DNA from: Zymobacter palmae
GTDB taxonomy: Bacteria > Pseudomonadota > Gammaproteobacteria > Pseudomonadales > Halomonadaceae
Direction: 5' to 3'
Assembly: GCF_003610015.1 (NCBI RefSeq)
Contig: NZ_AP018933.1
Coordinates: 1,860,001-1,924,000, forward strand
DNA: 64,000 nt
A program made the translations under genes and the position numbers. How positions within the stretch are numbered: position 1 is the first letter of the stretch; every line of letters starts with the position of its first letter. The notes under the pieces were generated by a model, which saw nothing but the letters and a program-made list of their open reading frames with translations, did not search any database and had not been told where the DNA came from. Positions 1 to 64,000 of the stretch are shown in pieces.

Positions 1-1
1 G

Positions 2-547
2 GTGATCACTCCGGATGGCCCCGGAGAGTTCGAGATGAAAGGCGATTCTAGCGTATCGACCTACCCTGTCGAAGAAGGCGGCTTCCAGTCGTACAACAAG
101 GTCGTCAATCCAGAGGACTTAAGTCTCTCGCTGCTGTGCGGCGGCCAAGGCGCCATGTCTCGGCAGGACTTCCTCAACGTCTGCAACGACCTTAAGTCCA
201 AACCCATCGTCATCAAGCTGGTGACGCCAGAGCGGGTATTCCCCTATGTCACTTGCACCGGGATGGGCTACAAGAAAACGGCACGCAGCGGCGCCACTCT
301 CCTCACCGTCAATATGATGTTCAAAGAGGTGCGCGTGGTGGCAACAACGTCGTTCCCTAACGCCAAGAGCAGTAGCGGACAGGTGCAGAAAGATGGTGGC
401 CAAAGTTCTACAGAAACGGTGGGGGCTGACGGTGATGCCAAAACGTCCAGCCCTAGCTGGCTGGACACACTTAGGAGTGGCTACGACCAGCTCAGCGAAT
501 ACGACAATGACGCGCAGCGGTTCTTCGGAAAGCTGGGGGTAGGATGA
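2..547 (+). CDS. Phage tail/baseplate Dit-like protein (5' end outside window)
   Basis: The visible 181 residues form the C-terminal part of a phage tail protein; the true start lies left of the window, and the GTG at base 2 is probably internal. The pattern around residues 18-60 (YPVEEGGFQSYN, then a run of short beta strands) and the TLLTVNMMFKEVR strand resemble Dit-like adaptor proteins that join the tail tube to the baseplate. The tail after about residue 115 is Ser/Gly/Asp-rich and looks disordered, followed by a short amphipathic end. It overlaps the next gene by 4 bases (ATGA), as expected in a late structural operon. Assignment rests mainly on position directly before a recognisable baseplate plug. 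Confidence 0.6.
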   Translation: MITPDGPGEFEMKGDSSVSTYPVEEGGFQSYNKVVNPEDLSLSLLCGGQGAMSRQDFLNVCNDLKSKPIVIKLVTPERVFPYVTCTGMGYKKTARSGATLLTVNMMFKEVRVVATTSFPNAKSSSGQVQKDGGQSSTETVGADGDAKTSSPSWLDTLRSGYDQLSEYDNDAQRFFGKLGVG

Positions 548-837
548 ACGTACAAACCATATCGCTACAGCAGGTTGCTGCTCAGCAGGTCGAGGTAGCG
601 CTGAACAAGCAGCCGTGCGTTATCAGGGTGTGCCAACGGGACAGCGACATCTACGTCGATCTGTACGTGAATGGCGAGGCTGTCGTGCTGGGCGCACTGG
701 CGCGGGATCGTGTTGGCCTAACGCGCCACTCGTATCTGCCCTTCAAGGGAGAGCTGCTTTTCGTCGATACACATGGCAGGGAAGACCCGCGGTACACGGG
801 CTTTGGGGAGCGGTGGCAGCTGCTGTATCTGAACTAA
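544..837 (+). CDS. Phage baseplate plug-like protein
   Basis: This 97-residue protein has the compact all-beta look of the small baseplate plug family found between the Dit-like and hub genes of short contractile-tail phages (the family that includes Pam3 gp18). The C-terminal pattern is typical: GELLFVDTHG, then DP.Y.G.G.RW.LLY. The plug is expected to close the central channel where hub and spike meet. It overlaps the upstream gene by 4 bases. In related phages the hub gene follows directly; here two unrelated AT-rich genes sit between plug and hub. Confidence 0.65.
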   Translation: MNVQTISLQQVAAQQVEVALNKQPCVIRVCQRDSDIYVDLYVNGEAVVLGALARDRVGLTRHSYLPFKGELLFVDTHGREDPRYTGFGERWQLLYLN

Positions 838-999
838 AATCCAGTTTGTCAATTTTTTTGCATACGGGTATTGCATTCCTTCAAAAAAAGGATTATGTTT
901 ATCTCCAATAAACGGCTGCCTTGCGGGTGAATATGTAACAGAGGATTCAATCCTCGACCTGCCTGGCGGCTTTTTTTCGTTTAAAAAAAGTAACACCTT

Positions 1000-1668
1000 A
1001 TGAGCTTTGGCAGATCTTTCTCTATTTTTCTTGATGGTGGTTTTTTAAAACACAAAATAGGGACAAAGGAAGCTTCTCTTTCCAAAACTCATATTGAAGA
1101 TCTTATAAAGAAAATCTCTGCCCACGAGTATTTGCAAGACAAATTCTTGCATAGAGCATTCTTTTACGATGCCAAGCCCTTGGAAAGAGTTTGCAGAGCA
1201 CCAGATGGCAAAGAAATAGATTTTTCGCAATCCAAGTTGGCAAAAACGAATAAGGCTCTACATAGCTCTTTGCAGGATGTGCCATTCCTCTCCCTTAGGT
1301 TTGGAGAGTTGAGCATGCAGGGCTGGAGCCACCAAGTGCCAGAGCCTCGCTCTAACGGCCAAAGGGAAACGCACTTCCCGCTTACTCTTGCAAGCAAGGA
1401 CTTTAAGGCAAATATATCTCAAAAAGGCGTTGATATGCGCATAGGCCTTGATATGGCTAGCGTTACGCTAAAAGAGCATTCCAAAATAATTGCCCTAGTA
1501 ACTGGCGATAGCGATTTCATTCCTGCGATGAAGTTCGCTAGAAGGGAGGGGGCTCAGGTAATTCTGTTTACTCTTGGACATAGCCTTAACAGTGGAGTAG
1601 CAGAGCATGCTGATCTAGTGGTTCACAGCATTTTCAATGATTTAAGCAAGCCAGAAGCTACATCTTAA
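1000..1668 (+). CDS. NYN-domain (PIN-like) protein, prophage moron
   Basis: This 222-residue protein carries the NYN/PIN-like metal-dependent ribonuclease fold. An N-terminal acidic motif (SIFLDGGFLK, Asp12) is followed by KGVDMRIGLDM near residues 143-153 and LVTGDSDFIPAMKFARREG near 166-184. The Asp residues are positioned to bind a divalent metal as in LabA-type proteins. NYN proteins act on RNA, but no substrate can be read from the sequence. The gene is AT-rich next to its GC-rich neighbours and splits the plug and hub genes, so it is a cargo gene (moron). Anti-phage or lysogen-conversion functions are plausible inferences only. Confidence 0.75.
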   Translation: MSFGRSFSIFLDGGFLKHKIGTKEASLSKTHIEDLIKKISAHEYLQDKFLHRAFFYDAKPLERVCRAPDGKEIDFSQSKLAKTNKALHSSLQDVPFLSLRFGELSMQGWSHQVPEPRSNGQRETHFPLTLASKDFKANISQKGVDMRIGLDMASVTLKEHSKIIALVTGDSDFIPAMKFARREGAQVILFTLGHSLNSGVAEHADLVVHSIFNDLSKPEATS

Positions 1669-1695
1669 TAAGTTATTTGGTATTTCAGAATGCAA

Positions 1696-1720
1696 AGCCC
1701 GCCCCGCCGGCGGGCTTTTT
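1696..1720 (+). terminator. Terminator after the NYN moron gene
   Basis: A GC-rich hairpin (AGCCCG with CGGGCT arms) followed by five T residues ends the NYN transcription unit and isolates it from the next gene. Confidence 0.7.
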
Positions 1721-1789
1721 CGTATCTGTACCAAGGCCCAGCCATTCCCGATCAGTCTTCTTGGTACAATGCGCTAAAAGGAGACCGAT

Positions 1790-2455
1790 ATGAAACGATT
1801 ACTAGCATGCGCTGCCCTAGCCCTGCTGCCGGGGGCGGCGTTAATTTCTGGTTGTGCTGTAGATCAGACTGGCTTCTCATCTTACAAGGTCGAGACAAAA
1901 TCTGGCGAACAATGGTCTGTTGATGACTTAAAAGCAGACTATAGAAACAAAACTGGGAATGAGTTGCCAGAGCCGGAAGATCTAAGGTCGTGCTGGTCTG
2001 ATAAGAGTTGCTACTACAGAAAATGGCAGGAAGTTTATTCTCGATTCAAAGAAGAATACGATCACAAAGAACATATAAACGAATTACAAAAAGCCGAAAA
2101 AGAAAGGCAAAGAAAAGAAGCTCAATGCTATAAAAATATTTCATGCCGCAAGGCGATGGTGACTCAAACATTAGAAAAAGCGTACGAATATAACAAAGAT
2201 ACTAATGATGAAATTCTTTTTAGGGCTGCTTGCAAAAGCGCGGCGCAGGCTTATCGCAGCAATGTCTCTTGGACGCAATTTTTAAATCGCGCAGTATGGA
2301 CCAATCGAAATATAGATCCTTATTACCGCAGTTATGTTGCAGAATCAGCCAGATATTGCTGGGAAACAGAGAAAGCAGGTATTGACTGGCGCAATATAAT
2401 TGGCAACGCCTGCGACTCACTAAACACGAAAGGGTGTAGCGTGCTGCTATACTAG
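1790..2455 (+). CDS. Putative lipoprotein, prophage moron
   Basis: The 221-residue product starts with a clear lipoprotein signal: KR, a hydrophobic core to about residue 20, and the lipobox LISGC with the lipid-modified Cys near residue 22. The mature part is hydrophilic, Lys/Glu-rich around residues 75-115, and contains several Cys (RSCW, KSCYY, AQCYKNISC, ARYCW, NACD, KGC) that could form periplasmic disulfides. No family was recognised. A ribosome site (AAAGGAG) lies just before the start. It is AT-rich and flanked by its own terminators, like the NYN gene upstream. Phage-encoded lipoproteins often block superinfecting phage; that role here is inference. Confidence 0.7.
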   Translation: MKRLLACAALALLPGAALISGCAVDQTGFSSYKVETKSGEQWSVDDLKADYRNKTGNELPEPEDLRSCWSDKSCYYRKWQEVYSRFKEEYDHKEHINELQKAEKERQRKEAQCYKNISCRKAMVTQTLEKAYEYNKDTNDEILFRAACKSAAQAYRSNVSWTQFLNRAVWTNRNIDPYYRSYVAESARYCWETEKAGIDWRNIIGNACDSLNTKGCSVLLY

Positions 2456-2472
2456 AACTTGAATATAATAAA

Positions 2473-2500
2473 AGCCCTGCGAACCTAGCGGGGCTTTTTT
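2473..2500 (+). terminator. Terminator after the lipoprotein moron gene
   Basis: A hairpin with AGCCC..GGGGCT arms and a six-T run ends immediately before the hub gene. Placement between two structural genes supports a cassette inserted into the tail operon. Confidence 0.7.
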
Positions 2501-2515
2501 ATGCCTGGAATTCCT

Positions 2516-3409
2516 ATGCTCAAAAATCGCAAGATCGTCACCCGCATTAGTTTATCTGCTGAGAGTGGTGAGTTTGATGGCGGCAATGGGCGCGATGTAA
2601 TACTAGAGGATTACCGCGCAACGGCTGAAATAACAGATATCTCATGGTACTCCGGCGGCGAGTTATCCATGCGCATATATGGCGTCCCTCCAGAGGTTAT
2701 GAATAAGCTATCGACGCTTGGCATTACTCAAAGCCTTGTTCCCAAGAACACTATATCTGTGCTGGCAGGAGAAGTAGACGACAAGGGCCAAGGAAGCCTA
2801 AGCGAGGTATATGCAGGCACCATTAAAAGCGCGCACGCCGACTACTCTGCGCAGCCCAATGTCTCGCTTGCGCTAGAAGCAACAGCGGGCTTTTTCGAGG
2901 GCCAGAAACGTGTGCCGCCCACAACGTACCGCGGCGACATGAAGGTAGCTGACAGCATCAAGGTGCTCACAGAAGAAATGGGCTGGACATTCGTGAATGA
3001 CGGCGTTGATACCGTGTTGCGCGATGTTCATGTGGAAGGATCAGCAGTTGGGCAAATACATGATCTAGCCCGCGCCGCTGGCATAGCCTGCATTATGAGC
3101 ATGAACACCGTCACTATCTCACCTTACAACGGCATCACTACAGCCACCCCCGTTGAGATATCGCCAGAGACAGGGTTGATTGGCTACCCCGCGTTTGCCT
3201 CTGGCGGCATTGCGGCCAACACCCTCTTCAACCCGGCTATCAGGGCTGGCGGCAAAATCAAACTAACGACCTCTGTGCCGCAGGCTAAAGGCGAGTTTAA
3301 TGTGCAGTTTGTTCAACACCAAATCTCGTGCGAAATGCCAGACGGCCCCTGGATGACGAACGTTTACGCCAACCATAACGACTACTACATGGCAGGCAGG
3401 TATGACTAA
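2516..3409 (+). CDS. Phage baseplate hub protein
   Basis: The product of about 297 residues has the beta-rich make-up of the baseplate hub (gp44/gpD-like) of short contractile tails, with the KSAHADYSAQPNVSLALEA segment and the C-terminal EMPDGPWMT strand typical of this group. The ATG at 2516 is chosen because GGA sits six bases upstream; the ATG at 2501 directly abuts a terminator T-run and has no ribosome site. It overlaps the spike gene by 8 bases, so the two are translationally coupled. The N-terminal region (to about 2850) has somewhat lower GC than the later tail genes. Confidence 0.65.
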   Translation: MLKNRKIVTRISLSAESGEFDGGNGRDVILEDYRATAEITDISWYSGGELSMRIYGVPPEVMNKLSTLGITQSLVPKNTISVLAGEVDDKGQGSLSEVYAGTIKSAHADYSAQPNVSLALEATAGFFEGQKRVPPTTYRGDMKVADSIKVLTEEMGWTFVNDGVDTVLRDVHVEGSAVGQIHDLARAAGIACIMSMNTVTISPYNGITTATPVEISPETGLIGYPAFASGGIAANTLFNPAIRAGGKIKLTTSVPQAKGEFNVQFVQHQISCEMPDGPWMTNVYANHNDYYMAGRYD

Positions 3410-4130
3410 TACAGCTCCCTATGGGCGCCCTGAAGCGGCACGCATATCCCAGAAAGCAGACTTCGACTTCATCATTAACCGCATCATCGGCAAGCACCGC
3501 ACCGTGACGCTGGTGCAGGTGGTTGCGGTGAAAGATGAGAGCGGTAGCGGCGAGCCGGACACTGGCTGCGTCGACATCAAGCCATTGGTGATGGCGAAAG
3601 ACGCACAGGGGACGCTCTACTCCCACGGCACGATTTATAACGTGCCTTTCTTCCGTCTGCAGGGCGGCAGTAACGCCATCGTCATTGATCCCCATGTGGG
3701 CGATATCGGCATCGCTGTGATCGCCGACCGCGACATTAGCAACGTGAAGAGCACCAAGGCTGAAGCGCCCCCGGGATCGGATCGCCGTTACTCGCTCGAC
3801 CAAGCGCTCTATATCGGCGGGCTGCTCAACGGCGAGCCGCAGCAGTACATCAAGTTCACGTCGAAGGGCATCGAGATCACCTCGCCCACAGCCGTCACAA
3901 TCAACGCCCCTACCCTGACGTTCAACGGCAACGAGATGATCGTTAATGCGAAGCAGTCTGTCGCCGTTCAGACCCAGACGGTCAATTTGACCGCCACGCA
4001 GACATTCAACGTCGTTAGCCCGCAGTCGGCCTATACCGGCAAGGTCATCATCAACGGCATCGACTTCGATACTCACAAGCATCAGGACGTACAGCCAGGC
4101 AAAGGGCTGACCGGCCTACCCTCGGCATAA
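3402..4130 (+). CDS. Gp138-family membrane-puncturing spike
   Basis: This 242-residue protein has a Gp138-type N-terminal OB-fold region (about residues 15-130, with VVAVKDESGSGEPDTGCVDIKP and DPHVGDIGIAVIADRDIS in separate stretches) and then a repetitive beta-helix tail (SPTAVTINAPTLTFNG, VAVQTQTVNLTATQTF). Such spikes trimerise at the tip of the contractile tail and pierce the outer membrane. The position after the hub and before wedge proteins fits. The C-terminal HKHQDVQPG segment resembles a metal-binding tip. Confidence 0.8.
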   Translation: MTNTAPYGRPEAARISQKADFDFIINRIIGKHRTVTLVQVVAVKDESGSGEPDTGCVDIKPLVMAKDAQGTLYSHGTIYNVPFFRLQGGSNAIVIDPHVGDIGIAVIADRDISNVKSTKAEAPPGSDRRYSLDQALYIGGLLNGEPQQYIKFTSKGIEITSPTAVTINAPTLTFNGNEMIVNAKQSVAVQTQTVNLTATQTFNVVSPQSAYTGKVIINGIDFDTHKHQDVQPGKGLTGLPSA

Positions 4131-4140
4131 GGACAGCATC

Positions 4141-4434
4141 ATGGCAGTGAACAACAAGTGCGTGGCGTTCGATAACCCTGATACGCAGATGCGCGAGGTC
4201 TATATGGGCGGCCGCCTCATCATGAACGCGTACAAGGATGAGATCCCCCTGCTCGGTGGCGTCTACGGCCGCCAAGTGTCGTGGTACCTGTACACGCAGG
4301 GGCCGTGGCGCGACAACATCTTCTGGCCGCCGAAAGAGCGCTTCCGAGATGCCCTGCCGCCTGAGTATCAGAAACAAGCGATACCGAGCAGCGAGGTCGA
4401 CATCCCCGCAGACTCCCCGCCTATGCACGCATGA
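4141..4434 (+). CDS. Hypothetical phage baseplate-region protein
   Basis: This 97-residue protein lies between the spike and the wedge protein, 10 bases after the spike stop. It has several aromatic residues (YLYTQGPWRDNIFWPP) and a Pro-rich C-terminus. No family was recognised. Codon use matches the structural genes on both sides, so it is probably a true late gene rather than cargo. Confidence 0.6.
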   Translation: MAVNNKCVAFDNPDTQMREVYMGGRLIMNAYKDEIPLLGGVYGRQVSWYLYTQGPWRDNIFWPPKERFRDALPPEYQKQAIPSSEVDIPADSPPMHA

Positions 4435-4509
4435 CCACCGCCGACCTTGAGTCGGTTTTTTTACGCCTATAGCCCGCCCTGTGCGGGCATTTTTGTATCG
4501 GAGTGAGAC

Positions 4510-4863
4510 ATGGCGAAGACGCTACTACTCGACCAAAAGGCGTGGGACTTGGTGCTGGACGCTTCCGGCAATATCGCCGTGGCAGACGCCCCCTATGCCA
4601 CAGCACAGGACGTGGCTTGCGCCCAGCGCACGCTCAAGAACGACTGCTGGTACGACACCGAGCGAGGCATTCCCTACCGCGAGATGGTGCTGGGTGAACT
4701 GCCGCCGAAGGCATTGTTCCAGCACTGGCTCGAAGAAGAGGCCAAGCGCGTGCCGCTGGTCGACACGGCTACAGCGGTCATCACCTCTTTTGCTGACGGC
4801 AGAGTCGGCGGCTTCACAGAGTGCACGCTGACCACAGGCCAAACCGTCACCACGACCGTCTAA
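4510..4863 (+). CDS. Phage baseplate wedge protein (gp46/W-like)
   Basis: This 117-residue protein has the layout of small wedge proteins that precede baseplate J: an N-terminal LDQKAWDLVLDASGNIAVA beta segment, then AQDVACAQRTLKNDCWYDTE and the GIPYREMVLG motif typical of the gp46/DUF2634-like group. A GGAG ribosome site lies upstream of the ATG. It is followed after 9 bases by baseplate J, its expected structural partner in the wedge. Confidence 0.7.
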   Translation: MAKTLLLDQKAWDLVLDASGNIAVADAPYATAQDVACAQRTLKNDCWYDTERGIPYREMVLGELPPKALFQHWLEEEAKRVPLVDTATAVITSFADGRVGGFTECTLTTGQTVTTTV

Positions 4864-4872
4864 GGAATTGAA

Positions 4873-6087
4873 ATGTCAACAACCAACGTACCAGCGGTCA
4901 CCTTCTCGACTGCTGGCGTATCAGTACCCAGCGAAACAGACATTCTGAATGGGCTGCTATCGGACATTGATTCGGCGTTCGGCGGCGGTACCAATAAAGA
5001 CCTGACGACACCGCAGGGACAGCTGGCACAGAGCTTGGCCGCCATCATCGGTCACGTGAACAACAATGCCGCGTGGATGGCCAACAACCTTGACCCCGAC
5101 GTGGCTAGTGGTCGAATGCAGGACGCGATCGGCCGCATCTACTACCTCGATCGTAACCCGGGATCAGGCACTGTGGTCACTGCTACCTGCCGCGGACGCG
5201 TCAACACCGTGATTCCGGCAGGCAGCCTCGCGCAGGATGCCAACGGCTATATCTACGCGAGTACCCATGCGAGCACCATCCCGCGCAGCGGCCAAGTAGA
5301 CATCCAGTTCCAATGCCAGACCATCGGCCCTGTCGCATGCCCAGCCGGTAACCTGAGCCGTATTTACCGAAACATAGACGGCTGGGAGTCGATCACTAAC
5401 GCCGCAGCAGGCACAGAAGGCGCTTACACCGAATCCCGATCGGCTTTCGAGCTACGGCGTAAAGAGAGCGTGGCGATCAATAGTCGCTCGACTACCCATG
5501 CGATACGCGCACGCCTGCTCTCGACTACGGGCGTTGTCGATGCCTACGTCTGGGACAACACAGACAACAAGACCGCAGAGCACGGCGAAACGAAGTACCC
5601 CGTCCCGTCCGGCAGCCAGTACATCTGCGTCGCTGGTGGTAACGCGGCAGACATTGCGGCGGCGATCTTTAAGTCCCGCAATACTGGCACCCCTATGGTT
5701 GGCGACACCGAGTACACAGTCGAAGATGACCAGTACCTCGACCCACGCCCGAAGTACACGATGCGCTGGGTGACGGCTAAGGCCGCGCCGGTCTACTTCA
5801 AAGTGACGATCGCAAAGAACAACCGCATCCCCGGCAACTTCGAAGAGCTGATCCGCGAGAAGATTGTCGACGCATTCTACGGAACGGATGGCACCTCCCG
5901 CGCTCGTATCGGCAGCCGCATTCTGCCCGGCAAATTCTATGGCCCCGTCAGCGACATCGATACAAGCATCGAAGTGCAGTCGATTACGATCGGCTTTGAC
6001 CACAACGCTGATAAGACGTCGATCACTGCCGGTGCTGACCAGCGCCCCACCATCGAAACCGCGAATATCACCGTGGAGGCCGTATGA
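4873..6087 (+). CDS. Baseplate J/gp47 family protein
   Basis: The 404-residue product shows the baseplate J pattern: an N-terminal segment with PSETDILNGLLSDID, the TPQGQLAQSLAAIIG helix, a central beta region with VIPAGSLAQDANG, and a C-terminal LPGKFYGPVSDIDTSIEV strand. J proteins form the wedge arms that hold the tail fibres and change shape on contraction. It overlaps the DUF2612 gene by 4 bases (ATGA). Length is close to the usual 350-450 residues. Confidence 0.85.
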   Translation: MSTTNVPAVTFSTAGVSVPSETDILNGLLSDIDSAFGGGTNKDLTTPQGQLAQSLAAIIGHVNNNAAWMANNLDPDVASGRMQDAIGRIYYLDRNPGSGTVVTATCRGRVNTVIPAGSLAQDANGYIYASTHASTIPRSGQVDIQFQCQTIGPVACPAGNLSRIYRNIDGWESITNAAAGTEGAYTESRSAFELRRKESVAINSRSTTHAIRARLLSTTGVVDAYVWDNTDNKTAEHGETKYPVPSGSQYICVAGGNAADIAAAIFKSRNTGTPMVGDTEYTVEDDQYLDPRPKYTMRWVTAKAAPVYFKVTIAKNNRIPGNFEELIREKIVDAFYGTDGTSRARIGSRILPGKFYGPVSDIDTSIEVQSITIGFDHNADKTSITAGADQRPTIETANITVEAV

Positions 6088-6689
6088 CAGAGCCTCTCGT
6101 AGCCGATTTCGACTGGCGCAAAACGCTGATGACGCAGTACGCCAATAGCCCGACGATCTGCGAACTGATTGAGCGTTTTCACGGCGCAACGGTGCTAGCC
6201 ACACAGCGGGCCGCCGAGCAGTTCTACAGCATGATCTGGAATATCGACACCGCTGCCGGTTACGGGCTGGACGTGTGGGGCAAGATCATCGGCGTATCGC
6301 GCCAACTGCAGGTGTCCGGCAACGTCGCCTATCTGGGCTTCAAAGAGCAGTACGCAGAGTCAACGCAGAAGATCGGGCCGCAGCCCTTCAACGTTGCCCC
6401 CATGCGCCCATCAACCACCGATAACGGCGTCTACAAACTCGACGATGATGCCTACCGCCTGCTGATCCTCAGCAAAGCCATGAGCAACATCACCGACTGC
6501 TCAATACCCAGTGTCAACCGCCTGCTTTCTTACCTGTTCCGCGATCGTGGCCGCGCCTACGTCGTCGACTACTTCGACCGATCAATTGGCCTGCACTTCG
6601 ACTTCCAGCTTACCGCGATCGACTTGGCCATCCTTTCCAATACCGACGTCATGCCCCGCCCGGCAGGCGTCAGCATGTCCCTGGAGTAA
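6084..6689 (+). CDS. DUF2612 phage baseplate/tail-tip protein
   Basis: The 201-residue protein has the DUF2612 hallmarks: an N-terminal helix region with an ANSPTICELIE segment, WNIDTAAGYGLDVWGKIIGVSR, and the DDDAYRLLILSKAMSNITDC segment. This family occupies the gpI-like place after J and probably links the wedge to the tail fibre. It is 4 bases overlapped with J and 3 bases from the fibre gene, consistent with one late operon. Confidence 0.8.
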   Translation: MTEPLVADFDWRKTLMTQYANSPTICELIERFHGATVLATQRAAEQFYSMIWNIDTAAGYGLDVWGKIIGVSRQLQVSGNVAYLGFKEQYAESTQKIGPQPFNVAPMRPSTTDNGVYKLDDDAYRLLILSKAMSNITDCSIPSVNRLLSYLFRDRGRAYVVDYFDRSIGLHFDFQLTAIDLAILSNTDVMPRPAGVSMSLE

Positions 6690-6692
6690 CTC

Positions 6693-8462
6693 ATGAAGAT
6701 CACCGACGCTCCTGCGCTGATCACTACGCCTTTCGCACAGAACGGCACCCGCAACGATATCCCTGCCACAGGTGACGGCCTCGGCACAGGCCGTGCATCG
6801 CTCGCCACAGGCTTCCCTGATGAAACCATGAAGCCGATCACGGCTGGCGGTGTGCCGCCGTTCGGTGCGGACTTCAACGGCATCCTGTATGTGCTGAGCA
6901 ACGCCGCACGCTTCTACGGTGCAGGCGGCCACTACAAATTCAATACTGACTTTGCATCGAAGATCGGCGGTTACCCGATGGGCGCCACGGTTCAGGCAAG
7001 TGACAACATGGGCCACTGGCTCAATGTGGTTGAGTCGAACAGCACTGATCCGGAAAGCGGCCCCTCCACGGGCTGGCTGCCGCTGGCGGACCATAACGGC
7101 ACCGCCACCGTCACGCTGACAGGCAACACCACCCTCACCCCATTACAGGCAGCCAAGGCCAACCTGCGCTTTACTGGAACGCCCACAGGCAACGTTACCG
7201 TCACATTCCCCGCGTGGACCAAGCGCTACTCAATCATCAATGACTGCACTGGCGATCAGTCAATCATCTGCACCACGGGTAACGGTGAATCGATCAGCAT
7301 CAAGAACGGCGCAAAGTACGAAATCGGCTGCGACGGTAAGAACCTGACCGTAGCAACGGTCAATGCGTCACAAGTGTTCGCAGAGCCGAATAAGAACGTC
7401 AGCTCGCTAGACGCGCCAACCGTACAGCAGATCATCAATACGCTCGGCAGCGCAGCGGCACATGCGGCTAGCGACTTTGATGCATCCGGGTCTGCTGATA
7501 CAGTTCAAAAGAACTTAGATAATTATAATAACGCGGCATGGGATGGTATTAATTCAGCATGGAATAAAGGCAATGACGCTCAAAATAGATGCGGCTTTCT
7601 GGAGTACCTTTTATCCGGAACAAAAGATCGTTCCTTTGTTTATTTGGGAGACCCGACAGAACAAGGTTCTTTATTTAAGCAAGGGAGCGGATGGTTTTCT
7701 TGCGTCTATAATCACAAAGTCACAATGGAGGTTACCCCAGAAGGTAAAATCAATTATTCAACAATAGGCTGGGATCAAGTAACTGATAAGAAAATTGTTT
7801 CATCCGGTGATGAAACCGGCTTGGTTAAAATGAATGGTCAGGCCGATATATCAGGAGTCTCTGCGAAAGATTACGCCGCTTCTCAATATCAAGCACGACA
7901 AGCTTGGGATAAATCTGTTGAATCAAGTGTAGCGGCAGCAGCGGCGCAAAAAACAGCTGATGACGGATGGAATAAAGCTGAAGATGCTCAGAAAAAAGCA
8001 AATAAAACAGCGTATACATTCCAGGGAACAGATGATCGAAATTACTGGTACATAGGTGACTGGGGCGGTGTTAACAGCTGCTTAAAAGGCGAAGACGGCT
8101 GGCTGACATTCCAATATCATGGGAAAAACATTTTTCAAGTCAATTCAGATGGCTTAATTGTTGGCGGGCAGATTGATGTTTCAAAAGTAATTAATGATTA
8201 CGAATATGGTGACGGATTTCATAAAAATCTTAAAACTGGCCTGATAACGCAGTGGGGTTATGCATCTTCAAGTAAATATCGAGATGTGTGGGTAACATTC
8301 CCGCGTGCATTTTCAACTACAAACTATATAGTTATCAGTCTTGATGTTGGTGCGGGTGGTGGTAGTCATTATGCTACAAGCAAGAGCAATACATCGTGCA
8401 ATATTGGCAAAAATGGTGGCAATTCGGACATATCTTGCCAGTTTATTGCTATCGGGTATTAA
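6693..8462 (+). CDS. Phage tail fibre protein (mosaic)
   Basis: The 589-residue protein starts with the conserved fibre attachment region (about residues 1-130, including ITAGGVPPFGADFNGILY and a GYPMGATVQ segment), followed by beta-rich linker. From about residue 265 onward the DNA becomes AT-rich and the protein has two related modules, residues about 280-365 and 425-500, each with W-[ND]K-xx-DAQ, a DRxxxYxGD strand and a GW[FL] strand. The C-terminus (TGLITQWGY, a gp53-like receptor-binding domain) should contact the host. The base-composition break near 7490 marks exchange of the host-range part. Confidence 0.85.
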   Translation: MKITDAPALITTPFAQNGTRNDIPATGDGLGTGRASLATGFPDETMKPITAGGVPPFGADFNGILYVLSNAARFYGAGGHYKFNTDFASKIGGYPMGATVQASDNMGHWLNVVESNSTDPESGPSTGWLPLADHNGTATVTLTGNTTLTPLQAAKANLRFTGTPTGNVTVTFPAWTKRYSIINDCTGDQSIICTTGNGESISIKNGAKYEIGCDGKNLTVATVNASQVFAEPNKNVSSLDAPTVQQIINTLGSAAAHAASDFDASGSADTVQKNLDNYNNAAWDGINSAWNKGNDAQNRCGFLEYLLSGTKDRSFVYLGDPTEQGSLFKQGSGWFSCVYNHKVTMEVTPEGKINYSTIGWDQVTDKKIVSSGDETGLVKMNGQADISGVSAKDYAASQYQARQAWDKSVESSVAAAAAQKTADDGWNKAEDAQKKANKTAYTFQGTDDRNYWYIGDWGGVNSCLKGEDGWLTFQYHGKNIFQVNSDGLIVGGQIDVSKVINDYEYGDGFHKNLKTGLITQWGYASSSKYRDVWVTFPRAFSTTNYIVISLDVGAGGGSHYATSKSNTSCNIGKNGGNSDISCQFIAIGY

Positions 8463-8471
8463 GGCGGTTAT

Positions 8472-8924
8472 ATGAAAAAGTATGTAATAGAAAAAGACAC
8501 GCTGTGCTGTTATACGACAAGTGATATAAATGAAATGCTCTTCTTGCGGGAAGATGTGCGAGCACTTCCAGAAGCGTTGCCGGACGGCTTCTGCTATATA
8601 GATGAACCAGAGTTTATTCTGGTTAATAACGTTAAAAATGGGCTTGCTGATATCAGCGGGTGGGATAATGACAAGCCTCTAATAAAAATGAAAACTGAAA
8701 AAGAATTGCTCAGCCGACAAATTTACTTCGAAAATAGCGGGAGGCAAGCAGCACTGATAGCAGAAGCGGATTCGTTCATCCAGCCCATGCTTGGCTACGC
8801 AGTCTCCGGCATCCTGTCAGATACGGAGAAAGAGACCTTCAAAGCGTGGAACGAGTACCGAAAGGCGCTCGAGGACGTGGACGTGGCAGCCACCAACATT
8901 GAGTGGCCTGCCAAGCCTGAATGA
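8472..8924 (+). CDS. Tail fibre assembly chaperone
   Basis: The 150-residue protein lies directly after the fibre gene. Its second half (ADSFIQPMLGYAVSGILSD, then FKAWNEYRKALEDVD and IEWPAKPE) is the usual C-terminus of tail fibre assembly proteins, which help the fibre fold or trimerise. The first half is AT-rich and unlike common family members, while the last 60 codons return to prophage-like composition. That is the expected pattern when fibre tip and chaperone N-terminus are exchanged together. Confidence 0.75.
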   Translation: MKKYVIEKDTLCCYTTSDINEMLFLREDVRALPEALPDGFCYIDEPEFILVNNVKNGLADISGWDNDKPLIKMKTEKELLSRQIYFENSGRQAALIAEADSFIQPMLGYAVSGILSDTEKETFKAWNEYRKALEDVDVAATNIEWPAKPE

Positions 8925-8926
8925 CC

Positions 8927-8950
8927 GCCCCACTCTGCCGGGGCTTTTTT
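8927..8950 (+). terminator. Terminator of the prophage late operon
   Basis: Arms GCCCC and GGGGC enclose an eight-base loop and are followed by six T residues. It ends the structural operon three bases after the chaperone stop codon. Confidence 0.8.
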
Positions 8951-8988
8951 GTGCCCGCCAAACCAAGGCGGGCAGCGTAATTAACCAT

Positions 8989-9276
8989 TCAAAGAGACCG
9001 TGGGTCGCCTCCCTGTAACAGGCAAATTCTTTTTTCCCCGCTCTCTTTTAGCCAAACGTTATTTCCTTCACGGATTCTTCCAATATAAAACACAGGATCA
9101 GACCCCATATATAATATGCAATCGTCAATGATTTCGGGAGAAACATCACTCATTCTTCTTTTTATGTAAGATATTGATACGTTTTTATTGCCTTCTGCAT
9201 CCTTGCTTTCTACGACTGAGTTAATAACTAACAATATTTTGTCCACTACATCATCAGGAGCATTTAACATAGTCAT
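8989..9276 (-). CDS. Hypothetical protein, 95 residues
   Basis: No family was recognised. The protein is acidic, with an N-terminal helix (DDVVDKILLVINSVVES) and a predicted small helix-strand C-terminal half containing SYIKRRMSDVSPEIIDD, which could be a winged-helix-like segment. A good ribosome site (AAGAGG) precedes the ATG, so it is likely expressed. It is on the opposite strand to the tail genes and 14 bases downstream of the integrase remnant. Its low GC fits the accessory region. Confidence 0.5.
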   Translation of the reverse strand: MTMLNAPDDVVDKILLVINSVVESKDAEGNKNVSISYIKRRMSDVSPEIIDDCILYMGSDPVFYIGRIREGNNVWLKESGEKRICLLQGGDPRSL

Positions 9277-9290
9277 ATAATACCTCTTGC

Positions 9291-9539
9291 TTAATAAATT
9301 TTTGAGTTATCAAGATAATCCGCATACCACTGCATCATTGCCGTGCGCTGATCTACGTATGCAGCCTTGTTGTAGACGCCAGCAGTGCCGGGCTCAACGT
9401 GAGCCAGCTGCGCCTCCACATAGTCACGATTCCAACCATGCTCTCGTAACAGGGTAGACACTGTATAGTACCAGCCATAGCTTCTGTTTTTCCTACAGCG
9501 CATTGACCTGCATCTATTACGGTGCCACATTGATATCAC
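9291..9539 (-). pseudogene. C-terminal remnant of a P4-type tyrosine integrase
   Basis: The last 55 residues (STLLREHGWNRDYVEAQLAH, then a short loop and YNKAAY, then QWYADYLD) align with the end of P4-type phage integrases. The usual HGFRA motif is degraded to YGWYY, so the catalytic His and Arg of the H-x-x-R box are gone, though the LAH box and the YNKA tyrosine region remain. No upstream coding sequence for the catalytic core or arm-binding domain is found, so the gene is both truncated and mutated. It reads away from the tRNA-Gly at 13284-13359, the orientation expected for an int gene once next to that attachment site. Confidence 0.75.
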
Positions 9540-9573
9540 AAACAGTCGCTTCTATCCTTAGCAACCATACTCC

Positions 9574-9590
9574 TGTACACCCACGTGTAC
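9574..9590. promoter_or_regulatory. GTGTAC inverted repeat, possible integrase arm site (copy A)
   Basis: TGTACACCCACGTGTAC is an inverted repeat of GTACAC around CCAC. A near copy lies inverted at 13151-13169 beside the tRNA-Gly. Such repeats occur near integrase genes as protein-binding arms; that function is inference. Confidence 0.4.
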
Positions 9591-9668
9591 CCTAGGGCAC
9601 AAAATAAAACCTAACCAATTGTTTTTATTAAAAATTACCATCCCCACGCTCGGCACCAATACGAAGAA

Positions 9669-9704
9669 AGCCCCGTAACTTTAAAGTTTACGGGGCTTTT
9701 TTTA
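9669..9704. terminator. Bidirectional terminator
   Basis: Arms AGCCCCGTAAACT-like and AGTTTACGGGGCT form a long stem followed by a seven-T run on the + strand, with an A-rich 5' flank giving possible activity on the other strand. Confidence 0.8.
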
Positions 9705-9917
9705 TTTGATCCTGTAGCAAAACATCGCTTCAATACTCTTATGCTTTTTCATCTTCATTTTTTTATGACATTTCTGCAGGAAACCATATTAGATTAGCAT
9801 GTTATTTTTGTTTTTATTAAAATACTGCACGAAAGTACAGTTCCTGTTGGATGACAACTTGTTATTAACAAAGTATTATTAAAAAGCAATTTTACTAGAA
9901 AAATAGAGGGATTCAGT

Positions 9918-10373
9918 ATGTCACGTTTAGAATTCGATGGGATGCAAAAAACTATTACTCTTTACAATGCGAAAGAAGAGGCTGTAGGGAAGTGGGAAGC
10001 TCAAAATATTATTGATTCTAGTGTAAAAGACATGCGTCACCTGCCTGACAAAACATATATGATTCAAGATACGCATGCTCCACACTTGCATTTTGATCAT
10101 CCGGAAAAAGACACTTTCAATGGTGAATATGGGGTTTACGGAATCGTAAGGTTTTATACTCCCAAAACAAAAAATACTAAAAAGCATGAAGGAATTGGCG
10201 TTCATGCTGGTAGAGAACATTATTATCGTAAGCCTGGGCCTCAGCACCCAACTTTTGGGTGCATTAGAACAGTTGAAGTAGCCATGAAAGCAATAAAAGA
10301 ATTAATGCAGGAAGATACATTGCAAACAATAACTGTTATAAACAACAATGCTGCCAAGAAGAGCAAGAAATGA
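9918..10373 (+). CDS. L,D-transpeptidase-like (Tlde1/YkuD-type) antibacterial effector, copy 1
   Basis: The 151-residue protein has the order of small L,D-transpeptidase effectors: MSRLEFDGMQ and ITLYNAKEEAVGKWEA (the xLxLY..xGxxxGxW strand pair), DMRHLPDKTYMIQD (IPxGxY-like), YGIVRFY, then VHAG with catalytic His96 and TFGCIRT with Cys115 and Arg117. His-x18-Cys matches the YkuD active-site spacing. There is no signal peptide, so it must be delivered by another machine; the fold would cut or alter peptidoglycan peptides in a target periplasm. It overlaps the next gene by 4 bases, and that gene encodes an exported protein, as for an effector/immunity pair. A paralogue lies at 54221. Confidence 0.75.
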   Translation: MSRLEFDGMQKTITLYNAKEEAVGKWEAQNIIDSSVKDMRHLPDKTYMIQDTHAPHLHFDHPEKDTFNGEYGVYGIVRFYTPKTKNTKKHEGIGVHAGREHYYRKPGPQHPTFGCIRTVEVAMKAIKELMQEDTLQTITVINNNAAKKSKK

Positions 10374-10807
10374 AAAAAATAATTTTATTATTTATATCAA
10401 TATTTTTTATATCCACTACTTTACATGCAAAAGAGTGTACACAATCTATTTTAGATGAAGCTGATAAAAACGCAGGAGATTTTAAAAGTTGGGAAAATGT
10501 GTATGAATACAGTAAAAAATATGGCGAATGTATAGGTTCAGATACACAAGAAAGTGTATCTGAGGGCGTGGTGCGTATATTGGCAGACAACTGGGAGCAA
10601 CTGCATACATTAAAAATGTTGATTAACAAAGATAAAAAATTTGAAAGATTCATTATAGACAATATAAGTAGCACAGTACTTGAAGATGATTTGTTAAAAA
10701 TATATGATTTAGCAAAAAAACAGTGTCCGTCTGATTCATCAAGGTTGTGTAAAAGAATTAGCAATAAGGCAATAAAAGCATATAAAGAAATCAACGGTAT
10801 TAATTAA
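10370..10807 (+). CDS. Periplasmic immunity protein for effector copy 1
   Basis: The 145-residue product has a Sec signal peptide (MKKIILLFISIFF, cleavage near LHA/KE about residue 20). The mature part is helical, with a Trp/Tyr-rich motif (SWENVYEYSKKYGEC), a DNWEQLHTL helix, DKKFERFIIDNI, and paired Cys residues (KQCPS and RLCKR) likely to form disulfides. The same pattern is found in the partner of the second effector at 54664. Family type (small exported protein directly after a cytoplasmic peptidoglycan-active toxin) supports an immunity role. The start ATG overlaps the effector stop (ATGA), so translation is coupled. Very low GC suggests transfer. Confidence 0.7.
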   Translation: MKKIILLFISIFFISTTLHAKECTQSILDEADKNAGDFKSWENVYEYSKKYGECIGSDTQESVSEGVVRILADNWEQLHTLKMLINKDKKFERFIIDNISSTVLEDDLLKIYDLAKKQCPSDSSRLCKRISNKAIKAYKEINGIN

Positions 10808-10825
10808 AAGTTATCTCAATCCTAA

Positions 10826-10852
10826 GCCCAGCTATCAAGCTGGGTCTTTTAT
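10826..10852 (+). terminator. Terminator of effector/immunity operon 1
   Basis: GCCCAGC and GCTGGGT arms around TATCAA, followed by a T-rich stretch, lie 18 bases after the immunity gene. Confidence 0.8.
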
Positions 10853-10925
10853 TTATAAAAACGTTAGATAAAAAGAAAGAACGACATAAAAACACATAAA
10901 AATAACATAGGAATATTTTTATTAT

Positions 10926-12034
10926 TGGCGGTTGCCAGTTCTGAGTGCAACACCCCGTTATTTAGTGGGTGGCCGCCTTTTTATTTTCCGTTGCCAGCAT
11001 CACCTTTGTTAATCGCTCTATCGGGCACTTAAACCCAAAACGCTTACGCGGACGCATGTTCAGCGACAACGCGATCTCATCCAGCTCCGCTTGGCTATAC
11101 ACCGATAGATCGGTCCCTTTCGGTAGATACTGGCGGATCAAGCCATTGATGTTCTCGTTAGCACCGCGCTGCCAGGGGCTGTGGGGATCACAGAAGTAGA
11201 TGCCAACGCCTGTATTCTGGGTAATTTCAGCGTGGCGGGCCATTTCTTTACCCTGGTCATACGTCATCGTCTTGCGCAGTGAGAGTGGCATTCGATTCAG
11301 TGCAGCACATCCCTCTACGGCGGCCGTGGCCGTCGCGCCGTTCATTTTGACCAGCATCACATAGCCACTGGTCAACTCCACCAGCGTACCTACCGCTGAG
11401 GCGTTATTTTTACCTTTGATCAGATCGCCCTCCCAATGCCCCGGGATAACGCGTTTATGGACCTCGGGGGGACGCAAATGAATGCTGACTCGCTCAGGAA
11501 TCTGGCCGCGCCGATCAACACCACCTGTACGAGGTTTCCGCTGGCTGCGACCGTGACGAAGGCAGTGAATCAGCTCATGACGCAACTGTCCGACAGGCAA
11601 CGCATAAATGGCGGTGTAGATCGTTTCTTTGCACACATAAGCGTCGCGTAGTGAGGGAATATCCATCGTCTTTAACTGGCCTGCAATCTGCTCAGGAGAA
11701 AGGTACTTCTTGAGCATGTGGGTGATCAGTTCGAAGCGCTCTTTACCGGGCAATAGCTTACGCTTGGGACGGCATAATAAGCGGCGGTAGTGTCGATTAT
11801 CCTGCGCTTTATTCGCTTGATAGTGCTGGCGAGTACGCGCATGGCGACGCACTTCACTGCTAATGGTGGAGGGTGCACGCTTGAGAAGCTTTGCGATGGC
11901 TCGAAAACTCATCTGTTGAGCAAGAGCGACCTGTAACGTGGACCGTTCCGTCATGGTAAGTTCACAATAGGACATGGACAACACCTTATCGTATTAATGC
12001 GTTAAGGTGTTGCAATCAGAATTGGCGACGGCCA
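10926..12034. mobile_element. IS30-family insertion sequence, apparently complete
   Basis: About 1.1 kb bounded by imperfect inverted repeats of roughly 29 bp: the left end begins TGGCGGTTGCCAGTTCTGAG and the right end, read inwards, TGGCCGTCGCCAATTCTGAT; both continue to GCAACACC. One intact transposase gene fills the interior. The short target duplication expected for this family is not obvious, so the exact ends may be off by a few bases. It separates effector pair 1 from the broken luxR. Confidence 0.75.
10962..11984 (-). CDS. IS30-family transposase
   Basis: The 340-residue protein carries an N-terminal helix-turn-helix (LAQQMSFRAIAKLLKRAPST) and the IS30 DDE core: GHWEGDLIKG (first Asp), MTYDQGKEM (second Asp) and ANENINGLIRQYLPKG (Glu). 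All three catalytic residues and the full length are present, so it may still be active. The stop lies about 30 bases inside the left inverted repeat. Confidence 0.95.
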   Translation of the reverse strand: MLSMSYCELTMTERSTLQVALAQQMSFRAIAKLLKRAPSTISSEVRRHARTRQHYQANKAQDNRHYRRLLCRPKRKLLPGKERFELITHMLKKYLSPEQIAGQLKTMDIPSLRDAYVCKETIYTAIYALPVGQLRHELIHCLRHGRSQRKPRTGGVDRRGQIPERVSIHLRPPEVHKRVIPGHWEGDLIKGKNNASAVGTLVELTSGYVMLVKMNGATATAAVEGCAALNRMPLSLRKTMTYDQGKEMARHAEITQNTGVGIYFCDPHSPWQRGANENINGLIRQYLPKGTDLSVYSQAELDEIALSLNMRPRKRFGFKCPIERLTKVMLATENKKAATH

Positions 12035-12362
12035 TTGAAAAAACTCGTTTACTGACAATATATCCCCATTCTCTTCTATTCCACTAGCTAGCAATCTGCA
12101 TACTCAAGTCGACAATAATTATCTGATGTATCCATAGCCTTTTGAGAATCCCCTCCTCAATATAACTTTTAATAGATATGTAAATTAATATGCGCATGCC
12201 CCCTTTCACCCCAAGCCAGGCAGTCTTTATTATAAGCCCCTTTAAATAACATTCAGCATAAATCAAGATATATTGTGCTAACTGGCTCTTGGTCCAGTAG
12301 CTAGACCTGTTCATATTTATTTATGGTAATTACTATCCTGAACATTTAATGGACAAGATAAA
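12035..12362. other. AT-rich stretch with no recognised gene
   Basis: Neither strand shows a credible coding region. It probably contained the promoter of the broken luxR that follows. No clear repeat or terminator was seen. Confidence 0.5.
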
Positions 12363-13056
12363 ATGAACAGCTCATGACAAATAGATTTATTTAACAGACT
12401 TAATGATTCAACAAATATGCAGGATGTTCTAGATTCTGCTTTGAAAACAACGAGAAATTTTGGTTTTGAATTCTGTAGATGGCGATCAAAGCTGCCAACG
12501 CCGTTTTTCCGTGATGAATAGCAATGAAGACAGACTGACTCAGGAAAGAGAGAGTGGCCACTATGATGACGCTCCTGCTGTAAAACACTGCGCCACCTCT
12601 AATGATCCCTTTTTCTGGAAGGGAACAACAGAAGACGAGGCGTTTCTGAAAGCCCCTGCATTATTTGAGGAATATTACTCTACAGGACACTTTGCCGGGT
12701 GGGCACAGTCGGTTGTCGAAAATCGCAATATGTTCAGCATGTTCTACGTCGACAGTAAATCTAGAATGACCACAGATGACATTCAACATGTTGACTTGAA
12801 ACTGCAGTGGGTAGCCACCGCTGTTTTATGCAAAATGCATCAAATTCGGCTACAGCCTGACATACAGCTTTACGAACGTGAAAAGGAAGTATTGCGATGG
12901 TCCGGCGATGGAAAGACGGCCTCAGAAATCAGCCAAATACTCAAGTTGAGTAGAAGCACCATAAATTTTCATATGCGCAGCGCAATGTTCAAACTCAGTG
13001 CGCCAAACAAAACCGCAGCGGTTATCAACGCGATCTATCTTGGTCTTTTGAATTGA
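12363..13056 (+). pseudogene. Broken LuxR-family regulator (paralogue of the 49-52 kb cluster)
   Basis: Reading from ATG 12363 gives MNSS, a TGA at 12375 where relatives have Trp, then QIDLFNRL..NMQDVLDSA and FEFCRWRSKL up to a TAG at 12519. Relatives continue through this point, and the continuation here is in another frame (SNEDRLTQERESGHYDDAP onward from about 12520). So there is one nonsense change and one frameshift. The C-terminal helix-turn-helix (EKEVLRWSGDGKTASEIS, then STINFHMRSAM) is intact. An internal ATG at 12460 or 12511 could still give a truncated protein of up to 198 residues, lacking the first third of the ligand domain. Confidence 0.8.
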
Positions 13057-13150
13057 TAAAAGTACGGTGAGACCCACCGGTTAATGGGTATTGTCTTATC
13101 TGAGATGCTGAGACCGTTTCGTGTATACCTGCCCCTGGCTAAGCACCTCA

Positions 13151-13169
13151 GTGTACAGATGGGTGTACA
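13151..13169. promoter_or_regulatory. GTGTAC repeat near tRNA-Gly, possible integrase arm site (copy B)
   Basis: GTGTACAGATGGGTGTACA on this strand is a near inverted copy of the site at 9574. It lies about 115 bases from the 3' end of tRNA-Gly, where the attachment arm of a tRNA-targeting integrase would be. Confidence 0.4.
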
Positions 13170-13283
13170 CGCATATTGCCATGAGTGGGCATAGAATATG
13201 CGACATATGGGGGCAAGGATACCGAAGAAACCCTTATACAGAGTGCTCACGGCGATACTAGGAAAGCGTTGGGAAGTAAACAT

Positions 13284-13359
<76 letters not shown>

Positions 13360-13505
13360 TTAAAAGGAAGGAGCACTGATAACAGTGCGAAACAGAGATT
13401 ACCAGCAAACCTTTACCAGCGCAAACGGTAGGCGGGCCTCTTTCCCAAAGGGATAGCCCTCCTACCGCGTACTATCGAGTGTCACTCAGATCATGGTGTA
13501 CTACA

Positions 13506-15740
13506 TCAGAATGCGTACTCTGCGCTGACACCCACATTTCTACCTGGCTGCGAGTAACGTTCTACGCCCGAATAGCTCGATGATAACCCCCGCACGTCAT
13601 CCCAAACCCAGTAGCGTTTGTCCAGCAGGTTGAAGACGCCACCACGCACAGTCAGATGTTCGCCGATCTTCACATGTCCGGTTAGGTCGTAAAGCTGATA
13701 AGCCGATGGCGCATACTGCGCACTGCCGGCATCGTACTGGCTGACATGGTTGACGTAGGTGGCTGCCAGTTCCCCACCCCAGCGATGGCTTGGTGCGTCA
13801 TAACCAGCAGCTACCACAGCCTGTGCGGGTGGAATGGACTGGATGCTCGTTCCCTGCTCAAGGTTCTTGCCTTCGATATAGGCAGCTGCCATGCGACCGT
13901 ACCACCCTTCACTCGCGCCAAAGGCGCGGTGCAGATCTAGGCGTCCCTTGAACTCAACGCCGCGAATAAGTGCGCGATCAAGGTTCAGCGAGGTGTATTC
14001 ACCAAGGGGATAGTTGGCCGTATCAAGGCTTACCGCTGTCTGCGTTTCGATAAAATTGCGGTAGTCGGTATAGAAGCCGGTTACTTCGCTTTCACCGAGC
14101 GCCCCATTGAACCTTACTCCTGCTTCCACGAAACGACTGTGCTCGGGTTTCAGATCGGGGTTAGCCACGATACGGTACCCACGACCACTGTCGTAGTCGT
14201 AATACAGCTCTTCATAGGAAGGTGCTCGGAAGCCCACGCCACTCTTGCCGAACAACTGTACGCTCGGGGTCAGATTCCAGGTTCCCCCCAGCTGACCGGT
14301 AACGGCACGCCCCTCTGCTCCGCTGTAGTCCTGAGAAGTCAATTCATCGCGGTGAAGATCGTAGCGATAGCGATCAAAGCGAATCGCGGGCGTTAGTGAC
14401 CCGCGGTCATCCGCCAGCGACAAACGATCCTGCACATAGAGACCTACACGTGTCGCCGCTCCCGGTGGAGAGAAGCGTCCCACCGTATCGGCCCCCGTGG
14501 TCTTGTTGAAGTCATGGTTCAGGCTATCGTACTGGTCTCGCTTAAGGGTGACGCCGTAAGCGATCTGCTGTGGTATGGCCGTATCTAGATGGCGCACCAG
14601 ATCCAATTTCAGCTGCCAGCTACGCTGCGTAAAATAACGATCGACCAGACGTGGATAGGCATTGGTGCCACTGCCGTAATTCATTGCGCTATCGTTGACA
14701 GTACGCGTTCTTTGCCAGTCGAGACGCCAGTGCACTTCGTCAAACAGTGTGGTATCCAACAACACGTCTTGATAAAGCCCCAGCCGCTCGCGCGTGACTG
14801 AATCATCCGTCATGTAGTCGCGGTAGGTACTGGTTTCCGATGAATACAGATGGCGTTCCGATGAAGAACGGTATTTCTGAGCCACGACGCCGATACGCTG
14901 GCTGTCTGTATGTTTCTGCAGCTTGAACAGGACATCGTAATTGCCGATATCACCCGTATCGGGTGTCGTGCGCGCACTGCCGCTGGTGCTGTCACTTCGC
15001 CCTGAGCCTGTATGGCTTTCGGAGGGGCTCCCCTTGCGGTGCGTCAGGACCAGCATGGATTCCAGATCGCCTCGCCTTCTGGCCAGTGTCGTACTTTCAA
15101 AGAACGTACGACTATCGCTGCGGTACCCCCCCTTCACGCTGGCGTAGGTGTCGTCTCCTTCAAGCGACAGCACATCTTCCGGCGATTTAAGACGCATGTT
15201 CACTACGCCACCGAACCCTGAACCGGCAATGGCATCGCCCCCTTTCACGATTGAGATATTGGAAAGCGACTCGATATCGGTATTGACGCGCCCACTGCTC
15301 AGGTACGTGGAGGTCGGGCCATAGCGTTCGGCCATGTCTAGGCCGTCAAGATCGATGGCAACCCGGTTGCCATCCAACCCCCGGACATTGAACCCTTCTT
15401 GCCCGAAACGGCCTTTGCTCGTCACCAGCACGCCAGGTTCGTAACGCGTCACGTCCGCAATCGAGCTGGCGATCTGATCGGCCATCTGTTCTGCACTCAT
15501 GCTGGCTGTTGCGCTCTGTTCTTTTGATACCTGTTGAACGGGCGAGGTGGATAGCAATCGTTTAGCCGTCACCAGAAACGTCGTATCACTTTCACTGGCC
15601 GAGGATGCAGAAACAGACGATTGATGTGCCGTTTCCGCCGCACGGGCCCCATGTAGGGGAAGCGCCACTATCAGCGACGAAAATGTCAGCGGTAGCAAAC
15701 GAGAGCTTGAGGTTGGCTTGGTCAAGGCTGATCGCGTCAT
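13506..15740 (-). CDS. hmuR: TonB-dependent heme/hemoglobin receptor
   Basis: The 744-residue protein starts with a signal peptide (cleavage near ARA/AE, about residue 35), has the plug domain with YEPGVLVTSKGRFGQEGFNV and the VNMRLKSPED end of plug, then the beta-barrel ending in an aromatic residue (SAEYAF). This is the layout of TonB-dependent outer-membrane heme receptors, which import heme using TonB energy. A TonB-box-like DTTFLVTAKR lies near residue 55. It diverges from the heme ABC transporter genes and shares a Fur-like site with them. The exact substrate (heme, hemoglobin or transferrin) cannot be settled here. Confidence 0.85.
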   Translation of the reverse strand: MTRSALTKPTSSSRLLPLTFSSLIVALPLHGARAAETAHQSSVSASSASESDTTFLVTAKRLLSTSPVQQVSKEQSATASMSAEQMADQIASSIADVTRYEPGVLVTSKGRFGQEGFNVRGLDGNRVAIDLDGLDMAERYGPTSTYLSSGRVNTDIESLSNISIVKGGDAIAGSGFGGVVNMRLKSPEDVLSLEGDDTYASVKGGYRSDSRTFFESTTLARRRGDLESMLVLTHRKGSPSESHTGSGRSDSTSGSARTTPDTGDIGNYDVLFKLQKHTDSQRIGVVAQKYRSSSERHLYSSETSTYRDYMTDDSVTRERLGLYQDVLLDTTLFDEVHWRLDWQRTRTVNDSAMNYGSGTNAYPRLVDRYFTQRSWQLKLDLVRHLDTAIPQQIAYGVTLKRDQYDSLNHDFNKTTGADTVGRFSPPGAATRVGLYVQDRLSLADDRGSLTPAIRFDRYRYDLHRDELTSQDYSGAEGRAVTGQLGGTWNLTPSVQLFGKSGVGFRAPSYEELYYDYDSGRGYRIVANPDLKPEHSRFVEAGVRFNGALGESEVTGFYTDYRNFIETQTAVSLDTANYPLGEYTSLNLDRALIRGVEFKGRLDLHRAFGASEGWYGRMAAAYIEGKNLEQGTSIQSIPPAQAVVAAGYDAPSHRWGGELAATYVNHVSQYDAGSAQYAPSAYQLYDLTGHVKIGEHLTVRGGVFNLLDKRYWVWDDVRGLSSSYSGVERYSQPGRNVGVSAEYAF

Positions 15741-15803
15741 GGGGTTACATTCACTTGTGATGTCGACAGGAAAGGCACGCTAGGCGGCCCGTGCACTTTT
15801 TCT

Positions 15804-15822
15804 AATGAGAAATATTATCATT
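15804..15822. promoter_or_regulatory. Fur-box-like operator
   Basis: AATGAGAAATATTATCATT is an imperfect dyad with AATGA/TCATT arms, close to the 19-bp Fur consensus. It lies between the divergent receptor and hmuTUV genes, where iron repression of both arms would be expected. Confidence 0.7.
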
Positions 15823-15897
15823 AGCATTTACACGGTAGCGTAATTCGTTTTCAATGTGTACCGTTTTAGTCAACATTGAATTGGCAGGAAGCATCAG

Positions 15898-16761
15898 ATG
15901 AAAAGAACGGCTCAAAGGGTTTCACGCTGGTTGCATGCCAGCGCGTTCGCGATCGCTATGCTCAGTGCTACGGCACAGGCTGCCCCCAATCGAACGGTAG
16001 CCATTGGTGGAGATGTTACAGAAATCATCGCGGCACTGGGCCAGACCCGCCAACTGGTCGGGCGTGATGATACGGGGACGTACCCCGCCGAGATAGCAGC
16101 GCTGCCTTCGGTAGGCTATATGCGCCAGCTGACACTGGAAGGCATGCTATCGCTGCACCCTCGCATATTGCTGGTGAGCGAAGCCGCTCAGCCCACAGAG
16201 GTGATAGATCAGCTGACGGGGAGCGGCTTGCGAGTCGTCCGCATTCCGGCCAGGCATGACTTGCCTTCAATCGTACGTAAGGTCGAACTGATCGCCGAGG
16301 CGCTCGGCGATCAGGCACAAGGACGGACACTTGCGGCTCGTCTGAAAGCACAGATCCAGCAGGTAGAGGCACTGCCCAAGCTCTCGGTTCGTCCACTGTA
16401 TCTCATGAGCCACGGCGGCGGTGCGCCGATGGTAGCAGGCCACGGTACGGCGGCCGAGGCGGCCCTGACACTGGCAGGCGTCAACACGAATGCGCTTCCT
16501 GACATTAACGGCTACCGACGACTGGGCAGTGAATCACTCAGCACGCTGAACCCCAGCGTCATCATCGTTCCCACCGCGACGCTGAAAACTATGGGTGGTG
16601 CCGCCGAGTTATGGGCCATTCCCGGAATGAACACGACTGAGGCGGGGCGACATCAACGGCTGGTCGTCGTTGATGAGCAAGCGTTGTTAGGGTTCGGTGA
16701 GCGAACACCTGCTGCCTTGCTGACCCTGCATGCGGACCTTGTCCATCAGGCGGCACCATGA
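15898..16761 (+). CDS. hmuT: Hemin ABC transporter, periplasmic binding protein
   Basis: The 287-residue protein has a signal peptide (about residues 1-29, ending AQA/AP) and the PBP fold used for heme and siderophores: RTVAIGGDVTEIIAALGQTR at the N-terminus, GRDDTGTYPAEIAALPSVGY, and the HPRILLVSEAAQ strand. It would carry heme from the receptor to HmuUV. It overlaps hmuU by 4 bases (ATGA), consistent with coupled translation in hmuTUV. Confidence 0.88.
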   Translation: MKRTAQRVSRWLHASAFAIAMLSATAQAAPNRTVAIGGDVTEIIAALGQTRQLVGRDDTGTYPAEIAALPSVGYMRQLTLEGMLSLHPRILLVSEAAQPTEVIDQLTGSGLRVVRIPARHDLPSIVRKVELIAEALGDQAQGRTLAARLKAQIQQVEALPKLSVRPLYLMSHGGGAPMVAGHGTAAEAALTLAGVNTNALPDINGYRRLGSESLSTLNPSVIIVPTATLKTMGGAAELWAIPGMNTTEAGRHQRLVVVDEQALLGFGERTPAALLTLHADLVHQAAP

Positions 16762-17750
16762 AGACAAGCATTTGTGCTCAGCGGGTGATGCTGCTGCTGG
16801 GGATCACCTTAGTGGGGGCTGTCGCTATCGGAGCCTGTAGTGGTGCACTAGGGCTACCGCTATCCCTTGATCTGGACAACCCTCAATGGCGATTGTGGTG
16901 GCAACTGCGCTTCCCTCGTGTGCTGCTGGGGCTCTTGATCGGCGCCATGCTGGCAGCGGGAGGAACCGCCATGCAGGGACTGTTCCGTAACCCATTGGCT
17001 GATCCGACGCTGCTGGGACAAGCCAATGGTGCCGCTCTGGCTGTCGCGCTATGGGTCGTGGTATTCGACAACCTGCAACTCGACCTGCCGCTTCCGATGC
17101 AGGCTATAGCCGGGTTCATTGGTGCACTGGCCGTCAGCCTGATCATCTTCCATCGAGGCCGCCATCATCAAGGCCCCAGCGCTATGACAATGCTGCTACT
17201 GACCGGAATGGCCATCAGCATTCTTGCGGGCGCCATCAGCGGTCTGCTGGCATTTCTGGCCAGCGATGAACAACTGCGGCAACTCAGCCTGTGGGGCATG
17301 GGCAGTCTCGCCCACGCACCGTGGTCAGCCGCCATCGTGGCACTCATCATCATTCCACTGGCATTGCTCGCACTGCTGAAGAGCGCACCTGGCTTGGACC
17401 TGATGCAGCTGGGCGAGCATACCGCCTATACCGCAGGACTCGATACAGCTCACCTCAAGCGCCGTGTCATTCTGGCCACGTCGCTGGGTGTCGGTTTGAG
17501 CGTCGCGCTCGCCGGCATCATCGGCTTTCTGGGACTGGTGATTCCTCATGCCCTCAGGCTGTTGCTGGGACCCAGCCATCGCTATCTCATGCCGGCGTCG
17601 ATGCTGGCCGGAGCGACACTGCTGGTTATGGCGGATGCGCTAGCCCGTACGCTCATCCTTCCTGCCGAACTGCCCGTCGGCCTGTTGATCAGCTTGCTGG
17701 GAGGCCCTTATTTCTTGTGGCAGCTGCGCCCGATAGGAAGAACCGCATGA
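16758..17750 (+). CDS. hmuU: Hemin ABC transporter permease
   Basis: The 330-residue, highly hydrophobic protein belongs to the FecCD permease family, with about ten membrane helices. Typical markers are FPRVLLGLLIGAMLAAGGTAMQGLFRNPLADP in two adjacent stretches, LLTGMAIS, and GIIGFLGLVIPHALRLLLGP, the ATPase-contact segment. It imports heme across the inner membrane together with HmuV. The stop overlaps the hmuV start (ATGA). Confidence 0.92.
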   Translation: MKTSICAQRVMLLLGITLVGAVAIGACSGALGLPLSLDLDNPQWRLWWQLRFPRVLLGLLIGAMLAAGGTAMQGLFRNPLADPTLLGQANGAALAVALWVVVFDNLQLDLPLPMQAIAGFIGALAVSLIIFHRGRHHQGPSAMTMLLLTGMAISILAGAISGLLAFLASDEQLRQLSLWGMGSLAHAPWSAAIVALIIIPLALLALLKSAPGLDLMQLGEHTAYTAGLDTAHLKRRVILATSLGVGLSVALAGIIGFLGLVIPHALRLLLGPSHRYLMPASMLAGATLLVMADALARTLILPAELPVGLLISLLGGPYFLWQLRPIGRTA

Positions 17751-18499
17751 TGACACTGGATGCAATCACGCTCGCGGGAACGCCTCATCTTGCACCGTTG
17801 AGCGATACGCTCGACACCGGTGAACTGGTAGGCATCATCGGGCCTAACGGCGCGGGCAAAAGTACCCTACTCAGCCTGCTATCGGGATACCGAACGCCGA
17901 CGATGGGCCAAGTCATGATGGACGGCGTTCCCCTAAGGTCGATACCTCTAGAAGTGCTGGCCCGACAACGTGCACTGGTCGCTCAGCGTGAAGCAGAGGG
18001 ATTTGACTGGCAGGTGCGCGACTACCTGATGCTCGGCAATGCACTTGATGACAGCCATCAATGTAGTGTGCTGGCCGCACAGCTAGGACTCACCAATTTT
18101 CTTTCCCGCCACCTGCATACACTGTCCGGCGGTGAGCGGCAACGGGTCAGCATTGCCAGAGCTTTGTGTCAGCTCCACCTGCTCGATACACAGGCCCCCT
18201 CTACGCGCCTGTTGTTGCTAGACGAGCCCACCAGTGCACTGGATATCGGGCAGCAACAGAAACTGATGCGCCTGCTGACCCGGCTGACGCGCGAGTACGG
18301 TCTGACGATCGTCTGCGTGTTGCATGACCTGTCGCTGGCGGCCACCTACTGCCACCGACTGTGGCTAATGGACAAGGGTGTGCGCATCGCCGCGGGCCGT
18401 GTCCATGACGTTATCCAGCCCCACATTATTGCCAATGCCTTCGATGCGGATGTCACGATTGATCCCATCCACCTGGACATTCTTCACCTCACCCCGTAA
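17747..18499 (+). CDS. hmuV: Hemin ABC transporter ATPase
   Basis: The start is placed at the ATG overlapping the hmuU stop, giving 250 residues; the frame stays open upstream but that part lies inside hmuU. ABC motifs are complete: Walker A GPNGAGKSTL, Q-loop ALVAQR, signature LSGGERQRV, Walker B LLLLDEPTSALD, and the switch His in VLHDLSLA. It powers HmuU. The N-terminus matches family members (MTLDAITLAG). Confidence 0.93.
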   Translation: MMTLDAITLAGTPHLAPLSDTLDTGELVGIIGPNGAGKSTLLSLLSGYRTPTMGQVMMDGVPLRSIPLEVLARQRALVAQREAEGFDWQVRDYLMLGNALDDSHQCSVLAAQLGLTNFLSRHLHTLSGGERQRVSIARALCQLHLLDTQAPSTRLLLLDEPTSALDIGQQQKLMRLLTRLTREYGLTIVCVLHDLSLAATYCHRLWLMDKGVRIAAGRVHDVIQPHIIANAFDADVTIDPIHLDILHLTP

Positions 18500-18538
18500 C
18501 GACAACAGACGCTTGACCCGCGTTTATCAGGAGCCCCC

Positions 18539-18883
18539 ATGTTCATCGCCACCAACCGTTTCAAGGTGCTTCCCAGCGCCGCCCACGATTTCGAACAGCG
18601 CTGGCTGTCTCGCGAAGTCTATCTGCATACACTGCCGGGATTTCAGCGCTTCCAGCTGCTGCGTGGTCCAGCAACCGACGACTACGTGCTCTACGTGTCC
18701 AACATCGAATGGGCATCACGCGGTGCTTTCGAAGCATGGCGCACCTCGGAAGCGTTTCAGAAAGCCCACGCGCCAGACCGTACCAATGCGCATATTGGCA
18801 TGCACGTCGCTCCGCCCGCTTTTGAAGGGTTCGAGGTCATACAAGCACTCAACGAACAGGGGCAAACCTTGCTGAAAGCGTGA
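18539..18883 (+). CDS. IsdG/ABM-family heme-degrading monooxygenase-like protein
   Basis: The 114-residue protein is an antibiotic-biosynthesis-monooxygenase fold member with the residues used by IsdG-type heme oxygenases: Asn in ATNRF (residue 6), Trp in FEAW (near 66) and His in QKAH (near 75). The PGFQRFQLLRGP strand and the C-terminal PPAFEGFEV are typical. Linked to hmuTUV 40 bases upstream, it probably opens imported heme to release iron. Regulation by Fur through the operon is inference. Confidence 0.8.
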   Translation: MFIATNRFKVLPSAAHDFEQRWLSREVYLHTLPGFQRFQLLRGPATDDYVLYVSNIEWASRGAFEAWRTSEAFQKAHAPDRTNAHIGMHVAPPAFEGFEVIQALNEQGQTLLKA

Positions 18884-18966
18884 TGACCACCCACTGGTGT
18901 GGCGAGTATGTCACTCGCGTTACATCACGGCATACTTATAGATAGACACCATATACACCCATATAC

Positions 18967-19003
18967 AAAAAGGGGCCGTCTGCATTAGCAGACGGCCCCT
19001 TTT
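18967..19003. terminator. Bidirectional terminator between heme operon and adenine deaminase
   Basis: A perfect 14-bp stem (AGGGGCCGTCTGC with its complement) around ATTA is flanked by A and T runs on both sides, so it can end both convergent units. Confidence 0.9.
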
Positions 19004-19028
19004 CCACGTTCCTTTCGCTATCGCTTGA

Positions 19029-20039
19029 TTACGCCGCAGCAATATACGCGTTCAGCTCGTCGTGCAATGCCTGCTGGCGAGCCGCTGATGCAAACGTGGC
19101 ATCAATGGCATTACGCGTCAACGTAACCCACTGCTCGCGGGACAGCGAGAATGCTTTCTGAACGGCAAGGAAGTTGTCGTTCATGTAGCCGCCGAAGTAG
19201 GCCGGGTCGTCAGAGTTAAGCGTTACCTTCAGGCCCGCCGCTAGCAACTGCGGCAACGTATGATCTTCCATGCGGTCGATCACTTTCAAATACAGGTTCG
19301 ACAGCGGACAAACGGTAAGCGGAATGTGCTCTTCAGCCACTCGCTTCATCAGCGCATCGTCTTCAACACAACGCACGCCGTGATCGATACGCTCAATCTT
19401 CAACAAATCCAGTGCCTGTTGGATATAATCTGCCGGCCCTTCTTCACCCGCGTGTGCCACCGCATGGAAGCCTTCTGCGCGTGCGCGTTCAAAGACTCGT
19501 ACAAATTTCTCCGGCGGGTTGCCCACTTCAGCAGAGTCCAGACCGACGCCGATGAAGTGTTCACGATACGGCAGCGCCGCTTCGAGTGTGGCCAGCGCAG
19601 AGTCTTCTGTCATGTCGCGCAGGAAGCTCAGAATAATGCTGCTGGTGATGCTCAGCTCTTTTTCTGCCTCGTTGCACGCACGGTTCAGTCCGGCGAACTG
19701 AACGTCCAACCCAACGCCGCGTTCCAGATGCGCCTGCGGGTCGAAGAAGAACTCAACGTGCCTGAGATTGTCCTGCGCACAGCGAGTGAAGTATGCCCAC
19801 GCCAGATCGAAGAAATCCTGCTCGGTCTTCAACACGTTCATGCCTTGATAGTACAGGTCAAGGAATGACTGCAGGTTGTGGAAGTCATACGCAGCACGCA
19901 GCTCGTCGATGGTGGCATAGGGCAGCGCCACGCCGTTGCGCTCGGCCAGGGCGAACATCAGTTCCGGCTCCAGCGTGCCTTCGATATGAAGGTGAAGCTC
20001 GATCTTGGGCAGTCCACAGATGAATTCAGTTAGGCTCAT
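19029..20039 (-). CDS. Adenine deaminase (adenosine deaminase superfamily)
   Basis: The 336-residue protein has the metal-dependent deaminase motifs: PKIELHLHIEGT (HxH), VAHAGEEGP, ERIDHGVR, PLSN and LNSDDPAYF. YYQGMNVLKTEQDF and the SDDPAYFGGY region match the adenine deaminase branch (Pseudomonas PA0148 type) rather than classical adenosine deaminase. It turns adenine into hypoxanthine for purine salvage. The ATG at 20039 is preferred: it gives the usual 8 residues before LPK and has GGGA upstream, unlike the ATG at 20054. A dyad sequence lies about 100 bases upstream. Confidence 0.88.
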   Translation of the reverse strand: MSLTEFICGLPKIELHLHIEGTLEPELMFALAERNGVALPYATIDELRAAYDFHNLQSFLDLYYQGMNVLKTEQDFFDLAWAYFTRCAQDNLRHVEFFFDPQAHLERGVGLDVQFAGLNRACNEAEKELSITSSIILSFLRDMTEDSALATLEAALPYREHFIGVGLDSAEVGNPPEKFVRVFERARAEGFHAVAHAGEEGPADYIQQALDLLKIERIDHGVRCVEDDALMKRVAEEHIPLTVCPLSNLYLKVIDRMEDHTLPQLLAAGLKVTLNSDDPAYFGGYMNDNFLAVQKAFSLSREQWVTLTRNAIDATFASAARQQALHDELNAYIAAA

Positions 20040-20054
20040 TCTTGATCCCGTCAT

Positions 20055-20462
20055 GGCATATTTCAGTTATGACATGACCCTCGCAATGAACCGATATCGA
20101 GTCGTGATACCAGGTTGCGAGGGCCATGTCATAGTGTATGGGTAATATTATGGCAATAATTACCATAAGTATGAACCCTTATGCCCTTCTTTCACGCTGG
20201 AAATCCGTTCACCAAACCCCTAGACTCTTGGCTTTAAGACAATAAAGGAAACCCGCTTGTCCACCTCACCAGAAGGCCCTCACCGATGTTGGCCATTCAC
20301 ATCTCTTCTGCTGTATACCTCGACAAGCCCGCTGCGGCAGGCGACTTCTACTCATATCCATGTCGCTGAGAGGCTGACAGCACGGTCTGTCCGCGCCGCT
20401 TTCAACGCCTTTTCACTTCGCACATCTCACTGTGCATCGTTTATTTATGACGGAGATCTATC
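20055..20462. other. Divergent control region between adenine deaminase and the TerC/CBS gene
   Basis: No credible gene. It should hold both promoters; the only clear element is the dyad at 20141-20164. Confidence 0.5.
20141..20164. promoter_or_regulatory. Dyad operator candidate
   Basis: GGTAAT and ATTACC form 6-bp inverted arms separated by 12 AT-rich bases, about 100 bp before the adenine deaminase start. The binding protein is unknown. Confidence 0.35.
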
Positions 20463-22064
20463 GTGATACTTGCCTGGCTCACCGATCCGACAGCCTGGGC
20501 GGGTCTACTGACCCTCGTACTTCTCGAACTGGTCCTGGGCATCGACAACCTTGTCTTCGTCGCTATTCTCGCGGACAAGCTGCCTCCTGAGAAACGCGAC
20601 CGTGCACGCATCACTGGTCTGGCGCTGGCGCTGGTCATGCGCCTGTTGCTGCTCGTCAGCGTGTCGTGGCTCATGAAGCTCACTACCCCGCTTTTCCATA
20701 TTCTGGATCACGGTGTCAGTGTCAGGGGACTGATACTGATCGTCGGGGGGCTTTTCCTTATCTATAAGGCCACCAGCGAACTGCACGAACACATCTCGCC
20801 GGGATCCAGCCATGCCACCGGCAAGCATGTCGAGTACAGTACATTCGGTATCGTCGTGGCGCAGATCGTCGTGCTGGATGCCATCTTCTCAATCGACTCG
20901 GTCATCACCGCTGTCGGTATGGTCGAACACATCCCGGTCATGATGATTGCAGTGGTCATCGCCGTGTGCGTGATGATGATCGCCAGCAAGCCGCTAACGC
21001 TATTCGTCAGCAAGCACCCGACGGTGATTCTGCTCTGCCTGTCGTTCCTGCTGATGATCGGTTTCAGCCTGATCTGCGAAGGCTTCGAAGTGCATATCCC
21101 GAAAGGCTATGTCTACAGTGCCATCGTGTTCTCGGTGCTGATCGAAATGCTGCAGGAACTGCGTCGCCGTCGTGTCACTCAGGTGGTCGGCCGCCGCGGT
21201 GGGCGTCGCGCCCGCACGACTGAAGCCGTCATGCGTCTGATCGGCGGTCCTGAGCTGTCCATCCATACCGTACCGGCCGAACGTCACGAAGTTTCCGCAG
21301 GCTCAGCTGACATTACCGAACGCGATCTGGAAGCCGTGCCGCTGTTCGACGCTTCCGAGCGCCGCATGGTGATGGGTGTGCTGTCGCTGGCCGAAAAGCC
21401 GATCGAAACAATCATGACGCTGCGTCAAGATATCGAAACGCTGGACCGCAACGACGATCACGCCACTCAAATCGCCACGATCGAGCACAGCCGCCACTCT
21501 CGCCTTGTCGTCGTAGACAGCGGCAATATCGACGAACCGGTCGGCATCCTCGACAAGCGTGAGCTGCTGATCCCGCTGATGCATCAGCGCTCGGTGGACA
21601 TCTCAAACCTGATTCAGCAACCGCTGGTACTGCTCGAAAACGTCTCGGTCATCGAAGCGCTGGAGCACTTCCGTAACTCAGGTCAGAGCATTGCCTTCAT
21701 CGTCGATGAGTTTGGTACGCTGCAGGGCCTGACTACCATCAAGGATATCCTGCAAGAAATCGCCGGCGAGCTGCCAGAACCGGGCGAAAGCGCCAAGGAG
21801 ATCGTGGTGGAAGTCGAGCCGGGCATCTTCGATATTGATGCCAGTGAAGACATTCACGACATCAACCAGTACCTGCCCTTGCCTCTTCCGGTCAGCAAAG
21901 ACTATGCAACGCTTGCAGGACTTGTGCTGGACCGACTGGAATCGCTGCCCTACATCGGTACCGTAGTGGACATCGAAGACTGGCGTCTTGAAGTGCTAGG
22001 TGTGGAACGGCACCGTATCACCACCGTACGCTTGATCCTCAAGGACCATACGGCCGAACGCTAG
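20463..22064 (+). CDS. TerC-family membrane protein with CBS and CorC/HlyC domains
   Basis: The 533-residue protein has an N-terminal TerC domain (about residues 1-235; seven membrane helices, with [13 protein letters not shown] and [14 protein letters not shown] carrying the paired acidic residues), then two CBS repeats (about 300-430, [13 protein letters not shown] onward) and a C-terminal CorC/HlyC domain (about 445-530). This is the YoaE/YegH architecture, linked to metal ion export. The start is GTG with a GGAG ribosome site eight bases upstream. The purpose in this host is not known; metal handling is a family-level inference. Confidence 0.9.
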
Positions 22065-22083
22065 ACACAGGCTCGTAAATGAC

Positions 22084-22114
22084 AAAAAGGCTTCCTCATA
22101 GAGGAAGCCTTTTT
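22084..22114. terminator. Bidirectional terminator
   Basis: AAAAAGGCTTCCTC pairs with its complement around ATA, giving A and T runs on the two sides. It separates the convergent TerC/CBS and hydrolase genes. Confidence 0.9.
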
Positions 22115-22141
22115 CATTGGCCTAAGGAACCGCTCCTGCCG

Positions 22142-22786
22142 TTAGAACGGGCGCGCATCCACGCCAACAAACGGGTTATGTAGCCGCTCATGGCCCAATG
22201 TCGTAGGTTCGCCGTGCCCCGACAGTACCCGCATATCATCCCCCAGCGGCCACAGACGTCGAATCGACGCTAGCAGCTGTTCAGCATTGCCACCGGGCAA
22301 GTCCGTGCGTCCAATACTGTGCTGGAACAGCACGTCGCCAGCCAGCATGCAGCGCGCTTCTCGGTTGATGAACACCACGTGCCCCGGAGCATGGCCCGGG
22401 CAGTGCATCACGTCAAACGACAGTCGGCCTAGCGCCAGCGTATCGCCTTCCTCCAGCCAACGCGTCGGCACATAGGTTTCAGGCACTGGCAAGCCAAACA
22501 TCGCGGCTGCTTGAGGTAGTCCATCAATCAGGACCTGATCGTCACGATGAGAACCAATGACGGGGATATCAAGGAGGCGCTGAAGTGCTGCAACGCCACC
22601 GACATGATCTAAATGCGCGTGTGTGATCCATATCTGGGTAGGCGTTACCTTCAGGGACTGCACGACAGACAGAATGCGCTCGACATCGCCACCGGGATCG
22701 ACAATGGCCGCCTCTCGCGTGTTTGAGCAATAGACGATTCGGCAGTTTTGCATGAACGGTGTCACAGGAACGGTTTCGTATTTCAT
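22142..22786 (-). CDS. MBL-fold hydrolase, GloC/YcbL-type glyoxalase II
   Basis: The 214-residue protein has the metallo-beta-lactamase motif THAHLDHVGG, then HCPGHAPGHV, a metal-bridging Asp in LAGDVLF and GHGEPT near the C-terminus. This compact form without the C-terminal helical domain of GloB matches YcbL (GloC), which hydrolyses S-lactoylglutathione or related thioesters. It stands alone, converging on the TerC/CBS gene. The exact substrate is a family-based inference. Confidence 0.85.
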   Translation of the reverse strand: MKYETVPVTPFMQNCRIVYCSNTREAAIVDPGGDVERILSVVQSLKVTPTQIWITHAHLDHVGGVAALQRLLDIPVIGSHRDDQVLIDGLPQAAAMFGLPVPETYVPTRWLEEGDTLALGRLSFDVMHCPGHAPGHVVFINREARCMLAGDVLFQHSIGRTDLPGGNAEQLLASIRRLWPLGDDMRVLSGHGEPTTLGHERLHNPFVGVDARPF

Positions 22787-23109
22787 GGCACAGCCTTCTC
22801 AGCAACGGGTTGTCAGTAACAAATAAAAGACACACTGCCTGAGCGCGTCCCACCATACAACACCCCCAATATGGGTGACATACGGGAAGTGCCACGGCCA
22901 AGAGGGCACTACGAACAAGAGCGATCGCATAGCAGGACGTGTGTCATAGTGGCTTTCACACAAAAAAGCCGCTTACTCCCCTTGAAATCGACGGGTATGA
23001 TGCCCACTCTCTTATACAAGCGGCATTAGCCGCCATCATGCAGAAACGCCGCGCACGGACAGCATCACGCCGTCGCGACCATGCACTTACCGCTATATAG
23101 GCTTTTATC
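22787..23109. other. Divergent intergenic region before slyD
   Basis: No gene. The stretch should contain promoters for the hydrolase and slyD; no distinct operator was recognised. Confidence 0.5.
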
Positions 23110-23592
23110 ATGCAGATTGCCCAGAACTCAGTCGTCGCTTTCCATTACAAGCTCACCAACGATGCTGGAGAAGTAGTGGATAGCTCCGAAGGCCGTGAGC
23201 CGCTGACGTACATCCACGGCGCGGGCAACATCATTCCGGGTCTGGAAAAGCAGCTGGAAGGCCACAAAGCTGGTGATTCACTGACAGCTCACGTCGAAGC
23301 CGCCGAAGCATACGGTGAAAAGAACCCGCAGATGATCCAGCAGGTTCCGGCCGCAGCATTCCAGGGCGTTGAAAACGTCGAACCGGGCATGCAGTTCCAG
23401 GCACAGACCGAACAGGGCCCGCTGCTGGTTACCGTCGTTGACGTTGAAGGCGACACCGTCACCGTTGACGGCAACCACCCGCTGGCAGGCCAAGCACTGC
23501 ACTTCGACGTTACCGTTGACTCCGTTCGTGAAGCGTCCGAAGAAGAACTGGCACACGGTCACGTTCACGGCGCAGGTGGCGTACACCACTAA
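23110..23592 (+). CDS. slyD: FKBP-type peptidyl-prolyl isomerase SlyD
   Basis: The 160-residue protein shows the SlyD layout: FHYKLTNDAGEVVDSS and PLTYIHGAGNIIPGLEKQLEG form the FKBP part, and EAYGEKNPQMIQQV begins the inserted IF chaperone domain. The C-terminus is short and His-containing (HGHVHGAGGVHH), shorter than the metal-rich tail of E. coli SlyD. It isomerises prolyl bonds and assists folding and nickel delivery; metal capacity here is probably limited. Confidence 0.93.
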   Translation: MQIAQNSVVAFHYKLTNDAGEVVDSSEGREPLTYIHGAGNIIPGLEKQLEGHKAGDSLTAHVEAAEAYGEKNPQMIQQVPAAAFQGVENVEPGMQFQAQTEQGPLLVTVVDVEGDTVTVDGNHPLAGQALHFDVTVDSVREASEEELAHGHVHGAGGVHH

Positions 23593-24186
23593 GCTTCACG
23601 CTTAGCACGGTACGAATAGGCCCCGCTGGCTTAAAAGTCAGCGGGGCCTATTGCGTTTGTACGCTCATTCAGGCTGAATACAAAGCCCGTGAAATTCACA
23701 TGGGTAAACAAAATAAAGTCGAAACGTATCGGTAATATATACATTAACCGATATGTCATCGTTCTCAACGCTAACTCGGCAATATAAGCCTGCCGGGTCA
23801 ATACGTTGCCACACGTTTAACCCCACTGTTCTACCGTGCAGTAAATACCCACCGTGAGATAACCGCTATATCAACCACTGAAAGACCTTATCACGGTGCA
23901 AGCGGCGGTAGTAGCTACGCCTTGCGCTGGTAATCGAAAGATAATGGCGCGCGACTAATGCAGTCTCTACGCTATAAGTAGTTGTGCCTGAAGTTAATAC
24001 CGGCATGAGCAAACAGCTATTTACATTCAGGCAATAAGATGGCTTTATGCACACCTGCACAAAGGGTCAGTAAAATTTCGACCCAAACATTTTGGATAAT
24101 TTATCAGGAATACCTACAATTACTGTCAATAATTACCTCAAGAAGATGCCTGTCGCCTCTTTCTTCATATTCAGCAAGCGATCCGG
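23593..24186. other. Intergenic stretch after slyD
   Basis: Apart from the slyD terminator no gene or repeat was identified. The DNA between 23700 and 24180 is AT-richer than its neighbours. Confidence 0.5.
23615..23652 (+). terminator. slyD terminator
   Basis: AATAGGCCCCGCTGGC pairs with GTCAGCGGGGCCTATT around a short A-rich loop. It is symmetrical and may work in both directions. Confidence 0.85.
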
Positions 24187-24630
24187 ATGACTGTAATGAA
24201 TAAGCGATACGATCCGATCTTGGCCCTGTTTAGAAATTCAAGGGCGCTTGCCCCTGTCTCGTCCGCTTCCAAGGGAGCCCTTCTCGAAAGCCATTCGGGA
24301 GAAACATTTCATGGCTTTCATGAAGCAGCTCTCAGCCGGGCATCAGCACCGCCGCCTTCGCCACACAAGCGGCATCATCACGACCATGCTGCTGTCAACG
24401 TACTGCACAAAGCCGGAGAACACTGTCAGGGCGCCACGCTCTACATGACGTCGCCCCCGTGTCTGGAATGCAGTCAAGCGATCCTTGACGCGGGCGTACG
24501 CCGTGTCGTGCACCCCGATCACTATGGTGACCAGCCTGATTATGAATCCTGCGAACAGGGCAATTTGCTTCTCGGACTGAACGGCGTCGAAGTCGAACTT
24601 TGGACACCCGACCGATACGCTATGAACTAG
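24187..24630 (+). CDS. Cytidine/dCMP deaminase-like protein lacking the catalytic Glu
   Basis: The 147-residue protein has the zinc-binding pattern of dCMP-type deaminases: His67 in DHAAVNVLHKAG and SPPCLECSQAIL (Cys92, Cys95), followed by GVRRVVHPDHYGD. The active-site HAE triplet, however, reads HAA (residues 67-69), so the proton-shuttling Glu is replaced by Ala. The fold and all three metal ligands remain. It may be an inactive, regulatory or altered enzyme; a second start at residue 4 is also possible. It stands alone, upstream of a candidate small RNA. Confidence 0.65.
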   Translation: MTVMNKRYDPILALFRNSRALAPVSSASKGALLESHSGETFHGFHEAALSRASAPPPSPHKRHHHDHAAVNVLHKAGEHCQGATLYMTSPPCLECSQAILDAGVRRVVHPDHYGDQPDYESCEQGNLLLGLNGVEVELWTPDRYAMN

Positions 24631-24689
24631 CCGCTGTACCACACGCTGTTCTTTGCGCTACACACCGCAGGATATCCTTATACTGTGTT

Positions 24690-24885
24690 CTACTTTTTGA
24701 AGGTCAACGCCTCTATCGAGAGAGGAATACAGTTTCTTTCACCAATGAAAGAAATTCTGATTTGCGTCAGTGAAAGTTAGCCTTCAAAATGCGTACGTAC
24801 CTTGAGCCGTCAACTCAGGTACGTAGCAATTTCGTGTCAAGTTATTTACCCTTGGACCCGCCTTACCCTGCGGGTCTTTTCTTTT
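24690..24885 (+). ncRNA. Candidate structured small RNA with its own terminator
   Basis: A TATACT hexamer at 24679-24684 could be a -10 box. Downstream, TTTTTGAAGGTCAAC (24694-24708) can pair with GTTAGCCTTCAAAA (24776-24789) and enclose two hairpins: CCTCT/AGAGG (24710-24725) and TTTCTTTCA/TGAAAGAAA (24733-24754, loop CCAA). A third hairpin, TACGTACCTTGAG with CTCAGGTACGTA, spans about 24793-24825, and a terminator (GACCCG/CGGGTC plus T-run) ends near 24885. No open frame of note is present. It matches no RNA family I recognise; the call rests on the nested pairings. Confidence 0.5.
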
Positions 24886-25042
24886 TTAAAGCTTATCTGT
24901 ACTGATCTTATTCGTGCCACTTCCGAGTTGACGACCACTAGCGCATTTTCTTCACTAATTTTTTACGTTTTTTTCCTGCCCCATTCAAAGCACCTATCCC
25001 GCTGTCGTCTAAGAGAAAGCCATTCTCCGTGGAGCCACCACT

Positions 25043-25774
25043 GTGAGCTTTCATTCTTTTATTGCTGAACTGCAACGATGGCTGATGCGCCTCATGCCTG
25101 GGCACTGTCCGCTGTGCCAGTGCCCTACCTTGCATACCAGCGGCTACTGTGCGGCCTGCATACATGCCCTGCCCCGTAATCGGCCGTGCTGCTACAGCTG
25201 TGCGCTGCCACTCTCATCTGTTGAGGAAGGCCTATGCTGCGCCCGCTGCCTGCGTCGTCCCCGCTTTCATCACGCGACCGCACCTCTTCTGTATACAGGA
25301 GATACGCCGGCATTAGTGCACTCCTTTAAGTTTCATGCCGCATTACCAGCCGCGTTCCTACTAGCCGAGCTGATGGGAAAAGCTTTTCATCCACCGCAAA
25401 AGGCATGGCTGCTTACTGTTCCACAGCACCCTCATCGTGCTCGCCAGCGCGGATTTGATCACATCGACTGGCTGGCCACACTGTGCCCTTCGACTCGCCG
25501 CATGCCCCGCATAACCGCTCATCGCCGCTATGACACACCGCCACTGCGCCACCTTGACCGGCGCCAGCGCTTGAAACTGATGAAGGATGCTTTTTCCATC
25601 GAAACCGATGTAACAGGAAAACATATCGTACTGCTGGATGATGTCATGACCACAGGCGCCACACTCAATGCGCTAGCTACCCTCTGCCGACAGCAAGGTG
25701 CCAGACGCGTAGAAGCGCTCGCTATTGCCCGCACGCCACTCTCCGCATGGCGTGAACTGCACACCGCGAGCTGA
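25043..25774 (+). CDS. comF: ComF family phosphoribosyltransferase-like protein
   Basis: The 243-residue protein has the ComF N-terminal Cys clusters (CPLCQCP, CAAC, CYSCALPL, CCARC; about residues 22-70) that bind zinc, then the PRTase fold with TVPQHPHRARQRGFDH and the PRPP-binding loop HIVLLDDVMTTGATLNA. ComF/GntX proteins support DNA uptake and use in competent bacteria. Length is normal. The heptanucleotide array begins about 20 bases after its stop. Confidence 0.92.
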   Translation: MSFHSFIAELQRWLMRLMPGHCPLCQCPTLHTSGYCAACIHALPRNRPCCYSCALPLSSVEEGLCCARCLRRPRFHHATAPLLYTGDTPALVHSFKFHAALPAAFLLAELMGKAFHPPQKAWLLTVPQHPHRARQRGFDHIDWLATLCPSTRRMPRITAHRRYDTPPLRHLDRRQRLKLMKDAFSIETDVTGKHIVLLDDVMTTGATLNALATLCRQQGARRVEALAIARTPLSAWRELHTAS

Positions 25775-25794
25775 CAGAAAACGCAACCATGGTG

Positions 25795-26039
25795 GCAGGT
25801 GGCAGGTGGCAGGTGGCAGGTGGCAGGTGGCAGGTGGCAGGTGGCAGGTGGCAGAAAGCAGAAAGCAGAAAGCAGAAAGCAGAAAGCAGAAAGCAGAAAG
25901 CAGAAAGCAGAAAGCAGAAAGCAGAAAGCAAAAAGCAAAAAGCAAAAAGCAAAAAGCAAAAAGCAAAAAGCAGAAAGCAGAAAGCAGAAAGCAAAAAGCA
26001 AAAAGCAAAAAGCAAAAAGCAAAAAGCAAAAAGCAAAAA
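25795..26039. repeat. Heptanucleotide tandem array, 35 phase-continuous units
   Basis: Exactly 245 bp in unbroken 7-bp register: 8 units GCAGGTG, 11 GCAGAAA, 6 GCAAAAA, 3 GCAGAAA and 7 GCAAAAA. All units share the GCA start. The array fills the gap between the 3' ends of the convergent comF and MBL-hydrolase genes. Because seven is not a multiple of three, all frames stay open on both strands, producing Lys/Gln-rich or Phe/Cys-rich reading frames that are artefacts. Slippage would change unit number without touching a gene. Confidence 0.95.
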
Positions 26040-26156
26040 TGATACGGCGCGATAAGCGAGGGGAGTCAATTCAACACAGCAAAGCTGGAAAACGGCAAGA
26101 AGGATGGCGGCTATGTCATATGATCACTATCGCCGCCATAACCGTTCAGTGAGCAA

Positions 26157-26942
26157 TCAGCTCAACGTCTGCCACTCGATACCATGCGTCTGCGTCGAGA
26201 TATGCAGCCGCTCTTCTGCACCGTCCAGCAACGGACGCAACGCATCGAACGCTAGCTCAGGCAGGTTGTTCTTGTCCGACAGATGGGAAGCCACGATATG
26301 CTGGAGCCTATCGGTTCCCCAGAACGCCAACAGTTCCTTGGCTTGGGTATTGGCTAAGTGGCCCCAGTCGCCACCCACACGGCGCTTCAGCACAAAGGGA
26401 TATGGCCCTTCAGCCAGCATGCGCAGGTCGTGGTTGCATTCAAGAAAAAGCGCATCGCAGCCCGTAAAGCGCTGACGAATATGAGGTGTGACGTGACCGA
26501 GGTCGGTCAGCAGGCCAATGCGGTGCTGTCCTGCGGTCACGACAAACTGAACGGGCTCACGTGCATCGTGCGGCACCGTCACGGGGTCGATATCCAGATC
26601 AGCAATCGAAAACGGTTTCTCGGGCACAATGAAGCGGTAATCGCTGATGGGCTCCAGCTTGCCGCCCAGCCACGTACCTGCCGTACCGTATACGGGAATG
26701 TCATATCGGCGCGCCAGTGACTTGACGCCCCGGATATGATCACCATGCTCATGCGTCAGCAGGATGGCATCCAGCGCGTCGGGGGCGATACCCAGCCGTG
26801 CCATGCGCGCCGTCGCGTCGCGTATGCCCAACCCGCAGTCCACCATGATCAGCGCTTCACGGGAAGCGATTAGCGTTGCATTGCCTTTGCTACCGCTTCC
26901 CAATGATGCGATGCGTGTTACCGTTGTATCACTTAGCGACAT
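26157..26942 (-). CDS. VicX/YycJ-type MBL-fold metallohydrolase
   Basis: The 261-residue protein has the metallo-beta-lactamase signature LLTHEHGDHIRG, VDCGLGIRDATARM, a metal-binding His in VPHDAREP and ASHLSDKNN. This is the YycJ/VicX group, some of which act as 5' exonucleases on DNA or influence cell-wall signalling. It overlaps the small lipoprotein gene upstream by 14 bases, in the dapA operon. Function in this host is inferred only at family level. Confidence 0.85.
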   Translation of the reverse strand: MSLSDTTVTRIASLGSGSKGNATLIASREALIMVDCGLGIRDATARMARLGIAPDALDAILLTHEHGDHIRGVKSLARRYDIPVYGTAGTWLGGKLEPISDYRFIVPEKPFSIADLDIDPVTVPHDAREPVQFVVTAGQHRIGLLTDLGHVTPHIRQRFTGCDALFLECNHDLRMLAEGPYPFVLKRRVGGDWGHLANTQAKELLAFWGTDRLQHIVASHLSDKNNLPELAFDALRPLLDGAEERLHISTQTHGIEWQTLS

Positions 26943-27204
26943 TGTCTGTGCCGGTCAACCCCTGTGGACGCGGAACTTCAAAGTGCCCTTGCGGTGCTTG
27001 GAACGTCGTATTGACGGCCGGCACAGGCATTGCGTCATGGTAATTGAAGTTGTTGCGCGTCGCTGGCAGTTCCAGCGGTGCCGTCAGTTCGGCATTGACG
27101 TATTCGGTGTTACGGTCGTGGTAGTAACCACCACCGCGGCAACCCGTCAGTGCCGCAACCATCGCCAGCGCAGCAAGTCCCCATGTCATCCGTGACAGTT
27201 TCAT
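26929..27204 (-). CDS. Very short BamC-like outer-membrane lipoprotein
   Basis: The 91-residue protein has a lipoprotein signal (lipobox LTGC, Cys near residue 22), then YYHDRNTEYVNAELTAPLEL and PATRNNFNYHDAMPVP in adjacent stretches. These resemble the N-terminal unstructured lasso of BamC that winds on BamD. Position immediately after dapA is where bamC lies in gammaproteobacteria. The two C-terminal helix-grip domains of normal BamC (about 340 residues in all) are missing, and no frame continues them. It may be a natural minimal form or another short lipoprotein. Confidence 0.6.
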   Translation of the reverse strand: MKLSRMTWGLAALAMVAALTGCRGGGYYHDRNTEYVNAELTAPLELPATRNNFNYHDAMPVPAVNTTFQAPQGHFEVPRPQGLTGTDNVAK

Positions 27205-28080
27205 TTAAAGCACCTCAGCCTGCTGCATGGAACCGATGACGGTCGCGTGGTATTTCTCAGACAGCGGTGTCAGCGGCAGGCGGATGCCTTCCTTCGCCAG
27301 CCCCATTTGCTGCAGCGCCCATTTAACCGGAATCGGGTTAGCTTCGACGCCCATCGCGTTGTGCAGCGACATCAGGCGCGCATTAATCTGATGCGCGCGT
27401 TCGCGATCACCGGCCAGCGCAGCTTCACACAGCGCATGCATGGCGTTAGGCGCCACGTTGGTAGAGACCGAAATAACACCGTGACCACCGGCCAGCATGA
27501 AATCACAGGCCGTCGAGTCATCACCCGAGTACAGCGCGAAATCGCGACCCTTGAGCACGTCGAACAGTTCCTGATCACGCTCCAGATCACCTGTAGCTTC
27601 CTTCAGACCGACGATATTATCGAGCTCGGCCAAGCGGAAGATAGTGTCGTTGAACAGGTCGACGCCCGTGCGTGTCGGTACGTTGTACATGATGACCGGC
27701 AGACCGACTTCAGCGATGGCTTTGAAGTGCTGGTACAGCCCTTCCTGAGAAGGACGGTTGTAGTACGGCGTGACCGACAGGCAGCAATCCGCACCCGCTT
27801 CCTTGGCCCAGCGCGTCAGATTGACGGCTTCCCAGGTAGCGTTGGCGCCCGTGCCCGCGATGACCGGTACTCGACCGTTCACTTCGTCAATGACCGTACG
27901 AATAACGTCAAAGTGCTCTTCCACGGTCATGGTGGAGGGCTCACCGGTGGTTCCTGCCGCGACGATACCGTCAGTGCCATTTTCCAGATGGAAATTTACC
28001 AGACGACGCAGAGCAGGCCAGTCTATGTCGCCATTGGGCATCATGGGGGTCGCCAATGCAACGATACTACCTGTGATCAT
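27205..28080 (-). CDS. dapA: 4-hydroxy-tetrahydrodipicolinate synthase
   Basis: The 291-residue protein condenses pyruvate with aspartate semialdehyde in lysine and diaminopimelate synthesis. Key motifs: [20 protein letters not shown] with the catalytic Tyr region, and VGLKEATGD with the Schiff-base Lys. Length is normal. The stop abuts the start of the bamC-like gene (no gap), suggesting co-transcription. Confidence 0.96.
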
Positions 28081-28351
28081 TCGAAAAGCTCCTTAAGCTG
28101 CCCGGCATGCACTACCGGCCTGTTATCGTTCTCTCTATCTTACCGGTTTTCGATCGCTCGTCGGAGGAAACCTTGCCATCAATGGGCACAAAGGCGGCGA
28201 CTACGACTATCCAGCACGTCCGGTATACTGATACGAATGGTACTGATACGACAGGTTGCTGTACAGGCTGGTGAAGCAAGGCCATCGCATCCTGACAAGC
28301 GTTACCAAATGAAATAGGCTTGCCACTACACAAACTATGACAGGTTTATCC

Positions 28352-28825
28352 ATGACACTCTCCATTGGCGACAAGATTCCCTCCTTCAGTGCCGACATGA
28401 CCGGCGGTCAGCGCTTCGACCTTCAAGAGCATCAGGGCACGCAGATCGTGCTCTATTTCTACCCCAAGGATAGTACGCCAGGCTGCACCACCGAAGGCCT
28501 CGATTTCTCACGGCTCAATGCCGAGTTCGCCGCCGCCAATACCCGCGTCTTTGGCATATCCCGCGATAGCCTGCGCAAGCACGAGAACTTCAAGACCAAG
28601 CAGTGCTTCCCTTTCGATCTAATTAGCGATCCCGATGAAACACTCTGCCGCCTCTTCGATGTGATTCGGCTTAAGAAGCTCTATGGCAAGGAATACGAAG
28701 GCATTGAACGCAGCACGTTTCTGATTGATGCACAGGGGCAACTGATTCAAGAATGGCGCAAAGTAAAAGTCGCGGGTCACGCGGAAGCCGTGCTGGCCGC
28801 AGCACAGGAGTGCCACCAACGCTAA
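28352..28825 (+). CDS. bcp: Thioredoxin-dependent peroxiredoxin, Bcp/PrxQ family
   Basis: The 157-residue protein has the PrxQ active site DSTPGCTTEGLDFS with peroxidatic Cys45. E. coli Bcp has a second Cys five residues later; here it is Leu50, so a different Cys (85 or 99) must resolve or the enzyme works in one-Cys mode. It reduces organic peroxides. ATG 28352 is chosen for its length and upstream AGG; an in-frame ATG 15 bases earlier has no ribosome site. It diverges from dapA. Confidence 0.92.
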   Translation: MTLSIGDKIPSFSADMTGGQRFDLQEHQGTQIVLYFYPKDSTPGCTTEGLDFSRLNAEFAAANTRVFGISRDSLRKHENFKTKQCFPFDLISDPDETLCRLFDVIRLKKLYGKEYEGIERSTFLIDAQGQLIQEWRKVKVAGHAEAVLAAAQECHQR

Positions 28826-28838
28826 GGGAACACATCGC

Positions 28839-30287
28839 ATGACGATTCGGGGTAAATGTGCCTCATGGCTACTGGTCGGCGCGCTGCTGCCCACCGTGGC
28901 GACCGCCAGCCTTCCCGGAGACTACCGCCTGCCTGCATTGGGAGGTGGGTATTCTTCCTATGCCAACCAGCAGGAGATCCGGCTCGGCCGGGCGTGGGCC
29001 AGACGCTTCAGGCACTATGTGACCGAATGGCAGGACCCCATCACCCAGCGCTATATCGAGCAGCTGGTCGCTCGGCTTCTGCCCTATGCACAGGTGGAAG
29101 GCATCCGTCCTCTGGTCCTGCTTGTCGAAGACGATCAGCTCAATGCTTTTGCGGTACCGGGTGGGGTTATCGGCGTCAACGGTGGACTGTTTCTGGAGGC
29201 TCCCGATCAGGACATGCTGGCGTCCGTGCTAGCTCATGAGCTGGGACACCTTGCCCAGCATCACTATGCGCGCCAGCAGGATCAAGCCGATCGGGAAATG
29301 CTGCCAACACTCGCAGGGTTGCTGGCAGGAGTCGTTATGGCGGCACGCGGTAGCGGCGATGCGGGTATCGCCACGATGGCGGGTAGCCAAGCACTGTTTA
29401 TCGGCCGTCAGTTGGCTTACTCTCGCCAGTACGAACAGGAAGCGGATCGCGTAGGCCTAACCGCTCTTGCCAAGGCAGGTATGGACCCACAGGCCATGCC
29501 ACGCATGTTCGATATGCTATTGCGTCAGAGCAGCCTGCAGGGCGATACGCCCCCTGAATTTCTGATGACGCACCCACTGACCGCATCACGCGTGAGCGAT
29601 ACCCGCCTCCGTGCCGCGCAATACCCCGTAGTCACGATATCGCGAAGCCTTGAATACGATATGGTACGCGCCCGGGCCATGCTGCATTTCTTCCCGGATG
29701 ATCCCGCCTTACTACGCACCAAGCTACAACAGGACAAGGCGTTGCCGGATGCCCTGCGCTATCTCGACGCCCTCCTACTCGCTCGGCAGCACCGCACTCA
29801 AGAAGCGCTTCAACAACTGGACGCCCTCGCGCACCAGCACGACGCACTGCTGCTAATCCACGCATCTGCCGCAGACATTGCCCTGCAAGCCAACCAGCCT
29901 ACCGAGGCCTTCAATCGTGCACGCCTGATCCTGCGCCGCGTGCCCGACTATACGCCCGCGCAGCTGACGGCCATTCGAGCAGATTTGCGCTTCGATGCCA
30001 ACGATGCCTACCAACGTGCTATACAGCTGACTCAGCAGCAGCCTGAGAATGCTGACGCGTGGCAACTACTGGCGCAAGCTGCCCACGCCAGTGGCCATGA
30101 GGACATCAGCCAGCGCGCCATGATTGAGTACCGGCAGCTGACAGGCGATCTGCGTGGCGCGCTGGCCCTCTATGATCGTCTGGAGCGAGCAGCAAAAGAC
30201 CGGCACGACGAAGCTGCACTGGACACCCTGTCGGCCATCAAGGCTCGGCTGGATGACTACGTGCGCGACGATATGGACGCGTTCTGA
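28839..30287 (+). CDS. bepA: M48 metalloprotease with TPR domain, BepA-like
   Basis: The 482-residue protein has a signal peptide (cleavage after TATA-like, residues about 1-25), the zinc protease motif LAHELGHLAQHH near residue 131, a third ligand in YEQEADRVG, then helical TPR repeats through the C-terminus. BepA acts in the periplasm to degrade or assist stalled outer-membrane proteins such as LptD. It starts 13 bases after bcp, so the two likely form an operon, as in many gammaproteobacteria. Confidence 0.9.
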   Translation: MTIRGKCASWLLVGALLPTVATASLPGDYRLPALGGGYSSYANQQEIRLGRAWARRFRHYVTEWQDPITQRYIEQLVARLLPYAQVEGIRPLVLLVEDDQLNAFAVPGGVIGVNGGLFLEAPDQDMLASVLAHELGHLAQHHYARQQDQADREMLPTLAGLLAGVVMAARGSGDAGIATMAGSQALFIGRQLAYSRQYEQEADRVGLTALAKAGMDPQAMPRMFDMLLRQSSLQGDTPPEFLMTHPLTASRVSDTRLRAAQYPVVTISRSLEYDMVRARAMLHFFPDDPALLRTKLQQDKALPDALRYLDALLLARQHRTQEALQQLDALAHQHDALLLIHASAADIALQANQPTEAFNRARLILRRVPDYTPAQLTAIRADLRFDANDAYQRAIQLTQQQPENADAWQLLAQAAHASGHEDISQRAMIEYRQLTGDLRGALALYDRLERAAKDRHDEAALDTLSAIKARLDDYVRDDMDAF

Positions 30288-30434
30288 TTGCACCACTGCT
30301 ATGCCTACGCCTCAAACACCACCCGCTGTCACGTTTGAGGCTGGCACCGGTATCCACCCGCCAGTAGGCCTACAATTGCAACAAATGGCGCTCAATCGTC
30401 TCCCCATGCCATTCTTTTCATATCCCTTCAACGC

Positions 30435-30468
30435 AAAGCGCCCGCTCTCCAATGAAAGCGGGCGCTTC
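30435..30468. terminator. Terminator downstream of ppiD and bepA
   Basis: AAGCGCCCGCT and AGCGGGCGCTT arms around a short loop, between convergent genes. T-run is weak on the + strand. Confidence 0.65.
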
Positions 30469-30509
30469 GTCATGCTAGGCCTGTTAGCGTTAGTCGGTAG
30501 TGTCAGGCC

Positions 30510-32330
30510 TTACTCTTCTATTTTTGCCTGATGCTGCAACTGCTCGACAAGACCACCGAGCACGGCACGACTGTTCGCATTATCCAGCTCTTTGCCGAGT
30601 CGCTCATCCAAGCTTGCGCTAGTATCAACGCTGGTTTTCTGCAGCATGATGATAACGCCGCGCTCGCCGTTACCCAGCGAACGGAAAGCGTACTGCGGCT
30701 GATCACCGTTCGGACGCGTGACAGTGAAGGCGGCGGCAAGAACTGCTGGCTCAACGTCAACGCTGCTGCGACCGGCATCACGTACTTGACTCCAGCCATC
30801 CACGCTACCATTACCCTGCTGGAGTTGCTGTGCCAGCTGGCGACCACGTGCATCAATGGCCTGCGCCACTTTCTGCTGCTCGACACGTGCGCGCACCTGA
30901 TCTCGAACTTCATCGAAGTTCAGCTGCTGAGCAGCACGCGATTCGATAACATGCAACACCATGGTGCGATGATCATCAAGGCGAATGACCTGGCTGTTAT
31001 AGCCTTTGTCCTTGACGCTCGGATCGAAGGCTTCCGCCATGACCTTGGGATTATCGAACGGCTTGCGATCCGCCTGCGCTGCCCAATCGGAGGTCTGCAT
31101 CGGAACACCCAACGCTTTGGCAACGGCATTGAAGTCGTCGCTTTCATCGACCAGATCACCCAGCTTGCGCACCGCTTTGTCATACGGTCCGTCAGACTGC
31201 TGTTGGCGCAGCTCGCTGGTCAACTCCGCTTTCATACTGTCGAAGCTGCCGACATCCAGTCCTGTCACCTGCACCAGATGCACAGCACCGTCCAGCACGA
31301 ACGGTTTAGAGCGCTGCCCAGCTTTGAGCGGTTGTACCTGACGATAGAAGTCGTTACCGAAGCTATCAGCATCGACAGAGCCAAGATCACCGCCACGCGA
31401 CGCAGACGCCGAGTCATCGGAATAGCGACGCGCCACGGATGCAAAAGATTCACCCTGGTCGAGGCGCTGCTGCGCTTCAGCCATACGTGCGCGTGCAGCC
31501 GCTTCATCACGCGTACTGCTGATAGTGATGATGATATCGGAAACACGCGGATGAGCCGCCGCCAGTCGGCGTTCGTATGCCTGACGCAGTACAGCATCGT
31601 CAACCGGCGCTGACGCCGACATGGCATCGCGATCAAGCAGTACGTAGTTAAAACGCACCTGCTCCGGACGCATGAACGCGGCCTTGTTGGCATCGTAGTA
31701 CTGCTGCATTTCCTGCTGGCTTACGTCCACGCCCTGGCCCAGCTCACGTGAAGACAGCACCTTATAGCGGAAGGTGCGCTTCTCCTGCTGCAATGCCAGC
31801 AAGCGCTGACGCTCGCTAGGTGTGCTCCAGACGGACGCTTTGGTAGCTTCTTCCAGCAGCTGGGACTGCATAAAGCGCTGTTGCATGTCCAGCAGCGCTT
31901 CCGGGCTGGCACCGTACTGGCGTGCCAATTGCTGCAGCTTGGCCCGCGCATCATCCATGTCCTTAGCTTGCAGCTGGAACGCCAGCGCCTGTAGCGCTTC
32001 ATCAGAGGAAACGCGCAGACCGCCATTGTTCATGTACTGAGTCAGCAGCGTGGAAACCACGAGCTGCTGCTGCAATTCCTTGCGGGCGTCAGCTTCCATG
32101 CCTTCGGCAAGTTGCCCACTCGCTTTCAGCGATGCAATTTGCTTGTCGATGGAAGCACGCGACACGGCCTCGCCATTGATGTGAATGAGCGACTTGTCCT
32201 TGCTCGCCCCAAAACCGGTCAAATGGGAGAACAGGCTCTCTAGCCCGAAACTGCACAAGACCACCGCGATGCCCGCGACAACGACCTTGGCTGCCTTTCC
32301 CCTTGCGTGTTTCCGTATATCTTGCAGCAT
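30510..32330 (-). CDS. ppiD: Periplasmic folding chaperone PpiD
   Basis: The 606-residue protein has one N-terminal membrane anchor (VVVAGIAVVLCSFGL, about residues 17-32), a SurA-like region, one PpiC parvulin domain (about residues 245-345; RVSDIIIT, GESFASVARRYSDD, GGDLG) and a long C-terminal part. PpiD works near the Sec translocon on newly exported proteins. It follows hupB and lon in the common gammaproteobacterial order. Length is close to E. coli PpiD (623). Confidence 0.93.
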   Translation of the reverse strand: MLQDIRKHARGKAAKVVVAGIAVVLCSFGLESLFSHLTGFGASKDKSLIHINGEAVSRASIDKQIASLKASGQLAEGMEADARKELQQQLVVSTLLTQYMNNGGLRVSSDEALQALAFQLQAKDMDDARAKLQQLARQYGASPEALLDMQQRFMQSQLLEEATKASVWSTPSERQRLLALQQEKRTFRYKVLSSRELGQGVDVSQQEMQQYYDANKAAFMRPEQVRFNYVLLDRDAMSASAPVDDAVLRQAYERRLAAAHPRVSDIIITISSTRDEAAARARMAEAQQRLDQGESFASVARRYSDDSASASRGGDLGSVDADSFGNDFYRQVQPLKAGQRSKPFVLDGAVHLVQVTGLDVGSFDSMKAELTSELRQQQSDGPYDKAVRKLGDLVDESDDFNAVAKALGVPMQTSDWAAQADRKPFDNPKVMAEAFDPSVKDKGYNSQVIRLDDHRTMVLHVIESRAAQQLNFDEVRDQVRARVEQQKVAQAIDARGRQLAQQLQQGNGSVDGWSQVRDAGRSSVDVEPAVLAAAFTVTRPNGDQPQYAFRSLGNGERGVIIMLQKTSVDTSASLDERLGKELDNANSRAVLGGLVEQLQHQAKIEE

Positions 32331-32624
32331 GCCGACCTCAGTGGTTCAGTGATTCATCCATGATGAAAGAAAGCGTAGTATACCTGCCAAGACACCTCAG
32401 CGGCCAGATAGTGCTTGTCAGCAAAAACGTTACATGCCTTCGCATCTCCCTCAGCGTTCATACACGCTCTGTCATAAGCGGCAATCCCGCTCCGCCAGCC
32501 ATTTCCCCCATGCCTGATTCGAAGACAGACAAGCGGATCACATAGCTGAATTCTGTGATCGCGATACCTAGCCAAGGTTCACTACACCGCCTGGGGTGAG
32601 AAAAACCCAGCGATCAGCTAAAAG

Positions 32625-32656
32625 AAAAGGCGCACCCAAGAAGGTGCGCCTTTTCT
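32625..32656 (-). terminator. hupB terminator
   Basis: AAAAGGCGCACC pairs with GGTGCGCCTTTT around CAAGAA; runs of A and T on both sides. Confidence 0.85.
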
Positions 32657-32697
32657 TATCACATACAGCGAACAATGGCTGCCCGCTGCAGCAACGA

Positions 32698-32970
32698 TCA
32701 GTTGACCGCGTCTTTCAGTGCCTTACCGGCTTTGAAGCCAGGCACTTTGGCAGCAGCGATATTGATCGGTGCACCCGTCTGCGGGTTGCGGCCAGTACGA
32801 GCGGCACGTTCTTTAACGGAGAAAGTACCAAAACCGACCAGCGCCACAGAACCACCGTCTTTCAGAGTTTCAGTGACAGCATCAATCATCGCATCAAGGG
32901 CACGAGTAGCGGCCGCTTTAGGAATATCAGCGGAAGCTGCAATAGCTTCGATCAGTTCGGATTTGTTCAC
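32698..32970 (-). CDS. hupB: DNA-binding protein HU-beta
   Basis: The 90-residue HU protein has [22 protein letters not shown] and the DNA-clamp segment RTGRNPQTG with the intercalating Pro. It compacts DNA as a dimer. The start codon is GTG with an AAGGGG ribosome site. It sits between lon and ppiD as in most gammaproteobacteria. Confidence 0.97.
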
Positions 32971-33150
32971 TCTTCACCCCTTGGGTTTACAGAATTGCCA
33001 GAAATTCGCGGTGACCATGAATTGAAGCGGCCTTCAGCGGTGCACATGTATAACAATGCTCCGGAATAGCGTCAACCGCCACCGCATGTGAATATGCACT
33101 GGCAGCAGGGACGATGCCTACATCCTCCCTGCAACCGTTGCGGACATGCC

Positions 33151-35553
33151 TCAATGAGTACTGACCACGTGAGCCGGTTCCTCACTGCCGCGATGTTGGG
33201 TATCCGGTGTATCTACGGCTTCATCGACCAATGCTACGTCCAGCACCTCGTCGATCCAGCGTACGGGTCGGATATCGAGTGCCTGCGTGATGGCGTCAGG
33301 AATTTCCTTGAGATCGCGCTGGTTTTCGCAGGGAACAAGCACGGTCTTTATACCACCCCGTCTGGCTGCCAGCAATTTCTCCTTTAGGCCACCTATCGGC
33401 ATGACTTCACCACGCAGATTGATTTCACCTGTCATGGCCACATCACAGCGAACGGCACGGCCAGTATAGGCAGAGACCATGGCGGTTACCATGCCTATCC
33501 CTGCGCTCGGGCCGTCCTTCGGTGTCGCCCCTTCAGGAAGGTGGATATGGATATCTTCCTTCTCGAAGCGCTCAGGGTCGATTCCCAGCGATGCCGCCCG
33601 CGATTTAACCACGGTCCACGCCGCACTGACAGACTCTTTCATCACATCGCCCAGCGAACCGGTGCGATTGAGACGTCCCTTGCCTGGCGTTACGACAGCC
33701 TCCAGCGACAAGAGTTCTCCGCCGACGGATGTCCATGCCAGCCCCGTCACCCGACCAATCTGATCCGTCTTATCGGCAAGACCATAGCTATACTTTCGGA
33801 CTCCGGCATAGCGCTCGATATCATCAGACGTCAGCTTCTGACCCTCTGCGGTCTGTCGCTGCTCTTCCTGTTCGAGACGCTCGCGCAGCACCTTGCGCGC
33901 TACCTTCGCGATCTGGCGCTCCAGTTCGCGCACACCGGCTTCACGCGTGTAATAGCGGATCAACTCCAGCAGCGCGCTGTCATCTAGCCCCAGCTCTGTA
34001 TCGCGCAGCCCATTGGCCTTGAGCTGTTTCGGCAGCAAGTAGCGACGCGCAATGGCCAGCTTTTCGTCTTCGGTGTAGCCCGGCAACCGGATGATCTCCA
34101 TGCGGTCGCGCAGCGGCCCAGGAATATTCATCGAGTTGGCCGTGCAGATGAACATCACGTCCGACAGATCGTAGTCCAACTCCAGATAGTGGTCATTGAA
34201 CGTATTATTCTGTTCGGGATCAAGTACTTCCAGCAATGCAGAAGCAGGATCACCACGATGATCAGTGCCAATTTTGTCGATTTCGTCCAGCAGGAACAGT
34301 GGGTTCTTGACCCCAACCTTGCTCATGCGTTGGATCAGCTTACCGGGCAGCGCACCGATATAGGTGCGTCGATGACCGCGGATTTCAGACTCATCATGTA
34401 CGCCCCCCAGTGCCAGACGCGTGTACTTGCGGCTGGTTGCACGGGCGATAGACTGCCCCAGTGAGGTCTTGCCCACCCCAGGAGGACCAACCAAGCACAG
34501 CACAGACCCTTTCGGTTTCTTGACGCGCTTCTGCACAGCAAGGTATTCAAGGATGCGTTCCTTGACTTCTTCAAGACCGTAGTGATCTTCATCAAGCACT
34601 TTGGCGGCATATGACAGATCGTGGCGTACGCGCGTGCGCTTCTTCCACGGCACCGACAGCAGCCAGTCCAAGTAGCTGCGCACCACGGTAGCCTCGGCCG
34701 ACGTGGGCGCCATCATCTGCAACTTGTTCAGCTCCTGACGAGCTTTGTCCAGTGCATCCTGAGGCAGCTCGGCGTCATCAATCTTCTGCTCGTACTGCTC
34801 GATTTCCGTCGATGCACTATCCAGCTCACCCATTTCTTTCTGGATGGCCTTCATCTGCTCGTTCAGATAGTACTCGCGCTGTGACTTCTCCATCTGTTCC
34901 TTGACGCGATTGCGGATGCGTTTCTCGACCTGCATCAGGTCGATCTCCGCTTCGATCAGCGCCATCAGATGTTCGATGCGATCACGCACGCGATTGAATT
35001 CAAGCAGTGCCTGCTTGTCTTCGATGCTCAGCGACATGTGCGCGCAGATGCTGTCCACCAGACGCACGGGGTCGTCGATATCGTTCAGCGTGCCCATCAC
35101 TTCCTTAGGCACCTTACGCGACAGCTTGACGTACTGTTCGAACTGGCTCAGTAGCACGCGCGTCAAGGCATCCTGCTCGCGCTCGGTCAGTGTTTCCGTT
35201 TCGCGCGGGCTGACCAACGCTGTAGCGAACTCGCCGCTGTCGTCGATCGACTCGACTGTCGCACGGGTGCGGCCTTCAACCAGTACCTTGACCGTGCCGT
35301 CAGGCAGCTTAAGCAGCTGCATGATCTCTGCCACCGTACCTACTTCGAACAGATCCTGCTGAGCGGGTGCATCATCGCCAGGATTGCGCTGAGCCAACAA
35401 CAGGACCTGCTTATCCCCTTCCATTGCCGCTTCGAGCGCCTGAATGGAAGATTTACGTCCGACAAACAGAGGGATCACCATCTGCGGATACACCACAACG
35501 TCCCGCAACGGGAGAAGCGGTATTCGTTTCGCTTGTTCGGGAGAATGTGTCAT
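33151..35553 (-). CDS. lon: ATP-dependent protease Lon
   Basis: The 800-residue enzyme has the N-terminal substrate domain (IPLLPLRDVVVYP), the AAA module with Walker A GPPGVGKTS and Walker B LFLLDEIDKI, and the C-terminal protease with the Ser-Lys dyad (DGPSAGIGM and the Lys in GGLKEKLLAA). The ATG at 35553 is preferred over one 36 bases upstream because it matches family N-termini and has GAGGA before it. The C-terminal extension after the protease domain is acidic. clpX is not directly upstream, unlike the E. coli order. Confidence 0.97.
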   Translation of the reverse strand: MTHSPEQAKRIPLLPLRDVVVYPQMVIPLFVGRKSSIQALEAAMEGDKQVLLLAQRNPGDDAPAQQDLFEVGTVAEIMQLLKLPDGTVKVLVEGRTRATVESIDDSGEFATALVSPRETETLTEREQDALTRVLLSQFEQYVKLSRKVPKEVMGTLNDIDDPVRLVDSICAHMSLSIEDKQALLEFNRVRDRIEHLMALIEAEIDLMQVEKRIRNRVKEQMEKSQREYYLNEQMKAIQKEMGELDSASTEIEQYEQKIDDAELPQDALDKARQELNKLQMMAPTSAEATVVRSYLDWLLSVPWKKRTRVRHDLSYAAKVLDEDHYGLEEVKERILEYLAVQKRVKKPKGSVLCLVGPPGVGKTSLGQSIARATSRKYTRLALGGVHDESEIRGHRRTYIGALPGKLIQRMSKVGVKNPLFLLDEIDKIGTDHRGDPASALLEVLDPEQNNTFNDHYLELDYDLSDVMFICTANSMNIPGPLRDRMEIIRLPGYTEDEKLAIARRYLLPKQLKANGLRDTELGLDDSALLELIRYYTREAGVRELERQIAKVARKVLRERLEQEEQRQTAEGQKLTSDDIERYAGVRKYSYGLADKTDQIGRVTGLAWTSVGGELLSLEAVVTPGKGRLNRTGSLGDVMKESVSAAWTVVKSRAASLGIDPERFEKEDIHIHLPEGATPKDGPSAGIGMVTAMVSAYTGRAVRCDVAMTGEINLRGEVMPIGGLKEKLLAARRGGIKTVLVPCENQRDLKEIPDAITQALDIRPVRWIDEVLDVALVDEAVDTPDTQHRGSEEPAHVVSTH

Positions 35554-36069
35554 CGCAGACAGTCCTCGACAAAAGGTGAAACAAGCCACTCGTCAGAACA
35601 GTATCTGACAGGGTGGCTATAGCAATTATGGTGATCAATGAGGGCTAGTGGGTCAGATTGCAACACCCTCATGATATCTGGCAGCACCTTCAACGCCCCA
35701 CGGTCGGCCTGAGAAAGGCCGCGAACTGCCCCGCCTTGCACTCATGACCTACCGTGGACAACGGAAAAAAGAGCCTGTTCAGCCGGCATATGCCACACCA
35801 TGACGGTCTGGCCTGCCCCATGTCACTCATGCATTAAAGAGTGTAGCCCTCCACAATGCAGCGCCAGTCAATTATTTGCTGGCATATGATGAGGACTCAT
35901 AGTGACTGAAGAAAAGAACCGTACAGGAGACATGACTCAGAAGTAGTGCTGTATACGCCTGAGCAAACAGCAGGTACCGTCGCCACCATTGAGCGCTTTA
36001 TTCGTCAATGTTTCAACGGCATACATACAAAAAACAAGACCCTCCAAGTAGGAGGGTCTTGTATATGTC
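35554..36069. other. Intergenic region between lon and the tRNA-Lys array
   Basis: No gene seen. It contains the lon promoter region and, at 36034-36062, the terminator of the tRNA array. Heat-shock promoter elements could not be assigned with confidence. Confidence 0.5.
36034..36062 (-). terminator. Terminator of the tRNA-Lys operon
   Basis: ACAAGACCCTCC and GGAGGGTCTTGT arms around AAGTA, just past the last tRNA on the minus strand, with an A-run on the + strand that becomes the T-run. Confidence 0.85.
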
Positions 36070-36145
36070 TGGTGGGTCGTGTAGGGCTCGAACCTACGAC
36101 CAATTGGTTAAAAGCCAACTGCTCTACCAACTGAGCTAACGACCC
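36070..36145 (-). tRNA. tRNA-Lys (anticodon TTT), copy 1
   Basis: 76 nt with encoded CCA; anticodon loop CTTTTAA. It differs from the other three copies in the T-arm (GTTCGAGCC in place of GTTCGAATC) and by one base in the D-arm region. Confidence 0.95.
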
Positions 36146-36184
36146 ATAACTAAACGGCTTTGCCGTTACATCAGATTTGCTGGG

Positions 36185-36260
36185 TGGTGGGTCGTGTAGG
36201 ATTCGAACCTACGACCAATTGGTTAAAAGCCAACTGCTCTACCAGCTGAGCTAACGACCC
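36185..36260 (-). tRNA. tRNA-Lys (anticodon TTT), copy 2
   Basis: 76 nt with encoded CCA; anticodon TTT. Sequence is the same as copies 3 and 4. Confidence 0.95.
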
Positions 36261-36307
36261 GCAGCAAAATACAGTCAACGATAAAATCATTCTTGTTTAA
36301 TAAAGAA

Positions 36308-36383
36308 TGGTGGGTCGTGTAGGATTCGAACCTACGACCAATTGGTTAAAAGCCAACTGCTCTACCAGCTGAGCTAACGACCC
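36308..36383 (-). tRNA. tRNA-Lys (anticodon TTT), copy 3
   Basis: 76 nt with encoded CCA; anticodon TTT. Spaced 47 bases from copy 2. Confidence 0.95.
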
Positions 36384-36445
36384 ATATATCGACTGCTATC
36401 AGGGTTGGCATTCTACGCTCATTACCCTTGTAAAATCAAGGTTAA

Positions 36446-36521
36446 TGGTGGGTCGTGTAGGATTCGAACCTACGACCAATTGGTTAAAAGCCAACTGCTC
36501 TACCAGCTGAGCTAACGACCC
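36446..36521 (-). tRNA. tRNA-Lys (anticodon TTT), copy 4
   Basis: 76 nt with encoded CCA; anticodon TTT. First in transcription order, so the array promoter should lie right of 36521. Confidence 0.95.
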
Positions 36522-36718
36522 TTGCCTTGCCTGACGGAGCGAGATAATACGCATACTGGGCCCAACATGCAAGGCTTTGATATGAAGAGTTTCTTTTAAA
36601 TGTGCCAGCATTCGCCAAGCGGGCTGCATTTTCCACGACTTACAGCGCCTACCTATTTTCACTGAAGACCGCTTCATTGCTGGAATACAGCCCGTTTCAC
36701 ATCGCTTATCCGATAAAA

Positions 36719-36744
36719 GAAAAGGCACCCGAAGGTGCCTTTAC
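36719..36744 (-). terminator. rluB terminator
   Basis: AAAAGGCACC and GGTGCCTTT arms around CGAA, just after the rluB stop on the minus strand. Confidence 0.8.
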
Positions 36745-36749
36745 ATTGC

Positions 36750-37754
36750 TTATCGCTGTGGCGCCCTGCCACGATTTGGGCCGGGACGACGCGCTGCGCC
36801 TTCAGGAGAGCGACGACGATCATCACGGCGTTCGGAGCGCTCACCGTCACGTCGGTCGCCTCGAGAAGGCCGAGAAGACGTGTATTCTTCGCCGCGGCCA
36901 GCATTACTGTTACGAAGACCACGTACAGGACGGCGCTTATTTTTGTCTCGGTTCCAGCGGTTCTTCTCATCTGGCGTCAGATCAGGTGCTCGACGCAGGG
37001 CCAGACCGGCCAGCGTCGACAACTCATCGATTTCATCCTGAGAAAGTTCGGTCCACTCCCCTGCCTTGGCGCGCTTGTCGAGGAAGATGTTGCCATAGCG
37101 GACGCGCTTCAGGCGGCTGACGGTCAGTCCTTGAGATTCCCACAGTCGGCGAACTTCGCGGTTGCGCCCTTCAAGGATGACGACGTGGAACCAGGTATTG
37201 ATCCCTTCACCGCCGAATTCCTGCACGTCGGTGAAGTGCGCCATGCCGTCATCTAGCATCACGCCATCAACCATTGCCTTGATCTGCTCAATCTTCGGCT
37301 CACCCATGACACGTACGGCGTATTCACGCTCGATCTGGGTTGACGGGTGCATCAGGCGGTTGGCCAGCTCGCCATCAGTGGTGAACAGCAGCAGGCCGCT
37401 GGTGTTGATATCAAGACGCCCGATCGCAATCCAGCGCTCACCTTTCAGACGCGGCAAGCGATCGAATACGGTACGGCGACCTTCTGGGTCCTTACGCGTG
37501 CACAGCTCGCCTTCCGGCTTGTTGTACATGATCACGCGGCGCGGCGTTTCTTCACCAGCTTTGAGCGTGACGGGACGGCTATCGACATTCACTTGGGCGT
37601 TCATATCAACACGATCGCCCAGCTTGGCCACCTGACCATTAATAGTCACGCGCCCAGCGGCAATCACCGTTTCCATTTCGCGGCGCGAACCCAGTCCTAT
37701 GCGCGCCAGTACTTTCTGTAATTTTTCGCCTGCAGCAGGAGTAGTGTTACTCAT
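36750..37754 (-). CDS. rluB: 23S rRNA pseudouridine synthase RluB
   Basis: The 334-residue protein has an N-terminal S4 RNA-binding domain ([19 protein letters not shown]) and the RsuA/RluB core with the catalytic Asp in [14 protein letters not shown]. The C-terminus (about residues 250-334) is very rich in Arg, Asp and Gly and probably disordered RNA-binding tail. It modifies helix 89 region of 23S rRNA. It overlaps the scpB end by 8 bases in an scpA-scpB-rluB operon. Confidence 0.92.
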
Positions 37755-38679
37755 CGTTCAACGACCTCTCGTCGTGTTGGTGTATCAAGGCGACGCTGGA
37801 ATCAGACTCCGCTGCTTCCGGCGTTTCCGGCCATTCATCATCCAGAGCCTCATTCGAGTGCTCTGAACCCTCATCGGTTGCGGCACGTCTTGCCGCCGCC
37901 GCGGCTTCCACGCGCGCATCGAGTCGCGCCTGAAGCGTTGAGAAATCAAGCGCTTCGCCTGCCAGCGGTGGCGGCACAAGCGCATCAATGTCGTTGTCGT
38001 CAGGTTCACTGGCAAAGGCGTCATCATCGCCTTCCGCCGCTGCATCCTCACTGTCGTGCGACAGCATGCCGTTCAATACGGCGTCGTTATGCTGCGCAGC
38101 GGTATCGCTGTCTTGGTCATCCAGCACCATTTGTGTACTGATGCCGAAACGCTCTTCGACCTCGTGCAACGGGGGCAGTTCATCCAGCGTCTGAAGGTTG
38201 AAATCGTCTAGAAAGCGACGCGTCGTGGCATAGACCGAAGGTCGCCCCGGCACATCCCGCTGACCAATCACACGAATCCATCCTCGGTCCAGCAGCGTGC
38301 GCATAATCGAGGCACTGACCGCGACCCCGCGCACCTCTTCGATATCACCTCGCGTGACCGGCTGACGATAGGCGATCAGCGCCAACGTTTCCATCAGCGC
38401 GCGCGAGTAACGCTGCGGGCGTTCTTCCCACAGACGAGACAACCAGGGCGCGAATGTCTTGTTGATCGCCAGCCGAAAACCCGACACCGAACTGTGCAGC
38501 GTCATCGCCGTGCCTTCCAGCCGGTGCTCCAGCGTCGTCAGGGCGGCCCGCAGCTCGCCACGGGAAGGCACCTGTCGTCCGTCAAAGAGCTGTTGCAGCG
38601 CCTCTAGATCCAGCGGGGCTTCGCTGGCCAGCAGCGCCGCTTCCACGATTGCATCCAAAGCGGGTGCAGCTGTCGTCAT
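37747..38679 (-). CDS. scpB: Chromosome segregation protein ScpB
   Basis: The 310-residue protein has the paired winged-helix ScpB core (about residues 8-180; [47 protein letters not shown]). With ScpA and SMC it forms a condensin. The C-terminal 110 residues are an acidic, Ala-rich, probably disordered extension. It starts 15 bases after scpA and overlaps rluB. Confidence 0.93.
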
Positions 38680-38694
38680 GGCATCATCATCTTA

Positions 38695-39627
38695 CTATTG
38701 AAAGGTATCAGGTGGCGCCGCTTCGAAAGCGCTCTCTTCTTCGATCTCACGTTCGTCGTCCGCAAACGGCGATTCATCGCTGGCAGCGGTGCGCGCCCGA
38801 ACGTGCAGCGGCGACAACGGTTCATTCTGTACGATCTCGATCAGACGCTCCTTGGCCAGCTCCAGCAGCGCCATAAACGTGACGACGACACCGGCACGCC
38901 CCTCTTCCAGCGTGAACAGCGCTTCGAACGGCGTGAACTGTTCCGATGAAAGCCGTGTCATGATCATTGTCATGCGCTCTCGTGTGGATAGCGCTTCCCG
39001 GGTGACCTGATGGCGTTCGTTCATTGAAGCGCGTGCCATCAACTGCCCAAATGCCGACAGCATCTCTTCCAGCGCCACTTCGGGATATACGACGCGAGGA
39101 GGAATTTCCGGCAGCGCAGGCTGCGGCGAAAACCAGTCGCGGCCGTAGCGCGGCAATTCATCCAGCGCGGCCGCCGACTGTTTGAGCTGCTCGTAGGCCT
39201 GCAGACGCTCGATAAGTTGCGCCGTTGGGTCGTCTTCACCCTCTTCATCATCATCGCTTTTCTGGCGCGGCAATAGGCTACGCGACTTGATCTCGGCCAG
39301 CATGGCCGCCATCAACAGATACTCAGCCGCTAGGTCGATACCACTGGCCTTCATCAATTCAACATAAGCAATGTACTGATGTGTCACGGCCGCCACGTTG
39401 ATGGCCAGAATATCCAGATTATGGCGACGGATCAGATACAACAGTAAGTCGAGCGGTCCTTCGAACGTATCCAGAAACACACGCAGTGCTTCCGGCGGGA
39501 TATACAGATCCTGAGGCAGCTCAATGACCGGCTTGCCTTCAATACGCGCAATAGCGGCGGGATCAGGTCGATCGGATAGCGCATTCGATGCCTCTTCTGC
39601 CGAGGTAGAAGGCATGGTTTCACTCAT
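38695..39627 (-). CDS. scpA: Segregation/condensation protein ScpA
   Basis: The 310-residue kleisin has the family start FEGPLDLLLYLIRRHNLDI, AAEYLLMAAMLAEIKSR, and a C-terminal winged helix (about residues 220-285; EGRAGVVVTFMALLELAKE). It bridges SMC heads. A short acidic tail follows. First gene of the scpA-scpB-rluB operon. Confidence 0.94.
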   Translation of the reverse strand: MSETMPSTSAEEASNALSDRPDPAAIARIEGKPVIELPQDLYIPPEALRVFLDTFEGPLDLLLYLIRRHNLDILAINVAAVTHQYIAYVELMKASGIDLAAEYLLMAAMLAEIKSRSLLPRQKSDDDEEGEDDPTAQLIERLQAYEQLKQSAAALDELPRYGRDWFSPQPALPEIPPRVVYPEVALEEMLSAFGQLMARASMNERHQVTREALSTRERMTMIMTRLSSEQFTPFEALFTLEEGRAGVVVTFMALLELAKERLIEIVQNEPLSPLHVRARTAASDESPFADDEREIEEESAFEAAPPDTFQ

Positions 39628-39739
39628 GGCGGGAGGACTCGAACGGGCAATGGGAAGGAAACGCGAACAGCGACGGTGATAGGCGCTAAGTGTAGCAAGA
39701 TCAGCTCCGGACGCCTACCAATCCGCACAGGATTCATGA

Positions 39740-41569
39740 TCATTGCGCAGAGGCCGCACGGCGGTAACGCCCACCCTGCAAAGCATAGTCGAACAGCTTC
39801 TCGCGAATCTGCCAGTGCCGCCCCACCTTGCGACCTATCACAAAGTCTGGCGCTCGAAGCCGATGCTGGTCGGCGAGCACTTCATCCAGCGATGCAGGCG
39901 ACCACGGTATACCCGGCGCCGCCATATGGCGACTCAGAAAGACCTCTTGAAACACATGCCGCTGGGCAGACGTTTCGAGCGCAAACCATTCCGACAGCGT
40001 TGCCCCATCTTCATCATGGTACGTAACGCGCAGGCGAGGCAGCCCTTTGCCGTTCACGGTCGCCTCCAACTGCATGCCGCTAACACGCAGCACGAGCGCA
40101 TCACGCAGCTTCAGCGCTGCCTTGAGCTGATCATCAGGGTCGATCAGGCGCGCTTGGCAGGCGTGGCACTGACGAGCAGCGATATCGTTTTCCTCGCCGC
40201 ACTGTGGGCAGCTCTTGAAGCGGAAGCGGAACGTACACTGGTGCCCCTCACCGCTATCGTCTTCACACCAGCCCTGACAGCGCCGCCCAAAATGTTCGAT
40301 GACGAACTCTCCGTCGCGCCGCCCCCAAAAGATATTGGCGAACTCACACTGCGGGCAGATGACCTGTACGGGTTCGGTATCGGGCGCAGGCTTGGCCTCT
40401 CCCACCTCCGGCGCGTACAGGTCCCAAGGGTTGCCCGCATAGTCGAGGATCACACAATCTTCCTTATCCGGCGCTAGACGCAGCCCTCGTCCCACGATCT
40501 GCTGATACAAGCCGATAGAGGCGGTAGGACGCAGAATAGCGATCATATCAACATGAGGTGCATCGAAGCCGGTGGTTAGCACAGCGACATTGACAAGGTA
40601 GCGTAGCGACTTCTGCTTGAACCGCTCAATGATGTCGGTGCGCTCACGCAGCGGCGTCTTCCCGGTCACAAGCGCTGCTTCCCCCTCAGGCAGCAGCGCC
40701 ATGATCTCTTCCGCATGCGGTATGGTCGCCGCGAAGATCATCACCCCTTGGCGACCCTGCGCTCGTGCCACTACCTCGCTGATGATCTCTGGCGTTGCGC
40801 GATGGTGATCGACAATGCCCTGCAAGGCTTTCTCGGTATAATCACCCTGCGCTGAGGGCACTAGCCGTGAGAAGTCATAGCCTTCCACTGCGGCGTCGAC
40901 ACGCACGGGTGGACTAAGATACCCCTGCCGCACCATCAGGCGCAGCGGCTGCTCAAACACGCATTGCCTGAAGAAGCAGCCTTCAGCACCACAGACGCGT
41001 CCGTGGTAGTGACGATGATATAGAAAGCCCTGCCCCAGACGATAAGGCGTTGCGGTCAGGCCAAGCACCTTGAGGCGTGGATTAGCCTGACGCAGAGCAT
41101 TGATCACCTCCGCGTACATGCCATCCTTACGTGCCCGTCGCACGCCGCCTTCCGCATTGGGCAGTGTGCGGGCACGCTCATCGGGCAGTGGCACGCGGTG
41201 ACATTCGTCGATCACCAGCAGCGTGAATTCACCTGTCGTGAAACGAGGTAGCGCCTTGACCACCGACTGCACCGAAGCGAATACGACCTGACGCTCGGAC
41301 TGACGTGCATTCAACCCAGCGCTGTAGATATCCGCCTTGACCCCATAGGCTTCATACTTAGCATGGTTCTGCTCTACCAGCTCGCGCACATGAGCCAGCA
41401 CCAGCACACGCCCTTTTGCGCGCCGTGCCAGGTCAGCGATGACCAGCGACTTCCCACTGCCGGTCGGCAAGACGACGACTGCCGGATCATCGCTATGACG
41501 AAAATGGCTGATGACGCGCGTAACGGCTTCTTTCTGATAGGGACGAAGCGTGGGCGTGGTAGAAGTCAT
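39740..41569 (-). CDS. radD: Superfamily 2 helicase RadD
   Basis: The 609-residue protein matches RadD (YejH): LRPYQKEAVTRVISHF Q-motif region, Walker A LPTGSGKS, DECH box (VIDECHRV), helicase motif VI QIVGRGLRL, then a Cys-rich zinc module (CPQCEF, CQGWC, CPQCGEEN, CHAC; about residues 415-500). RadD helps RecA-mediated recombination and repair. The ATG at 41569 is used because sequence upstream has no family similarity; it diverges from ubiC 26 bases away. Confidence 0.9.
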   Translation of the reverse strand: MTSTTPTLRPYQKEAVTRVISHFRHSDDPAVVVLPTGSGKSLVIADLARRAKGRVLVLAHVRELVEQNHAKYEAYGVKADIYSAGLNARQSERQVVFASVQSVVKALPRFTTGEFTLLVIDECHRVPLPDERARTLPNAEGGVRRARKDGMYAEVINALRQANPRLKVLGLTATPYRLGQGFLYHRHYHGRVCGAEGCFFRQCVFEQPLRLMVRQGYLSPPVRVDAAVEGYDFSRLVPSAQGDYTEKALQGIVDHHRATPEIISEVVARAQGRQGVMIFAATIPHAEEIMALLPEGEAALVTGKTPLRERTDIIERFKQKSLRYLVNVAVLTTGFDAPHVDMIAILRPTASIGLYQQIVGRGLRLAPDKEDCVILDYAGNPWDLYAPEVGEAKPAPDTEPVQVICPQCEFANIFWGRRDGEFVIEHFGRRCQGWCEDDSGEGHQCTFRFRFKSCPQCGEENDIAARQCHACQARLIDPDDQLKAALKLRDALVLRVSGMQLEATVNGKGLPRLRVTYHDEDGATLSEWFALETSAQRHVFQEVFLSRHMAAPGIPWSPASLDEVLADQHRLRAPDFVIGRKVGRHWQIREKLFDYALQGGRYRRAASAQ

Positions 41570-41595
41570 GACAGGCAACAACCGGATTGAGATAA

Positions 41596-42753
<1,158 letters not shown>

Positions 42754-43584
42754 TCAATCCTGTTTCCACCAGTCATCCAGCGGCGACACCGGCTGCGTGC
42801 GTTTGTGGCGAGTTGCCAAGAAGATCCGTTCGACTTTGCTTGCCACGTTATCATCGACCGGTTTGCCTTCCAGATAGTCGTCGATTTCACGATAGGTCAC
42901 GCCCAGCGCCTCTTCGTCGGGCAGTGCCGGCCGATCGTCTTCCAGATCGGCCGTCGGGACTTTCTGCCACGTGCTGGCGGGTGCGCCCAGCGTTTGCAGC
43001 AGCGCAGCGCCCTGACGCTTGGTCAATCCGGTCAACGGCGTCATATCGACAGCACCGTCACCGAATTTGGTGAAGAAACCGGTCACAGCTTCTGCTGCAT
43101 GATCGGTACCGACGACCAGATAGTTGAGCTGACCCGCAATGGCGTACTGCGCCACCATGCGTTCACGTGCTTTGACGTTACCGCGCACGAAATCACGTAG
43201 GCGTGTTTCACCCAGTGCCGTCGCAACAACCTGCTCGCCAGCGTCGGTAGACGGACGAATATCGACGGCGACCGAGCGGTCCGGCTTAATGAAGGCCAGT
43301 GCTGTCTGCGCATCGTCCTCATCCTTCTGTACGCCATAAGGCAGGCGCACGGCGACAAATTCAACGTCTTTGCCTTGTTGACGCAGCCCTTCGACGGCCA
43401 GCTGGCACAAACGCCCAGCTAGCGTTGAATCCTGCCCCCCGCTGATCCCCAGCACCAACCCTTTGGCAGGCGTCGCGCAGAGATACTGCTGGATGAAGGC
43501 TACGCGCGCCTCGATTTCCTGCTGAGGATCAATGGCGGAACGGACACCCAGTTCACGAATGATACGCTGACGAAGCTGCGTCAT
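42754..43584 (-). CDS. nadE: NH3-dependent NAD synthetase
   Basis: The start at 43584 gives 276 residues, matching E. coli NadE (275). The P-loop [48 protein letters not shown] and [11 protein letters not shown] are all present. It lacks a glutaminase domain, so it uses ammonia to turn deamido-NAD into NAD. Confidence 0.95.
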
Positions 43585-43806
43585 CGGCACACCTCTTCTT
43601 TGTTGTATGGTGAAATACGTGGCAATCAAGGTGCGTGCGACAGCGCCTGAAAAAAGCACCGCATGTGTGGCCGCACGCCCGGCGTATCTGGCTGATGGCA
43701 AAAACAAAGCGGGCCGACAGATACGAACTCCAAGAGTCTACCATCAGGCCCATAAACACGCACACCGCCAGCAGGCGGTGTGTTGTTGCAAAATGAAATT
43801 AATTGT

Positions 43807-44610
43807 CTACATCTGTTGCGTCGCTTGATCGTTGGCCTGTCGCTGCTGCTGGCGCGCTTCCGACTCATGGGCCTTAGCTTCACGCTCGCGATCCTGCTCG
43901 GTTTCGGTTTCCGACCGGTCAATGATCATCATGTCGCCCTTGGCAGTGTTGCCCTCATCATCAAGCTCCTCCGTCCATTCCGCAAAGAAGATCGACTCTA
44001 AGTCATCGCCATAGCCTTTCTTGTGCAGCTCTTCGCGCAGCCACGCTTCATCGCGCTTGAGAAATGCCAGTCCGTCTTCACTAATCTCGCCATTCTTGAC
44101 GACCAGCGCCGACAGGCGCTTTTCGTCGTACTTGATCACGGTCAGCTGACTGTTCGGTTCCATCTGAGCGTAGCGCACATCGCGAACAGAAAAGATCCCT
44201 TGCATGCGCAGCAGCGTTGCAAAGCCACTGATACTGATATCCAGCTCGTTGAAACGATCAAGCTGGAACTTGCCGTCGATGACCAGCGGGATCTCAGAAC
44301 CGACCAGCACCTTGCGCGCCGACGTCGAGGCTTGACTGACTTTTTTCACGGTAATAATCAGGGTCTGCCAGATGATCAGAATAATGATGAAGTGATGAAT
44401 GGTGATGGAATCGCTGTAGATAACCCCACCCAAAATTCCCCCCATCACGAAGTTGCCGATCAGATCCAGCGGTGACATCTGATTGAGCTGCCCCTTACTG
44501 GTCGTACGCAGCGCCAGAATGAAGGTAGCCAACCCGATCACCAGTTTGATAGCGACATAAACATAGGGCCATGCAGACGCAACGATTGTTTCCCACAGAG
44601 AGTGATCCAT
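43807..44610 (-). CDS. DUF421-family membrane protein (YetF-like)
   Basis: The 267-residue protein has three N-terminal membrane helices (about residues 15-90) and the DUF421 globular part with GSEIPLVIDGKFQLDRFNE and RMQGIFSVRDVRYAQMEPN, then LTVIKYDEK. The last 50 residues are charged and Gln-rich (QQQRQANDQATQQM). Family members are linked to envelope stress and spore functions in other bacteria; here the role is unknown. Confidence 0.85.
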   Translation of the reverse strand: MDHSLWETIVASAWPYVYVAIKLVIGLATFILALRTTSKGQLNQMSPLDLIGNFVMGGILGGVIYSDSITIHHFIIILIIWQTLIITVKKVSQASTSARKVLVGSEIPLVIDGKFQLDRFNELDISISGFATLLRMQGIFSVRDVRYAQMEPNSQLTVIKYDEKRLSALVVKNGEISEDGLAFLKRDEAWLREELHKKGYGDDLESIFFAEWTEELDDEGNTAKGDMMIIDRSETETEQDREREAKAHESEARQQQRQANDQATQQM

Positions 44611-45087
44611 TCACCTATCCCTTTTTCATCCGTGAATGATAATGAGCTGATGGACAAGATTCGCAGGGCTTGCCTGCTGGTCTCGCCACGTCGTTATTAC
44701 TTGCTATTGAATGTAGCAGCTATCGGAAAGGCGTCGCAGGATACAAATAAAGGGGCGTATAAGAAAAGAAAATCATGATGCAGGATTCGTGCCCGTTAAC
44801 GCCTACTTGGGAGTCATGATGTGACACAAAGTAGCTAAAGTGCAGCATCCTGCCTCGCGCTCTGATAACATACGCGCTCGGTTCACTACCGAGCATTCAA
44901 CGCCACGCCATTAACAGATCGTTGCCGCTAGCGATTGACGGGAAGCGCCTTTAACCGCGCGCCTCTCGGGCTTTTGTGCAACATGATGAAATGCGCATCT
45001 CTTTTTCGGCACGAAATCTGCCTTCGGTATGGACAACGCGCTTGATGCCACTCAAGTGTTCCCCATAGTTATCGTGGAGCCTGTCCC
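44611..45087. other. Divergent intergenic region before nupC
   Basis: No gene. Promoters for the DUF421 and nupC genes should lie here; no operator was recognised with confidence. Confidence 0.5.
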
Positions 45088-46401
45088 ATGAAGTTTGCGG
45101 TTGCCATTCTGAGCCTGCTGGTCATCCTCGGCCTGGCTTATGCCTTTAGCAGTGATCGAAAGCAGGTTCGCCCTGGTCCAGTCCTGCTACTGCTGACCAT
45201 CCAGATCGTTCTTGCCTTCGTACTACTGAAGACGACCGTGGGTGCTACGGTTATCCAAGGCTTTGCCGGTATGTTCGAAAAGCTGATGTCCTGCGCCCAT
45301 GAAGGTATTGCCTTCGTTTTCGGCGGCCTTGTTCCCGATCCTAGCAGCAATAGCTACACGTTCATCTTCTTCTTCAATGTACTGCTGCCCATCATTTTCG
45401 TTTCGACGCTGATCGGGATCCTGCAACACATCAAACTGTTGCCATTCCTCATGAAAGCGACCGGCAAACTGATCAGCCTGATCAGCGGCCAAGGCAAACT
45501 TGAGTCCTACAACAGTATTGCCTCCCCTATTCTCGGTCAATCCGAAGTCTTCATCTCGATGAAGCGCCAGCTGCCATTTCTATCGCGCCAGCGCTTGTAC
45601 ACGTTGTGCGCCACGGCAATGTCGACGGTATCAATGTCAACGGTCGGCTCCTATATGACCATCATGAACGGTATCACCGATAAGGCCCAAATGGGCGCAA
45701 CAACGGGGGCAACGTTCGTCGTCGTAGCACTGGTACTCAACCTGTTCGGCAGCATCATCGTGGTGTCACTCATCAACCCTTACAAGGTGTCTGCTGAAGA
45801 GGACAACCTCCAGGTCGAGCTACATCACAACCAGTCTTTGTTTGAAATGCTGGGCGAATACATCATCGATGGTTTTAAGATTGCCATTATCATTGCGGCC
45901 ATGATGATCGGCTATATTGCCTTGCTTAAGCTGCTTGATCGCTCGGTCTTTTTCTTGCTGAGCCATGCCGATATGCTGCTGCATAGCGCATTCAACGTTG
46001 ATCCTCGCACGTATATCGATCCACAGACACACATCATCCCGCACATCACCTTCACTCAAATTCTGGGCTACCTGTTCTCGCCGTTAGCGATGCTAGTAGG
46101 TGTCGATGTCAACGAGGCGGCAAATGCGGGCAGTATCATGGCCACCAAACTGGTCAGCAATGAATTCACCGCCATGCTGCAACTTCAGAATTCGGGGTCG
46201 CTGTCTGCGCATACTATTGGGGTGATTTCCGTCTTCCTGATTTCGTTTGCCAACTTTTCATCGGTAGGGGTTATCGTGGGAGCCATCAAAGCGCTCAATG
46301 AAAAGCAGAGCACTGTGGCAGCCCGCTTCGGTCTGAAGCTGTTGTTTGGTGCCACGCTGGTCAGCCTGTTGTCGGCAACTATCGCAGGACTGTTCATGTA
46401 A
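45088..46401 (+). CDS. nupC: NupC-family nucleoside:cation symporter
   Basis: The 437-residue hydrophobic protein is a concentrative nucleoside transporter. Markers are FIFFFNVLLPIIFVSTLIGI, YNSIASPILGQSEVF, MSTVSMSTVGSYMTIMNG and the C-terminal GVISVFLISFANFSSVGVIV. It takes up nucleosides with protons or sodium. Standing alone, it may serve salvage together with the adenine deaminase at 19029. Confidence 0.93.
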   Translation: MKFAVAILSLLVILGLAYAFSSDRKQVRPGPVLLLLTIQIVLAFVLLKTTVGATVIQGFAGMFEKLMSCAHEGIAFVFGGLVPDPSSNSYTFIFFFNVLLPIIFVSTLIGILQHIKLLPFLMKATGKLISLISGQGKLESYNSIASPILGQSEVFISMKRQLPFLSRQRLYTLCATAMSTVSMSTVGSYMTIMNGITDKAQMGATTGATFVVVALVLNLFGSIIVVSLINPYKVSAEEDNLQVELHHNQSLFEMLGEYIIDGFKIAIIIAAMMIGYIALLKLLDRSVFFLLSHADMLLHSAFNVDPRTYIDPQTHIIPHITFTQILGYLFSPLAMLVGVDVNEAANAGSIMATKLVSNEFTAMLQLQNSGSLSAHTIGVISVFLISFANFSSVGVIVGAIKALNEKQSTVAARFGLKLLFGATLVSLLSATIAGLFM

Positions 46402-46460
46402 GTGATCAGCGCTCTTGTGCGGTTAGCGCACGCCCAGCGAAGACAAAGCACGAATGAAGA

Positions 46461-46499
46461 AATGCATACGGCCAGTTCATCGAACTGGCCGTATGCATT
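46461..46499 (+). terminator. Long perfect hairpin after nupC
   Basis: Arms of 18 bp (AATGCATACGGCCAGTTC and its exact complement) around ATC. There is no T-run, so it may be an RNA-stabilising or factor-dependent element rather than a classic terminator. Confidence 0.55.
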
Positions 46500-46643
46500 C
46501 ATCCCCTGTCAGAAACAATGATGACGTACATGCCGCCACCCTGCTTCTGCCTGCTCCTGTCGGCATTGCTCTCATCCCCATAAGAGCATCATCATCCCTG
46601 ACGCCGACCATGATAGGCCATCTCTCTAAATGCTAAAGAAATG

Positions 46644-46669
46644 AAAAGCCTTGTCGAACAAGGCTTTTT
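46644..46669. terminator. Orphan bidirectional terminator
   Basis: AAAAGCCTTGT and ACAAGGCTTTTT arms around CGA. No gene ends nearby, so it may close a short RNA starting after 46500 or serve as a backup for nupC. Confidence 0.7.
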
Positions 46670-46875
46670 CCCTCTTTGGTACTCTCGTCTTCTACTGCTC
46701 GTCTATCACTGCTCGCCTGCTGCCGGTAGACGCAAGCGACTCAGCTCCCGTACCAGACCGGCTCTGTTTCATATTGCCTATTCGACACATTGCGCGCCCT
46801 ATTGGTATACCCACGATAAAGCCAGGGTATTACAGGCCGATAACATCGGTTTAATTCGATAACCTTGGCGCCCGC

Positions 46876-48444
46876 ATGACACGACACGATATACGACTGA
46901 CCTACCTGGTCGCTTTTCTATTGGCAGGCATACTGACCCTGTTCACCGTCACGCTGATCATGACGTACCGAAGCAGCCTGTATGCTGATGAAACACGCGA
47001 TAGACTGGACATCGAACACCAGCTAGGCATTCAGCTGAACGATGCTGTCAGCGACCTACGCCGCGCCCGACTGGCCCTGTATCGCGCCACCGCAACGGCC
47101 ATTGCTGGAGACCGAGCCACCACCACCAAGGCCATCGACATCGTCAACAGCCTGACACAGCACGCCAACGACAGCGTTAATGCTTTCCGTTCTTTGAACG
47201 GTGGTCGCCCCGGTATCGACGAAGCGGCACTCCAACGCGCTTTCAGTGACTATCAGGATCACCTGATCACACCCGCAATAGGTGCCGCCACCGCCGGTGA
47301 CAGCAAAGGCATCAATGCCGTGGCATCCAAAGGGCTGCCTTACGACCAAGCCCTGACCCAGCAGCTCGCTGCTACACAGGCCACCATCGATGCGCGCCTT
47401 GGCGATGCGCGCCAACTGATGGACCGCCTCAATCACCGCAATGCGCTGATGATGGCACTTTCGTTCGGTGCCATGCTGGGGCTGTGCGGTGCGATCTTCA
47501 TCATCCTGCGCCGCCAGATCATCGCCCCGTTGCGTCGCATGCAGCGGCACTTCGACCGTATCGCTGACAACGACCTCTCCCATGCCATTGCAGACCATGG
47601 CAAGAACGAAATAGGCCAGCTGCTCTCTTCACTGGCCCATATGCAGCACAACCTGCGCGATGTGGTGACGCGCGTGCATGGCAACAGTCGCGTACTGCAC
47701 GATAACGTCCAGACCATCCATCAAGACAACACGGCTCTAGCCGAGCGTACTGACCAGCAGTCCGGTGCCATTGCAGAAACGGCCGCGCATATGGATACAC
47801 TGACGGCCATCGTCAAACAGAACAGCGAGCATGCTGCCCAAGCACAGCAACGCTCCGTAGCCGCCACACATAGTGCAGAACAAGGAGGCGCGGACGTTCA
47901 AAGCATGGCGCAGGAAATCAGCGAGATCGCGCGCATGGCAGAACAGATCACGTCCATCACGACTATGATCGACAGCATTGCGTTTCAGACCAACCTGATT
48001 GCACTGAATGCTTCGGTGGAAGCTGCTCGCGCAGGCGAGCACGGGCGTGGTTTTGCAGTAGTGGCGGACGAAGTGCGCAATCTGTCCACCCGCTCGACGC
48101 AGTCCGCTCACGAGATCGCCACACTGATCACCGCCATCAGCGACAAGATACGCTCGGGCAGCCAACGCGCCAGCGATGCCGGCACAACGATGGACAACGT
48201 CATCAACGGTGTCCGTGAGGTCAATTCATTGATCGAACATATCACTCAGGCATCACAGGAGCAGCACCGCAGCATCTTGCAGACTCACAGCGCCTTCAAT
48301 GAGATCAACCAGTCGCTGCGTGACAATGCCCGCATGGTTGATGACGTTGCCCGTTCGACGAACGCTTTAAAGGCCCAGTCAGCCGCACTCACCGCACTGG
48401 TCGACGACTTTTCATTGACAGAAGAAACCGCATCGACACCGTAG
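46876..48444 (+). CDS. Methyl-accepting chemotaxis protein
   Basis: The 522-residue receptor has membrane helix 1 (about residues 10-30), a periplasmic four-helix ligand domain (about 31-188), membrane helix 2 ([20 protein letters not shown], about 190-210), HAMP and the signalling hairpin with the conserved tip [20 protein letters not shown] and [17 protein letters not shown]. It has no C-terminal CheR-binding pentapeptide. Ligand cannot be predicted. No other chemotaxis gene is in the window. Confidence 0.95.
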
Positions 48445-48471
48445 GCGCTTATAGCGCCGCGATTAGAATGC

Positions 48472-48507
48472 AAAAAGGCCTGAGCAGAGATTGCTCAGGC
48501 CTTTCCT
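48472..48507. terminator. Bidirectional terminator
   Basis: AAAAAGGCCTGAGCA and TGCTCAGGCCTTT arms around GAGAT, between the convergent chemoreceptor and phnA genes. Confidence 0.85.
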
Positions 48508-48537
48508 TTAACCACAACACGCGCTGTATCGATGCCG

Positions 48538-48882
48538 TTATGCTTTCTTAACGAACATCGATTTCAGCTGCATGGCACCGATACCCGGCACTTTGCAATC
48601 AATGTCGTGATCGCCTTCAACCAGACGAATGCCCTTAACGCGCGTACCCACCTTGATGACCTGGGAAGAGCCTTTCAGCTTCAGGTCCTTGATGACAGTG
48701 ACGGTATCGCCGTCCTGAAGGAGGTTGCCATGAGCGTCATGAACGACCAGACCTTCTTCTTGAGCAGCGCTGTCGCTACCGTCTTTGGCCCACTCATGGG
48801 CGCATTCTGGGCAGATGAACAGCGGGCCATCTTCGTAGGTATATTCGGAACCACAGGATGGGCAAGCAGGTAATGCGCTCAT
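48538..48882 (-). CDS. phnA: Zinc-ribbon protein PhnA (YjdM)
   Basis: The 114-residue protein starts with a zinc ribbon ([21 protein letters not shown]) and ends with an SH3-like KOW fold containing [20 protein letters not shown] and [23 protein letters not shown] 48882 has a strong AAGGAAAA ribosome site and gives the family length. Despite its name it has no proven role in phosphonate use. Confidence 0.93.
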
Positions 48883-49337
48883 CAATTTTCCTTGTCTACG
48901 TTCTTCTAATGTCCCACAAGCCCAGCCTTGATAAGGCTTGCGGCGAGGTAATGAGCGAAGCATGTTACCACACATCGCTTTTTCATGCCGGGACGCACAG
49001 TCGCGCCTCGAATTCACTGTGATCAAATTGTGACACGGGGTTCTGTGGTTGCTCTCCAACACACCAAGCCGCGAGACAGACTCACGCTCCAAGTATGCTC
49101 AGCAAAGTCTTACGGAGACTGCACGGTTTACGCACAGCCCCCTGCAGGCTCAGGGTGTACACATATGCCTGAGCTCAAGCACGCTCTTATCTTCGATACT
49201 CCCCCACCCCAGCATGAGCGCTTGCACGAATCGATTCTTCGATGCGATAAAGCCCTCGCCTCTGTATCTTTACCCTATACCCCGCGCGCGCTTTCTGGCC
49301 GTCAAAGCCCTACCTGCGATTGCCGTTCAAGCAGGGA
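48883..49337. other. Intergenic region between phnA and the luxR cluster
   Basis: No gene or repeat was identified. Confidence 0.5.
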
Positions 49338-50045
49338 TCAATGCAGCAGGCCCAAGAATACCGCGCGCACAACAGCCGCCGTCTTATTCGGCGCATCCAG
49401 CTTCATCATGGCATTGCGCAGGTGGAAATTGACCGTGCTGACGCTGATGTTCAGTATCTGAGAGGTCTGATCCGATGTTTTGCCATCGCCTGCCCAGCGC
49501 AGCACTTCCTTCTCACGAATGGAGAGGCTGACAGGACTGTGCTGACGCATTCGTGACATAGCACTATGAACAGCCGTGGTGATCCACTCAAGGTGAAAGT
49601 TCACTTCATTTTCAAGATAAGACTGCGAAATGACCTGGTCGCTGTCCACATAGAACATGCTGAACTGACCGCCCCCTTCCATGACCGACTGCGCCCAACC
49701 TCCGCGGTGTCCCCAGCCAAAGAATTCTTCGAACAGCTCGGGGTCCTGATCGAACAACCCACCTTCATGCTGACCAGTCCAGATAGCAGGTGCAGTCGTT
49801 CGTGAACAGTGACGAGGAATTGGCGCATCATCATAGCCACCGGAGGCGTTCTTTTGATGCACCGCATCCTCAGATGAACCCAGTATACAGGCCTTCCTAT
49901 TGGCTAACGGAAGCGCGAGCTGTGTCCGCCATGTGCAGAAATTAAATCCCAAAGGCTTGACCGCTTCCAAGCTCACATCAACGATGTCCTGCATGTTCGT
50001 TTTTTCATGAAGCGACGTAAACAAGTCTATCTGCCAATTATTCAT
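49338..50045 (-). CDS. LuxR-family regulator (orphan), copy A
   Basis: The 235-residue protein has an N-terminal autoinducer-binding-like domain (MNNWQIDLFTSLHEKTNMQD, FNFCTWRTQL, GGYDDAPIPRHC, AIWTG, GGWAQSVMEGGGQFSMF) and a C-terminal GerE-type helix-turn-helix (LSIREKEVLRWAGDGKTSDQ, TVNFHLRNAMMKLDAPNKTA). The start follows AAGGAG by six bases; it begins 11 bases after the upstream luxR stop, so the two share a transcript. No luxI homologue is in the window, so it is a LuxR solo. Ligand is unknown. Confidence 0.85.
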   Translation of the reverse strand: MNNWQIDLFTSLHEKTNMQDIVDVSLEAVKPLGFNFCTWRTQLALPLANRKACILGSSEDAVHQKNASGGYDDAPIPRHCSRTTAPAIWTGQHEGGLFDQDPELFEEFFGWGHRGGWAQSVMEGGGQFSMFYVDSDQVISQSYLENEVNFHLEWITTAVHSAMSRMRQHSPVSLSIREKEVLRWAGDGKTSDQTSQILNISVSTVNFHLRNAMMKLDAPNKTAAVVRAVFLGLLH

Positions 50046-50056
50046 GGCCAACTCCT

Positions 50057-50779
50057 TCAATCAATCAGTCCAAGAAAAAGGGCATGAACAACTAATGCGT
50101 GCACGCTGTCGCAGCCAAATTTCTTACGCAAATCATCTAGCATCGAAAAAAGCTTTATTGCATTAATACTGCTATCTGCCATCACGTTCTTTATAGACGC
50201 ATTATGCCAATACAGCTTTCTTAGAAGCGCAATCTCATCAGGAGAAATATAGTGATCCAATGAAGACTTCTTTAGTTCATCCATGCGGATATAGGCTGCC
50301 GCACTCACCCATTGCATGTGCTGTTCGGCATGCCACATTTCATCTGGAGAAAGAATGCTTCGGCTTTCCACAAAGAATATGCCTTTCTGACCATCATGGG
50401 CCGAGGTAGAAATGGCCCAACCGCTGTGATGGCCTGTGCCGTAATACTCTTCCAGTACCTCTGGAGCCTGAAAGAATAGGTCTTCGTCCGTTGTTCCCCG
50501 CCATGAAATGGGGGCTTGAGAAATCGCGCAGTGCCGAGGCACAGGAGCGTAGTCACAATCGCCATTAGCGATCTTTTCCAATGCCTTATCTTCGATAGCA
50601 TTGAACGCCACAACACCATTGCTGTTGTTGTTTTTTGCGGGCTGCGTGTTAGTACGCCATCCGCAGAAATCGAACCCAAAAGGCCGGACAGCATCCAGAG
50701 AAACATCCATAACCGTTTTTACGGAATGAGCTGAATCCAGCGCTGAAAATAGATCCAGTTTCCAGTTATTGGTGTTCAT
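50057..50779 (-). CDS. LuxR-like protein with diverged DNA-binding domain
   Basis: The 240-residue protein keeps the ligand-domain pattern (WKLDLFSALDSAHSVKTVMD, FDFCGWRTNTQ, CDYAPVPRHC, ISWRGTTDE, HSGWAISTS). Its C-terminus departs from GerE: the LREKEVLRW stretch reads SPDEIALLRKLYWHNASIKN and the recognition helix is replaced by SINAIKLFSMLDDLRKKFG. Only the end (ALVVHALFLGLID) again resembles the relatives. It may not bind DNA the usual way and could act by pairing with the other copies. First gene of a two-gene operon with copy A. AT-richer than the others. Confidence 0.75.
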   Translation of the reverse strand: MNTNNWKLDLFSALDSAHSVKTVMDVSLDAVRPFGFDFCGWRTNTQPAKNNNSNGVVAFNAIEDKALEKIANGDCDYAPVPRHCAISQAPISWRGTTDEDLFFQAPEVLEEYYGTGHHSGWAISTSAHDGQKGIFFVESRSILSPDEMWHAEQHMQWVSAAAYIRMDELKKSSLDHYISPDEIALLRKLYWHNASIKNVMADSSINAIKLFSMLDDLRKKFGCDSVHALVVHALFLGLID

Positions 50780-51137
50780 TTCTTTAGGATATCCTCTTGA
50801 TTAACGCCCACTCTAAAAAACTGCCGAAACCATAACTACTGTCCTTTATGACAGGTATATATAAAACAAACGGTATACAAGCATTATCGTACTATGCATC
50901 TTCCATTTAGAGCACGCCTCATCCCCCCAATACCTATGTCATTGAGGAGCCTTAACATCATAAAATTGCAATAGAAACCGTCTATTTTAGAAAGGGGAAA
51001 AGCAATCATTCAAGTTATGAAACAACTAGTTAAGATGCCATTCGAATAATATCATTACATAAAAAATAATGGTTATTCATCGAAGCCCGGTGCACAAAGT
51101 GTGCGCACCGGGCTTATTCCACAGCATTCATGCCTTA
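50780..51137. other. AT-rich control region between LuxR genes
   Basis: No gene. It should hold the promoter of the two-gene luxR operon and includes the terminator of the next luxR (51083-51115). Confidence 0.5.
51083..51115 (-). terminator. Terminator of the third luxR gene
   Basis: AAGCCCGGTGC and GCACCGGGCTT arms enclose an 11-base loop, 22 bases after the stop of the gene at 51138. Confidence 0.8.
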
Positions 51138-51845
51138 TTAATGCAATAACCCCAGAAATATAGCACGCACTACTGCTGCCGTTTTATTAGGTGCATCAAG
51201 CTTTAGCATCGCATTGCGGATGTGAAAGTTGACTGTACTAGCACTGATATTCAGTATCTGGGCAATCTGATCAGATGTCTTTCCGTCCCCTGACCAACGC
51301 AGGATTTCCTTTTCGCGTAAGGACAGCTGAACATCATGCTGCCGCCGCAGTTGAGACATGGCGCTGTGCACAGCGGTCGTGATCCACTCAAGGTGAAAGC
51401 CCACCTCACGCTCAAGATAGGACTGCGGCATTATTTCGGCGCTATCAACTAAGAACATACTGAACTGCCCCGCGCCTTCCATCACCGATTGCGCCCAACC
51501 ACCTTTATGACCCCAGCCAAAGAACTCTTCCAGTAGCGCAGGATCCTTTTCGAAAATCGCCCCCTCATGCCGCCCGGTCCAGATCGCAGGCACGGTCGTC
51601 TTGGAACAGTGAGTCGTGATGGGGGCTTCGTCATAGCCACCCGCCGCATTTTTCTGATGCACCTTATCCTCGGAGCTGCCTAGGACACACGACCGTCTGT
51701 GCGCAAGTGGAAAGGCCAACCTTGTCTTCCACGTACAGAAAGTAAAACCCAACGGCTGCACGGCCTTCAGCGCAACATCGACCACATCCTGCATACTGTT
51801 CTTTTCATGCAGTGCCGAAAAAAGGTCTATCTGCCAGTTATTCAT
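51138..51845 (-). CDS. LuxR-family regulator (orphan), copy B
   Basis: The 235-residue protein is very like copy A along its whole length (MNNWQIDLFSALHEKNSMQD, FTFCTWKTRL, GGYDEAPITTHC, FFGWGHKGGWAQSVMEG) with a complete helix-turn-helix (LSLREKEILRWSGDGKTSDQ, TVNFHIRNAMLKLDAPNKTA). A GAGAGG site precedes the ATG. Its own terminator and promoter region make it a separate unit from the pair downstream. A broken relative lies at 12363. Confidence 0.87.
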   Translation of the reverse strand: MNNWQIDLFSALHEKNSMQDVVDVALKAVQPLGFTFCTWKTRLAFPLAHRRSCVLGSSEDKVHQKNAAGGYDEAPITTHCSKTTVPAIWTGRHEGAIFEKDPALLEEFFGWGHKGGWAQSVMEGAGQFSMFLVDSAEIMPQSYLEREVGFHLEWITTAVHSAMSQLRRQHDVQLSLREKEILRWSGDGKTSDQIAQILNISASTVNFHIRNAMLKLDAPNKTAAVVRAIFLGLLH

Positions 51846-52247
51846 TGCATCCTCTCTACTTTATTCATTTTTATAGGAATGAAGAGCCAATGCACCACCA
51901 TGCCATCCCGACCAACAAGGATTAATTGATATTCAGCTTATCTCATCCATATTCAATAGCCGGTGGTCCACTTAGCGCATTCATACTCATCTGGAGCAAT
52001 GATACCCATCTTTGTTATATATTCATGCCTCTATTCCGCAATAACATTCAGGCTATTCACCCCAATATTCAGCAAGACTAAAATAGAATAACCAAAGGTT
52101 AATTACTTATTAACACATAAATTCGTTCAACAAATAGAAAATGATGTTATCCATAAAAAAGAAGGCCCCTTTCTTTATGAGAGGAGCCTTCTTATTGAAG
52201 AGCAGCGACTATCGCGTCATTTTGACGCTCACACTGCTGTCAGCCAC
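51846..52247. other. AT-rich intergenic stretch
   Basis: No gene. It carries the terminator of the DUF4432 gene and probably the promoter of LuxR copy B. Confidence 0.5.
52154..52193 (-). terminator. Terminator of the DUF4432 gene
   Basis: GAAGGC..CCT and AGGAGCCTTC arms with small mismatches, flanked by an A-run that gives U-run on the minus strand. Confidence 0.65.
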
Positions 52248-53417
52248 TTATTCGTACGCAATCGGCTGATCGCTGACCGTCGTTTCGCGTCCGGCCTGAA
52301 TCTCTTCGACCTCACGTTCAACCTGAGCGATATCATCAGCACCGTGCAGCAGCGTGTAGATCACGTTGAAATCAACGGATTCGCCTGCTGCCAGGGATTT
52401 GACACGGCCTTGCTCACGCTCAACCGTAACGGGGTAGCAAAAACCAGTACCCGGTTCGATACCGGTAACGTAACCGTGCTTGAGGGTATCGGTGTTCTTC
52501 CACAGCGACAGTACCGGCAGCGTACGGGTGTCGAAGGCGATAGCAACGCCGCGTTCACCCGCTTTGTCGATCAGCGCCACTTTGGTATTGCCCGCTTTGT
52601 TCGCATACGGACGAATATTAAACATCATTTCATCGAAGTTCGCCGTCGGACCAACGAACGTCTGCCAGTCGGACAGACCCGGTTTGGCGTAGTCGTTGAA
52701 CGGAGAGATGTGCTCAACCGGCGCAACGAAGCGAGCGCCTTCTTCCAGCAGCGGCGCACCGAAGTTGCTGTGGTAAACCAGCTGGTAGTCGTGCGGGTAT
52801 TCGCCGACGTTGGTCAGGTGATCGTGGATGGCAAAGGACTGGCTGCCCAGTTCATAGGACAGTTCCGTCCAGCATTCGAAGTAGACACCTTTGAACACTT
52901 TTTCTTTGACCAAGCCACGAATGCGAACGGTCGGGCGATCTTCATCGCTGATTTCGACTTCTACGCGTGATGCCGGCAAGTTGCCTGCACGGCCGTGCAG
53001 CGTATAGAACATGTTGCCTTCACGAACGGGGTGGCCCGCCCATGCATAGCCGCAGCGCACCATCATTTCATTGAAGGATTCCGCCCAACCACAACCACCG
53101 TTTGCCTCAAGGTTGATGGTTTTCGGGTGAGCGATTTCGTCTACCGGGGAATCCCAGCCAAGGCGTGTGCCGTCGTGGCTGAAGACTTCCAGAATATCCA
53201 TGCCGCGTGTCGGGCACAGGCTGATGGTCAGGCCGTTTTCGCAGGTCAGCGTGATGACACGCACGCCATCCTGACGACCGCCTTCCAGTACTTCTTGAGT
53301 CAGCGTGAACGGGGTATCGCTGATGCGATCGCTATCGAAGCTATCGCTATCAAAGAACCAGTCACCTTCATCGTAGCCCATTGCTGTGTCGGACAGGGTA
53401 AACAGCAGCTTTGCCAT
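52248..53417 (-). CDS. DUF4432 aldose-1-epimerase-like protein
   Basis: The 389-residue protein has the galactose-mutarotase-like beta-sandwich of the DUF4432 family. Recognisable pieces are LCPTRGMDILEVFSHDG, LHGRAGNLPASRVEV, YHSNFGAPLLEEG and the GIEPGTGFCYP segment. Members are thought to epimerise or isomerise sugars in catabolic clusters. Here there is no sugar operon nearby. The gene composition is GC-rich like core genes, between the luxR cluster and effector pair 2. Substrate is unknown. Confidence 0.8.
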   Translation of the reverse strand: MAKLLFTLSDTAMGYDEGDWFFDSDSFDSDRISDTPFTLTQEVLEGGRQDGVRVITLTCENGLTISLCPTRGMDILEVFSHDGTRLGWDSPVDEIAHPKTINLEANGGCGWAESFNEMMVRCGYAWAGHPVREGNMFYTLHGRAGNLPASRVEVEISDEDRPTVRIRGLVKEKVFKGVYFECWTELSYELGSQSFAIHDHLTNVGEYPHDYQLVYHSNFGAPLLEEGARFVAPVEHISPFNDYAKPGLSDWQTFVGPTANFDEMMFNIRPYANKAGNTKVALIDKAGERGVAIAFDTRTLPVLSLWKNTDTLKHGYVTGIEPGTGFCYPVTVEREQGRVKSLAAGESVDFNVIYTLLHGADDIAQVEREVEEIQAGRETTVSDQPIAYE

Positions 53418-54220
53418 GAAACGCTCCTTGCATACATCAAGGGATGTTCTTCAGTCGAGGGACTCCGCAGGACAGTGCTTCCACTGCCAGAGAGATTGCG
53501 GAGCAGTCAACTACTCAAATACTGTGATCATGAATAAGCGCTTATGAAACAAATTACAATCCGACCAAAGTGGAGAAGTTACTTTTTTGCAAGAAAAATG
53601 AGGATTTCATCTTTTTATTCTAAAAATCAAGCACTAAAAAAACAGCTAATTCTTCTAAAAAAAGCTCCCGTTATAACTAACAATGACTTTAATTCACGGC
53701 AATCGGTAAAGTGTAGCGACTTCATTCTGATCACTCATGTGCTCAAGATGCCTTGTCTCCCGAGCAACCCGCATGCCCGAATATCTCCTCGTTGCGTGAT
53801 CACCCATAGTGCAAGAAAGCTCTCTACAACGCCATCTGTGCATTGCCTGAGCAGCTACACCATGAATTTTCACTCACTGCATCGCTACAGACGCAGCTAG
53901 CGTAAGGCTCGGACAGAAGGCGTTAATCGCAAGGCCAACCCTGATGGTTCAAAACCCATCTGCTCGAGGTCTATAACGCCATTATTCTTAGTCATTGGGA
54001 AAGCGATCTTATTAAAGTTAAAGGCATATAGAGGGTGCACTCAGAGCTAGCAACCGCCCTATTTTCACCTCCTACACCCACTCCTGACCTTAACTATTTT
54101 TCTTTTAGCCTGAATTGGAATTGATTCGAGTCTTTATCTGGTGACAACGAAGCAATTATGTAACAGAATTAAGCTGTTAGCTTCTGCACATAACTTGAGT
54201 AAAAAGAAAGGGGGAACAGG
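53418..54220. other. Long non-coding stretch before effector pair 2
   Basis: About 800 bases with no convincing gene; open frames present have neither ribosome sites nor recognisable composition. The first 250 bases are AT-rich. It likely holds promoters for the DUF4432 gene and effector pair 2, and perhaps decayed sequence. Confidence 0.5.
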
Positions 54221-54667
54221 ATGTCACGTTTAGAATTTGATGGCATGCAACACACTATTACACTATACAATGCGAAAGAAGAAAATGTTGGGAGCTGGGA
54301 AGCATACAATCACATTGATTCACGAATGAAGATGCGACATATTCCTGATCGAACATACATTATGCAAGATAAATCCTCTACGCATATGCATCCGAATCAC
54401 CCTGATTGGGACACTTCTGATGGCAAGTTTGGCCCATACGGTATCGTTAGATTCTATGTGCCAGGGCATGACGGTGTTGGTGTGCATTCAGGGCGAAAAC
54501 ATGCTCCATATCAACCTGGGGCTATCCATGCGACAGAAGGATGTATCAGAACAATAGATGAAGCGATGCAAACTATTCATGATTTAATACAACAGGATGA
54601 ACTAACAACAATAACCATCCTTAATAACTTGCCAAAAAATATTCATTCAAATAAAGGTGCAAAATGA
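54221..54667 (+). CDS. L,D-transpeptidase-like (Tlde1/YkuD-type) antibacterial effector, copy 2
   Basis: The 148-residue protein is a paralogue of the one at 9918. The first 22 residues are nearly identical (MSRLEFDGMQ, ITLYNAKEE); the rest diverges but keeps RHIPDRTYIMQD, YGIVRFYV, VHSG with His89 and TEGCIRT with Cys108 and Arg110, the same His-x18-Cys spacing. No signal peptide is present. A strong GGGGGA site precedes the ATG. It overlaps the exported partner gene by 4 bases. Peptidoglycan-peptide attack in rival cells is inferred from the fold and pairing. Confidence 0.75.
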   Translation: MSRLEFDGMQHTITLYNAKEENVGSWEAYNHIDSRMKMRHIPDRTYIMQDKSSTHMHPNHPDWDTSDGKFGPYGIVRFYVPGHDGVGVHSGRKHAPYQPGAIHATEGCIRTIDEAMQTIHDLIQQDELTTITILNNLPKNIHSNKGAK

Positions 54668-55122
54668 AAAGTATATTCAAAGCAAGTGCAATAATTCTGC
54701 TGTCAATAATATCAGTTGACGCCACCTCAAAAATTCCGTGTAATAATGTCACTGAAAGTGAATATGCTGACAAAATGTTAGATGAATTAAATGGCTGGAA
54801 TAGTATTTACAATTATTATTACAAATACAGCAAATATGGCTGCTATTCAACAGGTTATTTTGGAGAAAGTATAGCTGATTCTATTGCAAAAATATTAGCA
54901 AACAAATGGGATACATTGGATGAATTAGCCTTAAAATCTAACAACAATAAAAAATTTGAAAAATTTGTTTTAAGCAAAATAGATTCCACCGTTGACGGAA
55001 ATGATCTGATTAAAATACATGAACTAGCAAATAAAAATTGCCCAAAGGGCTTGTCAAAAACTTGTAGAAACATTGATAAAGAAGTAACAAGATCATTCAA
55101 AGAAATGGGTGGGAAATTCTAG
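54664..55122 (+). CDS. Periplasmic immunity protein for effector copy 2
   Basis: The 152-residue protein has a Sec signal (residues about 1-22) and a mature part with the same skeleton as the protein at 10370: GWNSIYNYYYKYSKYGCY, ANKWDTLDELALKS, NKKFEKFVLSKIDST, and Cys pairs in NCPKG and TCRNI. Overall similarity between the two is much lower than between their effectors' N-termini, as expected if immunity follows toxin specificity. Coupled by ATGA overlap. Confidence 0.7.
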   Translation: MKSIFKASAIILLSIISVDATSKIPCNNVTESEYADKMLDELNGWNSIYNYYYKYSKYGCYSTGYFGESIADSIAKILANKWDTLDELALKSNNNKKFEKFVLSKIDSTVDGNDLIKIHELANKNCPKGLSKTCRNIDKEVTRSFKEMGGKF

Positions 55123-56023
55123 CATTATATTAAGTTCGTCTTCTAAACTGCGCCCCGAAAATTGGACAGAGCGAGTCCGATTTTCGGGGTGTTTTTATGA
55201 TGGCCGAGGACGTTGGCTACGCATCATGGATGCGACACCGCTGGGTAGGGTGGTATCACCGGCATGGAGGAAACAAAGCTTGCCAGAAAACCAGTTTCAA
55301 ACTGCCCGTACCGCGGCTAATGCGCGGGAAGGGATTGTCTAGCGGCTATGTGCCAGCCTTAACTGATTTTCGAGGAGGTCCGCGCACCTAAGCCCTAAGC
55401 CCTAAGCCATCTCAATTGTTATCCCTTCCAACTGAAGGGACTATCACTACTTCATCAAGGCTAAGTTAAAAAGCCTGAGCCCGATACTGCGTCGGACTCA
55501 GGCCCTATCAACCCAGTCTACTTTTAACTGCCCTCCTTTGTAGGGCTAGTTAATTACGCGGACCTAGATGCAATTATTACTAAATAATATTTAGCAGGAA
55601 ATCATTCCCCTACTAATGATAAACAAACAGAAATAATTATTATAAGACAACGGGTTACAAAAAATCCACGATCAAATACCATTAAAATACTATACAGAGA
55701 AAAAGCACATCAGAGCATAAGCAGCATCGTAGCGGACCGTCAACCGCCTTATGGAACCCCGTCTCGCAATTTGAACAACAACGAAAATTTGCATCAATGC
55801 CCGAATTTCCGAGCCAAGCAGCGGGTGTATAAAAGCCTAACGTCTTCCGTAGCCTCTGGCTCAATTGCCAAGCAATAGCATTAAGTTGACTCTGCGATAG
55901 CCCAGAGATCTATGCCTTGGATAAGTAAGTTCGACCTGATGTCAGGTCTTTTTTATGGAAAGAAACCTCGCTTTGATAGCAGCAGTCTCACTTTTGCGAC
56001 CACCAAAGTAACTCTTCACACAG
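55123..56023. other. Decayed, largely non-coding stretch
   Basis: About 900 bases without a credible gene. It begins with the pair-2 terminator; the rest may be remnants of mobile elements, but no family could be assigned with confidence. Confidence 0.5.
55152..55196 (+). terminator. Terminator of effector/immunity operon 2
   Basis: CCCCGAAAATTGGAC and GTCCGATTTTCGGGG pair around AGAGCGA, with a run of T five bases on. One mismatch is present in the stem. Confidence 0.7.
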
Positions 56024-56659
56024 CGCTGTTAGATAAATCCAGCTTGAGGCGAGTTACCCCAAACCTTGGCCGTGGCTATGCCACGGCTACCGTCTGAGGA
56101 CTGCCTAACTCAGTAAATCGATTCAATATGGCTCCTCTGATTTGCAGCTCGTTGGCTTGGCGCTCAAAGGCGCGAGACATCACACAAGTCCGGCATCACT
56201 ACTGCATCACTAACGTTGTTGAACGTCACACAGATAGCCCTAATCTGCAGTGTCTTAATCAATGCCAATGTGCAGCTTGCGCCATTGCCGACGACGCTCA
56301 GACCTATGCTTTTTGCATTTCCACTCGCTTTCACTCAGGAACTTATTCCCGTTGAATCAACCAACAAATGCAGCGCTGACTCAACAAAAACCGTGGTCTG
56401 CCGCAGTGCTAGGCCAAACAAATTCTTGAGTGTCAAATAAAATTGGATAGCCGCATCAGAGAACTTCGGACTGCGTCCGCGTTTGCCGCTTGCCGCGGTA
56501 AACCAGTACACGCGCTTGTCTAGCCAGACCGTCAAAGAATCCCGAGCTTTAAGGGCTGCGTTGTACTGTTTCCAGTTGGTAGCTGGATAACAGGGCTTGT
56601 GGGGCTGACTCATGCAGCAAGCTTACCGATTGAAGGGCAACGATCTATACAACAACACC
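56024..56659. mobile_element. Internally deleted IS5-family insertion sequence remnant
   Basis: Ends are approximate. The left end (GCTGTTAGATAAATCC) and the right end read inwards (GGTGTTGTTGTATAGATC) resemble each other, as IS5-type terminal repeats would. The transposase inside is broken. It ends about 75 bases before the HNH/membrane gene. Confidence 0.55.
56076..56613 (-). pseudogene. IS5-family transposase remnant
   Basis: The N-terminal 92 residues (CYPATNWKQYNAALKARDSL, FSDAAIQFYLTLKNLFGLAL, LLVDSTGISS) are IS5-like up to the first catalytic Asp region. After a stop the next fragments appear in other frames: ESEWKCKKHRSERRRQWRKL, then LQIRAICVTFNNVSDAVVMP, then the C-terminal SRAFERQANELQIRGA with ILNRFTELGSPQ. 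The central part with the second Asp and the Glu is deleted. Not functional. Confidence 0.75.
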
Positions 56660-56735
56660 TTTTTAATAAGGATCTAATTGCCAGCGTCCTATGCTACATT
56701 TGATTCAAATTGTAAAATAATGGAATAGGTGCAGC

Positions 56736-58448
56736 ATGCGTTTCTTCGATAAATTCAGCGCAGACAAGTTAAAAGATGCAGCTTCAGCTGCCAAAAAGAA
56801 GCTTGATGACGCAGCAAGCGAAATTGCAGCCAAAGGCGCAGAGGCGGCAACCGCCGCGTCACAAATGGTCAAAGACTTCGATTATCAAGAAGCGCAAGCA
56901 ACTGCTAAGCGGACTGCATCAAACATTGCGTACCAAGCGGGTAATGCTACAACGAAGGCTATCGATGCAGTCATGGAACATGACTATGCGGGCACCCGTG
57001 ACTATCTTGCAAGTCAAGCCGTCAAGGCGAGCGATGGCGTTGTGAACATGAAAGACAGCGCGGTCGATGCCATACAGAATTTCGACCTGAACGAAACGAC
57101 AGAAGCCGCTATAAAATTTTCTAAACAATCAGCAAGCAAGCTCAACCGCATGTTTCGCGATACCCTAGAACTGGATAAGACCACGTTCGATATGGTCAAC
57201 GAAGTTAAAAAGCGTCTACCTACCCCAGCGAGCTCAGTGGACGACATCTACGAGCAATGCCGCAAAGAATCAATTCGACGAGCGATCACTGCTTTTATGC
57301 TAGGAGGCATCCTAGATGAAAAAAGTGCGGCTAAATATGACAAGCTGACTGACGACTACGATACCTATCGACACGAAAAACAGCGCACGTTTGGTGACTA
57401 CTCCCATGCAAAGCCCTCTGATAAAACGCCGAACGGCACGGTTTTCCGGAATGACTACAACCCGGATGAACCTTTGGTCTATGAACGAGATAAGGCTACT
57501 ATTGTCTCGGTCGATCACATCACCTCAAGAAAAGAAGTTTTCTCTTCTCTGCTATTGAAAATAGGCCTGACCGATGAACAGTTGGGTAAGGTCGTGAACG
57601 ACCCCAGTAATCTGAAGTACATGCACCGAAGCATCAACAGCCAAAAGGGTGAGGCTGACCTGTATGACTGGCTGTCCGCGAATTCCAAGCCACATCCTAC
57701 CGATGACGGTAAGTTGATCGTGACAATCAAGGGATCAGGTAAAGAGCATGTCATCGACAAAAAGGCGGTCGATGAAATTTATGCAGATAGCAAGCAGTTT
57801 ATCCGCTCTGCAAAAATCCAAGCCGTTAAAGAAATCGGTACTACTGTTGCCCTCACTGGTGCGACCATGGCCGCACAACAAGTCGTAGGCCTGATTGTGG
57901 TGGAGACCATTGACGTGTTCATGAATGAACTGAAACGCATGAAGTTTGTCTCCGAAGAAGGAATTGTTGAGGAGATGAAGCTCAGCAAGAATCGCCTGAG
58001 CGCTGAACTCACCAAGCGTTTTGAAGAACGTCAAATTTGGTCGCGTGCGAAATCGCTGGGCATTGAGGCTGGCGTAGCAGGCGCCTTGAGCGTGATACCT
58101 CAGATTCTCATTTCTTTGGTATTGAAGATGCCTTCATTTGTCTTTGCGCTGATTCGTGAGAGTACCCTAAGTATTGTGCGTGCAATCCGTATCGTTGCCA
58201 GCAACGAGCCAGATAAGTTGGCGGCCTTGCAAGTCGTGATTATGGGCGCGGCATCGGCTGTTGCCGGCATTTACGCTCAACGGGTTATTAGCCAAGGCAT
58301 TGCCGCAGTGCCATTACTGAATAAATTTAACTCGCCAGTCTCCTCAGTCCTGTCAGGGGTGATTGTCACCGCTGTCCCTTTGGCCGCGATTTACACGTTC
58401 GAGCAAAACAAAGCAAAGTTGGTGCTAAAGCTGGTCGGCCCCAAGTAG
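56736..58448 (+). CDS. Large HNH-like protein with C-terminal membrane region
   Basis: No named family was assigned to this 570-residue protein. Residues 1-140 are an Ala/Lys-rich amphipathic helix region. Around 258-310 an HNH-like block appears: VSVDHITSRKEVF (Asp260-His261), NDPSNL (Asn292) and YMHRSINSQKG (His297, Asn301), followed by ADLYDWL. From about 368 to 560 it has several hydrophobic segments (VALTGATMAAQQVVGLIVV, AGVAGALSVIPQILISLVL, two near 498-515 and 535-555). This suggests a membrane-tethered nuclease-like protein. It is flanked by an IS remnant and followed by its own terminator. A defence or toxin role is inference. Confidence 0.6.
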   Translation: MRFFDKFSADKLKDAASAAKKKLDDAASEIAAKGAEAATAASQMVKDFDYQEAQATAKRTASNIAYQAGNATTKAIDAVMEHDYAGTRDYLASQAVKASDGVVNMKDSAVDAIQNFDLNETTEAAIKFSKQSASKLNRMFRDTLELDKTTFDMVNEVKKRLPTPASSVDDIYEQCRKESIRRAITAFMLGGILDEKSAAKYDKLTDDYDTYRHEKQRTFGDYSHAKPSDKTPNGTVFRNDYNPDEPLVYERDKATIVSVDHITSRKEVFSSLLLKIGLTDEQLGKVVNDPSNLKYMHRSINSQKGEADLYDWLSANSKPHPTDDGKLIVTIKGSGKEHVIDKKAVDEIYADSKQFIRSAKIQAVKEIGTTVALTGATMAAQQVVGLIVVETIDVFMNELKRMKFVSEEGIVEEMKLSKNRLSAELTKRFEERQIWSRAKSLGIEAGVAGALSVIPQILISLVLKMPSFVFALIRESTLSIVRAIRIVASNEPDKLAALQVVIMGAASAVAGIYAQRVISQGIAAVPLLNKFNSPVSSVLSGVIVTAVPLAAIYTFEQNKAKLVLKLVGPK

Positions 58449-58468
58449 CAGAAGGCCACTATGCAAAA

Positions 58469-58507
58469 CAAAAAGGCCCACCAAAACAACTGGCGGACCT
58501 TTTTGTA
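58469..58507 (+). terminator. Terminator of the HNH/membrane gene
   Basis: AAAAAGGCCCACCA pairs imperfectly with TGGCGGACCTTTTT around an AACAAC-type loop. Confidence 0.6.
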
Positions 58508-59110
58508 ATCTGAGAGCACTATGCTGGGAACATGATAAGTTTGAATATGCCTGCCTCAAGCTGCGCAGGTTCGGATTGGCTCATTCGTGGATATTCGTCT
58601 GCGGATGGTCTGTCTCCGATAGAGTTCGAGAGACGTAATCCTGTGCCATCTAGGAAAGGCTCGTCGATTCATTTTCTAGATGATTTTTGACTTCACGCGG
58701 TTGCTTCATCACTTTTACTAAAAGACTGCTCGTTGACAAAGAGCGGGCGTTCATGTTGCAGAGGTGATGGGCAGCAAACATTGCAGAACAACCAGTGCCT
58801 TCCACTCACAGAGCAGCAGGACACAGCGCAAATTGTCCCCAATTTGCAGGCTTCTAACAAATACCATGCCTGTCACTGGATATGCTCTTGGCATCAGCGT
58901 TACCCAGCTTGTGACACCTGATTCAATGCCATAAAAAATGCCATTGATAACGCAAAAAACATCATCGATGGCACGTTAAATATTATTTGAATCAGATGGT
59001 TAGAAAAAAACCCACTCCTACTTAATTATAAACCACATAAAAACAATAATACAAAACAGCATCTTAAGTAAGATAAAACATACTAACCCATTAAAAATAC
59101 CATATTCAAA

Positions 59111-59257
59111 TCAAAGAGGTGGAGTGCGTCCAGTATCGGCGTCATCCGACTTGGTATCACCTTCCGAGGTCGTGATCACCTGCCGCAACAGAATGTCCAA
59201 CTCGGCTGGATCAGCGTGGAATAGCTCAGCCACGGTCTCGCTGTGTAGTCTGTCTTT
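59111..59257 (-). pseudogene. Unassigned C-terminal coding remnant
   Basis: On the minus strand an open segment without a start codon encodes RLHSETVAELFHADPAEL, then DILLRQVITTSE and an acidic tail to a stop at 59111. Composition looks coding and GC-rich against the AT-rich surroundings. The parent family was not identified. Confidence 0.35.
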
Positions 59258-59440
59258 TATTTAGTGCAGTCCTCTTTGCTGATCGTATGCACTATTACAG
59301 CGTGCCCATTAATCATTAACTGCGGATAGACTGACATTCACATAGTAAACTTTCACATATCCGTATGCGGGGCTGTCACCACCAAAATGCTGGTTCTTAT
59401 GTTGCACTCCAACCCTCGTGCAATCCGCTGACGCCGCATC

Positions 59441-62095
59441 TCAGAATTCATACTTTTCCTTGCGCTGGATGAAGGCATCGCGCCCTCCTTCCAGAATGCT
59501 AGCAACTTGATCCCGAATCACCGGCACGTCAATCGACCCTTGTGTCTCTAGCTCAAGGCAGCCCTGATTATCAGCCGTGGTAAAGACGCCAATCCACTCA
59601 GCGTCGCCAAACACGGGGATGTTCGCGTTGTGCGTCGCAAACAGAAACTGTCGACTGGTCTTAGCACCCCTCAACTCGGTGACGATTCGTTCCGCTATAA
59701 AGGCGTTGTCTAGGTTGTCCTCAGGTTGATCCATGATCAACGGATCGACGTTCTCCAGAAGGAGCATGTGCAATATCGCCGTGCATTGCTGCCCAGTCGA
59801 TAGTTTGCTCAACGGGCGGAAAACTGGGTCAGCCTGACCGTGAGCGACGTTCAGGGAAATGTCTACTCGATGATCCAACTCCAGTGCCTCTAGCTCCATG
59901 AGCTGTGATGGTTGGAGCTTGGTCAGCGCCTCAGCCACCATCTGAGTGACATCCCAGTCCCGTTGAACATCAGCCGAACCATTCTGGATCGACTGAGCTA
60001 ACGACAATGGGCTGATCGTCTCAGCTTCTTTGATCCATGCCAATCTCTTTTCCTTAACACCTTCTAGGCTGCACTCCAGCAGGAAGTTCAGCAGCGGAGA
60101 GCGATCAGCCTCCGGCACGATCTCGACCTTGAGCTTGCCTTTAAGTCGCCTGTTCAGGCGCTTTGCGGCCTTCTGTAGGGCCTGAATGCGCTGCCCTCGT
60201 AGATCTGACAGCTCGCCCAATAGGTTGCGCCGCTCTTGCTTCAAAGTATTGCCTTGGCCCTCGTGCGTTGACAGCTCTATTTTCATTGGCTTGATGTGCT
60301 CAATTTCGCCCATAACCCTTTGATAAGCAGCACCAACTTCTTGCCCACTTTTACCCGCTGCCGAAGGAAGCGCCCGAAGCGCCTTCTCCAGTTCAGCTTC
60401 ATGCCCTTGGATGGCCTGTTGCCAAGCATCTTGCTGAGCAGTGAGCTGACCTGACGCCTTGTCCAACAAAGCCGTCATGGCTGCCAGATGGCCCATGAAG
60501 CCTTGGCAGACCACCTCCAGCATCGTACGCACCGCAATCAGTTGGGCTGCATCAGGTAGCCCTTCGAGGGCTTCATCATTGATAAAGTCGAGGTCGGGCA
60601 AGCGGTCAAAAAAATCGGCAAGGGCGTCCCGCAAAGACTGCGCGCTCTTTGTGGCAGTATTGGCAATCTCCCGTTCTCTGGCGAGCAGCGAGGTCTTGGC
60701 CAGCTTCTCCTTGATGCCCAGTCCTTCAAACCCACGTAGTTGCTCTTCCAACTTCGGCAGGCGATCCACCTGCGCCTTAACATCATCGAGGTCGGAAAAG
60801 GACTTCGCGAGCTTTCGCTGGTTCTCAATCAAGCGCCGGTGAACATCAGTGCTCTTCGTCTCATAGTCTCCGTCCTGTGGAAGGAAGCAATCCAGCAACT
60901 GCAAGCGGCTGGTTTCATCCTGAGCCAGCTCGTAAATTTCGTTCTGCCCATAAATGTCGATGCCGGGTAATAGGTCTCTCGGGAGAAGAGTGGAAACGTT
61001 GCCGTCCAAGTCACGAACAATCGGAGATTCGCCATAACGCCGAGAGACTGTGTACTGCTTACCGTTCTGAGCTGACGACATCACCACCAGCTCCAATCGG
61101 CCCGCCGCGCGGCCAAGGTTCTCCTTGATGATCTCCTGATGGAGCTTCAAGGCTTGCTGGCCTTTAGGTAGAAAGTTCAAGGCGTAGCGCAGACATTCGA
61201 GCAAGGTTGATTTACCTGTCCCTCGACCGCCGATAACGGTGTTGAGGTGATCGGAGAAGTCCACGCGGACGCCATCCAGGTAGCCACCCGTGACGGTCAT
61301 GCGGAGCACCTTGCCAATCGGACTTTCGGCCTGCTGCGAGTTCAAACGGATGCGTGACCCTGGGTCAAGGAAGGCTACCTTGAACGCTGCAAAGTTGGGC
61401 CGCGTCATCTTGATGAGGCAAGTGGCTCCCGGTTGCTCCAAGTCTTCCGGCTTGGCAACATCTTTGGCATTGATAACAGCTATTGGCCGCTCGCGGTGAT
61501 AATCATCGTTTTTGTTCAGCAGCACCTTACGGTAGAAATCGTTTTCCACTCCTGCCAAGTCATCTACCGGCCCCGGAATCTGGGCCGAGCGTAGCTTGGG
61601 CAGCGTCCACACATGGTGGAGCCGATTCTTTAAAAGCCCGCTATCAGATGTACAGTGTGCAGCGTAGATGAAGCCACCAAGCTGATCGACCCTCTCAATT
61701 AACTGCTCGGAACTCAACCGAGAGGGACGAACACCATCCGCCGGATCAAGTAGGTCAAGATTACCAAGATACCGTTCAAGCTGTTGTCCCGTAGTCTCTT
61801 CCGAAAACAGGCAAACATAGTGGGTTTTGTCATTTGAGGCTATTTCGAAGCCGGGAAACACCACGATACCATGCGGCTGAATTACCTCACGCATGGCATC
61901 GATACTGCTCACACAGCCGTGATCTGCCACCCCAACTACATCGACGCCCAATTCAAGACACTTATCAAGTAGTGCCTGGTTATACGTAACCTCATCTAAA
62001 CCGTGATCTTTTCCTCTATATGAGCTGTTGTAGCTGACAGGGTTGACTTGGAGCGCACAGCGCCAGAATTTTGCACAGGTGAATTGTTCCTGCAT
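59441..62095 (-). CDS. PHP-domain plus SMC-type ATPase (TrlF-like)
   Basis: The start at 62095 follows AAGGAG by the right spacing and gives 884 residues. Residues about 1-240 are a PHP phosphoesterase-like domain (VVGVADHG, VVFPGFEI, FIYAAHC). Then comes an ABC/SMC ATPase: Walker A GGRGTGKSTLLE near 290, Q-loop IYGQNEIYEL, a coiled-coil-rich middle (about 400-700), signature LSTGQQ near 766, Walker B LIMDQPEDNLDN near 787 and the His switch FATHNAN near 822. The usual first PHP metal motif (HxH) reads ALQVNPV, so metal binding may be altered. Such proteins are often found in defence or mobile regions; a DNA-surveillance role is inference. Confidence 0.8.
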   Translation of the reverse strand: MQEQFTCAKFWRCALQVNPVSYNSSYRGKDHGLDEVTYNQALLDKCLELGVDVVGVADHGCVSSIDAMREVIQPHGIVVFPGFEIASNDKTHYVCLFSEETTGQQLERYLGNLDLLDPADGVRPSRLSSEQLIERVDQLGGFIYAAHCTSDSGLLKNRLHHVWTLPKLRSAQIPGPVDDLAGVENDFYRKVLLNKNDDYHRERPIAVINAKDVAKPEDLEQPGATCLIKMTRPNFAAFKVAFLDPGSRIRLNSQQAESPIGKVLRMTVTGGYLDGVRVDFSDHLNTVIGGRGTGKSTLLECLRYALNFLPKGQQALKLHQEIIKENLGRAAGRLELVVMSSAQNGKQYTVSRRYGESPIVRDLDGNVSTLLPRDLLPGIDIYGQNEIYELAQDETSRLQLLDCFLPQDGDYETKSTDVHRRLIENQRKLAKSFSDLDDVKAQVDRLPKLEEQLRGFEGLGIKEKLAKTSLLAREREIANTATKSAQSLRDALADFFDRLPDLDFINDEALEGLPDAAQLIAVRTMLEVVCQGFMGHLAAMTALLDKASGQLTAQQDAWQQAIQGHEAELEKALRALPSAAGKSGQEVGAAYQRVMGEIEHIKPMKIELSTHEGQGNTLKQERRNLLGELSDLRGQRIQALQKAAKRLNRRLKGKLKVEIVPEADRSPLLNFLLECSLEGVKEKRLAWIKEAETISPLSLAQSIQNGSADVQRDWDVTQMVAEALTKLQPSQLMELEALELDHRVDISLNVAHGQADPVFRPLSKLSTGQQCTAILHMLLLENVDPLIMDQPEDNLDNAFIAERIVTELRGAKTSRQFLFATHNANIPVFGDAEWIGVFTTADNQGCLELETQGSIDVPVIRDQVASILEGGRDAFIQRKEKYEF

Positions 62096-62475
62096 GCCGC
62101 TCTCCTTACGAGCCATCAGCCCAAGCGTAGCCTCTGCCGCGACATGAACAGCCAATGCTGCCGCAAATGTTTTTTAAATCGGTCATTGATGACCGCCTAG
62201 TGAAATCGCTGGAATTAACCGAACACGCTCTGATACCGTGGCTTATAACTAATTAAGCATAGCCAGGTTATGGTAAATATCGACATGAGCCGAACTGTTG
62301 GCCTTGATTAATATGCTGGCCAATCAGGCCGACGCAGAAGCCTACTGAGCTTCTCCGCTGCCGCCCAAGGAGTGTTAATAAATTGATGCCCTATAGGTTA
62401 CCGAGAATGGCCAAATGAAGAGAGGCGGCCACTGGCCGCTTCTCTTCACCTTCTTCGCATTTACTCAAAACGTTA
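62096..62475. other. Intergenic stretch upstream of the PHP-SMC gene
   Basis: No gene. It should hold the promoter of the PHP-SMC gene; no operator was recognised. Confidence 0.5.
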
Positions 62476-62706
62476 TTAGCCACATTCTTGACGTAACACT
62501 TTCATAGCTTTATGAAAATCTACCCTAGTCGCACGGCCCGTTCCGGCTTGGTAGTACACCACCATGAAAGCGTTAGCGACAGCTTCAGCCAATGGTCCAA
62601 GGCTCCGCGCCTCTTCTTGGCTGATGTACTCCATAGAGGTAAGTATAGCTGCTGCCTGATGAACTGCTTGCCCTGATTCGCTACTATATATTATATTGCG
62701 TTTCAC
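62476..62706 (-). CDS. Hypothetical small protein
   Basis: This 76-residue helical protein (ILTSMEYISQEEARSLGPLA, FHKAMKVLRQECG) has a GTG start with GGAGG almost touching it, so the start may instead be the internal ATG at residue 25. No family assigned. Composition and position next to guaA fit a small gene of a mobile element. Confidence 0.4.
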   Translation of the reverse strand: MKRNIIYSSESGQAVHQAAAILTSMEYISQEEARSLGPLAEAVANAFMVVYYQAGTGRATRVDFHKAMKVLRQECG

Positions 62707-62764
62707 CCCTCCAGTGGGGTGTTAAGTGAAAGTGCCGGGGGTGTTTTGGGCCCGCCCGGTGCAC

Positions 62765-63004
62765 TTAAAGGTACAGCCCCGCCGCTTTAGCGAATGCCGA
62801 CCGCTTATTGCTGCCACTCTTGGCTTTAATTATCACCGGTTTGATTTCGGCCTCTCGCACAGAGTCTGGGCGTGCTACAAAAGCCGCTGTCTCAGCCTCT
62901 GCATCAACCTCGGTCGATTGATCGCCCAAAGGCGAAACAAACACCTGCACTTCCTCTTGGCGTTCATCCAATGCTGCGAGCGCGACCATATACGGTGTCA
63001 TCAT
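62765..63004 (-). CDS. Hypothetical small protein
   Basis: This 79-residue protein (MMTPYMVALAALDERQEEVQ, then an acidic middle and a basic C-terminus AKSGSNKRSAFAKAAGLYL) has an AGGAG site nine bases before its ATG. It begins just where the decayed upstream frame ends (overlapping signals), as in a former operon. No family assigned. Confidence 0.45.
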   Translation of the reverse strand: MMTPYMVALAALDERQEEVQVFVSPLGDQSTEVDAEAETAAFVARPDSVREAEIKPVIIKAKSGSNKRSAFAKAAGLYL

Positions 63005-63005
63005 T

Positions 63006-63333
63006 GCTCTAGCTCCTGCTTTCGTTGTTATTTGTGTCACAATTCGCGGATGAGGCCGCTTCGTCGTTGCTCGGAGCGCCACCCAAACTATTGCCATCGA
63101 ATTGGCCAGACTGCCCCGTTTCCTTCGGCTCCATGCTCGGCATATTACTGCCTTTGCTTATACTAGCCGACGCTTTCTGAAATACAGCCTGTATGGCTGA
63201 AGCGCTACTCCTTTCCTACAGCGGCCCCCATGATGGTCTTACTTGCCATTGCCACACCGCCAGTGACCATGTTGCCCGTTGTCATTGCTGCCCCCCATAG
63301 CGGCACCTGCACCTATTTGAGATATCTCTAGAA
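63006..63333 (-). pseudogene. Frameshifted remnant, possibly the C-terminus of a conjugative transfer (TrbL-like) protein
   Basis: In successive minus-strand frames: ISQIGAGAAMGG, then MTTGNMVTGGVAMASKTIMG, then SASAIQAVFQKASASISKGS and a Ser/Asn-rich tail ending NNNESRS. The Gly/Ala/Met-rich then hydrophilic pattern resembles the end of TrbL/VirB6-type proteins. At least two frame changes are needed, so it is decayed. The family call is weak. Confidence 0.35.
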
Positions 63334-63362
63334 ACACGTTCAAACGAAGGTATTCGGAAAAC

Positions 63363-63391
63363 AAAAAAGCCCGCAGTTATGCGGGCTTTTA
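63363..63391. terminator. guaA terminator
   Basis: AAAAAAGCCCGCA and TGCGGGCTTTT arms around GTTA; the A-run gives the U-run for the minus strand. It lies about 45 bases after the guaA stop. Confidence 0.85.
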
Positions 63392-63435
63392 GGTATTTTC
63401 GTGCTACTTAGTGCCTATCTATGTCAGACAACAAA

Positions 63436-64000
63436 TCATTCCCACTCGATCGTTGCCGGCGGCTTGCTCGACACATCATACGTCACGCGGGAAATGCCGC
63501 TGATCTCGTTGATGATGCGGTTGGAAACCTTCTCCAGCAGCTCATACGGGAGGTGTGCCCAGCGTGCGGTCATAAAGTCGATGGTTTCGACAGCGCGCAG
63601 TGCAACAACCCATTCGTAGCGGCGTGCATCGCCGACAACACCGACGGACTTGACCGGCAGGAAGACGGCAAAAGCCTGACTGGTCTTGTCGTACCAGCCG
63701 GAGTTGCGCAGCTCTTCCATGAAGATAGCGTCAGCTTCGCGCAGGATGTCGGCGTACTCTTTCTTCACTTCGCCGAGGATACGTACGCCAAGGCCCGGGC
63801 CCGGGAACGGATGACGGTAGACCATGCTGTGCGGCAGACCCAGTTCGAGGCCGATCTTACGTACTTCGTCCTTGAACAGTTCGCGCAGAGGCTCAACCAG
63901 TTTGAGCTTCATGGTTTCCGGCAGGCCGCCCACGTTGTGGTGGGACTTGATGACGTGCGCTTTACCCGTCTTGGTATCGGCAGACTCAACGACGTCGGGG
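63436..64000 (-). CDS. guaA: GMP synthase, C-terminal part (5' end outside window)
   Basis: The visible 188 residues are the C-terminus of Gua[54 protein letters not shown] and the end [19 protein letters not shown]. This is the dimerisation domain and the end of the ATP-pyrophosphatase domain. The enzyme turns XMP to GMP. The ATP P-loop and glutaminase domain are right of the window. The 3' end of guaA is a known insertion site for genomic islands, and decayed small genes follow directly. Confidence 0.97.

What the first reader, a model, noticed from the sequence alone, without database searches (positions are those of the whole stretch)
9918..10807. Orphan L,D-transpeptidase-like effector with a coupled periplasmic immunity gene (pair 1)
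Seen: a signal-less 151-residue protein with His96-x18-Cys115 and Thr-x-Gly-Cys-Ile-Arg, overlapping by 4 bases a gene for an exported, Cys-paired 145-residue protein. Known: YkuD-fold enzymes use this His/Cys site, and Tlde1-type effectors of type VI systems have this size and a periplasmic partner. Inference: an antibacterial toxin/immunity pair carried as an orphan cassette far from any secretion genes, between an integrase remnant and an IS.
Basis: partly seen in the sequence, partly recalled or inferred. Interest (0 to 1): 0.78.

Follow-up and report, generated by a model that had tools for sequence, protein, structure and literature searches.

The report
Cell-wall toxin and antidote gene pair
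Two overlapping genes most likely encode a small enzyme that a bacterium injects into rival bacteria to damage their cell wall, and the antidote that protects the bacterium itself; it looks like a movable weapon cassette of a known general type.

Summary
In detail: gene sizes, 4-base overlap, His96/Cys115, integrase remnant and IS all check. The 50 entries listed for the predicted fold of the 151-aa protein are all of the L,D-transpeptidase/carboxypeptidase group, and 11 of 11 aligned members (itself included) match Pfam YkuD at E <= 1. Of 17 loci with this domain, 6 have hcp, the type VI secretion (T6SS) tube gene, directly upstream; in 3 it ends an Rhs-type protein; in 15 the next gene is one family of exported-looking four-Cys protein. 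The host has a T6SS cluster about 0.56 Mb away and two paralogous pairs (54221-55122 here; one in a prophage). Best reading: a T6SS wall-damaging effector with periplasmic immunity, carried as a mobile cassette. It does not match the Tlde1 profile, and its partner does not match Imm57. L,D-peptidase toxins with Rhs (2012) and after hcp (2020), and prophage-borne T6SS cargo (2020, 2024), are in print, so it is a new member of a known kind. Toxicity, secretion and binding are untested.

The parts
9918..10373 (+). Effector, 151 aa, no signal peptide (by eye), YkuD-type L,D-transpeptidase domain, His96/Cys115
   Evidence: ORF; Pfam YkuD weak (16.2 bits, below the 23.4 cut-off), 11 of 11 members of A5 at E <= 1; model and fold searches
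10370..10807 (+). Immunity protein candidate, 145 aa, exported-looking, predicted all-helical, four Cys
   Evidence: ORF; family alignment; model from 4 sequences, pLDDT 84.5, pTM 0.77
9905..9912 (+). Purine-rich ribosome-binding site in front of the effector (AGAGGGAT); similar runs in front of the two paralogous pairs
   Evidence: upstream sequences printed; read by eye
9670..9696 (+). GC-rich stem followed by a T run, likely terminator upstream of the cassette
   Evidence: read by eye; the scanner did not list it
10826..10845 (+). Terminator-like stem-loop directly after the immunity gene
   Evidence: 8 pairs, 5 of them G-C, then a T-rich tail; 2 sites found in the region, shuffles 0.7 on average
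9291..9539 (-). C-terminal remnant of an integrase
   Evidence: NCBIfam PRK09692 E 9.9e-11 (fragment); PHROG integrase 2e-7
10931..12029 (-). IS30-type insertion sequence directly downstream
   Evidence: Pfam HTH_38 and rve; inverted repeats
2501..8924 (+). Right end of a prophage remnant (baseplate hub, baseplate J, tail fibre, tail fibre assembly) directly upstream
54221..54667 (+). Second effector (pair 2), 148 aa, 60% identical to the first
54664..55122 (+). Second immunity candidate (pair 2), 152 aa, 36% identical to the first

Best explanation
The pair is an antibacterial effector-immunity module of the type VI secretion system. The effector is made without a signal peptide, is carried on or in the Hcp tube (inferred from the hcp-effector-immunity operons of relatives), and is fired into a neighbour's periplasm. 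There the His96/Cys115 site of its YkuD-type domain attacks the bond before D-Ala4 of peptidoglycan stem peptides, as an L,D-carboxypeptidase and/or by L,D-transpeptidation/exchange, and weakens the wall. The partner is exported to the producer's own periplasm, folds as a helical protein probably held by two disulfides, and binds and blocks the effector from sister cells. The two genes look like a small transcription unit of their own and move as a cassette on prophages and other mobile DNA. Shown here: predicted fold, active-site conservation, pairing, hcp and Rhs linkage in relatives, a host T6SS gene cluster. Inferred: export of the partner, secretion, substrate, toxicity, binding.
For: Fold: AlphaFold model from 9 sequences (pLDDT 68.1, pTM 0.71); VIA-align: 50 of 50 listed entries of the L,D-transpeptidase/carboxypeptidase group, best Csd6 Z 11.3, YkuD Z 9.7; Foldseek: Bd1075 1e-4, Tlde1a 4e-3. 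Profile: 11 of 11 members of A5, window protein included, match YkuD at E <= 1, best 3.9e-7. Active site invariant in 13 of 13 rows. Linkage: hcp directly upstream in 6 of 17 loci, stop/start TGATG in L053; Rhs-type fusion in 3 of 17. Pairing: same partner family in 15 of 17; the Rhs-linked partner of G294 matches the family profile (hhalign 97.3%, E 2.4e-11), that of L053 the window's partner (BLASTP 1e-27). Host T6SS: profile matches for tssC, hcp, tssA, F, G, J, L, M, gp25-like tssE, a ClpB-like AAA ATPase, TagF, PAAR, three vgrG. Partner dN above effector dN in 8 of 8 comparisons, which share sequences.
Against: The window protein alone is below Pfam's YkuD cut-off. No hcp or vgrG lies near any of the three pairs of this genome (positions) and no Rhs gene was recognised by eye, so delivery by the host T6SS rests on relatives. 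The effector model is of middling confidence, with the loop at 100-108 under pLDDT 50 and Foldseek query TM-scores of only 0.42-0.56 in the 50 rows listed. The partner matches no known immunity family. Two Rhs-type loci carry different exported-looking partners (G381, Persicobacter). No experiment.
Confidence: 0.82

Rival explanations
1. Phage-particle or tailocin cargo: the effector is delivered by a phage tail or tail-like particle rather than by T6SS, with the partner protecting the producer.
For: Pair 1 lies just after tail fibre genes; the third pair lies before a holin gene in a prophage; T6SS and phage tails are related machines (recalled).
Against: Relatives are joined to hcp or Rhs. 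L045-L047 lie beside a CI-type repressor, not tail genes (Pfam on L046). The pair has its own terminator-like site and is not fused to a tail gene. Pair 2 has no recognised phage gene nearby (by eye).
Confidence: 0.07
2. Prophage lysis or cell-wall entry enzyme: a phage wall enzyme with an exported accessory protein, not a weapon against neighbours.
For: Wall-active fold; the third pair lies just before a holin gene.
Against: 13 effector members scanned against PHROGs at E <= 0.1 gave one weak hit (0.072) to a family without a description and no endolysin; no match in 50,697 phage records at E <= 0.01. Chromosomal, hcp-linked and Rhs-linked relatives do not fit lysis.
Confidence: 0.05
3. Intracellular toxin-antitoxin or superinfection-exclusion pair kept by prophages, acting inside the producing cell.
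For: Two-gene overlapping operon; position beside the CI-type repressor in L045-L047, a classic place for lysogenic-conversion genes (recalled).
Against: A YkuD-type enzyme needs peptidoglycan, while the effector has no export signal and the partner seems to have one, so they would not meet inside the cell; no PADLOC match at E <= 1.
Confidence: 0.04

Closest known systems
Tlde1/Tldi1 T6SS L,D-transpeptidase effector and immunity (Salmonella SPI-6; PMC9638812, passages seen)
   Same: Small L,D-transpeptidase-fold T6SS effector with catalytic Cys and His, encoded as a pair with its immunity. Tlde1a structures are found by the model at E 4e-3.
   Different: 0 of 11 members of A5 and nothing in this genome matches PF10908 at E <= 1. 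The His before Gly-Cys of the published (S/T)HGC motif is Phe here; it varies among relatives and is His only in this genome's third pair. Encoded away from the T6SS cluster.
Tox-LD-peptidase of polymorphic toxins (Zhang et al. 2012, PMC3482391, passages and table rows seen)
   Same: L,D-peptidase domain as a toxin with RHS repeats and linked immunity; listed routes include T6SS and TcdB/TcaC. Our relatives G381, G294 and the Persicobacter plasmid have an Rhs-type architecture. Their note on Imm57 ('mostly alpha; D, SE, C') resembles the partner.
   Different: The partner does not match PF15596 (Imm57). Here the domain is free-standing.
hcp - L,D-transpeptidase-domain gene - t0734 homologue (PMC7400221, section 2.4 read)
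   Same: Predicted T6SS effector directly downstream of hcp with an immunity gene after it, as in our L013, L015-L018 and L053.
   Different: Whether t0734 is homologous to this partner was not tested; that report concerns orphan immunity genes.
Prophage-borne T6SS cargo: Ralstonia aux clusters on P2-like and other prophages (PMC11481896, passages seen) and V. cholerae Aux3 (PMC7721734, passages seen)
   Same: T6SS effector and immunity genes carried by prophages or prophage-like elements; the Ralstonia authors suggest that such prophages may be mutualists that raise the host's competitiveness.
   Different: Other toxins in the passages seen (lipases and others; TseH); the held Ralstonia text has no 'transpeptidase'.

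Membership tests
YkuD / L,D-transpeptidase catalytic domain | YkuD fold | tested here: met
   VIA-align: 50 of 50 listed entries of that group, YkuD itself Z 9.7, rmsd 3.0, 107 aligned; on a model of pLDDT 68.1
YkuD / L,D-transpeptidase catalytic domain | Pfam PF03734 match above the curated cut-off | tested here: inconclusive
   Window protein 16.2 bits against 23.4; relative L009 24.8 bits, above it; 11 of 11 members match at E <= 1
YkuD / L,D-transpeptidase catalytic domain | Catalytic His and Cys with Gly-Cys-Ile-Arg | tested here: met
   Invariant in 13 of 13 rows and in the Persicobacter domain
Tlde1 (PF10908) | Match to the Tlde1_dom profile | tested here: not met
   0 of 11 members at E <= 1; no match in the own genome at E <= 1 (where the control genomes rang only below the cut-off)
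Tlde1 (PF10908) | (S/T)-His-Gly-Cys motif as printed in PMC9638812 | tested here: not met
   T-F-G-C here; the residue before Gly varies in 13 rows and is His only in the third pair of this genome
Tlde1 (PF10908) | Periplasmic toxicity by L,D-carboxypeptidase and exchange activity | not testable with these tools
   needs bench work
T6SS effector | Genetic linkage to hcp, vgrG, PAAR or Rhs | tested here: met
   Met in relatives: hcp 6 of 17, Rhs-type fusion 3 of 17; not met at the three loci of this genome
T6SS effector | A T6SS in the same genome | tested here: met
   TssB and TssK not checked by profile
T6SS effector | T6SS-dependent secretion | not testable with these tools
   needs bench work
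Tox-LD-peptidase with Imm57 | Partner matches Imm57 (PF15596) | tested here: not met
   0 of 10 partner members; no match at the partner genes of the own genome. A class search rang nowhere, controls included, so distant kinship is open

The most novel reading that the evidence does not exclude
Temperate phages carry this pair, in P2-like phages together with an hcp gene, to load the host's own T6SS with a phage-supplied wall toxin, so that lysogens kill non-lysogen neighbours and are immune themselves: the prophage uses the bacterial weapon to favour cells that carry it. A related idea is in print for other toxins in Ralstonia, which raises the odds a little and lowers the surprise.
Probability: 0.35. 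Interest if true: 0.6.

Novelty: new member of a known kind. Interest (0 to 1): 0.43.

Why it matters
It adds a candidate T6SS cell-wall effector clade outside the Tlde1 profile, with its own four-Cys immunity candidate family, and shows one toxin domain in three settings (free-standing, hcp-linked, Rhs-fused). The prophage-borne copies make it testable whether phages arm their hosts' T6SS.

Tried and rejected
Sequence search against solved structures: none for either single protein; the profile of A8 gave only a weak colicin B hit at E 0.14, the profile of A9 two chance-level hits. Partner fold: VIA-align listed generic helical repeats, best Z 6.9 against a BAF complex subunit, not taken as kinship. 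Phage records: no match for either gene. The first genome-contig scan found nothing. The Imm57 class search rang nowhere, controls included, so it shows nothing. The comparison of A9 with A7 was of overlapping sets and says nothing. NF041602 four-Cys family: 14.2 bits against a cut-off of 65, not taken. NCBIfam: 0 of 13 effector members at E <= 0.1. Rfam on 8400-13500: only a tRNA. E. coli genomes: for DNA of L016 the 10 rows listed of 2394 cover only phage D and ogrK genes; the effector DNA of L053 had no match. Plasmids: for the L053 trio the 10 rows listed of 53 cover only hcp.

Literature. Searches were looked at as listings; nine papers were opened for passages (one section of PMC7400221 in full), none read whole. 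In those searches I saw no report of a prophage-borne hcp-L,D-transpeptidase-immunity cassette, but most listed papers were not opened. Prophage-borne T6SS cargo with other toxins is in print (PMC11481896; PMC7721734). PMC8861277, PMC12994826 and PMC11148199 gave nothing on such a cassette in the passages seen.

Full report
What is there. A 151-aa ORF (9918-10373, +) overlaps by ATGA a 145-aa ORF (10370-10807, +). His96 and Cys115 lie where stated; Cys115 is the only Cys of the protein. There is a stem with a T run upstream at 9670-9696 (by eye; not listed by the scanner) and a terminator-like site downstream at 10826-10845, so the pair looks like a transcription unit of its own. Promoter-like sites were no more frequent than in shuffles (5 against a mean of 6.3), so no promoter is claimed. 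The pair lies between the tail end of a prophage remnant plus an integrase remnant and an IS30-type element. Its GC (38% effector, 29% partner) is below most of the window (mostly 50-60%), as expected of acquired DNA.

Fold and active site. The window protein alone gives a weak YkuD hit (16.2 bits, E 0.016, under the cut-off of 23.4). Its relatives strengthen it: 11 of 11 members of alignment A5, window protein included, match YkuD at E <= 1, best 3.9e-7, and 0 of 11 match Tlde1_dom. The AlphaFold model (nine sequences, pLDDT 68.1, pTM 0.71) is mostly strand. VIA-align, which re-aligns what Foldseek ranks highest and is not a search, lists 50 entries, all of the L,D-transpeptidase/L,D-carboxypeptidase group: Csd6 Z 11.3 (rmsd 3.3, 121 aligned), Bd1075 Z 10.7, a mycobacterial L,D-transpeptidase 10.6, YkuD 9.7 (that Csd6, Bd1075 and Pgp2 are carboxypeptidases and DpaA a YkuD-fold enzyme is recalled). 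The first three differ by less than 1 Z, so the order does not choose between carboxypeptidase and transpeptidase. Foldseek agrees (Bd1075 1e-4; query TM-scores 0.42-0.56 in the 50 rows listed) and includes Tlde1a at E 4e-3. H96, G98, T112, G114, C115, I116, R117 and T118 are invariant in 13 of 13 rows of A8. A8 leaves out the Persicobacter domain (in A3, where these positions are also kept), the L053 protein (found later; 45% identical) and the duplicates L006, L017 and L045.

The partner. It begins with a signal-peptide-like stretch (by eye) and is predicted all-helical from four sequences (pLDDT 84.5, pTM 0.77). Four Cys in similar order and spacing occur in 10 of 10 partners listed, and three of these columns are invariant in 12 of 12 rows of A9. 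No Pfam family matched the window's partner. Imm57 (PF15596) was matched by 0 of 10 members, although the published note on Imm57 ('mostly alpha; D, SE, C') resembles it.

Relatives. I count 17 loci with the effector domain: three in this genome; nine further IMG/VR contigs L013-L018 and L045-L047 (L006 is a copy of this genome's own prophage, same sequence by eye); Frateuria L005; G807 L053; G381 L009 and G294 L010; and a Persicobacter plasmid L004. L016/L017 and L045/L046 are near-duplicates, so independent events are fewer. A partner of the same family follows in 15 of 17. For G294 this was confirmed by profile comparison (E 2.4e-11) and BLASTP (2e-11), for L053 by BLASTP (1e-27); L017 and L045 rest on near-identity to L016 and L046. 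G381 and Persicobacter are followed by other exported-looking proteins. In Frateuria the effector departs from the family after the active-site stretch. A scan with the partner family returned seven contigs, six already known and L035, where the partner starts at the contig end; no solo partner was seen, but the scan missed L018 and L045-L047, so it is not exhaustive.

Linkage to secretion. An hcp gene stands directly upstream in 6 of 17 loci: L013, L015, L016, L018 and L053 by Pfam (E 4.5e-32 to 1.2e-35) and L017 by near-identity to L016. In L053 hcp stop and effector start share TGATG. In 3 of 17 the domain ends an Rhs-type protein: G381 (TEN_YD-shell and YkuD in one ORF), G294 (Rhs-like end read by eye; no Pfam match for the short piece) and Persicobacter (ORF of 2205 aa, RHS_repeat E 7.6e-6). 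The other 8 of 17 (this genome's three, L014, L005, L045-L047) have neither, read from ORF lists. This genome has a T6SS cluster near 2.41-2.43 Mb with PAAR, ImpA_N (TssA), IcmF (TssM), DotU (TssL), SciN (TssJ), a ClpB-like AAA ATPase where TssH is expected, TssG, TssF, gp25 (TssE) and TagF and TssC. It also has four full-length hcp and one fragment and three vgrG. TssB and TssK were not checked by profile.

Mobility. The third pair of this genome lies in a prophage (its region is IMG/VR contig L006) just before a holin gene (PF05106, E 6.7e-20). L045-L047 lie just before a divergent CI-type repressor (S24 peptidase plus HTH, shown by Pfam on L046). L015-L017 are P2-like: D on L015 and Ogr on L016 by Pfam, and L016 matches 62 phage records, Peduovirus and its kin among them, over 13% of the stretch in the rows listed. 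L013, L014 and L018 are short metagenome contigs and were not examined for phage genes. All nine come from a viral collection, so their prophage position is partly selected for. The genome hits are the fairer sample: of this genome's three pairs one is in a prophage, one at the edge of a prophage remnant, one not; Frateuria and L053 show no clear prophage by eye. The family is rare: 1 of 97 relatives (single protein, E <= 0.001), 3 of 369 in the class (A3, E <= 1e-8) and 2 of 398 in the phylum (A8, E <= 1e-8) had a match, the own genome counted each time; the samples overlap.

Selection. Effector dN is below partner dN in 8 of 8 comparisons, which share sequences. dS is saturated in most. In the two closest pairs dN/dS is 0.019/0.082 and 0.014/0.077 for the effector, and 0.033/0.035 and 0.018/0.081 for the partner. 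A conserved effector with a faster partner fits an effector-immunity pair but does not prove one.

How it works and what is known. The best reading is a T6SS effector that cuts or exchanges at D-Ala4 of peptidoglycan stems in the neighbour's periplasm, with a periplasmic immunity protein. Zhang et al. 2012 predicted L,D-peptidase toxin domains with RHS, T6SS and linked immunity (PMC3482391, passages and table rows seen). PMC7400221 (section 2.4 read; passages) reported an L,D-transpeptidase-domain gene directly downstream of hcp followed by a t0734 homologue and called it a likely effector. Tlde1a is the characterised example (PMC9638812, passages). T6SS cargo on prophages is in print for Ralstonia, P2-like phages included (PMC11481896, passages), and for the V. 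cholerae Aux3 prophage-like element (PMC7721734, passages); orphan effectors beside DNA mobility genes are noted in V. parahaemolyticus (PMC9765294, passages). So both the kind of effector and the kind of carriage are known; this clade, its partner family and the combination are what is added. Membership in Tlde1 fails by profile and motif; working like Tlde1 remains likely.

Limits. No toxicity, secretion or binding is shown. Signal peptides were judged by eye. The effector model is of middling confidence.

Noticed in passing
window 49560-51791 (-) and 12460-13056 (+); G000:C1 genome-wide: The 3.03 Mb genome has 21 Autoind_bind (LuxR-type) hits, two with a stop inside. 4 of 7 T6SS cargo loci on C1 (pairs 1 and 2, one hcp, one hcp fragment) lie within 3 kb of one, where 2.7% of the chromosome does (binomial tail 1.8e-5). 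The third pair and two hcp genes do not; the hcp on contig C2 was left out. Loci were chosen after the fact and the hits are clustered. Quorum control of cargo islands is a possibility.
   Followed up: partly
L027 5429-6473 and L028 3782-4952: Other hcp loci of this genome carry further candidate wall effectors: a weakly pesticin-like protein (22.7 bits, cut-off 25.8) with an exported-looking partner next to hcp, and a GH19 chitinase-like protein (33.8 bits, cut-off 25.5) with an exported-looking neighbour on the 5,060-bp contig that begins with hcp.
   Followed up: partly
G000:C1 about 1855120-1855430, before the window: In the prophage remnant upstream of pair 1 a replication-type gene runs straight into what looks by eye like a tail gene; no head genes were recognised between them, so head genes may be lost.
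   Followed up: no
L005 6001-6878: The Frateuria effector departs from the family after the GCIRTTDEA stretch while the partner frame is intact: a broken effector kept with its immunity, or a sequencing error.
   Followed up: no
window 54221-55122: Pair 2, a 60%/36% identical paralogue of the pair, not next to any phage gene recognised by eye; a transposase-like fragment lies at 56335-56613 (by eye).
   Followed up: yes
window 10931-12029: A complete-looking IS30-type element lies directly downstream of pair 1, between it and the LuxR-type gene at 12460.
   Followed up: partly
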